Positions 1 to 64,000 of a DNA stretch of 64,000 bases are shown here, one piece after another (position 1 is the stretch's first letter; each line of letters starts with the position of its first letter). The notes under the pieces are model-generated. The model was not told where the DNA came from and did not search any database. It worked only from the letters and a program-made list of their open reading frames with translations. Origin of the DNA: Siphonodentalium dalli (lineage: Eukaryota; Mollusca; Scaphopoda; Gadilida; Siphonodentaliidae); the NCBI GenBank assembly GCA_032622095.1, contig CP136067.1, positions 93,300,707 to 93,364,706 of the forward strand, written 5' to 3'. The translations under genes were made by a program, and so were the position numbers.

Positions 1-805
1 TATAAAACGTATCCAGGACATCCACATATATGTCAATGTTAATTATATACAGGAGATGAGTCCCTATCTCCGAATTGGAAAACATCTTTTTCCTTACAAA
101 AAGGGCGTGGTGGGTACCCAAGGTCGGGAAAAAATGCGCGCAGTGTCCCTGAATTTAGTTTTCTGGTACCCTCTGCTTATATGAAACGTTACTTTGGCGT
201 TGAGGTGACTAATTGGTCACACTCGCATACAATTTAAAAGTCTTGATGTCACCAATTTGCATGTAGGTTAGTGATGTCCCTAATTTTCATGTAGGTTAGT
301 AAACATAACACTTGTTATGACTTGTAGATACATAACACATGACTTTCACAATGCATACCTCAGAACCAGGTGACATTTTTTTTGACAGAAACATATATTT
401 ATAAAGACTAAATTAAATCAAACTGTTTATGAAAGTCACAAAAGACAGAAAACTAATATTGGGATATACATTCAATTGTTTGTTTGTTCAAATATATTCT
501 ACTTGCTGAAACAGGATCCATTCGGGAGCCATTAGTCAGCATCGCCGGCGCATGTAGCAGATTGCGAACAGGCAGGCAGATGGATAGACATATCCAACTA
601 TATTTATATATAGATTTGGTCGGGAACATGAATTTTCTTTTGAAGGCCATAACATGTTGTTTTGAAGGAAATATTTGTAAGTATCTGAAATGGATTTAAT
701 AGAATTTTTTCCCGCAAACAAACCAGTTTAGGTTGTGGCTTCGATTCTGCAATATTAAGTTGCTGAAAAATGTGAATGACTGGAATGACCATTTATGTTG
801 ACATA
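1..805. other. Unannotated AT-rich start of window
   Basis: No gene is recognisable here. Positions 40-120 resemble the stretch at about 24440-24500 that leads into a repeat-family copy there (shared phrases around 'gtccctatc' and 'gaaaac'). A decayed repeat fragment is therefore likely. The short overlapping ORFs at 450-800 lie in several frames on both strands and show no domain. Confidence 0.4.
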
Positions 806-1186
806 AAAGGTACTCAATCCGATTCGATGGTCACCATGTCATCAGATTCCAACAACATTTCCAATTTTTTTAAATGGCGCTTCAGTTATCAGAATCTATT
901 AATTGCCCACAAATAATGCGAACCACAGTCAACTACAGTATAACATTGCCCAAAACCTGTTATTTATCAACATTTTGTTCATCGAAATTTTGCCGGTTTG
1001 TCAAATATCTGACTCAAAAAGCCACTTGATTTTAGAGTTATCCATCTTCGTCCACAATTTGGTCCGTGACCATCTTCTCGTCGACTTTTACTGGGCCACT
1101 AAAGATACTCGAATCAAACATATTTTACCCCCGAAGCCAAGGAAACAGTAATTTGCTATCGTTAATTCGGATTATGCATCTTTAAC
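806..1186. mobile_element. MITE with TAAAGGTACTCAATCCGA ends (degenerate copy)
   Basis: The left end matches the terminal repeat of the better-preserved copy at 23401-23796, and the interior is clearly homologous (phrases around 'atcagattccaacaaca' and 'gagttatccatctt'). The right end near 1167-1186 is a decayed inverted match. No transposase is encoded, so it is a non-autonomous DNA element. A third, truncated copy is at 28809-29080. Confidence 0.7.
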
Positions 1187-1779
1187 CCACCCTGTACCAC
1201 AGCCAAACATCCAGGTGCGTGAAAATGAGGATTCACTTATGACCCCTTATATGTTGTCGAGCGTAACAATGGTGATCGACAACTTAACACTAGATTATTA
1301 GTAACAAAAGCTGCCAAATTCAATGGTTTGGGCGCTGCATTTATTTAAACATATTTTAATTAAAATAATGTACAATTGATAAATTACTCCTAGTGGAATT
1401 GAGGACACATTCTGGATTTATATTATATTCCGCCGCCTTCAAATAATTGAATACAGGCATAAAATGTATCGCCCAATGTCAGATTGCACCCACATTATTA
1501 CTATATCATGTGGCATGCGATAGAATAGGACTTGCAAAATGTCAGGCCAATCGGTGCGAGAATACCTGCGTTATAACGCATTTCCCAAAGGTTACCAAGG
1601 CGATGTTTTTACTGATATATGCGAACGATATGAGACAAATATGGTTTCATTGGCGGCCTTGCCCAAGCTAAATTACGGACACACTCCGTGCACAGTTTGC
1701 CGGCTTTCTTTATATCGTTATCAGCGGTGATGATATTTTCATGCAATCGTGTTTGTCATCGGTATTTTTTGTTTACCTG
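1187..1779. other. No feature recognised
   Basis: AT-rich sequence with no domain-bearing ORF. Overlapping short ORFs at 1447-1730 in two frames have no recognisable content. Confidence 0.35.
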
Positions 1780-2215
1780 AGACGACTTAAAGGGGCATAA
1801 ATGAGCAATACAATTTATTATATAAGCTTAAAAGATGTGTAGTTCAATTGGTACACATATGTGCAAATGAGCTGGGGAATATCATGGGCTCGGAACTTTT
1901 GACATCAGATGACTACTTAAAGGGGGACCAATACATTGCATGACGAATAAAGAGCGTTTATCATTAGCTCAGAAGATATGTGGGAAAATTGGTACACATA
2001 GATAGGTACATGCCACGGGGAATATCACGGTGTAGGTGACAAATGACTTAAAGGGGTACTAATAATTAACAATTGGGTGCCTTTTGTATCAGCTTAAAAT
2101 ATAGATGGTAACTTTATCCGGAGAGTGTCATGCAATAGGCGTTACCTCATGTGACGAATAATTATTTTAAATTACTTGAAAGGGCCCAAATAATTAACTA
2201 ATTCTTCACACGATT
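1780..2215. repeat. Degenerate tandem repeat, about 128 bp period
   Basis: The landmark ACTTAAAGGGG or a close variant recurs near 1785, 1915, 2043 and 2167, a spacing of 124-130 bp. Units share further phrases ('attggtacacata', 'ggggaatatca', 'tgacgaataa'). A 'tttcatgcatgtcatgtttgtca'-like phrase occurs at both margins (about 1738 and 2212). The array is old and diverged, with three to four units and no coding potential. Confidence 0.6.
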
Positions 2216-2692
2216 TTCATGCATGTCATGTTTGTCACCCATCATTTTGACGGCTAACCCCTTAGTATATATATACTAATGGTCAGTAGTTATGCAGATA
2301 TCATGCATGTCACCGCATTTAAAGGGTAGGAGGGGAGTGAGCTACTATAGGGGCGCTTCATTGGTCCCGGCGGCCATGTTTGGTTACCAGAAACACGCAT
2401 CAATTTCATTTGGGCCTAACAAAAGTGCATTCGAACGTTGTTTATTATTTATGAGCTCACGTGTCTGGGGTATTTGCGGTGCAATCTTTGATGTTATTAT
2501 CGGATAGATTAGGATTGTTTGTTCATATATGATAATAATGATAGCATGGACTATAGAGTTTTAATTCGCTGAAGCTTTATATCAGTTACTAGACAGAGTT
2601 AATTAAGGGACGAGTAAGGGCTCATCGGTTGTGCTCACAACTGTTAACCCTTCCATGACTGGAGCTCCCTGACATTTTGCGAAAAACCATGT

Positions 2693-2858
2693 GCCAGTGC
2701 ATTCTCTAATATATGCGAGTCTCACATATGGCAGCCTCACATATATAAGAGAATATATTGGCCAAACAATATTTAACTTCACATTGTAAGCCAGTGCATT
2801 ATATTATATATGCGAGGCTCCCTATGGAAGACTCGCATATATAAGAGAATGCACTGGC
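2693..2858. repeat. Two tandem copies of a roughly 70-bp hairpin module
   Basis: Two near-palindromes lie at about 2693-2763 and 2790-2858. Each begins with a GCCAGTGCATT-type arm, runs through TATATATGCGAG and returns as its reverse complement. They belong to the same family as the hairpins at 4513-4581 and 10962-11030. A TTAACCC at 2644-2650 may be the left end of the host MITE; no matching right end was found. Confidence 0.75.
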
Positions 2859-2896
2859 ACAGGATCTGTTATGCTGTACCAGCGCAGCTCTCGTCA

Positions 2897-3010
2897 TGTG
2901 TCGCTAAAACATTCATTCTGATTGGTCGGTTGAATATGTTTCGCTAAAACACATTCTGATTGGTCGGTTGAATATGTGTCGCTAAAACACACATTCTGAT
3001 TGGTCGGTTG
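2897..3010. repeat. Three-copy tandem repeat, about 38-40 bp
   Basis: The unit starts with TCGCTAAAACA and ends with TGATTGGTCGGTTGAATATG. It occurs at 2901, 2941 and 2979, with the last copy truncated. It abuts the hairpin pair on its left. Confidence 0.85.
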
Positions 3011-3353
3011 CTGTTAACTTTAGTTGAGTGGACAACTTTTGAATGTAGCACAGTGTCATTGACAACGCACGTAAAATACACAAATACGCAGCCAGGAGTC
3101 GCGTAATCGAATTAAACCGGAAAGTTGGTTACTACGAACATTTTTAAATGATGTTGTTCGGGCGCTGGTCCGAGTTACGAGTAACCCCATGGAATATATC
3201 CAGAGGTTTAATCACCGGAAAAAACATATATCATTTCATATAGCATGTAATGCCGATCAAAACGTGCAATATTTCTTTAAAATTTTTGGTCGACTTAATT
3301 GCAATAGTGATAAACGTATCCTGTTTCGCTAGATATTCGGGGAGATTAATATT

Positions 3354-3488
3354 ATCCATCATGACATGGGGTGTGGGATGGAAAAATCTCACCCGAGGGG
3401 CCGGACACGAGGCTTGCCGGGTGTCCAGACCAAATATCTGGCCCCGAGGGTGAGATTTTCCCATCCCACACCCCAGGTCATGATGGAT
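3354..3488. repeat. 135-bp fold-back palindrome
   Basis: A left arm beginning ATCCATCATGAC and running through GGGGTGTGGGATGG and AATCTCACC is mirrored on the right with very few mismatches, ending GTCATGATGGAT. A second inner stem (GGACAC/GTGTCC) sits in the loop. It is more GC-rich than its surroundings. It is probably a fold-back MITE; ORFs crossing it are read from both arms and are artefacts of the palindrome. Confidence 0.85.
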
Positions 3489-4482
3489 CATTTTTCTCCC
3501 AACCCAAGAGCCTCATTCCGATTTTTTGTTTTATACCAATCTTTGGCACATTCCAGTGGCTTCGTAACGGTATATCTTGGAAGAAATCTGATGCGATATT
3601 CGTGATTAACTGGGATGATTTCGGTATATAAAAACAAAGCGCGTTACCCCTGCGCGCAGGGTTAATACCTTAGAGTGAAATCGACACGGTCTTGTGAAAA
3701 CGACACGAATACGTCACATCGTTGCACCTGCATAAATTCCGAGAAACGCGCGTATTGATATGAAGTATATACAACTGGACTAATCGTGTTTGTCATCGGA
3801 AATGACCATATCGATACCATTAGAAAAGGAAACATGTGAATATATAACAGACAAATGTTAGTTAGACGCGTTCGACGATGACAACTGTTCGAATGTGGAA
3901 TTATTTCGTTCGTCATTTGTGAAGCGGCTATTGTTTACCTGTTACGAAATGTGCCAGTGGTGTCAGTTTCGCTTGGGGTCTTCCGTTTTATGGAATATGT
4001 TCGCAAATTAGTCGTTTATATTTCATGTTATATATGCAACTCTGTGTCTGCAAGTGAGGTTATGTTGAAGGTTTTTCGTGATTAACAGTTGAGGCTTATC
4101 TCCATTTGTATTAGCGTCCACGAATTCGTTCGTAACTTCGTATTTATTTACTTGAAACGTGAAGCGTAACTGGTTGGTCGCCATTGTTTTGATCTGTTTT
4201 AGTTCACACAAAACATGATGACGGATTGTTAAATTAGTTCCGGCTCTTAATTAAATAGGTAAAGCAGTCACTTGGGTGGTGTGAGATAGATGGTCACGTG
4301 TTATGTGAGACAGGGAAATCTCACCCAGCTATCTCACACTGGCTGCCTGTGCTAAAGTGTGTAGGGGGTTGGAGAAATACGTATCCGTTTCGTTTTAATT
4401 TTAATAATAAGGCAAAAAATATAATATTTGTTCTATGATTAGTATAAGCTACAAACGCATGAACAGCTAAATGTCTACCACT
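3489..4482. other. No gene; one short inverted repeat
   Basis: Only a short imperfect palindrome was noticed at about 4276-4346 (GTGTGAGATAG ... CTATCTCACAC). No coding signal was seen. Confidence 0.4.
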
Positions 4483-4775
4483 TTAACCCTTTATCCAACA
4501 GAACGGCCCTGTGCCAATGCATTCTCTTATATATGCGAGTCGACCATAGGTCGCCTCGCATATATAAGAGAATGCATTGGCTTAACACATATTAAAAATG
4601 ATAAAATTGTCAAAGAATGTAGAAAAATATTATAAAAATTGTTAAAAAATGGTCAATGAACCGGTTCCAATGATATTCATATTTGTATGGTGTTATTGAG
4701 ACAGACCAAAGATATTTTAGGCTGTTGAAGCTTTATTTTGGGCATTTTTGGCCGCTTTGTTGGGTAAAGGGTTAA
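4483..4775. mobile_element. piggyBac-like MITE with internal hairpin
   Basis: The element is bounded on both sides by TTAA (4483-4486 and 4772-4775). Its terminal inverted repeat is CCCTTTATCCAACAGAACGG on the left and a near-exact inverse on the right. TTAA target duplication with ends starting CCC is the hallmark of the piggyBac superfamily. It is 293 bp long with no transposase, so it would be mobilised in trans. It contains the conserved 69-bp hairpin at 4513-4581. Confidence 0.8.
4513..4581. repeat. 69-bp conserved hairpin inside MITE
   Basis: GCCAATGCATTCTCTTATAT pairs with its inverse at the other end around a loop containing CGACCATAGGTCG. It is nearly identical to the hairpin at 10962-11030 although the two host MITEs have different ends. 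Confidence 0.9.
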
Positions 4776-4984
4776 ATGATGTGTCTCACTGTAAATTTTG
4801 CTACATGGATGTACATTGAAATTCATATTCCAGTCGCCACCCCACCCAATACAACTATATTGTAAATTACTCACCAGGTTCGTCGCTTGTTTTAATCATT
4901 CAATTTAATTACATGGAAATTATCACTGTCCAAAACAAGCTGGCAATCTTGCCCATGTAACGAATACCAAATCCCATTAGAAAT

Positions 4985-5510
4985 GCATGGGCCCAGTTTC
5001 ATGAAGCAAGGACTTAAGATTATCTTAAGATGAACTTAATCTAAGATGTAAGGTGGGTCTTATGGTGTATCTTCTCCGTTCCATGAACGTGTTTCATAAA
5101 ACAATCTTAAGTCCATGCTAAGTAGAAAGTTAAGTTCCCGCGCTTTTAGACTGACTATCGACAATTTATTTCACGCTCCGCGTGTAAAATGTTTCGCTGA
5201 TTCTTGGTATACATGGGGTCATGGGCGATTTATTTACAGAAATGGGAATTTTCGGGACGGATTAAAAGTCGAACTGCGATCCGGAGGCCGAGTCGGTAAA
5301 AGGTGTAGTTGGGAATTCTGGTGAGATGAATGAGAAACATTCAGTGATAAGCCGTATATAGTTGTAATAATTTGTTTTATCGGAATTATGAGTTGGTCAT
5401 TCGTGAAACCAATATATGTTGTATTCTATAATTACAATCATGGGTATATAATATATGATCTTGAGCGCGTTACCATTTCTGACATTGGTTTTCTTGTTAC
5501 AGCTATGCAC
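4985..5510 (-). repeat. Fragment of dispersed repeat shared with the inverted-duplication arms
   Basis: Positions 5240-5325 are the reverse complement of a module also seen at about 31855-31925, 47985-48050 and 59330-59395, and in this same orientation at 35340-35400. It has the core 'accggactcgg' followed by 'cgacttttaatccgtccc'. Positions 5440-5500 match 38775-38835 (phrase 'gcgttaccatttctga'). Positions 4985-5110 hold a 'cagtttcatgaagcaaggac' phrase with an inverted partner, typical of short invertebrate interspersed repeats. The class of the element is unknown. Confidence 0.6.
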
Positions 5511-5674
5511 AGAACATATTGGTTCTGTGTATGCTATATGCCTAGGTAACTATGTTGCCTGCTGTTAGGTACATGTATTATGGGGTGTCTAAGCATAATT
5601 AGGAAATTGTAATTAAATTAAATAAATGTTGTTGCTGGCGCATACTGCGTGCGCTTTTTTTATTGTGCTTTCGC

Positions 5675-5817
5675 GCCAATGGCTGGATACCATGTACCAC
5701 AGTAGCGATGTCATAGTGGGTACGATGGCTGGAGACCATGTACCACAGTAGCGATGTCATAGTGGGTACGATGGCTGTATACCATGTACCAAAGTAGCGA
5801 TGTCATAGTGGGTACGC
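5675..5817. repeat. Three-copy minisatellite, about 46 bp
   Basis: The unit contains ATGGCTGGATACCATGTACC and AGCGATGTCATAGTGGGTAC. Three near-identical copies follow each other directly, so the expansion is recent. Confidence 0.9.
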
Positions 5818-6399
5818 TATCTTATTATCACTGTTGCTCAACTGTTCCCCGAAAATCATTCCTGTCCCGTTTTATGTTCCACTTCGATTTTGATCCTGTC
5901 TCCCTTCGATCATGATTTTTTAATGTTTTTGGAAGACGAGAAGGCTGGAAAACTTAGACAAAACGGCAGATATGTTTGTCAACGTGTATTTTGGTCATTG
6001 TGATGGTGATACATAAATACAGCTCGTGTCGAACTGTTATTTCACTCTTATTTCCGTCAAAATAGCATTTCAACTAATTCAAGTGTTAATGCAATAGAAA
6101 AATGTTGAATTGATTTCTTGCTAACCATGGAATCTTCAGATTTATCATATATAACTGGGTATCATCAGTTATACATGCATCAAATAATTACGATCCTACA
6201 CTCGTTTACATGTGAAAAATGCGGGGAATTTCACCCGAAAATGTTCCACTTCTTACACATTTTTTGTTTCCCTGATCACTTCTTTGCTGCTCCACTTCTT
6301 CTATTTCGTGATTAATCAAATATATGAGGGTTCAAAACTCAACGAATCCAGGCCATATCCACTATTTCTATGACAACCCGTTATTATAGGAATTTCATG
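5818..6399. other. No feature recognised
   Basis: AT-rich, with no domain-bearing ORF and no clear repeat noticed. Confidence 0.35.
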
Positions 6400-6735
6400 A
6401 CCGTACAGGGGGGGGGTCGGAAAATAATTTCAGGCACGTATGGCATTTTTTCCCTTTCGATCATTTTTTGTACCCACCCACCCCCACCGCCAATTTTTTT
6501 TCCGTTTTCGGCAGTTTTTTCCGACCATTTTTGGACACCCACCCCCCTTTTAACACTAAAACAGAGATTTTCGGGGGTAAATTCACTGTAAACAGCTGTA
6601 TATGAATTTTTGTGCATACTATTTATCATGGATGTTAACATGGACATGTAAATAGGAATGAGTCATTTTGAGGTCATTCGGCCAAAAAAACATGGCTGCC
6701 AGCGGCTATATTGGATTTCAAAATTTGCAACAAAA
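6400..6735 (-). repeat. Dispersed repeat with G/C homopolymer tracts (copy 1)
   Basis: The reverse complement of this stretch matches 57295-57625 over most of its length, including the phrases 'catacgtgcctg', 'gtgggtgggt', 'acactaaaacagagattt' and 'aacatggctgcc'. Both copies have an 8-13 base G or C run at the same place. There is no coding domain; overlapping ORFs of 73 and 87 codons on opposite strands are products of the repeat. Confidence 0.7.
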
Positions 6736-8149
6736 TACAAAACGATAACTGCCTGCAGTCAGTTTACAGTTAGAATTACATTATTTCTCTCATTCAAAGT
6801 GGGTTTGAAGCCAACCAATTTTTTTTTCACCCCCCCCCCCCCTGGACCGTACATGAGCTTGATTCTGGATAAAACGGAACACAGTTTTCAAAAAAAAAAA
6901 AAAAAATCTGATATAGCATGCATGCATGTAACACATTATTCAGGCCAATATGTTTTCTGTCAGACTGCTATATCAATTAAAGGAGCTTCAAAGTTGGTTC
7001 CGCGGGATTACTTTTCACGAAGAAGTGGTTGGTTCACATTTTGCATTTATATAGTTCAGTGGTGGTGTGTTGAGGGACGCTGTGGAGAGCCACCATTAAG
7101 AAAATAGAATAAAATGGTGTTGTTGCCGATTTAAATCAAATCTCGATCTCCGCAATACGGAGAATATGATAGTGTGATTAAAACAGATAAATATTTAGTG
7201 CTATGGATTGTATTTTATTCCTTTGATGTTGTACTTAATAACATGGTTATATCTACCAGATCTAGAATATAATATTTGCAACAGTTATCAAACCCTTTGG
7301 TTGAACATAATTTATATTACATGCTCACTCTGGTCTATAGCGATCAAAATAGGGTGAATGCACCAAGGAAACATAAAGTAATTCATGATGAGTCATTCTA
7401 AGCCATATAGACACTAATGCTGAATTGTACATTGTCGCATGGCTTAGTGCAAAAAGACACACAGGATGTCCTCAGCGTTCAAATAGCACCCATGCATGCA
7501 GGTTCTCCGAGGGGGGCTCCCCCGGAACAAAAAAATTAACCCATCGAGCGCGAATCTGGAGCATATTTGACGACTATTTGTGAAATATCCGCACGTATAT
7601 TAGAGAGGTAATAATGTTTTGGATTTGATCTACCGATTATGTGAGAATATATGACATGGCAGTATTTGTCTTCATACATGATCAAGTTTTATGGACTAAT
7701 GTTTTCTCCATGTATGGGACCGTGACCGCGTGTAGTATTGACTAGGATAATAAAGAACGATGATAAAACCCAACCATCCCCAGATATAATCTGCATATGC
7801 TATAACTTTCCGATCTTATGAAGTTTTGTATAGACCTGCACTCAAAATGGTTATGTTATTGGCTGAAGTGGGCTATATAATATATGGAATTGAACGACAG
7901 TAAATCACTCATTGCATATAGGCCTATCCCATCATTTATCGTTAGATCTATATATACATGCATGTAGAACATGATATGTAAAGCTTGGAATGTCCTGCAT
8001 ATTTATTTTTCCTACACTATATACATGAACAAACTGTATTTGACTTATTCTATATACATTTAATCTATAACCCTGACCTATTGCATGCCAACTTGAATTT
8101 TTAACAAAGTTGGGGGAGACCCGCCAAACCCCGGCGCCACGTCCCGCTA
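6736..8149. other. No gene recognised
   Basis: Contains a C13 run at about 6829-6842 and an A16 run near 6890. A 149-codon ORF at 6658-7107 crosses both homopolymers and encodes runs of F, P and K, which argues against a real protein. The rest is AT-rich without recognised structure. Confidence 0.4.
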
Positions 8150-8290
8150 ATGAACACTCGAGATATTGAACCCTCGGACTGTCGCACCCTCGGAGTATCG
8201 TACCCTTGAACCATCTGACTATTGAACACTCGGACCATTGAACCCTTTGACTATTGAACCATGGGAGTGGCTCGGACTATAGCGCGCTGT
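8150..8290. repeat. Degenerate short tandem repeat, about 17 bp
   Basis: Variants of CCCTCGGACTATTGAA recur about eight times across this stretch, with the central pentamer and the 'gaac' phrase best kept. No coding role is visible. Confidence 0.65.
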
Positions 8291-8686
8291 ACCCCGGCCT
8301 GTAATCGAACCATCAGACTAACGTGCTGTTCCCACCTTGGGGCTATAATACCGCTATATCGGATCTATCGAAAAGTTACTGGGCATGTACAGTCTCACAC
8401 ATCAACTAATAATGTGCTCCTTTCTGGTTGATACGAGTGGGACTTAAACTGAAACCCTGTTTTGGGGGGGGGCATCATGTCCAGAAACTGTGTTTGAACC
8501 CTCGCACTGTAGGCCTAATCATCGTCATCGATATACTACGTGATCACACGGGAATACAACTTGACACCCAAAAATGTACCCTATACATGTAGTGTTTGCA
8601 TACACTGAATATTCGTTCATAATTGCCCATGACTGTGAAAACTAGTTTGACGTGCACACATTCATACAGCGTCACTTTAGTTGACT

Positions 8687-9222
8687 TGAAACATATTTTA
8701 TTTGCAAAATATACAAAAGGGATTGGGGCACAAGTTTTTGCAACTTATGAAGCCCCTCTCCTAATACAATATTGTAACACACATGTGATCAAGATGACGG
8801 TACAAACTTATTTACATGGTGAGAATTTATGGGAGATATAGTGTGTAGCGCCTTCCAGAGATGATCCAACATGAGATTGCTTCTTATATGTGAGAAAATT
8901 TGTATTTGAAGAATGTCACTATTTTATTAATGTTGGAATGATTGACAAGTGCCAATATATGATCTATTCTAAGCACTTTAATGTTGGTTGTAAAATATAA
9001 TGGTACACTTGATTCGTTCTCTATTTTGTTATTGTTGTGCTCTGGAAGGCAATACAGATGATAAATCAGAATGAGATGTTTGAATGGGAGGTTTGTCCAC
9101 ATGTGAGGTAAAAGTTGAAATTCCGGAAGCAAGTATAGATTCGCAAATAAGATACATATAATCATTAGTCGCTGCAATATATTGCTGTGTGATGGAAAAT
9201 AGTTTCATAGTTTTTGTCACTT
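8687..9222 (-). mobile_element. 5'-truncated non-LTR retrotransposon copy (C-terminus plus 3' UTR)
   Basis: On the minus strand, the read starts in the last codons of the element's ORF (MKLFSITQQYIAAT, against MKLFYITQQYIAATKRFDP in the copy at 48402-50757). It continues through a 3' UTR collinear with 32450-32960. It ends just after an AATAAA-type signal (minus-strand phrase 'gcaaataaaatatg'). Truncation at the 5' end is the normal product of incomplete target-primed reverse transcription. It is not able to move by itself. Confidence 0.75.
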
Positions 9223-9404
9223 TAGTTGAAACTGAACACAATGCTGTCCACTTTAGACTAGCAATGCATGTGACTATTTATTTGATTCACATTCAAATCT
9301 AATTTTCGCCCCGGCGTATATGTGGATTTCACTGAGACATACGGACCTCAATTTAATGTGAAATAATCTAGTATAGGCCGATCATGCTTTTGCCGACTGC
9401 TTAA

Positions 9405-9531
9405 GTTCCCTCGTCGCCTGACTTCCAGGTTTCGATGGTTCGTTGGCTCGGGCAACTTCGGGGATCATGCATTAATTTAACGAACCCCCCGAACGACCTC
9501 TCGAACCCTGGAAGTCAGGCGACGGGGGCAA
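9405..9531. repeat. Fold-back element, about 127 bp
   Basis: CGTCGCCTGACTTCCAGG at 9412-9429 is mirrored exactly at 9507-9524. The pairing extends outward into GTT(C/G)CC and inward into TCGA. It is GC-richer than its surroundings. A further 'cgaaccc' cluster follows to about 9575. Confidence 0.8.
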
Positions 9532-10425
9532 CTCTGTTTTCAAGGGCGGGTTCGTCCGAACCCATCGAACCATAGCTGGCTACGCCCATGCTAACTACGC
9601 CCACGTCCATTATACACATATTCTTCTATCGACAATATTATTTCCTCTGAGACAGGTCTTGTTGTGAATATATATATCAGTTAGTATATATGTGCACATA
9701 TGAATTTGAGTGCTTATAGGAGCGGGGGGGGGGATATATGGAGAAAGTTGAGTGATATAATTTATGGGTCATTTCCCCAATATTTTCTGCCACTTTGTCA
9801 CTTATAAATTACTCACAATCACTAAAACCGTCATTTCTAAAGGATTCCATATAAGAACTCAATGATTTTTTGTCTTAAAAGTGGAACATTTATAATTGAT
9901 AAGAATCGGAACATGTTGGATTTCTAGAGCTAAGAAGGGGATAATCTGTTAACTAAAGAAGTGTACCTATATTGTTCGGCGAAAAAGTAATATCTATTGC
10001 CCATAAATGTAATGCTTGAAACAGCACATGTCGTGAATCGTTTGTAAAGATGTATTTTATCGTAATTTACAATCGCAGGTTTGTATAAATATTTTATGCT
10101 AGCGGAATGTCCACTGATTTGTCGGTCACTGAAGAAAAATGTGAGATTTGTTAGTGATCCGGCAGTGTAAATTTCTGTATGACTGAGAAAATACAATCAA
10201 ATCATTTCCAGACATAGTCGTTGAATATTATCTACCGAGCCTCAATGCGAACCGCGACAATTCTAACTGTGATAAATTATAGTCCAGCTCATCTTTTCAT
10301 GTGCGGGTGCCTCCATCTTGTCAAAAAATCGATAAGAAGGTAAAAAAGAAAAGAAGATAATTTAAAACTCCACATCTGTGCAATAGATTTTGGAAGTAGG
10401 GGTAAGATAAGTCGATATACATGTC
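9532..10425. other. No feature recognised
   Basis: AT-rich with a short G run near 9724. No domain-bearing ORF and no repeat was identified. Confidence 0.35.
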
Positions 10426-10551
10426 GTAATGCCCTAAGTAATCGACTCCTTAAACACAGCATAATTATGGGTAACTTTTCAGGATTTAGTCGGAAATATG
10501 GTTTGTTGCCATTCCTCGGAAAGCTCTCGAGTCGATTACTTAGAGCATTAC
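10426..10551. mobile_element. 126-bp MITE with 23-bp inverted ends
   Basis: GTAATGCCCTAAGTAATCGA begins the left end and its near-perfect inverse closes the right end (10529-10551). A second copy at about 60045-60155 keeps the left end and interior but has lost the right end. Confidence 0.85.
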
Positions 10552-10682
10552 TGTACCAATCTAATAGGGGAATTAAAATAATGTGCGGCTTCATGTATAT
10601 ATACCATTGATTATATTGTACCATGTTCCCCGCCATTGAAGGCCATGCATGAGGCTTCAAGTGTCTTGCAAAGAGAGTGGTT

Positions 10683-11081
10683 TTAACCCGTTCAGTGCCA
10701 GGGGCCGATCTCATCGGCCCTAATTTACGGTCTGTAAAATCGGCCCTAAAAAAAATTTAAAAAAAAACAATTTTTTTTTTATTTTTTTTTAGATTGTTTT
10801 GGGTTGAATTTGTTTTGGTATGCTTAAGCATGCTATATAGCGAATTTAAAAACAAACTGGATAAAACATTAGCGGCATGTTATAACTCAAAACTACCACC
10901 AAGTATAAGAAAAAAATATTAAAATTGTAAAAAATCATAACAAATGATGAAAAATTGTTAGGCCAATGCATTCTCTTATATATGCGAGGCGACCTATGGT
11001 CGACTCGCATATATAAGTGCATGCATTGGCTCAGGGTATATGGGTTGTTACAAAAATCGGACCTGGCACTGAAATGGTTAA
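10683..11081. mobile_element. piggyBac-like MITE with internal hairpin (second family member)
   Basis: TTAA occurs at both borders (10683-10686 and 11078-11081). The ends read CCCGTTCAGTGCCAGG on the left and CCATTTCAGTGCCAGG on the right, read inward. A second inner pair lies around 'gtaaaatcgg'/'aaaaatcgg'. It is 399 bp long, carries no ORF and houses the conserved hairpin at 10962-11030. Its ends differ from those of 4483-4775, so the two are distinct subfamilies sharing an internal module. Confidence 0.85.
10962..11030. repeat. 69-bp conserved hairpin inside MITE
   Basis: Near-identical to 4513-4581, with the loop reading CGACCTATGGTCG. One mismatch in the returning arm (AAGTGC for AAGAGA) slightly weakens the stem. 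Confidence 0.9.
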
Positions 11082-11314
11082 TACTGGGTCATATTTACAA
11101 TAACATCAATCAAACTACAGAGTCGTTATTTGGTGGGAGAATCTGGATTTAGATTACGGATTACACTCCGTACGACGTGTTTCTGTAAACGAACAGACCA
11201 GAGTCGGTAAACGAACAGATCGTAATCGTAATCAGATTGCGATTACGGAATCGGGACATTCATAATGTAAACAAACCGAGATTTCCCCACCTCGGAGTTT
11301 AAGAACACAATAAT

Positions 11315-11418
11315 GGCGCGTTCACATGTACCGGCAAGAAAATATCTGCAAGAAATATCAGGTAGAATAGTACCCTGATATTTTCTTGCTGCAAAGATTA
11401 AGCCCGTGAGAACGCGGC
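11315..11418. repeat. Fold-back MITE with GCGCGTTCACATG end
   Basis: The left end 'gcgcgttcacatg' plus 'gcaagaaaatatc' is mirrored by 'gatattttcttgc' and 'gtgagaacgcg'. A half copy with the same phrases lies at about 12285-12322. Confidence 0.7.
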
Positions 11419-11639
11419 GGTTTTGATGGCGTTGGTTGAGCTCAATCAGAACAGTATTAGTCGTGTTGGTTCAAGTGAATTGCGTCCGGTAAACAACCTA
11501 TAGTCCATATTGGCAATTCATAATATGATGGCATTTCCAACTGTTTACCTGTATTACCGTAGAGTCGGTGTGATGAGGCACTCACCGACCTGTAGCCACG
11601 TTGCTCTCATGCACAAAAACCTTCTAATAATAATAATGA

Positions 11640-11950
11640 GAAAGTGTTCACCAGTTGGAAATTTCATATCTGACACAATATTACACAAAAGAAAATGGGT
11701 TGAAATTGTTGTGGTTGCCTGAATTTCCAATCAGTAATGTATGTGGAATTTGTTGTTTTAGACTAACATTTGCATCTCTTCCTACTTTTGGTCGAAATAT
11801 TGAAATTTCCAATAGGCCCCTCCCTGGCGTCCAGTTAAAATTCAAGTTAAAATACACAAGGCATGTGAGGTACCAGGTCGGAAATTCAAAGGCGATGGTG
11901 AGGGGTGCAAATTGAAGTATGTGATCTTGGGAGTTCAAGGGGGAGCAGCT
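11640..11950 (-). repeat. Dispersed TTGGAAATTTCAT repeat (copy 1)
   Basis: Shares 'agttggaaatttcata', 'tgtcagatatg' and 'attggaaattc' phrases with 12990-13345 and 60480-61410, in the opposite orientation. ORFs of 70-86 codons across it sit on both strands and have no domain. Confidence 0.55.
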
Positions 11951-12989
11951 GGAAATCCCACATGGATTGACGGAAACACTCTATAGATATACGCCTCTAC
12001 ACATATATGCATATATTACTTCAGCGATTCTGTCAACCCATCTAAAATGGAATTACGAAGTCAGTTGTTGAAACAGGCGATAATATTCAAATATTGATGG
12101 GTCATAACTCGAGTGCGTGAACGGTTACCAGTGTATCCCTTTGACGTTATTTAACGGATACCGATTACCACCAATCAAGGTGAACACATATTACACACAG
12201 GCGATAACATACCCGTTCACTGCCTCCTTCGGATATTTTCCTGTATTATTTTTTTCATTGGTCAAGTAAGTCACATGGGGCATACCTGATATTTTCTTGC
12301 CCGTCATGTGGACGCGCCATAAAACATAAGAATCCGTCCTTTGAGTACACATTATTGCAGAATATAAACGATCCATATCAAAGAATTTTAAATGCGGAGA
12401 CAAATTTGTGTTATCGAGTGTAAACGGGAAGAATTTTACTGAAATTAGCCAAATAATAATGGTATTGATACTAACGCTGGGAGGAGCAATTCAGTTGATG
12501 GCGAACTTGAAACAAATCCTTGTCAATTTCATTGTCGCTTACATCATGTTCATTTCATAATTCCATCCACAAAATACCACCCGAAGCATGTCGATTTCAA
12601 ATTCGGCAGATAACGTCACCATTGACCTGCATTGATATGTCTTCTGCTTTGTTCATAATTATATGTTCCATCTTATTCAAGAATAATATGATTATATGCT
12701 ATCTATGTATTATCAGATACACGTATGTACTATCTATTCTTATAAGAATTTTATATTTAAAATGTTTTGTTTCATTAAATGTAGTCGTTTTGCACAATAG
12801 CCTATGTAGTGCCGAAACACGTGCACCTTTTGGCCAACGTGCATTAGTTGGAAAATAAAACTTTGCCCGTGTAGCTAATGTTGGGGTCTAATGTTATCGC
12901 ACGTGAGCTGCGTCAGCCAATCGCACCCACACAAATGTAAAGCTTGTTCTAGGATTGCATGATAATATGGTGGAAATGTCAACTTATTT
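11951..12989. other. No gene recognised
   Basis: Contains the half-copy fold-back at 12285-12322. A 112-codon ORF at 12520-12858 is rich in I, L, C and S, as expected from AT-rich noise, and shows no domain. Confidence 0.35.
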
Positions 12990-13345
12990 GATTAAATACC
13001 TACACGTACAAGTCCAAGGGACGTGGCAAGAGGGCACCTTAAAATTTCCGACCAACTTGAACCAAACATAACTCCCAATGAACCAAACATCAAACTCACA
13101 GGTTCGCAGAATTCCATTTGTACCCCTTTGGAAATATCCAACATGACACACATTAAGATTGGAAAATTACCAACTATTACTGGTTGGAAAATTAAACAAT
13201 GAGAACAATTCCAACCTAAATATGGTGTCAAATTAATGATCAAATAATGTTTTGTCAGTCATGAAATTTCCAACTGTTGGTAATGTACCAAAGTTCGGGG
13301 GAGGGGGAGACATCCACAACCAACCCCTTGTCGCCACGTCCCTGC
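12990..13345 (+). repeat. Dispersed TTGGAAATTTCAT repeat (copy 2)
   Basis: Its end phrase 'cttgtcgccacgtccctgc' matches the end of the 60480-61410 array at about 61396-61414. Internal phrases 'ggttggaaaatt' and 'atgaaatttccaactgttg' recur there too. The boundary is approximate. Confidence 0.65.
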
Positions 13346-14488
13346 ACAACTGACAAGTTTTGTGTGTTCTCTACAACGTCTTTGGAATTTGATTCAGGAG
13401 ATCTAGAGTTATAAATGCTTGCCTTCATCAATAAATACACTTTAACTTGAAAAATGCGATTAAGTCGGATTGGCAGCCAATTAGTTGCCATATATATATG
13501 CATATAGACGAAAAGCATGACTTTCACAACAAACATGAACATTATAAATATAAGATACAAATGATTCGTGTGTCAAATACACGATCCGTGTTTGACGCTG
13601 GGAGAACATTAAACATAGTACCGGTGACCACTTCTATTTCAAAATCTAACCTAGAATTCGTTCAATCTCGGTTTCGGATTCTGAATCCCCCACCAGAATA
13701 TCGACTCTGGCTTAACATATTCTGAGAACGTTGTCATAATCATTCCACTTTTGAGTCTCTTCTCGTTGCAAATAAGTGAGATAAACGCTCTTTATTATTA
13801 CCACACCAAGACCAGATATTTATATCCGGTATGTCAGAATAAGAGAATTTATCGAGCTATTTGAATCAATTTGATACTCGGAACCACCGTTCTCAACATG
13901 TATAAGTTGTGTCCAACATGTAGGCTGTCTATAAACAGGGACCTGTTTAGATGTTTTTAGATCTTTTCTGCGGTTGTCCAACTGCGTCCGATATGAAAGG
14001 TCGCAAGTCTTCAAAATGTTATTTGCTCCAAGTGTGTTGTTAGAAATGTCCACGTTACAGTCTAAATGATGTCCTCCAATGATGAGATGACACATGTTAA
14101 AGCATCTGTTATGTACACCGTACTGTTATAGGGCCAGCCATTTTAACAATAACCAGTTGAGTACATTATGACACGGCTCCATCGGTGCACGATGGGGGGG
14201 GGGGGGTATGCGTACAGCTAAATGTCACAAAATATAAAACGCAATTGGGGAACTGTCTTAATACGCATGAAATAAATGTAAGTAAATACAAATGCATTGA
14301 GTTCAATGAAACCGATTGTGTGCATGTGAGTGAATAAGGGATTGCCACAATCAAATACAATTCTGAACGATCGTACAACAATATAGATAAGTTTGCAATA
14401 ATGGTAATTCTTTCGGTATTGATAAGAACAATATGAACTGAGCCAGACATAGACAATTTTAATCCTAAAACATAAGAACTAAAACACG
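13346..14488. other. No feature recognised
   Basis: Contains a G14 tract at about 14193-14206. Short ORFs on both strands show no domain. Confidence 0.35.
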
Positions 14489-16429
14489 TACCGTAAAATG
14501 GGGTGACTTTGCCACCAACGGGGTGACTTTGCCACGTCACTGAGAAAAAGTTAAGAATTAACAGCTCAGCACCAATAACCAGATAGCAAAATGTTTCATA
14601 TGTACTAATGATTTTACAAGTTCAGATTATATCACATGTGCCACAAAAATTGATGTATACAAATTCTGAAGGTCAAGGTCACCATGCGACCTTTATAGAA
14701 CATTTTGGCAAATTTTCTACATAACTCCAAATTTGTAGGGTTTCTTCGAGACCAGCAATGATACACACCTAAGGGAAAGTTCATGTTTATTGCTATTTGG
14801 TCCTGTTTCCATGAATATATTTATTTTTCCTGGTATTAGATTATTTAATTGTAATTTGGAAAAAAAACAAATTTCCATGTGAGAATTGAAATCGCTCGGG
14901 GTCACTTTGCCATAGTGGCAAAGTAACCCCGCATCAAATTAGAACAGAAAAATTTACAAGCCACATATATTTATATAGAATCTATCACTTAACTTCAGTT
15001 AATACTGTTATTAGTATGAAAACTGGCATCTTCATGTATAAAAATTTAGCATGGTATTTCCTAATAAGCCCTATTGCATAAAAACTGCAAAAAGCCTATA
15101 CTCTGTAGATGGATATTTTTACCATTGAAGGCAATACCGTTTCGAACCAATAGAATACATGTATTTGTACCATTTTAGAATCATAGGTTTTATTCAGTCA
15201 TGACTGTGGTGACATTAAGTTACTAAGGCATTATCAAGCTCACAAATCTTCTCATTGCTTGGTAAACCTGTTGTTGTGTGGATTTCAGTCATTGGGCAGT
15301 ATTTCTAATACAGGTGAGGGGGTTGATATATCTTATACCACAAAAACCATCACGGTCACCCACCTCCACGCAAAAACATCTCTGATGTGTAATCACACCA
15401 CTCCTCAAAGTTAATTCACATGTGTGTGCTGGTCACATACTACAGTATCAAACAATAGGACTATACTAAAGATATGAATACAGGTGTAAAATAAAGTGAT
15501 TCAAGTGATCATCACAGATTACTATGCATTAATCCAGATGCCCAGCGACTGTATTATACGGTATGTACTGGATTAACTGTAATTATGGTCTATCACTCAT
15601 TTACAAAGTATCGGTACATTCATCACAATCTGAGCAGATACATGTATCTTGGTGAGATCATCACCATAATCCATTGTATTGGATGCAATCTGGAGAAACA
15701 TGTGACTGGAAATTCTTAGAGTATTTAGCTTAGGGCATGCTTTTTAGTGACTTTTCAGTGATAACCAAGACGCTCTTGCGGAGTGAAGTTTATGACATCG
15801 TCCCATCAGTAGCATAGTTTTCGCCATGTGACACCAAAAACAGCCTATCCTAGTAGTTGCACAATATTAGCACATGTATTATTTTGACAATTATGTGTTC
15901 TCTATATTTCATAATCAAGATTATAAAGACATTAGTGATGCAGACCAGACTGGACCACCCTAGGTGGTCCAGTGCGTGGTCCAGTCCATTGACTAGGCAG
16001 TCCTGTCCGGTCCAGGCCATTCTGGTCTGGTACCCTTGTATGAAGTTGGACTGGTCCAAAGCGGTCTGGTCTACTTATATGTGAATGAATGACCCTTTTA
16101 GCAAAATCTATACATTATACTATACCAGGCCCATATAAAATGGACAACAGATACATGTGGCACTGTTATTTTCAACACACATAGAAGCATACAGAGAATC
16201 GTACCGACATGTGGCAAAGTCACCCCAACCCATGGGGTGACTTTGCCACCCAACTTTTTCAGTACATGCTCTCATTCCAAACATACATGGACTATAACCA
16301 CACATGAAATATATAGCATGAAGTTACCGGAGTTAAATGACTGTAGAACTGTTTTCTGAATTTAGCTTGGGCCTGAATGCTACATAGAAATATGCCAAAA
16401 AGGTGGCAAAGTCACCCCGTTTTACGGTA
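14489..16429. mobile_element. 1.94-kb terminal-inverted-repeat element with reiterated GGGGTGACTTTGCCAC
   Basis: The ends are near-perfect inverted repeats (ACCGTAAAATGGGGTGACTT on the left, its inverse on the right with one change) and sit next to TA on both sides. The motif GGGGTGACTTTGCCAC occurs twice in the left end. It occurs as two inverted pairs inside (about 14897-14932 and 16211-16252) and once at the right end. Repeated subterminal motifs of this sort often serve as transposase binding sites. No transposase ORF of meaningful length is present, so the copy is non-autonomous. The superfamily is not determined. Confidence 0.8.
15945..16075. repeat. Cluster of GGTCC/GGACC motifs with a near-palindrome
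   Basis: About ten GGTCC, GGACC or TGGTCTGG words are packed into 130 bp, including GGACCACCCTAGGTGGTCC, which is palindromic apart from its centre. It lies inside the element at 14489-16429. Confidence 0.6.
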
Positions 16430-18354
16430 AGAATTCCTTACCAATTAAAGTCATTATGGCAGTGGTATCTCAACGGAGCGATGGGAGATAACTCTGCCTG
16501 GAGTTTGTCTGTGTCATAGTAATTATGACGACCAATTGTCACCATAACCGCACCATAATAAGATTGAACACCCACTATGCCATCGCTACTGTGGTACGAG
16601 TGTCGCCAGCCAATGTCCATGCACATATTGAACCCGTTTATTATTGATGCATGCTTCTATATACACACGTAACGAGCTGCAATATGTTACGATCGCATAT
16701 TACAGTGTGAATAATTTAACACGATTAAACCCCTATTATGAACTTTGTATTATTCTTATACTTTATAGCTTCCGTACATAAGTGCATATAGATACGCCGG
16801 TGACCTGTTGCATGGTAGATACTTCCATGCATGCGTTCTATTGGTGGCCCTATGCATGGGAGTGCCCACCACGGCCATGTCGCTGTACATGCACTTAGTT
16901 TATTTGCGAAAGCTGCTACCCAACTATTACTTGTATTTAATACATGCCTCTGTTCGGGTAGAAGACGCATTCAAAGCCCATCACCGAACGACATCAATTC
17001 TGTCTCCACATACCATGTATCTGGTGTGTATATTATTCTCTATTCCAATCCCCACCTTATTGAAATTGTGCCTCATAATTATAATATTACATATTATTTT
17101 ATTGTATTTTGATATTAGTAGAGTCGCTTATGTACTTTCGTGGGAATTTTTTTAACAAATGTAGAGACTATGATATTATGATAGGGTATCACTTACTTTG
17201 TCGGAAAAAGTTTGTTAGGCTTCATGGGTCCGTTACTGGAGGGAATTATGACGTCACAAAGATGACGTCATTGTCAGTTCAGTTCAGATGTAGGGTTGTC
17301 CTAAGAACTGACGAATTATGCGCATGTTTCTTAATTGTTATCTATTGTTTTCAGTAAGGGCAATTCATCAATAGTAGTTCTCAAATTACAGTACCCAAAT
17401 TCCCGGGAAAATATTATTCCAGTCAAACATGGCTGCCAAAATGGCACCAGAAAATCACAAATTTTGCGATTTTCAAAAATCTCATGTAAATGACCTTCCC
17501 TTTGGTAGCGACTACGCATTATGACTATTCGGTGTTTATTTATTGCTTCAGCAATGTAGTGCACCAATTGTGTTGTACAAAACATGTTATAGCTGTCCAA
17601 AATCCACCTTAGACAACCGAATTATAGCATTTTGTTTTAAAATCAATCTGATATTCTAGCAATAGATTTAAAGAAATGAACGGAATTCAGTGAGGGGAAA
17701 GAAATAGTCGTGCCACATACGGAATTATTATCACACTTCAACAGAACTGATCAACATCATCCAATATGGCTGCCAAAATGGCAGTCAAAATACAAAAGTC
17801 ACTATTCGTTCACTATCAAATGTCGCATCATGGGGAATTAGGTTAATCGGTTACTTTTAAGTATATGCGCATAGCTTTAAAGTCCTATACAAATTAGCGA
17901 ATGCCCTATACTGCACACGTGTCATGTCTTCAAATGTCTTGATATTAAGTGAAGATGGGGTTGAAGAGAAAATCCAAATCGCTATGTGAAATTAGAAAGT
18001 ATGTGTAGACTACCATGATACCATCTTAGTTTGAGGGACAAGTGTTACCATCCCGATGTCTAGCCTTCTCTGCTATACTGGTTACCATATCAAAAGGCAA
18101 TTGCTGATGCAGATAAGCGTTGGTGTTAATTCTTTTCATGACATCTCCTCAGTAGAAAATATCTATAGTGTAGCATATACGGTAGCAATACACAACTGTT
18201 TATTGCGATAGCTATGATGTGGGGATTGTACTTCTATATACCATGATTTTTGCCAAGCAAGAAACAACACATCTTTGTGTATACAACACAAACAATAGTA
18301 GAATTAAATATATGGCTGTCATTTGGCATTTGTCATTTAGTTGCGGTGTAACAT
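16430..18354. other. No gene; scattered AAGATGGC-type motifs
   Basis: Motifs of the type 'catggctgccaaaatggc' occur near 17429 and 17765. Overlapping ORFs of 81-115 codons at 16725-17155 lie on both strands and are hydrophobic without a recognisable family. Confidence 0.35.
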
Positions 18355-18983
18355 TGAATTAAATGTGTATGGTAACACCATTTGAAACTGGTTTAGCTGG
18401 ACTTAGCAGGTTTCAATCGTATTGATAACCACGGCAGATCAACATAGAATAGACCCCCATATGTGGATAATATATTCGTATAAGGGGTAGCATCCGGTAT
18501 CAGGATTAAAGTGATATATTGTGAATACCAGGTTCTGACATCTGGATGATGATATTCAACAAAGTAGTCCAAGCACTGTCATAGCATATGTGGAATCCTT
18601 TTGTGAAGTTACTGTAAGTTATTGACACCACAGGACATGTTTATTCAGTTGATATGAATATTATTATACACCAGGCTAGATCCCCGATACCAGACGAAGT
18701 GGTGTGCATGGTTCTTGGCTTCACTTGTGTTCAGTTCATTGGTGGTATCCACACAAACTGATTCGCCCAACATACGAAAGGTGTCTTGGTATGAACACAG
18801 TAGGCTGGTGTGTACCATTGATAGTATACAGCAAAATGATATCCCATATTGATTTCTATGATTTAGGTATATGAAGAGTTTAGCGGGATAATGTATTGCG
18901 TTTGTACATCACTTCTACGGGAAAGTAGTTATTGGCAATAGTTATGTTTGTGCTGCCGGTCCCACTTGATTAATGATTATTTT
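18355..18983 (+). repeat. Tandem duplication, first copy (629 bp)
   Basis: Collinear with 18984-19556. It begins 'atgtgtatggtaacaccat' and ends 'gtgctgccggtcccacttg'. It contains about 60 bp (around 18690-18765) absent from the second copy. No ORF is shared between the copies. Confidence 0.9.
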
Positions 18984-19556
18984 GAATTCAATGTGTATGG
19001 TAACACCATTTGAACCTCGTTTAGCTGAACTCATCAGGTTTCAATCGTATTGATAACAACGGTAGATCAAAATAGAATAGACCACCCCATATGTAGATAA
19101 CATATTCGCATAAGGGGTAGCATCCCGTACCAAGATTAAAGTGATATATTGTGAATACCAGGTTCTGAAATATGGATGATGATATTCAACAAAGTAGTCC
19201 AACCACTTACGTAGCATATGTGGAATCCTTTTGTGAAGTTACTAAAAGTTATTGACATCACAGGACATGTTTATTCAGTTGATATTAATCTTATTATACA
19301 CCAGGCTAGATCCCCGACACCGAGTGATTCGCACAACATACGAAAGGTGTCTTGGTATGAACACAGTAGGCTGATATGGACCATTTATAGCATACAGCAA
19401 AATTATATCCCATATTGATTTATATGATTTAGGCATATGAAGAGTTTAGTGGGATAATGCATTGCGTTTGTACATCACCTCAATAGGAAAGTAGTTATTG
19501 CAATGGTTATGTTTGTGCTGCCGGTCCCACTTGATTAATTATTATTTTGAAGTGTA
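18984..19556 (+). repeat. Tandem duplication, second copy (573 bp)
   Basis: Directly abuts the first copy and follows it in order, with scattered substitutions and one deletion. A 66-codon ORF inside it (19218-19418) is not open in the first copy, which argues against coding function. Confidence 0.9.
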
Positions 19557-22292
19557 TCGAAATCAACAGGGACTGCGCAACTGCTATGTATATCCAATGC
19601 TGCAGTTTAGATGACGGAAGAATGTGAATGGTAAACGCAATAGATACGAGCCAAAACTAGGCGATACTTAACTTATTACTAATTCCCGCGTTCTGACGTA
19701 ATGTACGACCACACGGTGGGAAACGGGTGAAGAATCCATTGGTAGTGATCGGTCTTCTGGACTCATGTCATCAGTTTGATTTAGTATGTCCAATATACTC
19801 TGGAATCCAGGTTCCGAATACCGAATGACATACTGGGGCAACATAGTCCACTAACTTCTTACAACACAATGTGAAATAATAGTTGGAGTTATGTCAATTG
19901 AATCAATATTGTTGATTCTAGCTAGAACGTTATAATGAACCAAAGGAAATGCGGAAATAAAAGAACCTGAATCAACACGCGTAACTATGGAGGTGGCCAC
20001 GGTTCACTATAATAATAATTGTACCTTTCAGATCATATTATATAGGCCGATCCATCTATATATCCTAATTCTTCAAGCTGTTCTAATTATGTTCGACTAT
20101 GAGTTATCCGATGCTATATCCCATAAATTTTATACATCATTTTGCATTCATGGATCATGACAATCTACCCCAACTAGGTGGCATATATAGGTTAACTTCA
20201 GCAGAAATGTAAACAGTAGTGGGGAGGCTATTGTACGAAGAGCTCCATACATGTTCACTTGATAAACAATCCAGTTTGATCAGATATACCTTAGTTTAAA
20301 CATAATTTATTTAATGAATAATACAACAATAAGTATACGTTTCATCCTGGACGGATTCGACATCAACTGTACAGGATTATGTGAGTCAATTCCGGAAATC
20401 ATTCTATGACCACCCCACCTAACGAGAGTGTGGTTGTCCAGATACACATTAGCGCTACTTGTATACGAGACAAACTAATTATATACATACATGTGGTTAT
20501 ACAAACATATGCTAATATCGCTGTGATACAAGTAAATATATTGCTTGAGTTCTAGTTCGAATTTGTCACGATCCCACCTTGGTCGTCATATTAATGCACA
20601 CGTGGAAATGTACCGGTACTCAGTATGAACTGCTGACAAGAAACAGTTTAAGCACGAGGCAATCATCAACATTTCTTCTTGCACGTATATGTTTGCCAGA
20701 ATGGTAGAAGCGGGTGTCTGATCAGTTTGTGTCGATTTTCCATTCCAATCACCAAGAGTACCCATACAAGGATTAATTTCACGAAGACTTCTACGGATAT
20801 TATGTCAGAAAACTCCCGAGAAATTTGACAGGCTATCCCACCTCGTTCATCAACCAAGCCTATACCGGTGGTATACATGTACCATGGTGAAATGGACAAG
20901 ATTACGGTATGGCTATAATATCTGAACAAGGCCCCGGGCGATCTCCTGGTTTATATTTTCAATTTAAGGCTTCAAAACCCTGTCACTGTTAGATATATAC
21001 AGTAATTTGATTGAGTCCGTCGCTAGACCTTTTAGTATACGAGTAGATATACTCAATCGTTATCGATATTTGAGAACGTATGGCGATCCCATGCATCATT
21101 TGAACGCAGGTAACTGACGGCGCCTGAAGTAGGCAACTTCACTATTCTCTCCACATACCATGTTGGTCTCGACTAAACTTTGTATATAATTTCCATATAA
21201 ACGCAGTTGAACATATATTTCGGTTTTATATAGTGAATTGTATGTTCTCAACGAAAGCCCATGCGTGATAATGATAAACATGTGTCATTCTTACACGGTG
21301 GGATATATTGCGGAAATATGTATTTTAATGTCAAATTTCGACATCTCCACCACATTGGCGGCCATCTCGCTTACAACAAGATATTAAAAACTTCGGATTA
21401 TCTAAATCGGAGTACATTAATTCACATATCTAACACCGATATATCGTGCCACTGTGGTGGACATGTTGTTTGACGTATAATAAAAATATAATGTTTGGCG
21501 AATTTTCACGATGATTATTTGGAAAATAATTGTCATATGAACTCGCTTTTTGAATAATTGCGGCAAGGCAACTAATATGAATGTGTCATAACATTGCGAT
21601 TATTTATTTGGAAGAAGCAAATTAGTCTACTACATTCACCTTCTACATGACAGAAAACGTAACTGGGTGAAAGAGGGGGGAAATTTGCGTATTATCGTAT
21701 TTTTGGTGCCATCTTGGAAGCCATCTTGGATTAATGTGACAGTTTCTGGATCCAGTTAGATATAAATACTTTATGTAATGATCGTACTCATTTCCATCAC
21801 CGATTAATTTTAATATTCTTTAAGAAAATAGTTAGAAAATAAAAAAGTATATTATGACGAAAATTCATACCACTTCCATTAAAACATCGCATTTGGAGAA
21901 GGAAATCAAAGTATTGATCCATGAAATCAACGAATGTGATGCCTAAGTGATTTGTTATCACGATTGAAGAGAAGTATATTCCCTAATCGTCACCAGTTCC
22001 ATACAATCGGCAATGATGTAGGCGACATATATGGAAAATCATCAATTTTCCAACTTCCGGTCGCCATTTTGGCGGCCATCTTTAATTGAGAGGACACTTT
22101 TTTATAAAATAAATATATCATGGCTTCACACCATACACTGTACAAAAGGATTGTCATATATTTTATATCACAATTGTATTTTTATCATGAAATCCAACAA
22201 TAGCGAACTTAAGAAAATGAGCATGGTGGCCATCTTTGTGACGTCATCACACCACCCAGTCGCGACCCAAGGGGGTCTAACAAATTTTTTTC
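19557..22292. other. No gene recognised
   Basis: AT-rich. Short ORFs at 20666-20929 and 21096-21473 show no domain. 'gccatcttggaagccatctt' occurs at about 21710, and 'gccattttggcggccatctt' at about 22065, just before the next repeat copy. Confidence 0.35.
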
Positions 22293-22828
22293 TGAAGTAG
22301 AGACCATATACTCACAGTGTATAAACCGTACAAACATTAAATCGGAAGTTGTTTTCGAAAAGACGAAAAATGCTATTTTTAGAACATAAATGTGACAGAA
22401 ATATCACAACAACACCACACAATCCAGGTTTCAGACGGACACACGGTTGCACCACATCTATAAATGTAATTATATATTGTACATACACATTTTCCGATCA
22501 TAAGCGGGCTACATTTGAGCGAAAGACTCTGTTTAATAGATAAAAACGGCCGTTGGTGACTTCAGAAATGTCTTCAAATGTCTTCAATTGTCATTTTAAC
22601 ACATATCCAGCATTTGTCGGAAATCCCACTATATTGCAACGGAAATATGTGTGTAACATATATGGACATGCCCTTGGCTCGAGTGTATTCACAATTTGAA
22701 AGTAGGGAGTATTTATTTGGACACCCCACTCGTCAGTCTATGTACGCCTAGTTGTGTACGACGACAATACCAGTTGCGACGTTGTTCAGGAATCGTACAG
22801 TAATGATATGTTCCTTTCGACCCACTTA
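22293..22828 (+). repeat. Inverted-pair repeat family, left copy of pair 1
   Basis: Reads as the reverse complement of 24660-25152 over roughly 450 bp (phrases 'aatcccactatattgcaac', 'gaccatata', 'gcatttgtcggaaatccc'). It also matches 28480-28808 in direct orientation, including 'cagtaatgatatgttcc' at its end. Apparent ORFs are mirror images between the copies and are not taken as genes. Confidence 0.8.
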
Positions 22829-23400
22829 AACATAACTATGTCTTCGAAGTGTCACGTCATTGAACTTATAGACTCTGCCTGAATCAAACAAGGTATTCCG
22901 ATTAACACTTAGCTACTTTTATTCGACTCCGGATGTAACAAAACTGTAATTGTGGGTTGAGGAAATATGTTGTATTCTGTAATGGAATTGTGTATACGTC
23001 AGGGGTGGGGTCTGCAATTGTTTTCCTAACACTAGGCGGGCGGTGGCTGGTTCTGCAGCCATGCTTACACATTTTTCCTGGCCCTGTATTTTTTTTCCTA
23101 GAGTAATTTTTCTTCAAAATAATAGGACAAAAGGTTTTAAGAATGCTTCTATTATGTAATATGTATGCACTTAACTCTTGGTATGGGGTTTGAGTTCACC
23201 AGCAGTTAATAATGAGGAATGACACCAAGGGGTAATAAAAATGTCAGCTTGCTAAATGTTTTCACCAAGGATCTATAATTGCACATTGGCATGGAAAGGC
23301 TCATATTTAAATAGTTCTATTAAAAATATTTTAATCAACCTGATGTAAATGAAAACATAACACAATAATAGATTCTTCAAATAAATGTAAACTCTTCACG

Positions 23401-23796
23401 TAAAGGTACTCAATCCGATTCGTTGGTCCCCATATTATCAGATTCCAACAACAACATTTTTTTTTTAAATGCCGCTTCAGTTATAAGAATCGAGTAATTG
23501 CCCAAAAATATTGTTAATCACAGTCAACTATAGTATACAATTGCCCAAATCAGGTTATTGTCAAATATCTGACACAAAAAAGTCACTTGATTTTAGAGTT
23601 ATCCATCTTCATCCGCAATTTGTTCAGAGAAGTCTTTTCGTCGACTATTTACTGGGCCACCTAAAATTAAAATAATAGAATTCAAACATCGAGATCTGAT
23701 CACTCTGAGCTTTGATGGGTCGGTTCCTCGACTCGGATCAAATATCTTTTACCGCCGATGCCAAGGAAATAGAGATTTCGGATTGAGTACCTTTAA
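23401..23796. mobile_element. Best-preserved MITE with TAAAGGTACTCAATCCGA ends
   Basis: The left end 23401-23418 is the exact inverse of 23779-23796, and TA lies at each border. About 396 bp, no ORF. It defines the family also seen at 806-1186 and, truncated, at 28809-29080. It lies inside the spacer between the two copies of inverted pair 1. Confidence 0.85.
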
Positions 23797-24439
23797 CTCT
23801 TCAAATAAAAATAGACTATTAAAAATCTGTAATAAAATAAAACAAATGTGTTAAAACAAACTTTGACCGATTTCAACGATATTCGGTATATGGGTCGAGG
23901 ATCACCTATAGATGGGAGCTGTCAAATTTGAATGATTTTTTTTATGAAAAATATGGCCACTGGCAGCAATCTTTCATTTTACTCTTTGCATCACTAAATC
24001 CTTTAACACACCATGCAGAGCTTATCCCTCATCCGATCATCACCAACCTTTATATGGATCTTCGTTGTGACCTCTCGATGGGTGCCTTCGATTTTTCCAA
24101 ATTTTGGAAAATAAATGGCTGCCATTTTGGCCATCTTGGATTTTAATCTGTGTATGACCAAATCCTTTAGCACACTTTACAGGTCACATTTCTCATCAAA
24201 TCGTCACCGAACTCCATATGGATCTTCGACGTGACCTCTAAATGGGAGCCTCCATTGTTCCCCAAAATTTGTTTAAGACAAACATGGGCACCTGCAGCCA
24301 TCATACCCTACAGCCCACATTTATTGGACAATAAGTTTGAAACTTTACAGTGCTGTTGGTATATAAAAGTAGGAATGATTCTATAATCATGATAAGGAAC
24401 ATTGATAGGAAACGATAGATCAGGAAAACTGAGTAAAAT
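23797..24439. other. No gene; paired 'acacaccatgcagagctt'-like phrases
   Basis: Two diverged segments at about 23985-24145 and 24155-24270 share the order 'ctttaacacac', 'catca', 'atatggatcttcg', 'gtgacctct'. They look like an old tandem duplication of about 160 bp. No protein domain was seen. Confidence 0.45.
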
Positions 24440-25152
24440 AGTCATTTGAAGCAGTTTTGATGGGGTGGGTCCCTATCCCAGAATCGGAAAACGGACGTGG
24501 AGCGGAACAGTGCCTTCCTCTTGTGATTGAAGGTTACTAATGACCATCGGTAGGCCGATTATCTCTAATATGGAAACCTAATTCATGGGTTCGTCTTTGC
24601 ACACAAATCCCATCATCACAACTTGGCGTACATATTTTTGGCAACTAGTGATCATCAACTTAATCAACTAGGCGTACATAGACTGAGAGTGGGGTGTCCA
24701 AATAAATACTCTCTACGTTCAAATTTTGAATACACTCGAGCCAAGGGCATGTCCATATATGTTACACACATAACGGTCTTTCCGTTGCAATATAGTGGGA
24801 TTTCCGACAAATGCTGGATATGTGTTAAAATGACATTTGAAGAGGGATTTTTTGTGAGAAAATTATTTTCTGAAGTGATCAAAGGCCGTTTTTATCTATT
24901 AAACAAAAGTGTTCCGCTCAAATGTAGCCCGCTTACGATCGGCAAATGTGTATGTACAATATATAATTACGTTTATAGATGTGGTGCAACCGTGTGTCCG
25001 TCTGAAACCTGGATTTTGTGGTGTTGTTGTGATATTTCTGTCACATTTACGTTCTAAAAATAGAATTTTTCGTCTATTCGAAAGCAACTTCCGATTTAAT
25101 GTTTGTACGGTTTATACACTGTGATACTGGCTCATGAACATGGTCTCTATAT
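24440..25152 (-). repeat. Inverted-pair repeat family, right copy of pair 1
   Basis: Inverse of 22293-22828 from about 24660 onward, and direct match of 29430-30060 throughout ('aacagtgcc', 'gaccatcgg', 'atatggaaacct', 'gttgcaatatagtgg'). A 144-codon ORF at 24623-25057 lies in it, but it is not open in the other copies and has no domain. Confidence 0.8.
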
Positions 25153-25284
25153 TTGTTCATGAATTTCCCACGGGAGCCCAAAATCCCATAATCGACTCTA
25201 CTATATGTATGTATTATTATATATTCTCATAATAAGCAGATTTAGCTGGTTGGCTATATTTCAAGTATATCAACATCAATGTGT

Positions 25285-25465
25285 TATCATATTGTCACAG
25301 GGAAAGAAAGGTAACTCTATCATCAAAACGAATTATGACTGCGGGTAATTTTGTGTAATTTCGCATTGTTCAATATTATCATATTTGTCACAGGACAAGA
25401 AAGGTAACTCTATCATCAAAACGAATTGTGACTGCGGGTGATTTCCCGCATTGCGCAATGTTCAG
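25285..25465. repeat. Two-copy tandem repeat, 93 bp
   Basis: Both units share 'aaggtaactctatcatcaaa' and 'gactgcgggt', spaced 93 bp apart. They are followed by a 'cgcattg' phrase that differs slightly between copies. Confidence 0.85.
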
Positions 25466-25775
25466 GAAATACTATACTAGCCATAAGGTTTCTCAAATCA
25501 CGCAGGTAACTATTTGTCATCTTAGCAGCTGAACGAAAATATAAATATTTCGAAATCTGAATGTTATATTCTCGGTCTAAATTGCAGTAGCCTGAACACT
25601 AACTGCGTGGGATCCATTTAAAAATCAGATATTACAAAACCAAACCACTCTATTGATATTCTGGTTCCCTGGTTATCATCCTTGTCAGCATCCTTGTTAG
25701 ATATGGCAAAAAACGTGGTAAATTTTGTTTTGGTACTCGTCATATTTTTAGGGGCTAAGTGCAACTCAATCAAGA

Positions 25776-27009
25776 AAAAAGAGTATCAAACTGTATTCTA
25801 GCATTGCTACGCTGCTAAACTGCTAATAAATGAAAAAATGAAGACAATAGAGTTTTAAACTGAGCTCTGGCACTGCTAAGCTGCTAATAAATGAAAAGGT
25901 TATAACATGTGAGTTTTAAAACCAATTCTAGCGGTACTATGCTGCTATACTGCTAACGACTGAAAAAATGAAATAAAATGGAGTTTTAAAAAGGCTCTAG
26001 GACTGCTAAACTGCTAGTGCATTAAAAAATAAATGGTTCAAACTGAATTCTAGCAGTGATATGCTGCTAAACTGCTAAGGAATAAAAATATTAAAAAAGA
26101 GAGTTTCAAACTGAATTATAGCGGTGCTATGCTGCTAAACTGCTAAGGAATGAAAATATAAAAAAGATAGTTTCAAACTGAATTCTAGCAGTGCTATGCT
26201 GCTAAACTGCTAAGGAATGAAAATATTAAAAAAGAGAGTTTCAAACTGAATTCTAACGGTTCTATGCTGCTATACTGCTAAGGAATGAAAATATAAAAAA
26301 GATAGTTTCAAACTGAATTCTAGCAGTGATATGCTGCTAAACTGCTAAGGAATAAAAAATATTAAAAAAGAGAGTTTCAAACTGAATTATAGCGGTGCTA
26401 TGCTGCTAAACTGCTAAGGAATGAAAATATAAAAAAGATAGTTTCAAACTGAATTCTAGCAGTGATATGCTGCTAAACTGCTAAGGAATGAAAATATTAA
26501 AAACGAGAGTTTCAAACTGAATTCTAGCGGTGCTATGCTGCTAAACTGCTAACAAATGAAAAAATGAAACAAAATGGAGTTTTAAAAGGGCTCTTGGACT
26601 GCTAATGCATTTAAAAAACAAATGGTTCAAACTGAATTCTAGCGGTGCTACGCTGCTAAACTGCTAATGAATAAAAATATTAAAAAAGAGAGTTTCAAAC
26701 TGAATTCTAGCAGTACTATGCTGCTAAACTGCTAATGAATGAAAATATTAAAAAAGAGAGTTTCGAAATGAATTCTAGCGGTGCTATGCTGCTAAACTAC
26801 TAAGGAGTGAAAATGTTAAAAAAGAGAGTTTCAAACTGAATTCTAGCGGTGTTGTACTGCTAAACTGCTAACGAATGAAAATATTAAAAGACAAGAGTTT
26901 CAAACTGAATTCTAGCGGTGCTATGCTGCTAAACTACTAAGGAATGAAAATATTAAAAAGAGAGTTTCAAACTCAATTCTAGCGGTGCTATGCTGCTAAA
27001 CTGCTAAAC
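25776..27009. repeat. Satellite array, 67-68 bp unit, about 19 copies
   Basis: The unit contains TTCAAACTGAATTCTAGC, GGTGCTATGCTGCTAAACTG and CTAAGGAATGAAAATATT. Units start about every 67-68 bp (for example 26104, 26171 and 26239). Outer units (25776-26040 and 26540-26630) are more diverged or shortened. In 26040-26530 two unit types alternate, giving a higher-order period. The array ends where the non-LTR remnant at 27010 begins. Confidence 0.95.
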
Positions 27010-28475
27010 AGACGAAGACAATATCCACGGATGGGTTAAACACTTAAGAGATACTTCGACAAAAGGCGGTCGAACATACCTATATGGACCACCCAAGGTT
27101 CGGTGGATATCGATATTGAATTGTTAAAACGAACGATTCAAATTCACTACAAGACCAATACCGCACAGAATGGCGTAAAAACGATTGACGAAAAATGTAA
27201 ATGCCGGAATTACAAAATATTCAAATAATCAAATGAAATTATAGAATTATTTAATTAAATTGCCTAAAGCAGACGCACTGACAATGTTGACATTTAGATG
27301 TTCAAATCACCATTTACCAATCGAAACAGGGTCGTGGAATGATATACTGCTCAAGGATAGGTTATGTAAAAAGTGTAATCAAAATGTAATTGGTGATGAG
27401 TATCGCACATCACCGGACCAAGCATATTTTTTATCTATTTACCTATGGGCGTTTAATGAAGCATTTCCATTGGTTCAGTCTAATCCACCGAAGAAATATA
27501 TAAAAAATAACCATGCATGGATGACAAAAGGTCTCATTAACTCTTCCTTCGTTAAGAACAAATTATGCATACAAAAAATTAAAAATCCGTCAGTACTCAA
27601 CGTCGATAAGTATAAAACCTATTGTCGAATATACAAGCAATTAATCAGAAAGAGCAAACAACTATATTACAACAATGTTCTACAGGAGAATAAATTTGAC
27701 ATGCGACGTGCATGGGTCATCTTGAAAAACGCTCTAAAACTGTCAAATAACACTCAAAAAAATCCATCAAATTTATCAAATAAAAACACTGTCCTTTCGG
27801 AACCAGATAAAATAGCGCAGGCGTTTAACGACTATTTCGGGAAAATTTGTCAAAAAACTAGTGACGGCGTCCCCTGTCAGATAACATTTTTCAGACTACT
27901 TAACACATTCCAATACTGGAAATTTCTTCTTGTTTCCAACTGATGCCAACGAAATCCTGAAAATCTCTGATAACGTAATCAGAAAGGGAACCACTGACAT
28001 CAATCATCTCACATCGAAACTAATGAAAAGGACAATCCCCGAAACTTCAAGTGCACTGTCGCACATATTCAATTTATCATTCAAATTAGGAATCTTCCCC
28101 GATAGACTGAACAATTCAAAAGTAATTCCGCTCCATAAAAACGAGTCTCCTAATAAAATAACAAATTATATGCCCATTAGCATTTTATCCGTCTTTTCGA
28201 AGTTGTCTCTACTATATACCCCTTAATGCATCTGCTATGGTCATTTAGCTGAAAACAACGGTAAACCAACTAAGGACTCTACATTAACTATTTCCATAGA
28301 CATGGTCGAAAGAGTCATGAAATTTTACTAGAAAAACTACAGAAAACCATTGTTTTAATTCATACAGATGACTTGTTTTTATATAAAAGACAATAAACTG
28401 TTTTAACTAAGAAGAGACTACAGTCAAATGAACTTTCTGCTTTTGAGGTGTTCATAAAACAAGTTTTCTATATAA
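27010..28475 (+). pseudogene. Rearranged non-LTR (CR1/Jockey-like) retrotransposon remnant
   Basis: Three parts follow each other out of normal order. First (about 27130-27400, frame broken) is an element C-terminus: after 'YRTEW' and 'KCRNYKIFK' comes FRCSNHHLPIETGSW, then the cysteine pair LCKKCNQN. This tail normally follows the reverse transcriptase. It is then fused in frame (27260-27943) to the linker that normally lies between endonuclease and reverse transcriptase (HAWMTKGLINSS, KYKTYCRIYKQLIRKSK, AQAFNDYFGKI). After a frameshift, 27930-28226 gives reverse-transcriptase fingers (DINHLTSKLMKRTIPETS, FNLSFKLGIFPDRLNNSKVI). Beyond 28226 only broken frames remain; a 'DDLFLYK' near 28370 may be a relic of the catalytic motif, but this is weak. 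Nothing here could be active. Confidence 0.75.
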
Positions 28476-28479
28476 CTAT

Positions 28480-28808
28480 AAACATATGATGTACATACAC
28501 ATTTGCCGATCACAAGCGGGCACCATTTGAGTAAATAAAAAAAGGCCTTTGATCACAACAGCGCCCTCTTAAAATGTCATTTTAACATATATAGAGCATC
28601 TGTCAGAAATCCCACTATATTGTAACCGAAAAGCCGTTATGTTTCCAGCTTATATTGACATAACCTGAGCCCGGGTGTGTTCACAATCTGAAAGTACAGA
28701 CTATTTATGTGGACACCCCACTCGTCAGTCACTGTGCGCCTAGTCGTGTACGACGGGTCACCTGTCGCGACGTCATACAGTAATGATATGTTCCTGTTGA
28801 CACATTGA
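28480..28808 (+). repeat. Inverted-pair repeat family, left copy of pair 2
   Basis: Direct match to 22480-22828 ('ttgccgatcacaagcggg', 'aatcccactatattgtaac', 'acaccccactcgtcagtc', 'cagtaatgatatgttcc'). It stops exactly where the truncated MITE starts. Confidence 0.75.
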
Positions 28809-29080
28809 AAGGTACTCAATCCGATTCGATGGTCCCCATATCATCAGATTCCAACAACGACAACATTTTTTGAAATGCTGTTTCAGTTATCAGAATCGAT
28901 TAATTGTCCGAAAATAATGCTAACCACGGTCAACTATAGTATAAAATTGCCCGAAACGTGTTATTCATCAACATTTTCTTCAACGAAATATGGCCGGATT
29001 GTCAAATATATACACACAAAGCCAATTGAGTTTAGAGTTATCCATCTTCCTCCGTAATTTGATCCGAGACAGTCGCCTTG
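28809..29080. mobile_element. Truncated MITE of the TAAAGGTACTCAATCCGA family
   Basis: Keeps the left end (AAAGGTACTCAATCCG) and most of the interior in the same order as 806-1105 and 23403-23670. The right end is lost after about 29080. Confidence 0.75.
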
Positions 29081-29429
29081 ACGAATGTTTGCTGTATATT
29101 ATGGTTCAATGTGCCTAAATGTGTCTTCAGATCATAATATCGATCTGAATAAGTGTGCTACTTACGAGAAGTACCATACCCCCTTAAGAGAGATGACATG
29201 ACACATCGATTTTGGTTGTACATGTATATTTCAATTTCCTATCGCTTTTAAAAGACAATAAATCACTTCACCGAGAACGACCATTCAAGCCTTGATGTGT
29301 TATGTTTCTAAATTAAGTTTAATTCTTCATTATTATATTATTTGAAATGCTTTTGGTGGTTATATTGAAAATATTGAGTCTCATCTCTGGAGTCACCGAA
29401 AACATTGAGAAGCAGTATGCATTATATGT
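29081..29429. other. No feature recognised
   Basis: AT-rich link between the truncated MITE and the right copy of pair 2. Confidence 0.3.
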
Positions 29430-30060
29430 ATACATGTAGAACGGGACAGTGCCCTCATCGTGTGATTCGTGAAGGTTAATAGCGACCATCGGGAGGTGAA
29501 ACATGTCTAATATGGAAACCTAGTTCATGGTTTTATCACAACTTGACGTACAGATTTTCGACAACTATAGTGATCAGCGACTTAAGCAACTAGACGTAGT
29601 GACTGACGAGTGGGGTGTCCACATGAAGTCTCCGCTTTCAGATTGTCAACACACCCGAGCCAAGGTAATGTCAATATATTCTGCAAACATAACGGCGTTT
29701 CCGTTGCAATATAGTGGCATTTCCGACAGATGTTGTATATGTGTTAAAATGACATTTTAAGACGGCGTTTTTTTCGAGAAAATTATTTTCTGAAGTGATC
29801 AAAGGCCGTTTGTATCTATAAACAGTGTCGTTCGCTCAAATGCATGGAACCCGCTTGCGATCGGAAAATGTGTATACACAATATATACTTATATATATTT
29901 ATTGTTGTTGGTTTTTCCGTCTATCCAGTCAGAAAACTATTTTTATGTTGTTGTTTTTTGTTATTCTGCAATATTTAGATCTAAAATAGAATGTTCTCGC
30001 CTCGGGGATAGCTACTTCCGGACACTTGTTTGTACGGTTTATACACTGTGATAACGTCCA
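29430..30060 (-). repeat. Inverted-pair repeat family, right copy of pair 2
   Basis: Collinear with 24500-25130 ('agaacgggacagtgccctc', 'gttgcaatatagtggcat', 'acggtttatacactgtgat'). Its segment 29600-29900 is the inverse of 28480-28730. Confidence 0.75.
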
Positions 30061-30409
30061 ACAACAAAAAATCATCCCATGCATTGACGCCCCGTTATCT
30101 GATTTTAATCCACTTACATGACACGTAATCGCAAAGGTTCTGTCAGCGCTCACCCTCGCTCATCGGTCTGAGACAAACTCGAGAACTGATGTTATTGCGG
30201 TGAAATTCGGGGTATGACCCACTTGCGGAGATGAATACATGTAGGCCGTTACGACCGAGACCGGAGACGACCCCATCTGATAATCTGCGCGGACTTTTAA
30301 GTGAGATAATCTGTATATGTATATATTGCAGCGCAGGAACCTTCCGGTTATAGTCTATAGGCGCACTGGCCAGGTGCTACCACGACCGAGTAACTTTACA
30401 AGAAAACCA

Positions 30410-31990
30410 TAGTCAGAAATGGTAACGCCCTCAAGATCATATTATTAGCCATATATACAATATAACAACTTTAATGTCGTGATTGTGAAAAATATGTATA
30501 TAGGTAACGCCTATGTAGTTGATTATATGTGATATTTTTTTTCTAATTTCATTTGAAATAGTGGTCTGAATAGCGCTGAAATAGCATGCAGAATAATAAT
30601 CGGGCAAACATTTGCGATCTTCGTAACATGGTTCAAGTACGCAAACACAATCACGTTTCTAATCACATTTAGTATCCAATTACGCAAATACCGAGTATGT
30701 TTTATTTACATTTAGTCCACCACATCCTGCGACAGGGTCAGATATACTTGCCAATATACACACTAGGAGGGCGTAATGCTGATCTAAGAATGGCCTCAGG
30801 TAATGCACTCATGGTATGACCTCTCATAAGGATTAATTAAAATACATGCATGGTTACATGAGGGTAAATTAAAATATGATCACACCAGAGAGGATTAATT
30901 GAAATATGGTCCGATGAGGGTAATTTAAAATATGATCACATCACGGTTAATTAAAATATGGTCCCATGAGGGTTAATTAATATATCGTCCAATGGGGGTT
31001 AATAAAAATATGGGCCCATGATGGTTAATTAAAATTGTACCTTGATTGTTAATTAAAATATCGTCTCATGAGGGTTAATACAAAATATGGACCCATGGGA
31101 GTATTTGAAATATGGTCCCATTAACTTAAGGTCAATTAAAATATGGTAACGTGACTTAATTAGAGAATAAATATATGGTCCCATTATGAGGGTTAATTAA
31201 AATAAAAATATGGTGTCATCAGTGTTGATTAAACTACGGTCCCACTGGGGTGAAACACAATATAGTCCCATGAGGGTCAATTAAAATAGGGTCCAATGAG
31301 GTCTAATTATAATATGCCCCCTTCCCATGAGGATCAATTAAAACATGGTCACAGGAAGGGGGGTAATTTCTTAACATTCTTCAGTTCATATAGCATTCTG
31401 ATATATCTTCGGTATATATAAATAAAAATAGAAATGGAATATAACATGCCCATATTTGTCGCGTATAACTAAATGAAAAAGTTCAATAAACTATATTAAA
31501 TAACATGTTAAACACCAATATAAACAAACACCTCGTAGGATTCATGTTCGAATTAAATGTCTATACAATCGTCAAATCCCCGTGAACAGTATAATAGTAG
31601 ATAGCATTCCGATTTATATCACGTGAAAATAACCGAAAGATGTTCAAATAACAATGCAACAAAGCAGGTTAAAGAACAATAGAAACACATAACGCGCAGC
31701 GCGCTAATGGTTAATTCGCGAATTCCCGTTAGAATCAATCGGCTCGCACTTCTTGGCATGCGAATAACAAACCATGGATCAATCAAGCATGTCTCGAGAG
31801 ACCCCCCGCTGCATGAAATAATAATGTTAATGCCAATAAACGAAATTGAAATTCCCAACTATACCTTTTACCGGACTCGGCCTCGGGGTCGCACTACAAC
31901 TTTTAATACGTCCCAAAAATCCCCATTTCTATAAATAAAACAACCATGCGCCCAGTGAATACCAAGACACGGTAGCTGATTATACACCCG
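30410..31990 (+). repeat. Long duplicated repeat, copy A, with about 26-bp minisatellite
   Basis: From about 30610 it is collinear with 57990-59450, from 'tttgcgatct' through 'ggcctcaggtaatgcactc' to 'accggactcggcctc'. Positions 30830-31340 hold about twenty degenerate units of GGTTAATTAAAATATGGTCC plus CATGAG. Positions 30410-30460 are the inverse of 38775-38830, and the end module (31855-31925) recurs in the arms of the large inverted duplication. No transposase or polymerase was found; the class is unknown. Confidence 0.8.
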
Positions 31991-32449
31991 GAGACCGAAA
32001 TAATAACCTTGTGGTGACTCCACTATCGTTCTTTAACGTGCACACACCAAGGGGCATACGTTCAATTAGTTAGTTGTTTATAACCTATATTGGAGCGCAA
32101 GAGTGAACACATTTGATGCAGAGCGATATTATTTCAATGAAGTTACTAAATTAATGCAGATGCGCATTCACTATTTTGTTATTGTCGAGTTTTTGGTTGG
32201 TTACTCGCGTTATGAATAATCGTCTCATCGGTATCGTCTGCTCGGGCCAATGTTGGGGCTCACTATGGGTTATTATCACAATTTTCTGACATGATTATAC
32301 CGTATAAATCAACTGGGAGCCTCACACAGATGGAAGCATCTACTGATGAGTGACGTCTGCTCGAGTTGCGCACCAAATAACAGTAGAAACGGACTTCCAT
32401 GGACTCACAGCTCAGCCTCTTATCCACTAACGTGAGTATCCGTATTGGG
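31991..32449. other. No feature recognised
   Basis: Separates repeat copy A from the inverted duplication. No domain-bearing ORF. Confidence 0.3.
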
Positions 32450-34977
32450 ATGTGAAACATATTTTATTTGCATAATGTACAAAAGGGATTGGGGCATAAG
32501 TTTTTACAACTTGTGAAGCATAATCTCCCGATACAATATAATAACACACATGTAATGAAGATGACGGTAAAACGTATTTACAGGATGCTCATTTTTGTGA
32601 TATATAATTTGTATTGCCTTCCAAATGTTGTGGAAATTTGTGTTTAAAACAATGTGGCTTCATTATGATTGTTTCGAACGGTTAGCGAGTGCTAATATCT
32701 AATATATTAGTGTATGTTCGGGGGTTTAAAAAAAGTAAAAGTAGACAGTCATGTACTCTATTTTGGTTTTGAGTAGCGCTCTGGAAGAGAGTACGGATAA
32801 TTCATAAGAACGAGCATGTTTCTGGTGGAGGTTGGTCCATTTGTGAGATAACTGCCAGATAACAAATTGAAATTCCGGAAGAACTTTTAAGTGTATACAA
32901 AAATAATATACATATGTATAATCATTTAGGGGTAGAAACGCTTAGTCGCTGCAATATATTGCTGTGTGATGTAAAATAGTTTCATATTATTTTTTTTGGA
33001 CAAGATATGAGGTATTCACACATGAGTTCTGCAATATTGCTTATTGTGAGATTTTCACGGGATAGTTTCTCAGAAAATTCTGAGCGCTCTCTTTGGTACA
33101 ATGTGCACATGATGAAATAGTGATATGCGTCTTCATACCGGTTTCCACACGAACATGCAGTGCTGTCAGCGATATAGTTGTTGAACATATCAGATGGAAG
33201 ATCACTACACAAATTACGTTGGCGACAATGAAAAATGTTGTATTTCTGTGTCCAACGTAGAAATGTCGATGTGGACTGGGCGCGGGATCTATATGTTGCA
33301 AGTTGGTTTTAAAGGTAGAAGTTTATTACATTCCATGACCATCGCTGGGAAAATGACTGTTTGAAGTGTTCAGAATAGCAGTAATATGAATAAATTTACT
33401 GGGGCGTCTACAATGATAGTCTGCAACTTCGTGCGATCCTGGGGGGAGTGTAGTTGATAGCTATGAGGATGCTAAATAATTTACCTTTTTATAGAGTGCC
33501 TGAAATTTATGTATTTGACGTCTTTTATTGAGTGAAGGCCATCCAACGTCCTGTAATACCGTGTTGTCCGAAGCAGAACGGGTGATACCGCTGACTATCC
33601 GACCAGCCTGGATATGAAGCCGGTCAAGCTTTTCTAACATATATTTAGAGGCATTGTCCCAAACGGCATCTGAATAATCAAATAGTGATAAAATGTATGT
33701 TTTGTAAATAATTTCGATGGTTTTCCTGTTTAGTTGATATTTGATCCGAAGGAGTTGAGATAAGGGCGAGACAATCTTTTTGACAGAGCCTTCAATGGTA
33801 TATTGCACTGTGACCTGTGAGAAAACCGAGAGTTCACTTTCGAAGAAACTTTTACTAATCTGTTTCAGAACCACTATCTCAAAAATTTTAGCTACACATG
33901 GTTGAAGCGATATTGTTCGGTAATTTTTTGCGTCAGCGGGATCATCTTTTTTAAAAGTCGGGATCACGTTTGCGGATTTCCAGGACTTTGGGAATTTCTC
34001 TGAATTGATAGATTTCCTGAATAGAAGGACCAGTGGGGGTGAGCTATCGATTTTGCCGTTTCGCGGAGCATTCTAACGCTAATCCCATCGTGCCCATGGG
34101 CTTTGTTAAGTTTAAAAGATTTGATAGCTGTTTCAACCTCGGATTCTGTGAAAATCAAATATGGCATGGTGTTTGCACTGCGTTTCGGAACATTAGGCAG
34201 GTTATGATTAGCATCAATAATGGTAGAATTCGCAATGAAGCTGTCGTATTAAATTTTAGCTTTTAAACTATAATCGATTGCATATGTCTTATTGTTGGCA
34301 TGGATTGTACCGGAGGAGCTGTATAGTGGAGGGGATATTTTTTTGCTCGTTTCTTGTGTGGTAGGTAATGTATTATTCTCCAAAAGTCTCGCGGGTTAGA
34401 TGCTTCTCTTATTCGTTCTTCTAGGTTTTCTTCAAATTTCATTTTCACGTGCTTCTTCCTGTTATTGACTGTCTATTATATATTTTAGAACTTATGTCTG
34501 TATGTCTGTCTGTGTATGTATTTTATAGACTCGAAAACTGCCCAACCGATCCGACTCAAATCTGGTATGTAGTCCTACTTTGATCCCGGGAACAATATGG
34601 GCGGGTCCAATTTTACGTGCGACCGTGTCCTTAACCTGGACCTTGACCTCGCTCATATCCGATCATATAGGCATGTTTCTGGACCGCCCAGACGAAGTCG
34701 GGCATATCAGCTAGTTTCTTATATTTTTATATTTTATCCAAACTTCAGGATTTTCTTATTTCATGGCTTTTTTTCCTAACTCTGTCACGTTTTCGTATCT
34801 AAAACGGATGCCCGAATTGAACCAGATTGTGTCAGAAGTTCTTACTGTATGTATGATTGTTCTCGCCATTATGGACAGAAATTCTAATTGAAAGTTATTG
34901 GCAGCTGTGTTCACATCAGATGCACATGTTATGAGCTCATCCCAGTCGACATTGACACATCCGTATTGGGAGCACAA
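32450..34977 (-). pseudogene. Dead non-LTR retrotransposon (CR1/Jockey-like), left-arm copy
   Basis: Read on the minus strand. It starts in the region upstream of reverse transcriptase (34977-34756, ending IWFNSGIRF then a lysine-rich stretch) and is interrupted by a Helitron (34472-34714). It resumes with FEENLEERIREASNPRDFW and FTESEVETAIKSFKLNKAHG (RT fingers). A frameshift follows near 34050, then IPTFKKDDPADAKNYRTISL. The palm with the catalytic YADD is missing: text jumps from ELSVFSQ to the thumb region LLRIKYQLNRKTIEIIYKTY. The tail has a cysteine cluster (CSCGNRYEDAYHYFIMC), and the element ends at an AATAAA-type signal near 32460. The endonuclease is absent. It cannot transpose. Confidence 0.85.
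34472..34714 (+). mobile_element. Short non-autonomous Helitron inside the dead retroelement (left arm)
   Basis: Starts TCTATTATATATTTTAG and ends with the hairpin GCCCAGACGAAGTCGGGC, a short gap and CTAG followed by T, the Helitron 3' signature. It interrupts the non-LTR reading frame. The same insertion is present in the right arm (48665-48894), so it predates the duplication. Confidence 0.85.
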
Positions 34978-35808
34978 TGACCGACCATAATGGACACCGT
35001 TTACACAATTAACTATTACTGATAAGAATTACGAAAAGCTACTTGTAGTCGTAAGTTTTTCGGACTGTCCAAAAAGTTATTTTTGCAGAATTGACGAATA
35101 TATGAGTCCGTTTTATTTTTAGAAAATAGAGTCATTCAAATGTCTTGTCGCTCACACTAAGTTGATGTGGTTCTATTTGTCATGATAATAATATACTTAT
35201 TTGTGTTGCTATCAGGTCATAGTCAGCGGTGTAGTAGGATATAAAATTGCATGCACTGCTCATTAACGCCACCGGTCTATACTGTTGGGCAATTTTTTAG
35301 AAATCTGTGGACCTGTGTAGATAATTGTTTTTTCCGGTTATTTTGGGATGCGTTAAAGTTGTTCTGCGACCCCGAGTCCGGTAAAAGTTGGAATGTCCAA
35401 GTTCGTGAAAGTTCTATTGACTATGCCGATGATTTGAGAAGCTTTATTGTTTAGGATATTGTAGAAAGTCTAATCTGGCCGTGTCAAATTGAGCTATATC
35501 GATGGGATAATTCGTAGGACAACACATTTCGGGTTTTCGTGGGGTGTGTATTCGCTGGATGTCTTATAGTTGCAGTATATATGTAACTAATATGACCGCG
35601 TTAATTGCGTTCGATGTTTAGGTATGAACAATGGCTGGGCCATGCACACTTGGAGATTTTACGGCGGGAACCCAATTTTGTATCCGCATTTAGAAGCTTT
35701 ATGGTTTTGTGAATGAAAAACCTGCAGTAATAAGCCGTAGTTTTTTGTAATAATTTGAAGAATTAGTTGTTTTAACGGAATTCTAAGTAACCAATATATT
35801 TTATATTA

Positions 35809-36534
35809 TCTCTTCTATATATTTTGAGAACTCCTTGTATTCGAGAGATAGCCCACACCCTCCGGACCTCAATGATATGATCGTGAATGAGTATTGATAT
35901 ACCCCACTAAACTTTGACAAACACCAGTAATGGTGTGTAGATCATTTACATATCTCTCCTATATATTTTGATACAATCTATCTAATTTACATATCTCTCT
36001 TATATATTTATGTTTGTGTGTGTGTTGTACTTCATACAAATCTACGATTCTCGACCGATCGGGACGAAACTTGGTACGTGTGTGTAGTTTGACCAGGCGG
36101 TGGTCGTTGTCGTATTGGCGAGCCCGAGCGACGCCCGTGCAGCGCATGCGCAGACGAGATCTCGGAAACGGGTGGAGCTATCGACTTGAAATTTGCTATG
36201 TGAATGTATCTTGCGCCGGGTACAAATTTTATCGGGTCGCCGAGCCCCGTGCGACGCCCGTGCAGCGCATGCGCAGACGAGATCTCGGAAACGGGTGGAG
36301 CTATCGACTTGAAATTTGCTATGTGAATGTATCTTGCGCCGGGTACAAATTTTATCGGGTCGCCGAGTCCGTGCGACGCCAGCTTCGCGCATGCGCAGAC
36401 CAGATCTCGGAAACGGGTGGAGCTGCCGGGTACAATTTTTTCTTATTGAAACGCGTGGAGCTAAAAATTAAAAAAAAATATTAAAACAAATGTCATGTTT
36501 CGGAAAAGCCGCCGGTGGCGGGCTAACCTGCTAG
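35809..36534 (+). mobile_element. Helitron 1 of a three-element head-to-tail run
   Basis: Begins TC directly after an A and ends with the GCCGCCGGTGGCGGGC hairpin plus CTAG. It contains extra 5'-end-like sequences at about 35950-36010, suggesting nesting. It also contains a 123-bp tandem repeat at 36130-36430 (landmark GACGCC at 36130, 36253 and 36375). The 156-codon ORF across it repeats the same residues every 41 codons and is an artefact of the tandem repeat. Confidence 0.85.
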
Positions 36535-37575
36535 TCTATACTATATATTTTGAGACTTCGTATATATGAGTGTGTGTGTGTGTGTGTACTTCATAGAATC
36601 CAAAACGCGTGTACATATTGAGCTCAAACTTCCTATGTAAGTGTCAAATCCCACCGACACGACCGTGGTCGCGGTTTAGAGAAGCTCAGAGCACCCGTTC
36701 TCCAATCTCAAATCACCGGAAAGGCACGGCGTGGTTTAATCAAGTGATTATTTAATGAGCGTTTGTTTTTGACGCATCTCTATAAAGAGCGTCTGTTTCC
36801 CATTCAACGTTATTAGCATCTGCATAGTTATACGGGAACGCAAACGTTATCGTTCGAAATTTATTCCCTGCGAGCACGGATGGCGCGCTTTGTTTTTACA
36901 GTATATACCTTCGGTATATACCGAAATCATCCCAGATAATCACGAATATAGCATCAGATTTCTCCCCAGATATACCGTTATAAAGCTACTGGAATCTGCC
37001 AATCTACTATTAATATATATGTATATATGTGGGTACTTCATAGAATCGAAAACGCGTGTAGGAACGGGCATCCCCACGGCAATGTCCGCAAATATATATG
37101 AGTGTGTCCTTTATAGACTCGAACCGATTGAGCTCAAACTTGCTAAATATTCCAGGCAATGCCGATTGAGCTCAAACTTGCTACCTACGGGAAGTGTCAT
37201 ATATATGTGTGTGTCCTTTATAGACTCGAACCGATTGAGCTCAAACTTGCTAAATACGGGAAGTGTCATGGACGGGTTCATTGAAAAACAAAAAAAAATC
37301 GGGTAAAATTTAAAAACAAAATTAAAAAGGCACAATTAACTCCTTGAATAACCAAAAAAAATCGGGTAAAATTTAAAAACAAAAGCACAATTAACTCATT
37401 GAAAAACAAAATAATTAACTCATTGAAAAACTAAAAATTAAATTAAAATTGTCATGTTTCTGACTATTGCCGAAATTTGCTGCAAATGCAGCACAAGTGT
37501 CTCGGAACCTGTTGCAATTGCTTTTTCGAACAAAGCCATGGGACGAATGCCGCCAGTGGCGGGCTAACCTGCTAG
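36535..37575 (+). mobile_element. Helitron 2 of the run
   Basis: Starts TCTATACTATATATTTTGAG immediately after the previous CTAG. It contains GT-rich microsatellite tracts and repeated 'cgattgagctcaaacttgct' phrases. It ends with a GCCGCCAGTGGCGGGC hairpin plus CTAG. No Rep/helicase ORF is present. Confidence 0.85.
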
Positions 37576-38759
37576 TCTATTATATATTTTGGAAGATCTG
37601 TGTGTCTGTCTGTCTGTCTGTCTGTTTCCAATGGACTCGAAAACGGCTGAGCCGATTCGATGAAACTTGCTATGTGGGGGTATTTTCGGCCGGGGAGTGA
37701 CATAGGCCTATTAATTTGCCTGTGCGACACGACCTTGACCTTGAAATGACCCGAATATCACGGGATTTCGATGAAACTTGGTATGTGGTGGAATTTTCGG
37801 CCGGGGAGTTACATGGGCCTATTAATTTGCCCGTGCGACGTGACCTTGACCTTGAAATCGGGTCATTTCAATGTCAAACTGCCGAATATCACGGGATTTT
37901 GATGAAACTTGGTATGTGGGGGTACTTTCGTATGGGGAGTCTCATAAGACTATTCATTTGCCCGTGCGACGTGACCTTGAAATCGGGTCGATTCAAGGTC
38001 AAATCGCGAATTTTGATGGGATTTCGACGAAATTTGATACGTAGGGTTACTTTTGTCCACTGAAGGTATTGGACGGGTCGAGTCGTGACCCCGACCTGAC
38101 CTTGACCTTCAAAATGATCAATTCGAGGTCAAATCGGGTAAAACCGGATGGATTTCGAAGAGTACTTTTGTCGGGTACTTTTGTCCGAGCAGTGTTTTGG
38201 ACGGGTCAAATCGTTATCCCACCTGACCGATTTCGATGAAACTTGCTATCTGGGGGTATTTTCGGCCGGGGAGTGACCTAGGCCAATTAATTTGCCCGTG
38301 CGACGTGACCTTGACCTTGAAATCAGGTCATTTCAAGGTCAAACGCCCGAATATCACGGGATTTTGACGAAACTTGGTACGTGGGCGTACTTTCGTATGG
38401 GGAGTCTCATAAGCATTTTCATTTGCCCGTGCGACGTGACCTTGACCTTGAAATCGGGTAAATTCAAGGTCAAATCGCCAATATTGATGGGATTTCGACG
38501 AAATTTGATACGTATGGTTACGTTTGTTCACTGAGTGTATTAGACGGGTCGAGTCGTGACCCCGACCTGACCTCGACCTTCAAAATGATCAATTCGAGGT
38601 CAAATCGGGTAAAACTGGATGGATTTCGACGGGCACGTTTGTCGGGTACTTTTGTCCGGGCAGTGTTTTGGACTGGTCAAATCGTGAACCCACTTGACCT
38701 TGACATTCAAAATGGACAATTCAAGGTCAAAGCCCGGACGAAGTCGGGTCACCTTCTAG
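37576..38759 (+). mobile_element. Helitron 3 of the run
   Basis: Starts TCTATTATATATTTTGGAAG immediately after CTAG and ends GCCCGGACGAAGTCGGGTC, then CTAG followed by T. The interior repeats 'gacgtgaccttgaccttgaa' and 'gatttcgacgaaa' phrases several times. The same family lies at 53145-53487 on the other strand. ORFs of 77-115 codons here are read out of the internal repeats. Confidence 0.88.
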
Positions 38760-39359
38760 TAATTTATATTTATGACTAATAATATGATCTTGGTGGCGTT
38801 ACCATTTCTGATTATGGTTTACTTGTGTCTCTATGATTGGCTTTTCGAAACCGTAAGCGTATATATGTTCTACTAAAAAAATCCACTAAACAGCAGGGGG
38901 TGTCTGAAAAAAAAATTGCAGACACGAGACCTGAACAAAATCCGACCTCAGTGTACCCACCCCTCCCCTCCGTGCAAAAGCAAAAATAATATTTTCCTCG
39001 GCAAAAAATGGGACCCAACAACTTTATCGAATATTTGACACTACCTTTATACTAATGGTGTTATTAGGAATACCATCCCAAATGTATTCCTTTTCCACTG
39101 TTGTTTCCAATCCTGTTCAATTATCTATTGTACAATTTGATAATTACATGTGCCGTCGTACCATACCATTTAGTCTTCGCCATTATTATAAGGTACTTTA
39201 TTCTGTGAAACAAACTACCCGTATTTATAAACCTGCCTAAACACCAAATCTAACCTCAACATAATTTTGAGCGTTATTAATGTTGTACAATCCAGTGTTA
39301 AAACCAGGTGAATTCCAGGTATATTTCGTGTGTGTAAAATTGTCCAGCATATTGGCGGC

Positions 39360-39600
39360 GTGTAGTATATGTTAATCGATGTCGTAGATCTAGTGTAAGG
39401 ACGGCGTGGAGTATATGTTAATCGAAGTCGTAGGTCTAGTATACGGAGGTGGAGTATATGTTAATCGAAGTCGTAGGTCTAGTATACGGAAGTGGAATAT
39501 ATGTTAATCCAGTATACGGAAGTGGAGTGTATGTAAATCGAAGTCGTAGGTCTAGTATACGGAAGTGGAGTATATGTTAATCCAGTATACGGAAGTTCGA
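39360..39600. repeat. Minisatellite in left arm, about 45 bp
   Basis: Units contain GGAGTATATGTTAATCGAAG and GTCGTAGGTCTAGTATACGG. There are about five units, some shortened. The homologous array in the right arm (46500-46985) is about twice as long. Confidence 0.9.
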
Positions 39601-40382
39601 AATTCAATTACGAAGATACTCAAATTTGGTGGAATTTTTAAATTACCAATTTGGCATAAGACTCCCATGTTCTTCCACTAAGTCGGAAAACTCTCAGACA
39701 TGATAACATTTATTCAACACAAGTATTTACATTTTTACAGGCAGCCACGGAGAACAATATATAAGTATATCTTCTCAGGAAGAGTCCGTAGCAAGAGAGA
39801 TATCGAGAAGACAGTTTTAGAGAGTCAAGACTCTGACAAAGTATCTATATGCATAGAGGCCAACGCCCATCATCAAACCTGTGTCGATTCCCGATTGGAC
39901 CACGCAGGCAGTATGTCCACAACAGGTTTAATTTACATATATTCTTTGTGAACTCAACGGCCCGTAGAAATGATATAAAATCCTTTCACCCAGGTCGCTG
40001 TCCCACTGATATATATGTATAAATTATCGACTGAGGGCGATTACTCTGATACAGATTTAACCACAATCACGCCGTCTAACAGTAGAAAGTGTTACATAAC
40101 TCTTATCACCTTTTTCAAGATTTTTGTCCTAAGCCAAAAAAACTTGATGATTTCGTGATAGAGATCCAAACTATCCCATTTGGAATATGGATAGCTCTAA
40201 ATACAACATACAAGTTCCTAACACAGGAATGTCATAATCCGAGAAGTTCCTTGGGGCGAAATTGTTGATAACAGGGGATTGTTCCATAAAGTTCCAAAAC
40301 ACAAGAAAGTCATAATCCTAGAAGTTCCAAACGTTATTTCTTGAATAAGTTTTTGTTCTGTTTTCGTTTGGCTTTCTACATA

Positions 40383-40540
40383 GTTGATTCTGATCCAACG
40401 GTGGGAAATACTGGTGCCTTTCCCTACTATTCCGTTCGTCCTAACTATATCCCGAATAATCGGTTGATTCAGATCCAGCTTTGGGAAATAGTGGTACTTT
40501 TCCCTACTATTCCGTACGTCCTGGCTATATCCTGAATAAT
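40383..40540. repeat. Two-copy 80-bp tandem repeat (left arm)
   Basis: 'gttgattctgatcca', 'gggaaatactgg', 'tttccctactattccgt' and 'cctgaataatcg' recur in order 80 bp apart. The mirrored copy is at about 45585-45745. A 64-codon ORF spans it in both arms but differs at many residues between arms, so it is not taken as a gene. Confidence 0.85.
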
Positions 40541-41171
40541 CGCCTTGTTTCGGTACGAAAGTTGATTAAATTTCAACGTTACCTTGAATTTGGGCGTAAT
40601 TTGGTTAAGGGTCAATATATTTATAGTAATGTCTAGTGTAGGACTTCATATGGCCGCTGTGTAAGAACTGAAATTAATTAAGTCTAATGATCTTGGCATC
40701 AGCGTGTAACACCACACTGTACGTGTAACTCCACGTGTTCATTCATTGAAATGCCATTTGAACCGACTAAACATTTTAGTTGGGCTTAAAGGCCCTATAC
40801 AAGCATGTACAAATGCTCTATAACATAAAATTTTACTAAATTGTAGGCATCGACGTGTTGGACCACGCCGTTCGTGTAACAGAACTATTTCATTGCCTTG
40901 AAATGCCAATTTGAACATAACCTGCGGATATCAAGTCATTTCATTGACTACCCGAATCACAGGCCCTTTATTAGTGCAAATATTAGGCATATCTGTCGAG
41001 GTACTCATAATTTGTCAGCCAGTAATTCTAACAACTATCCTATAACATAAGCAACATATATATCAAGAGTAAATGGACATTATTCTATATAAATGTCATA
41101 TATTTTATATATCTATTCCTTGTGAATTTTTCCCGGCAGGATTCGTTACACCGAAATCTTTGCATGACATC

Positions 41172-44100
41172 GCATATTCTTAAAACTCGAACTGCCATTC
41201 ACAACTATAACCTAAATGTACACACTCGGAGGCAATTTGCTAATGACATATTGGTTCCAATAACTAAATATGGGTCATTGATACAAAACATATCCTGATT
41301 CATTGGATTCATTTCATTTTTGTTTTCTATGTGATTGTTAAGGGTAAGTTCTGTTATTAAAAACTCCTAATATCTGTGTGACCCACTTTTAAAGATAGCA
41401 GTGTTTTCATTAACTTTTTTTTATATTTAATTATTTGTTCATGATATATTCTATTCCAGATATTCTATGCCGTCAATAGACTCTCAGACATGATATGGAA
41501 TCATGTGAGTGCAGTATTACCCGCAGACACTCTAATATACCGGAATAGCTTTAATCATAGCACAATCAATTTTCTATACATTTTTTTTGTGTGGTTTCAC
41601 CATGATTGATTAGTCAGTTACATGCCTTACTTTACGACTTGTTCGAAACCTGAACACATTAAAACGATTCTGATTAACTTGTATAACGCATACCTACAAT
41701 GACGATACATGTACATCGATCTATATATTTTTAAAAATCGAAATTTTAACCCAATTCGAGCGTGTCGTAACACAAAATACCACTAACTATGGGTGTAGAT
41801 ATACTTGCAAAACATTTGAACTATTTGGCTAAACTGAAACATTCCCGAACAATTGTTTTTAATACTTCAAACTTCAAGCATCTATATCTTCTACAAATTA
41901 TTTAATTTAAGATTTCTTGAATCACCTATCTCACTTGAACTAACTTATTGCTAAACATATACATTTCTCTGGGCGCAACCAGTCTCTTGACAACTGCCAT
42001 AAATAACTATATTTTTTTCAATAGATTATCCGAGCACAGTAAAACAACATTTAATTTACTGACAGAACAACTTTAACTAATTCCCAAACCATGATTTGTT
42101 CAACACAAGAACTCACTGAAATCATACTGACTAACTTGACAACATCCTAAAATCAGCAGTAAATTTTATAGACCTATATAACCGGCATAATGGTGAGACA
42201 ATTTAATACCTGTTTAACCAGAATTTCCTAGAAACATTTTCGTTCAGTGATCTACATTATTAAAAAGTAATTTATTCTAGTGAATTCTTAAGCCTAATTA
42301 TACTTCCATGGTGTAACCAAGGAAGTATATTGTTTTTCTATTGCGGCCGTTTTCAGTTTTATTGAAAATACTCAGAAACTAATTGGAGGAGGACCGTGAA
42401 ATCTCTAGGGAATGTAGGCATCTAAGGGATACAGAAAATGAAGATATTTCTGTATAATTTTTTTTTTTAATTTCATTCCGTGGCGAAGCGTTCTGGCGAC
42501 ATCGCGATACCTTCATTTTCAGTATCCCTCAGATGCCTACGTTCCCTAGAGATTTCACGGTCCTCCTCCAATTAGTTTCTGAGTATTTTCAATAAAACGG
42601 AAAACGGCCCCAACAGAAAAACAATATACTTCCTTGGTTACACCGTGGAAGTATAATAATAGAGAAAATATTGAGATGAAAGAATCGCAGTTTAGTAATA
42701 CAAAATGTTCAGTTGTGTGACCATATGTTATCCTGGCTTTTGTATTTTCATCTGAAGTGTATGGGAGTGACCCCTCCCCTGCCTCGAAACTGTGTGACGG
42801 GATAAGCACATTGTCAACCCCGGCTCAAAATGCGAACTTTGAGGGCCCGTAACTTCGTTATTTACCAACGGATTTTAAAACTGTTTTCAGTTTTGTGATC
42901 TGCTGCTCTCAGAGATGCAATGGTATGGATTTCAGAGACGAATAACATTTTGAAATTGACAAGCATATGTGCCCAATTTTAAACTTTGAGGAATCAAATC
43001 TCCGACATTTTCCAACGGATTAACGATCTGTTTTCAGTTTCCTAATCAGCCTGTACGGTAGATGTTATATTCCAAGTTTCATCTGATTCTGAGACCAAAA
43101 CAAATTGGGACCTGGGACCACCCCCTCCCCAAACCCACAATACTGAACCGAACCTGACAGATTTTGGCGCACCACATGCGCTCTTTATTCCGGTCACACC
43201 AGCGTGTGATACGGCTACTTTCAGAGGAGTTGCGGTCGTTAGCAGATCAGCGCAAAAATGCGAATTTCCAGGACCAACAACTCTGGTGTTTCTAATCGGA
43301 TTTTAAAATTTCGTTTTGCTGTATGATCAACTTCACTCATGGAATGCCCATACCTTAATAGACTACTTTCGTTAAGATTTTTTTTTTTTTCGAAAAATTT
43401 GCCCCTACCCCAATGTAAATATATATGACCGACCCTGTCCAGTTTTTGTTTTCGCAATGAACTGACAACTACCAAGAGGACTGCGAAAACCGAATTCGGT
43501 TATCTACAATTATACAAAAGAACAGCTGAGTACAACCAATTTGAGGTTTGCCTATTTATGGGCCGTAACTCCTCAGGAAAAGCTCGGACACAAGTTTTGA
43601 TGCCGTTGGTCTGTAGGGCATATCGAGTCGTGCATACGGTCCAATTTTCGATGCTTTGCTCCTTATAATTTCCGAGATAATAAAATTACATGTTTTCGTA
43701 TAACGGGAGATAACTCTGCGAAGAAAGCGCGGACAATATTCGTTATGCGACTAAGGCATAAAACTCATTTGCCCCAACATACTTACCAACTTTTAGTTTT
43801 CTACTGCTCATTCTTTCCGAAATAAAGTGATTATAAAAGTGTGGAGTATTTTAATAATAATAATAGTGAAAAATAAAAAAAAAATTAATTTCATTCCGTT
43901 GGCAAATTCCACCGGAAACAAATGTGGAAAATTACTTTAAAAATCAAACTATGAGACAAAAATTTGTTGACGTGGTCAGCAGTATCCGGTGCAACTTTGA
44001 ACGATTGTATAAGTTTTAGAGTGGACCGTTTAATCCTTGTAGCGCGTAACATTGTTAACGGGTGAAACATATTACTCAAATTCAACCGCACCATTCTTGA

Positions 44101-44954
44101 TGCCAAATTCAAACGGGTTTATCAAGGAGCAAGCTAATGCACGAGCAGGTACAACGATATACCATAGATACGCCCCTAAAGATTTACTGCCCTGCCCGAG
44201 AGAGTGCGAAACAATGGAAAATCGGGAATCTACTCAATCTAGTGTTTTATATTTTTAACAATGCATGTGTTTGGTAGTATATATACGATCACCATTGGTT
44301 TTAAAACGGGCGGGTAAGCACTCGGATGACATTATCGATTGTGATATAGTTATCTCTTGATTACTGTTAACTCTATTACAAAGACGTTAATGAGTATAGT
44401 GTGGCGATGACCTCTGAATTAATTAATAAGCGGTCTTTCCTCTTTCATTAAAACGAACAATTCTGAATCAGAAACTGAATGTACTATCCACTAAATGCGA
44501 TATAACAGAGTTATTTTACATTAATATGATTTGCACCCTTTTGATATATATACATGCCGATTACTCTATAATCAGACACACCAAATTTCGTGACCGTTGA
44601 ACAGGATTTGGGCATCCAGGGGAGCGGTTATAATTAGCCATAAAATGTATCCCTACTGAATACAAATGAACTAATTGACTGGGTGAATGGTGACTCAGTT
44701 GGTCAGGACCATGATGCATTAGACAGTCATTAATCATCATGACATAAACCTTTGGAGTATATTTCTTATTTAGAAATGTCAATGCAAGTCCACAATCGGA
44801 TCATTAAGCACCAATATGCATTCGCATGAAGAGGAAAGGAACACACATATACGCATACCAGTCACATGGGATGGGATGGGATGGGATACCATGGAAGTAT
44901 ATCTGATTCCATGGAATCTGACCTCTAGTTATCTCTATTATCCTAACAATACCA
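41172..44954. other. Spacer between the arms of the inverted duplication
   Basis: AT-rich single-copy-looking sequence apart from a MITE at 42301-42653. Degenerate repeats of 'ccaacggattttaaaactg' and 'ttttcagtt' lie at about 42845, 42980 and 43270. Positions 43850-43905 resemble the centre of the MITE ('ttaatttcattccgt'). No gene was recognised, and there is no candidate transposase between the arms. Confidence 0.6.
42301..42653. mobile_element. 353-bp fold-back MITE with TA target duplication
   Basis: TACTTCCATGGTGTAACC begins the left end and its near-exact inverse closes the right end, with TA flanking both (42299-42300 and 42654-42655). Arms of about 140 bp pair almost throughout, leaving a central loop around 'ttaatttcattccgtggcg'. 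TA duplication suits Tc1/mariner-type mobilisation; the transposase is not here. Confidence 0.9.
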
Positions 44955-46499
44955 GATGTCACGCAAAGAATTCGGTGTAACGAATCCTGCTGGGAAAAAT
45001 TCACAAGGAATAGATATATAAAATATATGACATTTATATATAATGTCCATTTACTCTTGATATATATGTTGTTTATGTTACAGGATAGTTGTTAGAATTA
45101 CTGGCTGACAAATTATGAGTACCTCGACAGATATGCCCAATATTTGCACTAATAAAGGGCCTGTGATTCGGGTAGTCAACGAAATGACTCGATGTCCGCA
45201 GGTTATGTTCAAATTGGCATTTCAAGGCAATGAAATAGTTCTGTAACACGAACGGCGTGGTCCAACACGTCGATGCCTACAATTTAGTAAAAGTTTATGT
45301 TATAGAGCATTTGTACATGCTTGTATAGGGCCATTAAGCCCAACTAAAATGTTTAGTCGGTTCAAATGGCATTTCAATGAATGAACACGTGGAGTTACAC
45401 GTACAGTGTGGTGTTACACGCTGATGCCAAGATCATTAGACTTAATTAATTTCGGTTCTTACACAGTGGCCATATGAAGTCCTACACTAGACATTACTAT
45501 ATATATATTGACCCTTAACCAAATTACGCCCAAATTCAAGGTCACGTTGAAATTTAATCAACTTTCGTACCGAAACAAGGCGATTATTCAGGATATAGCC
45601 AGGACGTACGGAATAGTAGGGAAAGGTACCACTATTTCCCAACGCTGGATCTGAATCAACCGATTATTCGGGATATAGCTAGGACGAACGGAATAGTAGG
45701 GAAAGCCACCAGTATTTCCCACCATTGGATCAGAATCAACTATGTGGAAAGACAACAGAAAACAGAACAAAAACTTATTCAAGAAATAACGTTTGGAACT
45801 TCTAGGATTATGACATTCTTGTGTTTTGTAACTTTATGGAACAATCCCCTGTTATCAACAATTTCGCCCCAAGGAACTTCTCGGATTATGACATTCCTGT
45901 ATTAGGAACTTGTATGTTGTATTTAGAGCTATCCATATTCCAAATGGGATAGTTTGGATCTCTATCACGAAATCATCAAGTTTGTTGGCTTAGGACAAAA
46001 ATCTTGAAAAAGGTGATAAGAGTTATGTAACACTTTCTACTGTTAGACGGCGTGATTATGGTTAAATCTGTATCAGAGGTAATCGCCCTCAGTCGATAAT
46101 TTATACATATATATCCGTGGGACAGCGACCTGGGTGAAAGGATTTTATATCATTTCTACGGGCCGTTGAGTTCACAAAGAATATATGTAAATTAAACCTG
46201 TTGTGGACATACTGCCTGCGTGGTCCAATCGGGAATCGACACAGGGTTGATGATGGGCGTTGGCCTCTATGCATATAGATACTTTGTCAGAGTCTTGACT
46301 CTCTAAATCTCTCTTCTCGATATCTCTCTTGCTACGAACTCTTCCTGAGAAGATATACTTATATATTGTTCTCCGTGGCTGCCTGTAAAAATGTAAATAC
46401 TTGTGTTGAATAAATGTTATCATGTCTGAGAGTTTTCCGACTTAGTGGAAGAACATGGGAGTCTTATACCAATTTGGGTGTAATTTTAAAATTCCACCA

Positions 46500-46985
46500 A
46501 ATTTGAGTATCGTCGTAATTGAATTTCGAACTTCCGTATACTGGATTAACATATACTCCACTTCCGTATACTAGACCTACGACTTCGATTTACATACACT
46601 CCACTTCCGTATACTGGATTAACATATATTCCACTTCCGTACACTAGACCTACGACTTAGATTAACATATACTCCACGGCGTCCGTACACTAGACCTACG
46701 ACTTTGATTAACATTACTCCACGGCGTCCGTACACTAGATCTACGACTTTGATTAACATATACTCCACGGCGTCCGTACACTAGATCTACGACTTTGATT
46801 AACATTTACTCCACCTCCGTATACTAGACCTACGACTTCGATTTACATACACTCCACTTCCGTATACTAGATTAACATATATTCCACTTCCATACACTAA
46901 ACCTACGACTTCGATTAACATATACTCAACGTCCGTACACTAGATCTACAACCTCGATTAACATATACTACACGCCGCCTATATA
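46500..46985. repeat. Expanded minisatellite in right arm
   Basis: Inverse of the left-arm array, with about ten to eleven units of CTTCCGTATACTAGACCTAC and GACTTCGATTAACATATACT. Unit variants include 'ggcgtccgtacac', which form their own sub-block. Confidence 0.9.
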
Positions 46986-48401
46986 CTGGACAATACCATT
47001 TTACACACACGGAATACATCTGGAATTCACCTGGTTTTAACACTTGATTGTACAACATTAATAACGCTCAAAATTATGTTGAGGTTAGATTTGATGTTTA
47101 GGCAGGTTTATAAATACGGGTAGTTTGTTTCACAGAATAAAGTACCTTATAATAATGGCGAAGACTACATGGTATGGTAGGACGGCACATGTAATTAGCG
47201 AATTGTACAATAGATAATTGAACAGGATTGGAAACAACAGTGGAAAAGGAATACATTTGGGATGGTATTCCTAATAACACCATTAGTATAAAGGTATGAC
47301 AAAGTGTCAAATATTCGATAAAGTTCTTGGGTCCCATTATATTAGTTTTGTTTTTGCACGGAGGGGAGGGGTGGGTACACTGAGGTCGGAATTTTTTTAG
47401 GCCTCGTGTCTGCAATTTTTTTTCAGACACCCCCTGCTGTTTAGTGGATTTTTTTAGTAGAACATATATACGCTTACGGTTTCGAAAAGCCAATCATAGA
47501 GACACAAGTAAACTATAATCAGAAATGGTAACGCCACCAAGATCATATTATTAGCCATAAATATAAATTATAATATAAAATATATTGGTTACTTAGAATT
47601 CCGTTAAAACAACTAATCCTTCAAATTATTACAAAAAACTACGGCTTATTACTGCAGGTTTTTCATTCACCAAACCATAAAGCTTCTAAATGCGGATAAA
47701 AAATTGGGTTCCCGTCGTAAAATCTTCAAGTGTGCATGGCCCAGCCATTGTTCATACCTAAACATCAAACGCAATTAACACGGTCATATTAGTTACATAT
47801 ATACTGCAACTATAAGACATCCAGCGAATACACACCCCACGAAAACCCGAAATGTGTTGTCCTACGAATTATCCCATCGCTATAGCTCAATTTGACACGG
47901 CCAGATTAGACTTTCTACAATATCCTAAACAATAAAGCTTCTCAAATCATCGGCATAGTCAATAGAACTTTCACGAACTTGGACATTCCAACTTTTACCG
48001 GACTCGGGGTCGCAGAACAACTTTAACGCATCCCAAAATAACCGGAAAAAAACAATTATCTACACAGGTCCACAGATTTCTAAAAATTGACCAACAGTAT
48101 AGACCGGTGGCGTTAATGAGCAGTGCATGCAATTTTCTATCCTACTACACCGCTGATTATGACCTGATAGCAACACAAATAAGTATATTATTATCATGAC
48201 AAATAGAACCACATCAACTTAGTGTGAGCGACAAGACATTTGAATGACTCTATTTTCTAAAAATAAAACGGACTCATATATTCGTCAATTCTGCAAAAAT
48301 AGCTTTTTGGACAGTCCGAAAAACTTACGACTACAAGTAGCTTTTCGTAATTCTTATCAGTAATAGTTAATTATGTAAACGGTGTCCATTATGGTCGGTC
48401 A

Positions 48402-50757
48402 TTGTGCTCCCAATACGGATGTGTCAATGTCGACTGGGATGAGCTCATAACATGTGCATCTGATGTGAACACAGCTGCCAATAACTTTCAATTAGAATTT
48501 CTGTCCATAATGGCGAGAACAATCATACATACAGTAAGAACTTCTGACACAATCTGGTTCAATTCGGGCATCCGTTTTGAGATACGAAAACGTGACAGAG
48601 TTAGGAAAAAAGCCATGAAATCAGAAAATCCTGAAGTTTGGATAAAATATAAAAATATAAGAAACTAGCTGATGTGCCCGACTTCGTCCGGGCGGTCCAG
48701 AAACATGCCTATATGATCGGATATGAGCGAGTCAAGGTTAAGGACACGATCGCACGTAAAATTGAACCCGCCCATATTGTTCCCGGGATCAAAGTAGGAC
48801 TACATACCAAATTTGAGTCGGATCGGTTGGGCAGTTTTCGAGTCTATAAAACACATACAGACAGACAGACATAAGTTCTAATAGATATAATAGACAGTCA
48901 ATAACAGGAAGAAGCACGTGAAAATAAAATTTGAAGAAAACCTAGAAGAACGAATAAGAGAAGCATCTAACCCGCGAGACTTTTGGCGAATAATACATTA
49001 CCTACTAAACAAGAAACGAACAAAAAATATCCCCTCCACTATACAGCTCCTCCAGTACAATCCATGCCAACAATAAGACATATGCAATCGATTATAGTTT
49101 AAAAGCTAAAATTTAATACGACAGCTCCATTGCGAATTCTACCATTAATGATGCTAATCATAACCTGCCTAATGTTCCGAAACGCAGTGCAAACACCATG
49201 CCATATTTGATTTTCACAGAATCCGAGGTTGAAACAGCCATCAAATCTTTTAAACTTAACAAAGCCCATGGGCACGATGGGATTAGCGTTAGAATGCTCC
49301 GCGAAACAGCAAAATCGATAGCTCACCCCCACTGGTCCTTCTATTCAGGAAATCTATCAATTCAGAGAAATTCCCAAAGTCCTGGAAATCCGCAAACGTG
49401 ATCCCTACTTTTAAAAAAGATGATCCCGCTGACGCAAAAAATTACCGAACAATATCGCTTCAACCATGTGTAGCTAAAAATTTTGAGATAGTGGTTCTGA
49501 AACAGATTAGTAAAATTTTCTTCGAAAGTGAACTCTCGGTTTTCTCACAGGTCACAGTGCAATATACCATTGAAGGCTCTGTCAAAAAGATTGTCTCGCC
49601 CTTATCTCAACTCCGTCGGATCAAATATCAACTAAACAGGAAAACCATCGAAATTATTTACAAAACATACATTTTATCACTATTTGATTATTCAGATGCC
49701 GTTTGGGACAATGCCTCTAAATATATGTTAGAAAAGCTTGACCGGCTTCATATCGAGGCTGCAGTGGTCGGATAGTCAGCGGTATCACCCGTTCTGCTTC
49801 GGACAACAGGGTATTACAGGAAGTTGGATGGCCTTCACTCAATAAAAGACGTCAAATACATAAATTTCAGGCAACTATTTAGCATCCTCATAGCTATCAA
49901 CTACACTCCCCCCCCCCCAAGGATCGCATGAAGTTGCAGACTATCATTGTAGACGCCCCAGTAAATTTATTCATATTACTGCTATTCTGAACACTTCAAC
50001 AGTCATTTTCCCAGCGATGATCATGGAATGTAATAAACTTCCCAAATTAATCGCTTACGCTGATAAATTGTCTACCTTTAAAACCAACTTGCAACATATA
50101 GATCCCGCGCCCAGTCCACATCGACATTTCTACGTTGGACACAGAAATACAACATTTTTCATTGTCGTCAACGTAATTTGTATAGTGATCTCCCATCTGA
50201 TATGTTCAACAACTATATCGCTGACAGCACTGCATGTTCGTGTGGAAACCGGTATGAAGAGGCATATCACTATGTCATCATGTGCACATTGTACCAAAGA
50301 GAGCGCTCAGAATTTTCTGAGAAACAAGCCCGTGAAAATCTCACAATAAGCAATATTGCAGAAATCATGTGTGAATACCTCATATCTTGTCCAAAAAAAA
50401 ATATGAAACTATTTTACATCACACAGCAATATATTGCAGCGACTAAGCGTTTCGACCCCTAAATGATTATTCATATGTATATTATTTTTGTATACACTTA
50501 AAAGTTCTTCCGGAATTTCAATTTGTTATCTTGCAGTTATCTCACAAATGGACCAACCTCCACCACAAACATGCTCGTTCTTATGAATTATCCGTACTCT
50601 CTTCCAGAGCGCTACTCAAAACCAAAATAGAGTACATGACTGTCTACTTTTACTTTTTTTAAACCTCCGAACATACACTAATATATTAGATATTAGCACT
50701 CGCTAACCGTTCGAAACAATCATAATGTAGCCACATTGTTTTAAACACAAATTTCCA
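48402..50757 (+). pseudogene. Dead non-LTR retrotransposon, right-arm copy
   Basis: Same structure as the left-arm copy: pre-RT region (IWFNSGIRFEIRKRDRVRKK), Helitron insertion, RT fingers, the shared frameshift, the shared loss of the YADD palm, then thumb, cysteine cluster and C-terminus ending QQYIAATKRFDP. It has private damage, such as a frameshift after DRLHIEAA near 49765 and a shortened stretch near 49875. It is cut at 50757 within the 3' UTR. Defects common to both arms show it was inactive before the duplication. Confidence 0.85.
48665..48894 (-). mobile_element. Short non-autonomous Helitron (right-arm copy)
   Basis: On the minus strand it runs from TCTATTATATC to the GCCCGGACGAAGTCGGGC hairpin and CTAG. 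It is the mirrored counterpart of 34472-34714 at the same site of the same retroelement. Confidence 0.85.
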
Positions 50758-51654
50758 GGGACATGACAATCTGCAGGATGGGATGGGATATGGGACAAAA
50801 CGACAATCTGCGGGACAGAATTTCAAATTGCGTGGGACGGCAGATATCTCGAGGAATACAGGGCGTAGATGGCTCCTTTTGGTGTCTAACGAAAGGTCCA
50901 CATTCGCCCTATCCACACAAATTAACCCCGCCACTGATCGGACACCGGACGTTACATTATTCGGTCGACAACTGACCTAACATAAAATGCCACAAACACG
51001 AAAAACTGCGTTCGACATTAATGTTTAGAATTTAGATTTCTCGATGAATACGCTAGCAAACAACAAGTCTTCGGTATCAAATAACAAATGCGAATATTGT
51101 AATGGCGAACACGCAAACACGCGCCGATAAAACAGCTAAAAATAGACTCGATGTTTACAATTACAGGATCGATTTCAGCTGGTATATTCAATATAATGGG
51201 GCGTATAGAGTATCAAAATGTAGGATTAGACACAGTGAATGTGTTTTTTCCAAATGGGTCCACTACGCGGTGAAATTGTTGCAGAAATTCGCTCCAAGAA
51301 AGAGCGCTACTTTTCTCGTAAAAAATAGAATGGCCGACTGAAGCCGTTCTATCGTTCCAACTTAGCCGTTCTTGGCAGCACTTCATCCACAAAATACGAA
51401 TATACACCATGTATCAGAAGACATATCAAATGTAAACTTTAAAAGGTATTTGCGCTTTTCATTTGTTATAATTCACACTTATTTTGTATTTTAGTTGTGA
51501 TTAAAAGCCCAGGCCGGAAGCCGGTGTCCGGCGATTACAAGCCAAGTTACAAAATAAATTAACTGGTTTGAATGCATGAATATGTTAATGGTCAGACTGC
51601 TCGAAAGAATATTCAAATCAAATAGTGCTTATAGACTTAAAAACTTATGTGTCC
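50758..51654. other. No gene recognised
   Basis: Begins with GGGAT-type short repeats (about 50778-50800). Overlapping ORFs of 65-82 codons at 50686-51410 occupy several frames and lack domains. Confidence 0.35.
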
Positions 51655-52068
51655 GCCAGTCATATGCGGTGGAAGTTCTCATATTATCTGCTGGTCATAC
51701 GTGGGGGAGGTTCTCATATGAACATATTATCTGCTGGTCGTACGCGGGGGAGGTTCTCATATGAACATATTATACGCCAGTCATACGCGGTGGAGGTTCA
51801 TACTATCCGCCGGTCATACGAGAGGAGGTTTTCATATTATCATCCTGTCATATGTGGGAGAGGTTCTCATATGAACTTATTATCCGCCGGTCATACGCGG
51901 TGGAGGTTCATATTATCCGCCGGTCATACGCAAGGGAGGTTCTCATATTATCATCCGGTCATACGTGGGGGGGGGTTCTGATATGAACATATTATCCACT
52001 GGTCATACACGGTGGAGGTTCATATTATCCACCGGTCATATGCGAGGGAGGTTCTCATATTATCTCGA
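51655..52068 (+). repeat. Minisatellite, first half of a head-to-head array
   Basis: Eleven units in plus orientation. Each contains CCGGTCATACGCGG or a variant, then GGAGGTTCTCATATTATC or GGAGGTTCATATTATCC. Three length classes (about 32, 36 and 45 bp) follow each other. Apparent ORFs encode the repeat itself (YAVEVHIIRRS-like). Confidence 0.95.
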
Positions 52069-52695
52069 ATCAAATGAGGATAATATGAGAACCTCCACCG
52101 TGTATGACCGGCGGATAATGTGTTCATATGCAAACCTCCCCCGCGTATGACCGGCAGATAATATGTTCACATGAGAACCTCCACCACGTATGACCGGAGG
52201 ATAATATGAGAACCTCCCCCATGTATGACCGGAGAATAATATGAGAACCTCACTCATGTATGACCGGTGGATAATATGAACCTCCACCGTGTATGACCGG
52301 CGGATAATATGAACCTCCACCGCATATGACCGGCGGATAATATGTTCATATGAGAACCTCCCCCACGTATGACCGCAGGATAATATGAGAACCTCCCTCA
52401 CGTATGACCGGTGGATAATATGAGAACCTCCCTTGCATATGACAGGCGGATAATATGTTCATATGAGAACCTGCCCCACGTATGACCGGAGGATAATATG
52501 AGAACCTCCCTCGCGTATGACTGGCGGATAATATGAACCTCCACCGTGTGTGACCGGTAGATAATATGTTCATATGAGAAAATCCCCCGTGTATGACCGG
52601 CGGATAATAAAAATTATGTTCATATGAGAACCTCCCCCACGTATGACCGGAGGATAATATGAGAACCTCCCCCACGTATGACCGGAGGATAATAT
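52069..52695 (-). repeat. Minisatellite, second half in inverted orientation
   Basis: About sixteen units of the same repeat, all reversed. The switch lies at about 52068-52079 within a short unique core (TCGAATCAAATGAG). The array stops where a fragment of the inverted-duplication arm starts. Confidence 0.95.
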
Positions 52696-52696
52696 C

Positions 52697-52818
52697 AAAT
52701 CCTTTCACCCAGGTCGCTGTCCCACGGATATATATGTATAAATTATCGACCGAGGGCGATGACCTCTGATATAGATTTAACCATAATCACGCCGCCTAAC
52801 AGTAGAAAGTGTTACATT
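52697..52818 (+). repeat. Fragment of the inverted-duplication arm sequence
   Basis: Matches 39978-40097 in the left arm from 'aaatcctttcacccaggtcg' to 'aacagtagaaagtgttacat' with few differences, in left-arm orientation. Confidence 0.9.
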
Positions 52819-52824
52819 GGTCGA

Positions 52825-53993
52825 CATTAGTACACAGTTGAAGGCACGGGTGGCCTTTGTTATAGGTTCTACTGTAGAAATAACAGTTACCAAATTATGA
52901 TAATTTCCTCACGAGTATACTAATATGATAGTATAATGATAGTATAAATGCAAAACACCCAACAACGGCGAGACCCCACTAATGTACTTTGGTTAGAAAT
53001 GCCCCCAAGGTGTTCACAGCATACTGGTATAGCGTTTGCTAATCCTCGCCTCTCAAGATTTCGGCATTGAATGGGTCACCATGAATCACTGTCCTATATA
53101 CGTGCTGTATACAAACAAACGCTCGGCTCACAATTTATACTATACTAGCAGGTGACCCGACTTCGTCCGGGCTTTGACCTTGAATTGACTATTTAGAAGG
53201 TCAAGGTCAGGTCGAAGTCACTATTTGACTACGTCGAAAACACTCCCCTGACAAAAGTAACCCTAGGTATCAAATTTCGTCGAAATCCGTAAGTTTTACC
53301 CGATTTGACATTGAATTGACCATTTTGAAGGTCAAGGTCAGGTCGGGGTCACGATTGACCCGTGCAAAACACTCCCCGGACAAAATTACCCGTATTTATC
53401 AAATTTCGTCGAAATCCGTGCATCAGTTTACCCGGCCATAGCTAACAGACAAACAAAGAGACAGAAGTCCCAAATATATATATTAGATCATTTGTGGGTA
53501 CCCGTTTCAAGGTGAAGGCCACCTCGGGTGGAAACACTGACCCGATGAAAATCTCCCCCATTCCTAGGAACCCCTAAGTACGAACACAGACCTGTCTGGA
53601 CACAGACACAACACGCTCATGTCTGGACACATACACGCTCTTTATCAACGACACTGCGGATACGAACGCCCTTTAACTATCACGCGATTAACCCATGGAC
53701 TACCCATTGCTGTGGCGGGGGTTGGAGAATGAGTGCTCTGACGTTCTCAGAAGCGGTGCGATGACATTCCATGTGGGATTTTACCCTTAGATAGGAAGTT
53801 TGGGCTCCATCCGTCCGACAGTTTTCCCGGCCATAGTTAACAAACAAACAAACAAACAGAAGTCCCAAAATATATATTAGATCATGATAATAATATTAAT
53901 ATACGCTTGAGAAAATTTTCATAATTTGGTAGCTGTTATTTCTACATTATAACCTATAACAAAGTCCACCGTGCCTTTAACTGTGTACTAATG
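52825..53993. mobile_element. 1.17-kb element with about 97-bp terminal inverted repeats
   Basis: CATTAGTACACAGTTGAAGG opens the left end, and the inverse (CTGTGTACTAATG at 53981-53993) closes the right. Pairing continues for nearly 100 bp on each side (52825-52921 and 53898-53993). The interior holds a Helitron. It has no transposase. Target duplication is not clear. Confidence 0.8.
53145..53881 (-). mobile_element. Compound non-autonomous Helitron
   Basis: Minus strand. The 3' end CTAG is at 53145-53148, preceded by a GCCCGGACGAAGTCGGGTC hairpin. One 5' end (TCTAATATATATTTGGGAC) is at 53487 and a second near-identical one is at 53881. It is thus either two head-to-tail copies with one 3' end lost or a duplicated 5' end. 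The interior phrases 'aaggtcaaggtcaggtcg' match Helitron 3 in the left arm. Confidence 0.8.
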
Positions 53994-54002
53994 TTATATT
54001 CT

Positions 54003-54207
54003 GCCAAATTTGAGTATCGTCGTATTTGAGTTTTCGAACTTCCGTATGCTGGACCAACGACTTCGATTGACATATAACTTCCGTATACTCGACCAACGAC
54101 TTCGATTAACATATAACTTCCGTATATTGGACCTATACGACTTCGAATAACATATTATCCACGCCGTCCGTATACTAGACCTGCTGCTTCGATTAACATA
54201 TACATGC
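54003..54207 (-). repeat. Arm-derived minisatellite fragment upstream of the receptor gene
   Basis: Collinear with 46490-46985 of the right arm ('caaatttgagtatcgtcgta', then CTTCCGTATAC and GACTTCGATTAACATATA units), with four to five units. It ends about 150 bp before the receptor start codon. Confidence 0.85.
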
Positions 54208-54335
54208 CATCAATGTCACACCATGTTGTCGACAATAAACAAAACTAACTTGCAATGTATCTATGAAATTGGCATTATTATACAAATATACGTTACGGTA
54301 CATATTGTATCCATCACGCGATCGTGGTTACAAGT

Positions 54336-54356
54336 AATCGTTTCTAATCGTTTCAG
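54336..54356 (+). other. Candidate 3' splice site before the receptor start codon
   Basis: A pyrimidine-rich tract ending TCGTTTCAG is followed four bases later by the ATG at 54361. This suits an intron in the 5' UTR, an arrangement common when an animal TLR has one coding exon. The matching donor is not identified. Confidence 0.5.
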
Positions 54357-54360
54357 GGCC

Positions 54361-56805
54361 ATGTTCCGTCTTCGTGCAGTCCTGATTGAGATAGCATTAG
54401 TGCGTGTTGTTGTTCTCACCAGTGAGCTACGTTCCTATCACGGGACTAATCTAGATGGCGGTACCGATTTGACCAGCCTGACTGGTCCTACTGATGTCTG
54501 TCGAATGAAGAGAGGCGATGTGTTTTCTCACACCGGATGGATGTGTGACTGCACATCGGATGGAATCACTCGTGTGCCTGATTTCTATTCTGGATGTCTG
54601 TCGCTCGACCTAAGTGAGAACGATTTGGAAGATGTCCCGAATTACGCATTCACATCTGCAATGCGACTGTTTCTGCTCGATTTATCGAAAAACAGAATTT
54701 ACAAGTTAGAACCTTTAGCATTCTATGGACTGGTGGATCTTATAGAACTCGATTTGACTGGGAATAATTTGAAAATGACACAGCTGACATACCCGGTGAA
54801 TGTGTTTAGCAACCTGGGTAATCTAAAGATCCTTCTCATGAGTGATAACATACAAATCATGGATCAATCTTACCACTATCCTCTCGATTCACTGGGAAAA
54901 CTCACATCTTTAGAAGAGCTGACGATCGACGGACTTACTAACGCTACGTTCAGCTCCGCTACGGCAACCCTCTCAAATCTAACAACCTTGAAGATGGGCT
55001 ATTCGTATGGCTTCTGTTCAATCGACAAGCTAAACAGGGATTTTTTTTAATCGGTTCCAAATATTAGAACCATTGTTCTAAGTAATTGCGGTATCCGATA
55101 CATTCACCCAACAGCGTTCAGAAACCTGCGCAAAGTACATTCTTTGGATATTTCTATTAATGCCGGATTGGGGATTAATGTTCTTGAAACGGCGTTTAAG
55201 TCACTGCAGGAGTCGCCGACATTGAAAAAGCTATACCTTCGAGAAATACATGGCAGTTACAGCTCAAGTGTAACTCTGGAAACACGACACGTGAATTGGA
55301 TGAGAAACACGGCGCTATCTTACATTGATCTTGGGTTTAACGCGATTGAGTTGGTTGCACCTGGAGTCTACAAACTTTTTCCGAAAGGTCTGCAATATCT
55401 GTCCATCAGCGGAAACCGCTTTCTTCCGCGCCAAGTCTCCTTTATGCAGCTGTCCTCGCTAAGGTCTCTCACACATGCAGATGTTAGCAGATCACAAATG
55501 ACCCATATCTATCTAAATTTATTCCAATTTGTCGTTCCAAAGCTCGGGGTTTTTAACTATAGCCAGAACAGTGCCGTAGTATGGAAATCTTTGCAGCTGA
55601 TGCAGACGGTCTGGTCACTCGACCTATCGGGGAACGGCTGCCATGAAGTCTCCGTTGGTTTCTTCGACGTTGGAAAACGGTTGAAAGATTTATACCTAAG
55701 TAGCAACTATCTGGGGCTCGTCGTGCCAAAACATAAACACCACGCTATTTTCGGAGAATTAAGATATTTGGAAAATATTGACCTGGCGACGAACAATATA
55801 AGAGACATACCTAGTGATATCTTCATTAACCAAATGCACATGACATCTATCATTTTCAATGACAATTCGATTGCTGAATTTAACCTCGAAATATCACACA
55901 TGAAGGATTTGCAATTGGTTAGCTTACGGCGAAACAGAATCCGCACCATGACCCCGATTGTCAGGAAAACCATGGGAATGTTTGGTCCAGGATTTCAACT
56001 GGATATCACAGGTAATTCTCCGGAGTGTTCGTGTAACAACATTGACTACATTCGTTGGCTTACAGACACACGCGTAAATGTATCATACGACCGAATTGTG
56101 CAGTGCAACTTTCCGAACGGAACCAAATTATCTTCTGATATCGATTACGTACTGCTAGCCCTAGAACTATATTGTAATACTTATTCGCCGATAATCGCGA
56201 TTGGTGTGATTTGTAACACGGCGGCGATAATCGCGATTTTGATCGGGATGATTTATAAAGAGAGATTGAAACTTCAGTACCTGTACAACCTGTTCCGTTC
56301 TAAATATTACGGACACAGTGGCCTGAAATCACCTGAATATAAATGGGATGCCTTCATTTCGTACGCGACAGAAGATTATAAATTCATTATCCACAAGATC
56401 GTGCCAATTCTAGAGGAAGATCGTGGTTTGCGAGTGTGTCTTCATCAGAGAGATTTTATGCTGGGTCATCCAATCGCGTCCAACATCCTGAATGCTATTA
56501 ATAACAGCAGATGGACAGTCGTGATCTCATCGCCGTCCTATGTGCGGAGTTCGTGGTGTCGATACGAATTCAACATGGCGCGAATGGAAGGTATATACTC
56601 TGACAGAAACGTCGTTATTTTGGTGGATTATCTGTTCGTTCCTGAGCCGCTCATTCCCGTGGAGATGAGGGAACATAGGGAGCTCGACACCTACATTACA
56701 TACACTGACGGATTCGGAGAGCATATGTTTTGGCAGCGACTGTATGAGTGTATTAGTCTACGGTCAGACGAGGAATTACGGGAACCATCAGGACTAATGA
56801 ACTGA
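54361..56805 (+). pseudogene. Toll-like receptor, interrupted by one in-frame stop (null allele or young pseudogene)
   Basis: A type I membrane receptor of innate immunity; in the family the ectodomain senses ligand and the TIR domain recruits adaptors such as MyD88. Counting from ATG 54361 there are 814 codons before TGA. In order they are a hydrophobic N-terminus (about 1-22), an N-terminal cysteine cap (C47, C62, C64, C79), and about 15 leucine-rich repeats (for example LDLSENDLEDVP, LDLSKNRIYKLEP, LDLSGNGCHEVS). Then come one C-terminal cap (CSC at 556-558, C605), a transmembrane segment (about 611-632) and TIR (661 to about 795) with WDAFISYA, CLHQRDF and the FW box (790-791). One cysteine cap next to the membrane suggests the single-cysteine-cluster type. 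Codon 230 is TAA (55048-55050); the frame is the same and open on both sides, so this is a nonsense change (CAA to TAA is plausible), not a frameshift. The BB-loop proline is replaced by L701. ATG 54361 is preferred to 54223 because a signal-like peptide and splice acceptor fit it. Confidence 0.92.
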
Positions 56806-57294
56806 TGATTGAACATATTTATTTTGACCCAATTATTACAACATAATATAAGTTTGGAATATATATAGGCATAGTGGATGAGGATTGGTTCATCACCCTG
56901 TTCACTGAAGATTACATATCTAGTATCTGATATGGATTAAATTGTATTGAATAGGGTGAACATATTATTACTGTGGCATGAATAGGGTGTACATATTATT
57001 ACTGTGGCATAAGTCGTTATGTTCCCTGGTGATGCTATTGAACAAAATAGGATTTGTATATTCGGTCGTGGGCAGGGGGGTGGAAATAAGTTTTTTCCGG
57101 GCACGTATGCCGGGGTGGGTGGGTGGTCGATAGGACCAACAAACAATTTTTTCCGCAACTCAAAAATATTTTTCATGCAAGTCTTTTTGACTGTTTTTGC
57201 AATGAGTTTGGCTTAAAACACATCTATATGTCAATATTAACATAAATGACAAATTTCATGATGATCAGACAAACAGTATAGCCTGTAGCCCATG
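56806..57294. other. Downstream of receptor: no AATAAA near the stop; G-rich repeat fragment
   Basis: No canonical AATAAA was seen within the first 150 bp after the stop. Positions 57040-57165 ('ggtcgtgggcagggggg', 'gggcacgtatgccgg', 'gtgggtgggtgg') resemble the ends of the repeat at 57295-57625, so a diverged partial copy is likely. Confidence 0.5.
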
Positions 57295-57625
57295 ATAATG
57301 GGTTGAATTTTGAAATCCAAGATGGCTGCTGGCAGCCATGTTTTTTTTTACCGAATAACCCCAAAATGACTTGTTCCTATTTACATGTCAATGTTCACAT
57401 CCATGACTAATAGTATGCACAGAAATTCATATACAACTGTTTACAGTGAAATTCCCCCCGCAAATCTCTGTTTTAGTGTTAAAAGGTGGGTGGGTGTCAA
57501 AAAATGGTCGGAAAAAACTGCCGAATATGGAAAAAAAATTGGACGCGGGGGTGGGTGGGTCCCAACAAGGGTCGAAAGTCAAAAATCAGCATACGTGCCT
57601 GCAAATTTTTTCCGACCCCCCCCCC
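57295..57625 (+). repeat. Dispersed repeat with G/C homopolymer tracts (copy 2)
   Basis: Inverse of 6400-6735. It includes 'aagatggctgctggcagcc', 'gtgttaaaaggtgggtgggt' and a C13 run before its end. ORFs of 60-107 codons on both strands are repeat-derived. Confidence 0.7.
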
Positions 57626-57989
57626 CTGTCGTGGGCAGCAGCAGGGATTTGAACTGTAAGTCTGGACTATGTATTTCAAACAGGCATGTGTTTAGGTCAT
57701 CAGTGTAACTGGCAATGCCAAAAAGGTCCTGCACATAAGTGATTGATATGTTCAAGTTATTAATTTTAGAAATCATATTAGTTCGCGCTTCGTTGTATAG
57801 TGCAATAAAACAGGAAATTGTTAGCATCCTCACAATTGATGTCCACATGAACATGCTTGCTTAATGGCAATGTAATTCTTAGAAAGGGCGGTTGAAATCG
57901 GTGTTGGTTTCTAAGCGGATAGCCCGACTCTTACTTTTGTTGCAAGATCATTTGAAAGTTCACTTATGCATGATCGAGTGATGGTTGAA
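57626..57989. other. No feature recognised
   Basis: Short AT-rich link. The 91-codon minus-strand ORF (57579-57854) runs into the C13 tract and has no domain. Confidence 0.3.
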
Positions 57990-59450
57990 TGCTGAACAAT
58001 TTGCGATCTTTGTAACATGGTTCAAGTACGAGTACGTTTCTAATCACATTTCGTATCCAATTACGCAAATACCGAGTATGTTTTAATCACATTTAGTCCA
58101 CCACCTCCTGCGACAGGGTCAGATATACTTGCCAATATACACCATAGGAGGGTGTAATGCTGATCTAAGAATGGCCTCAGGTAATGCACTCATGAAATGA
58201 CCTCTCATAAAGGATTAATTAAAATACATGTATGGTTCCATGAGGATAAATTAAAATATCGTCACACCCAGAGAGGGTTAATTGAAATATGGTCCGATGA
58301 GGGTAAATTAAAATATGGTCACATCACGGTTAAATAAAATATGGTCCGATTAGGGTTAATTAATATATCGTCCAATGAGGGTAAATAAAATATATGGTCC
58401 CATGATGGTTAATTAAAACTGTACCTTGATTGTTAATTAAAATATCGTCCCATGAGGGTTAATAAAAATGTGGACCCATGGGGGTTAATTGAAATATGGT
58501 CCCATTAAGGTAAATTAAAATATGGTCACGTGACTTAATTAAAGAATAAATATATGGTCCCATTATGAGGGTTAATTAAAATTAAAATATGATGTCATCA
58601 GTGTTGATTAAACTACGGTCCCACTGGGGTGAAACACAATATAGTCCCATGAGGGTCAATTAAAATATGGTCCAATGAGGACTAATTATAATATGCCCCC
58701 TCCCCCATGAGTATCAATTAAACATGGTCCCAGGAGGGGGGGTAATTTCTGAACATTCTTCAATTCATATAGCATTTTGATATATCCTCGGTACACATAA
58801 ATAAAATTGATATTTAGAATTATGCCACATTGTATGTTAAACAACCAATGTGAAGGGTTAGTGTTGGAAGTTTTCTTAATAACATCTCTATTTCATAGCT
58901 CCGATATATTCCGCATACAAACAAATGAAAAGTCAATATTTACAAACAGCACGAAGGAGTAACCATCCCAATTCATTTAGAATATAACATGCCGATCTTT
59001 GTCGCGTATAACTAAATGAAAAAGTTCACTAAACGATATTAAATAACATGTTAAACACCGATATAAACAAACACCTCGGATTCATGTTCGAATTAAAGTT
59101 CTTATACAATCGTCAAATCCCCGTGCAGTATAATAGTAGATAGCATTCCGATTTATGTCACGTGAAAATAAACGAAAGATGTTCAAATAACAATGCAACA
59201 AAGCAGGTTAAAGATCAATAAAAACACATAACGCGCAGCGCGCCAATGGTTAACGCGCGAATTCCCGTTAGAATTAATCGCCTTGCACGTTTTGGCACCC
59301 GAATAACAATTGAAATTGAAATTGAAATTCCCAACTACACATTCTACCGGACTCGGCCTCAGGGTAGCAGTTCGACTTTTAATCCGTCCCAAAAATTTCG
59401 CCCATAGGATACCAAGAATCTCTACATTATAGTATACACCTGGAGGGCTA
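57990..59450 (+). repeat. Long duplicated repeat, copy B, with about 26-bp minisatellite
   Basis: Collinear and in the same orientation as 30610-31990. Positions 58200-58700 hold the minisatellite. About 160 bp around 58810-58975 are unique to this copy. It ends with the 'accggactcggcctc' module and a short conserved tail ('tacacctggag'). Confidence 0.85.
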
Positions 59451-59865
59451 AATGAACACACTATACGTTACTAATTGAAAGAAGAATGGTATGGCATACA
59501 GGAAATAAGTCAAAATTCGCGAGAAGATGGTGACCACATACATTGGACCTGCATCCCAAATTTGCATTGGCCAGGATAAACCTTTTTCTTATATAATATT
59601 AATTTATTCCTTACTTCATATTCCTATTATATTGATAGAAGCTACAGAGTTAATGCGGCGGGTGACTGCAAATTGATGAATGAAGGTTTTATAAACTGTA
59701 TAATTTTACTTAACTTTACTTACCATTGTACATGTATATGTTAATGTTAACATTGGGCTCCGTGCCAAATCACATGTATGACTGTATGTAATATAAATTA
59801 TATAAGTTCATAAGTGGAGGACATAAAGGCATATGTATATATAGGCGACGTTAGATTACTTGTTT
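59451..59865. other. No feature recognised
   Basis: AT-rich, with no ORF of interest. Confidence 0.3.
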
Positions 59866-59867
59866 AT

Positions 59868-59995
59868 ACAATTTAGTAACTTGTAACTTGTGTAAACAAG
59901 TTAGCTAACTTGTTTAATCAAGTTAGTAACTTGTTTAAACAAGTTAGTTAACTTGTTTAAACAAGTTAGTAACTTGTTCAAACAAGATAGTAACA
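59868..59995. repeat. Tandem array of an 18-bp perfect palindrome
   Basis: AACTTGTTTAAACAAGTT or one-to-two-base variants occur five to six times, joined by 3-4 bp spacers (AGT or AGTT), period about 21-22 bp. Each unit is self-complementary, so the whole array is too. Confidence 0.95.
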
Positions 59996-60044
59996 AAGGA
60001 GGAGGTGGCGGTTCTACGCTGCCGTAGATAAGTTCGTTCTATCA

Positions 60045-60155
60045 ACAGTAATGCCCTAAATAACCGACTCCTTAACACATCAGAATTATAGGTAATTTGT
60101 TCAGGATTTAGTCAGAAATATGGCGTGTTACCATTCATCGGAAAGCTCTCACTGA
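60045..60155. mobile_element. Truncated copy of the 126-bp MITE
   Basis: Shares 'cagtaatgccctaa', 'cgactcctta', 'caggatttagtc' and 'catcggaaagctctc' with 10426-10551. The inverted right end is missing. The 119-codon ORF that starts beside it on the minus strand shows no domain. Confidence 0.8.
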
Positions 60156-60479
60156 GAGGTGCGGTCCGCGTTTTTTTTTAAATTTATTTTTTTTGCTTAC
60201 CGGCCGTAAGTTCGGGGTTGGGGATTGGAACTTTGGGTCTATTCTGCACGATAGTGCATACCCCATCTCGTTCTGGCTCATGTGGTGGTAAGGTCTGGTG
60301 CAGTCGCCTTTTTGTATGACCCATGCACCAGGGGAGCAACCCTGGCACAAACGAACACATACAGAACGTTTCTTTACGGTTTCGGTTCTATTTGCACGGG
60401 ACCTATAATACCTCCATGCTGAACACATGGGGGTGTAAGTCAGGGAGCTGGCTAGAGGGTCACCGTTGAGGGTGTCCAC

Positions 60480-61410
60480 GTTGAAAAATTCCAACTACAC
60501 CACCCCATTGCCCTTGAATCCGACCAAACACAAGTTTTGCATAATTCCATTTGCACCCCCGCCCTTGCACCTCAATGCTCAGGCCTAATAGCCTATATAT
60601 TCATAAACCATGGTTCTATATACCCGGTATGAGAACATTCAGATAGTTGAACATGAAAATTGCATAAGTCCTAACATCTAGTGGTCCAACTCCAGAAAAA
60701 TGCACATGGCTACGGACAAGAGACCAGGACACACCGGGCCGACCATGGTAGTTCAGTCCGGTGTGAGAACATTTTGAAAATCGCAAAAATCTAGTGTTGG
60801 AAATTTCAAACCTCATATTCACCTTTAGATTGGAAAATTCTCCAACTGTTGACCATTTCAGTCCACAATTTTGACCCGTGGTTCGGCCCGGTGTGTGAAC
60901 ATTTTGAAATCTGAACAAGAAAATTGCACAATCCTAACATCTAGACTAGCCTCAAGCCTTCCTAGAGATGGAAATTTCAAACCTGAACATCCCCCACTTA
61001 GGTTGGAAAATTTTTAACTGATGACAATTCCAATATTGACCAAATGTAGGACAATATTGTTTTCTTAAAGTAACTAGCAGTTTTTGACTGGCCACAGGGA
61101 GGGACCGTGACACAAGCTTTCCAAGTGTTGGAAATTTCCAACCTGACACCCCCCCTAAGGTTGGAAAATGTCCAACTGATGACCATTTCAGTCCAAAATT
61201 TTGACCAAAAGTAGGAAACTTTTGGTTCAAAAACAATAAATTCCCCTCAATAAATTGTTTGAAAATCAAATTACAAGAACATTTTCAACCTATTGTTGGT
61301 GTGAAATTTCCAACTAATGTTGTGTCAGGTATGAAATTTCCAAACTGTTGAAAAGTTTGTCCAAAGTTGGAGGGGTGAGACACTCCAAACCCCCCTGTCG
61401 CCACGTCCCT
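60480..61410 (+). repeat. Degenerate tandem array, about 165 bp, of the TTGGAAATTTCAT repeat
   Basis: Landmarks 'ggaaatttc', 'aggttggaaaat', 'ccaactg' and 'ccaaaattttgacc' recur near 60801, 60970 and 61130, with a partial unit near 61300. A 'cccggtgtg', 'gaacattttgaaa' phrase occurs near 60765 and 60890. It ends with 'ctgtcgccacgtccctg' as in 12990-13345. Confidence 0.75.
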
Positions 61411-61469
61411 GTGTGTAACCTGTTATCAGCAACGAATAGATTTTCAAACTTTGATACCTTACTCTTATT

Positions 61470-61545
61470 TAAATTCGCGCAGTACTATTTTTTGCGCACC
61501 CGTCCGTGCGCGAATTTAAAACTGAGCGAAAAATAGTACGACTTC
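61470..61545. repeat. Nested short palindromes
   Basis: AAATTCGCGCA is inverted at TGCGCGAATTT. GTACTATTTTTTGCGC overlaps it and is inverted at GCGAAAAATAGTAC. The two stems share bases, so alternative foldings are possible. Confidence 0.7.
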
Positions 61546-62168
61546 TGAGTTTAGACCAAACCACTGGGAAACAAGAAGGCTATATGTGTCGACGAGTTAC
61601 ATATATACATTGCGGAAGATTGGACCGAATATTAAGCTTGTAGGACTATATTTTACATGCGGGCAACCACGTGTAAACCATTAATGATATGAACATGTAT
61701 GACATAATTATACCGCAACAAATCATGGTAACATCATTGATGTTGAAATAATTGTAAGAAATACACATATTGCAGACTGAAGATGCACGAAAGCACGTCG
61801 CCCTATTCACAACGCTGGCGTGACACCGTGACCAAACAGACTGAGTTAGTTAATATGTCAACTCAACCCACAGCCAAGTTTTGATATTTTCTAATGAAAG
61901 TTTTCTATACGTGGTTGCGGTTTTACTTCTTTGAGTTCAATTAATTTATGTTTATAACTAGATCAATATCAGAATAATTATTTGGAGCGTATAAACACCA
62001 GTCTTCACAACACATTGATGATGCAGTTATGTTTATTTATGCACGATGTAAAGCCGTCGTGATGGTGTTTAATGTGCACATACGTCTTCGATGATGATTA
62101 AGATCTGAAACTGTCATCAAATCCATCTTTTACGAAAATATTTTTGTCAGTTTTGAATATATATAATA
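61546..62168. other. No feature recognised
   Basis: AT-rich without recognisable ORF or repeat. Confidence 0.3.
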
Positions 62169-62215
62169 CTAGCAGGGTTACCCGGCGTTGCCCAGGTTAA
62201 AGTAATGTGAAACCC
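62169..62215 (-). mobile_element. Helitron-type 3' end (minus strand)
   Basis: The minus strand reads CCTGGGCAACGCCGGGTAAC, a few bases, then CTAG followed by T: the hairpin-plus-CTAG end seen in the other Helitrons. The 5' end upstream on that strand was not located. Positions 62400-62460 carry a diverged copy of the 'cggactcgg' end module. Confidence 0.6.
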
Positions 62216-62580
62216 TCTGCATATTATGGATATATGATGGGAATAGAGGATACTCTTGTTCAAAGTGTTACACATATTCTCATATATATATGATATGATT
62301 ATATGATTGAGTGAAATAAAGCAATTCAATTCATAAATGATATACCCAAATAGCATCACAAAACATTATTCTTACACACGGAATATAAGTAGTAGCTCAC
62401 CTTGTCGGATCGGACTCGGGGCGATTGTCATTTTGTTTATCGCGATTAATCCGTCCCACCAATAAAGAACTATTTATTTATTTACAACTGCGTAAACTTC
62501 ATACATGTACGTTATAACATGAACATGAGCACATTAGTTCGCAAAAATAAAAGACGACAATTGAGTTTTACATATAGATG

Positions 62581-62725
62581 ATCTACAGCGAGTCCCCAGT
62601 TTATAGCGAAATTTACAAAACGAGTCCAGTAAATTAGGTCTGGACCGAGCCTTTGGCGAGGTCAAGACCTAATTTACCGGACGAGTTTTGTAAATTCCGC
62701 TATAAACTGGGGACGAGTTGTAGAT
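62581..62725. repeat. 145-bp fold-back palindrome
   Basis: ATCTACAGCGAGTCCCCAGT through 'aaattaggtct' is mirrored almost base for base on the right, leaving a loop of about 20 bp around 'gagcctttggcgagg'. It is probably a fold-back MITE. Confidence 0.9.
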
Positions 62726-64000
62726 TATATTTATTACATGATCCAAAAACTCTACAAAACATACATAATAAATCAACAAATGGGACGATAAACTAACATC
62801 TGCTTCTATAAGGCATGCGATGACGTTTCACGTAAGTATGCGTTGTTTGTCCACGTAAAGAAATAGTCCCAGATAAATAAAGACTCTTTGGCGTATTTTA
62901 AGTCGTATATTTAATGACATCACTTTTCCAACTCTTCATTCATTATTGCTTGTTGGAGAAATATTGGAAGCCATAGTATTTTGAGACATAGCTTATTTAA
63001 AGTAAATAGACGACAAACCGGATGTCAAAGGTTACCTGGCACTATTTCTTGTTATCAAACAAACGTTTAATATAATAATTTATAGAATGGGTTTATTGAA
63101 TGGTATAAGGGTAGGATCATGTAATAAAGAGACGTATCAATCAATCTACTGGGTTGGACTAAGATTTTGAGGACACCTGGTTATCAAATCTCCACGAAGA
63201 TACAGATACTTTAATGAAATGTCCCAGTGCTCCTCTCTCCATTGTGCTATATACTGGCTAATTATTCTCAGTTTAAAAGAAATTTAGCTATGCCTCTATA
63301 TCAGCTGCATGTGCCCGCCACAGCATGAGATTTTGAGTTTTTGTATGTTAGGCGATGAGTCTGTTCTAATCATTAATGATATCCTCTGTATTTTGGGCAG
63401 ATATAACATTGTCAGATGTCAGTATTGGAGGATCCTGAAAAGTCATGTGCCACTGACTCCGTTTTCTTTTATCCCAGACATTATACTCGACGGCACACTG
63501 TGACCACAATTGTTGAATACGCCTTATATGCATTTCCATATCTCTTGTAACTTTTGTGTGGAAACTATATTGAATGGGGCAGACTCAATTGTGTTATAAT
63601 ATTAACATGAGCTATTCTAATATTTTAACATGCACCATTATCTTCCTCGCAAAAATGTTACCACAGTTTGAACGCCTTGGTGTCACCTCGGTTGTACCCC
63701 GTGAAGTTATATATAGAACACATACAGACAGACATATATTTGCAAATATATCTAGGCACCAAATGTGACATTTTACGTACGATTTGATTCCTCGTATTAT
63801 TTGAGAAGAACGTGTATGAATTTGATGTTAATTGGCACTAAACATATTTATATCAGTTGTAGTGACCCACCCGTCCCTATTTCGGACCAAGCGCGCAACA
63901 TTTGACATCATTACACCACAAACTTAGACTCATTATGGAGATGAATATATATGAAATTGTTTAAATTTGGCGAGTAAACAAATTCGTATCAGATTTAAGG
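62726..64000. other. No gene; possible Helitron 5' relic at the end
   Basis: Short ORFs at 63309 and 63574 show no domain. Near 63715-63755, 'acacatacagacagacata' resembles the inverse of Helitron 5' regions such as 34472-34540. It may be a decayed minus-strand copy. Confidence 0.35.

Follow-up and report, generated by a model that had tools for sequence, protein, structure and literature searches.

The window, by which is meant the whole 64,000-nucleotide stretch of Siphonodentalium dalli DNA that was analysed (C7:93300707-93364706, in a genome of 2.23 Gb and 9 contigs), contains a pair of long inverted arms that are overlaid by transposable elements and separated by a spacer of several parts. 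The features of the locus, with the family names used below, are as follows.

32453-34950 (right end approximate), minus strand: 3' part of retroelement A, non-LTR-like, with matches elsewhere in the genome
32631-41176, plus strand: left arm, the parental copy, including a Helitron-like insertion (8546 bp; self-BLAST, global alignment)
35809-38759, plus strand: Helitron-like insertion of 2951 bp, starting with TC and ending with CTAG, between A and T
39340-39620, no strand assigned: minisatellite in the left arm, shorter than its counterpart at about 46530-47000 in the right arm
39656-42276, plus strand: repeat family Y, colinear over the inner end of the left arm and broken at 42276
41177-42276, plus strand: single-copy loop of 1.1 kb, part of family Y (self-BLAST, global alignment, Y homologues)
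42277-44928, plus strand: broken tandem-repeat element of 2.65 kb, comprising 18 bp, an inverted fragment with one unit U, and then Z
42294-43898: the inverted fragment together with a single U unit of 1.4 kb, a type arrayed in tandem elsewhere
43899-44928: Z, a high-copy end module that closes with a palindrome and CTAG at 44928
44929-44954, plus strand: filler of 26 bp between Z and the right arm
44955-50757, minus strand: right arm, the derived inverted copy (5803 bp; self-BLAST, global alignment, genome search)
50750-50757, plus strand: presumed 8-bp target site of W, so designated from 8-bp duplications at two other W copies
50758-52695, plus strand: the left half of W, a foldback-like transposon, with its terminus exactly at 50758 and its right half broken at about 52695

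None of the 16 frames of at least 100 amino acids, ten from the arms and six from the Helitron-like insertion, matched a Pfam family, including the broken frame of retroelement A, which by eye we take to resemble a reverse transcriptase (hence non-LTR-like), and two further scanned frames outside the arms and insertion likewise gave no Pfam match. Searches of the window with Rfam and ARAGORN found nothing. A receptor-like gene with LRR and TIR (Toll/interleukin-receptor) domains lies on the plus strand at 54151-56802, 3.4 kb from the inverted structure; it is interrupted by one in-frame stop at 55048, with Pfam matches in its two pieces. A molluscan toll-like receptor 4 is its best relative among named proteins, and those with the best scores are from Ylistrum, Littorina, and Haliotis (29-37% identity). 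Direct repeats carrying a 26-bp minisatellite flank the whole structure at 30610-31920 and 57999-59396 (82-89%), and a long tandem array with a 68-bp unit, part of it with a 135-bp period, occupies 25757-27023.

The inverted repeat described in the initial annotation is real, and its arms end at 32631/50757 and 41176/44955, within a few bases of the 32633, 50757, 41171, and 44955 given there. Self-BLAST of the window pairs 32631-35822 with 50757-47557 and 39343-41182 with 46785-44944 (95.7 and 96.1% identity, respectively, gaps counted), while 38760-39582, which includes the minisatellite stretch, matches 47570-46751 at 88.9%. The minisatellite itself is about 207 bp longer in the right arm, represented in the global alignment by gaps of 159 and 48 bp. 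When 39340-39620 is left out, that alignment contains 117 differences in 5260 aligned sites (p 0.0222, K2P 0.0226), so that outside the minisatellite the arms differ by 2.2% in substitutions alone, in keeping with the few per cent first estimated. Divergence in 250-base bins, in left-arm coordinates, ranges from 0.8 to 4.8%, with the last partial bin (46 sites, including the end of the arm) lying above this range.

A 2951-bp insertion is private to the left arm, and its uninterrupted site is found in the right arm near 47570. Helitrons are hallmarked by a TC start, a CTAG end, and insertion between A and T. The insertion is Helitron-like in all of these respects, with a TC start, an end that fits CTRR, an A/T site without target duplication, and an empty site in the other arm; copies with one or the other end also occur elsewhere, the 115 genome matches including nine that begin at 35807-35809, four whose end is at 38760, and one (C9:55720186) that overshoots the 3' end by 13 bases. 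It differs from Helitrons in its weak 3' hairpin (z -1.17; an equally good fold in 19 of 200 shuffles), which speaks mildly against this identity.

Crucial to reading the history of the locus is which of the two arms is the original, and repeats elsewhere in the genome provide an answer at both ends. At the outer end, other copies of retroelement A match arm positions 1-2332 (best 40 of 7736 candidates), and 38 of 39 other matches begin within 3 bp of 32453, with one beginning 11 bp earlier. All 39 other scored matches to 32400-32900, among the matches listed, continue across 32631. The element thus extends to about 32453 on the left, close to the 32450 proposed earlier, and is cut at 50757 on the right, as had been noticed. 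At the inner end, family Y is colinear at five places with the arm's inner third, starting near 39656 (best 40 of 480), matches to Y span 41176 at five other places among the matches listed, and all four Y sequences fetched track the left arm past 41176. Because copies of A and Y elsewhere in the genome cross the two ends of the left arm, and the right arm departs from both, one at each end, the left arm is parental at both ends and the right arm derived; the initial annotation had proposed this polarity from the right-hand junction. Judged by other copies of retroelement A, 34 of 126 differences between the arms fall into 18 derived on the left, 14 derived on the right, and two that are neither, and the arms share 146 derived and 1806 ancestral sites relative to those copies. 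The shared derived sites and the even polarisation point to one event followed by similar ageing of both arms.

A query with the full 5814-bp arm found no place in the 2.2-Gb genome besides the two in the window, the best 40 of 7736 candidates having been scored, a sample that could miss pieces of the arm although a third near-identical arm would be expected near its top. The remaining arm matches listed are pieces of 77-94% identity, and those to the inner third are pieces of 65-93% identity (best 40 of 480). No target site duplication is apparent by eye around the arms, as the bases beyond 32631 and 50757 differ.

The outer edge of the right arm coincides with a transposon end. A high-copy element, W, makes up the flank that begins at 50758 (best 40 of 2104 candidates). 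Since the genome query began at 50758, its matches could show no terminus and fetched flanks were used instead. Similarity starts with the same GGGA in all 16 W copies fetched and in one further locus (L070), with differing sequence before it; the 16 copies had been chosen for matching from position 1, so the actual test is their unrelated flanks, and as three of the copies share one flank these amount to 14 distinct flanks plus that of L070. The terminus reads GGGACATGACAATCTGC. Five pairs of W ends are inverted about 4-8 kb apart, with end repeat units of about 206 bp (best 40 of 2104), and both W pairs that were read are bounded by perfect 8-bp target duplications. Examples other than 50758-52695, which itself contains minisatellites, lie at C3:166085748-166093770 and C5:44898980-44905619. 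W is thus a foldback-like transposon, having long inverted ends with tandem repeats, a discrete terminus, and target duplication. Within the window only its left terminus is present, and the inverted right half ends at about 52695.

As 50758 is the terminus of W, the outer edge is not necessarily a duplication breakpoint. The junction first reported at 50757 is therefore correct in its position and in cutting the retroelement, but not as a proven duplication breakpoint, a status that was rejected because the edge coincides with the W terminus. The window contains no second copy of the presumed W target site, the right end of W being absent, and the piece of retroelement expected beyond W was not found in it. 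Directly after the broken W, a 129-bp piece (52689-52817) is 93-95% identical to 39970-40097 and 46025-46153 in the two arms. At L070 (1159-2000, on C2) and at C8:113888196-113888515, one other repeat directly precedes the W terminus, which perhaps reflects a shared insertion site or a duplication.

The spacer begins with the 1.1-kb loop, for which no inverted partner exists in the window. Beyond 42276, two fetched Y copies carry sequence other than that of the window, and none of 44 other Y matches goes beyond position 380 of the 394-base query; Y is accordingly broken at this point in the window. What follows is the U and Z sequence. Units of the 1.4-kb U type form tandem arrays at many loci (L040-L068). 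An inverted copy of the start of Z, 71-74% similar, adjoins the U array in 13 of 29 U loci fetched. This arrangement suggests that U and Z belong to a single element, the left side of which appears to be broken in the window, and which is perhaps an element carrying satellite-sized units. The spacer contains no stop-to-stop frame longer than 89 codons and so no frame of transposase size, bearing out the initial statement that it lacks a transposase.

Between Z and the right arm lie the 26 bases of filler. None of 39 other matches contains them in full; these end at positions 331-345 of a 363-base query in which the filler is 330-355, so that in alignment as many as 16 of the 26 bases are covered by some of them. 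Two fetched copies of that kind (L089 and L091) have a TTA run in place of the filler, and elsewhere in the window it has two 10-base matches only. The inner right edge at 44955 was correctly placed, and its first description was incomplete in that the terminus of a second element, Z, lies 26 bp away. The Z terminus was itself considered as the exact inner breakpoint and rejected, because these 26 bp separate it from the arm. A query of the joined flanks (44300-44943 and 50758-51400) has no uninterrupted copy among 40 matches listed, which comprise 37 Z copies, one W copy, and the two window halves; a pair of the Z copies run 1 and 6 bases past the joint. Both flanks are separate high-copy repeats, and this search therefore says little about an empty site.

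Two marks of a fold-back or template-switch inverted duplication are thus present in the window: a parental segment with its derived copy placed head to head, and a single-copy loop separating the two. The probable origin of this arrangement is a single local inverted duplication by fold-back or template switching, taken together. A replication- or repair-type rearrangement had been among the origins first listed, and it is judged the best reading, as the loop and the inverted copy fit it. In this process, a break or stalled fork would have arisen near 42276, and the end would have folded back, or the polymerase switched strand, to about 41176. Neighbouring DNA would then have been copied in reverse, with 1.1 kb of single-copy loop left between the original on the left and the inverted copy on the right. 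The Helitron-like element would later have entered the left arm, and W probably entered the right arm at 50757/50758. Such later transposon events would account for the unequal ends of the arms. A deletion would subsequently have removed the right half of W together with the rest of the right arm and the true outer breakpoint; it must be assumed, a point against this reading, since neither a second copy of the presumed W target site nor any right-arm remnant past W was found. The broken tandem-repeat element now at the inner junction may have arrived either with the event or afterwards. The usual sign of fold-back is microhomology at the inner junction, and template switching at a fork would leave joints identical to those of fold-back. 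Here the junction is occupied by the filler and the broken element, which mask the original joint and any microhomology, and the two routes are indistinguishable at this locus.

The foremost alternative is a templated insertion, in which a break between the ends of Z and W, arising for instance from aberrant transposition, was filled by a reverse copy of 5.8 kb of nearby DNA, so that both edges of the right arm are original joints. The position of the arm between the Z terminus and the exact W terminus suits this explanation, as does the missing retroelement tail, of which no remnant was found beyond W. The exact edge, however, needs no new mechanism if W landed in a longer right arm, the broken far side of W calls for a further rearrangement regardless, and 26 bp intervene between Z and the arm. 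Templated insertion is thus considered unlikely, and slightly more doubtful is the broader proposition that element termini serve as landing points for templated inverted duplications, whereby a transposon-associated break would be filled by kilobases copied in reverse.

An artefact of assembly, in which the divergent haplotypes of a single locus were placed head to head as if adjacent, is improbable to a greater degree. Haplotypes of marine invertebrates can diverge by 2.2%, so the divergence of the arms, judged on the assembly alone, is compatible with this source. Against it, the window has no N anywhere, the left flank (32010-32442) was matched at none of 39 other places scored among the matches listed, the edges of the right arm lie on or close to the ends of elements, and both arms carry private insertions. 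Marginally less credible again is a direct tandem duplication followed by inversion of one copy. This would yield the same two arms, and direct repeats of another family do flank the region, but it requires two events, whereas fold-back gives the loop beside the parental inner end for free. An origin of the arms as the inverted ends of a single foldback transposon, which the initial annotation had allowed, would suit their length and a spacer without a transposase-sized frame, but can be dismissed as most improbable, and a transposon family was ruled out, since two copies alone were found in 2.2 Gb (best 40 of 7736), both ends of the left arm lie inside other repeats, and no direct repeat is seen by eye outside 32631 and 50757.

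Local inverted duplications are already known, and the one probably formed here by fold-back or template switching is one more, distinguished by a later history that is unusually readable. It is a biologically ordinary event, with no Pfam family in the arm frames scanned and no apparent function. Its wider value is as an example of how the repeats of an invertebrate genome rich in them can be used to polarise and dissect an inverted duplication, and as a warning that what looks like a sharp 'breakpoint' can be the end of a transposon.

Among known systems, the closest parallel to the duplication is provided by the human germline fold-back inverted duplications (Hermetz et al., 2014; PMC3907307), which, in the portion of that report consulted, have an inverted copy, a single-copy spacer that ranges from about 1 kb to several kb, and junction insertions in some cases. 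Spacers of 766-70,466 bp are given there for 21 of 21 sequenced junctions and insertions for five of the 21, and the 1.1-kb loop and inserted junction sequence described here resemble these. The human cases in that portion span far more DNA and finish in a terminal deletion or a translocation. The present duplication is kilobase-scale, 2.2% diverged, interstitial, overlaid by transposons, and without terminal deletion, the chromosome continuing beyond it, and this contrast in size and ending tells against the fold-back reading. W can be compared with the Tetris foldback transposon of Drosophila virilis as presented in the part of PMC4079207 consulted, both having long inverted ends and internal tandem repeats (about 220 bp in Tetris and about 206 bp in W), with target duplications of 8 bp in W and of 8-9 bp in the three complete copies of Tetris. 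This likeness is structural, and W adjoins the duplication and is not the duplication itself. Z and U recall the Cg_HINE non-autonomous Helentrons of the Pacific oyster, to judge from the sections of PMC7492417 available to us, in having tandem repeats between end modules, a palindrome near the 3' end, and T-rich insertion sites; they differ in that the left module is missing from the window and that the U units are about 1.4 kb, compared with the 100-500 bp units screened in that survey.
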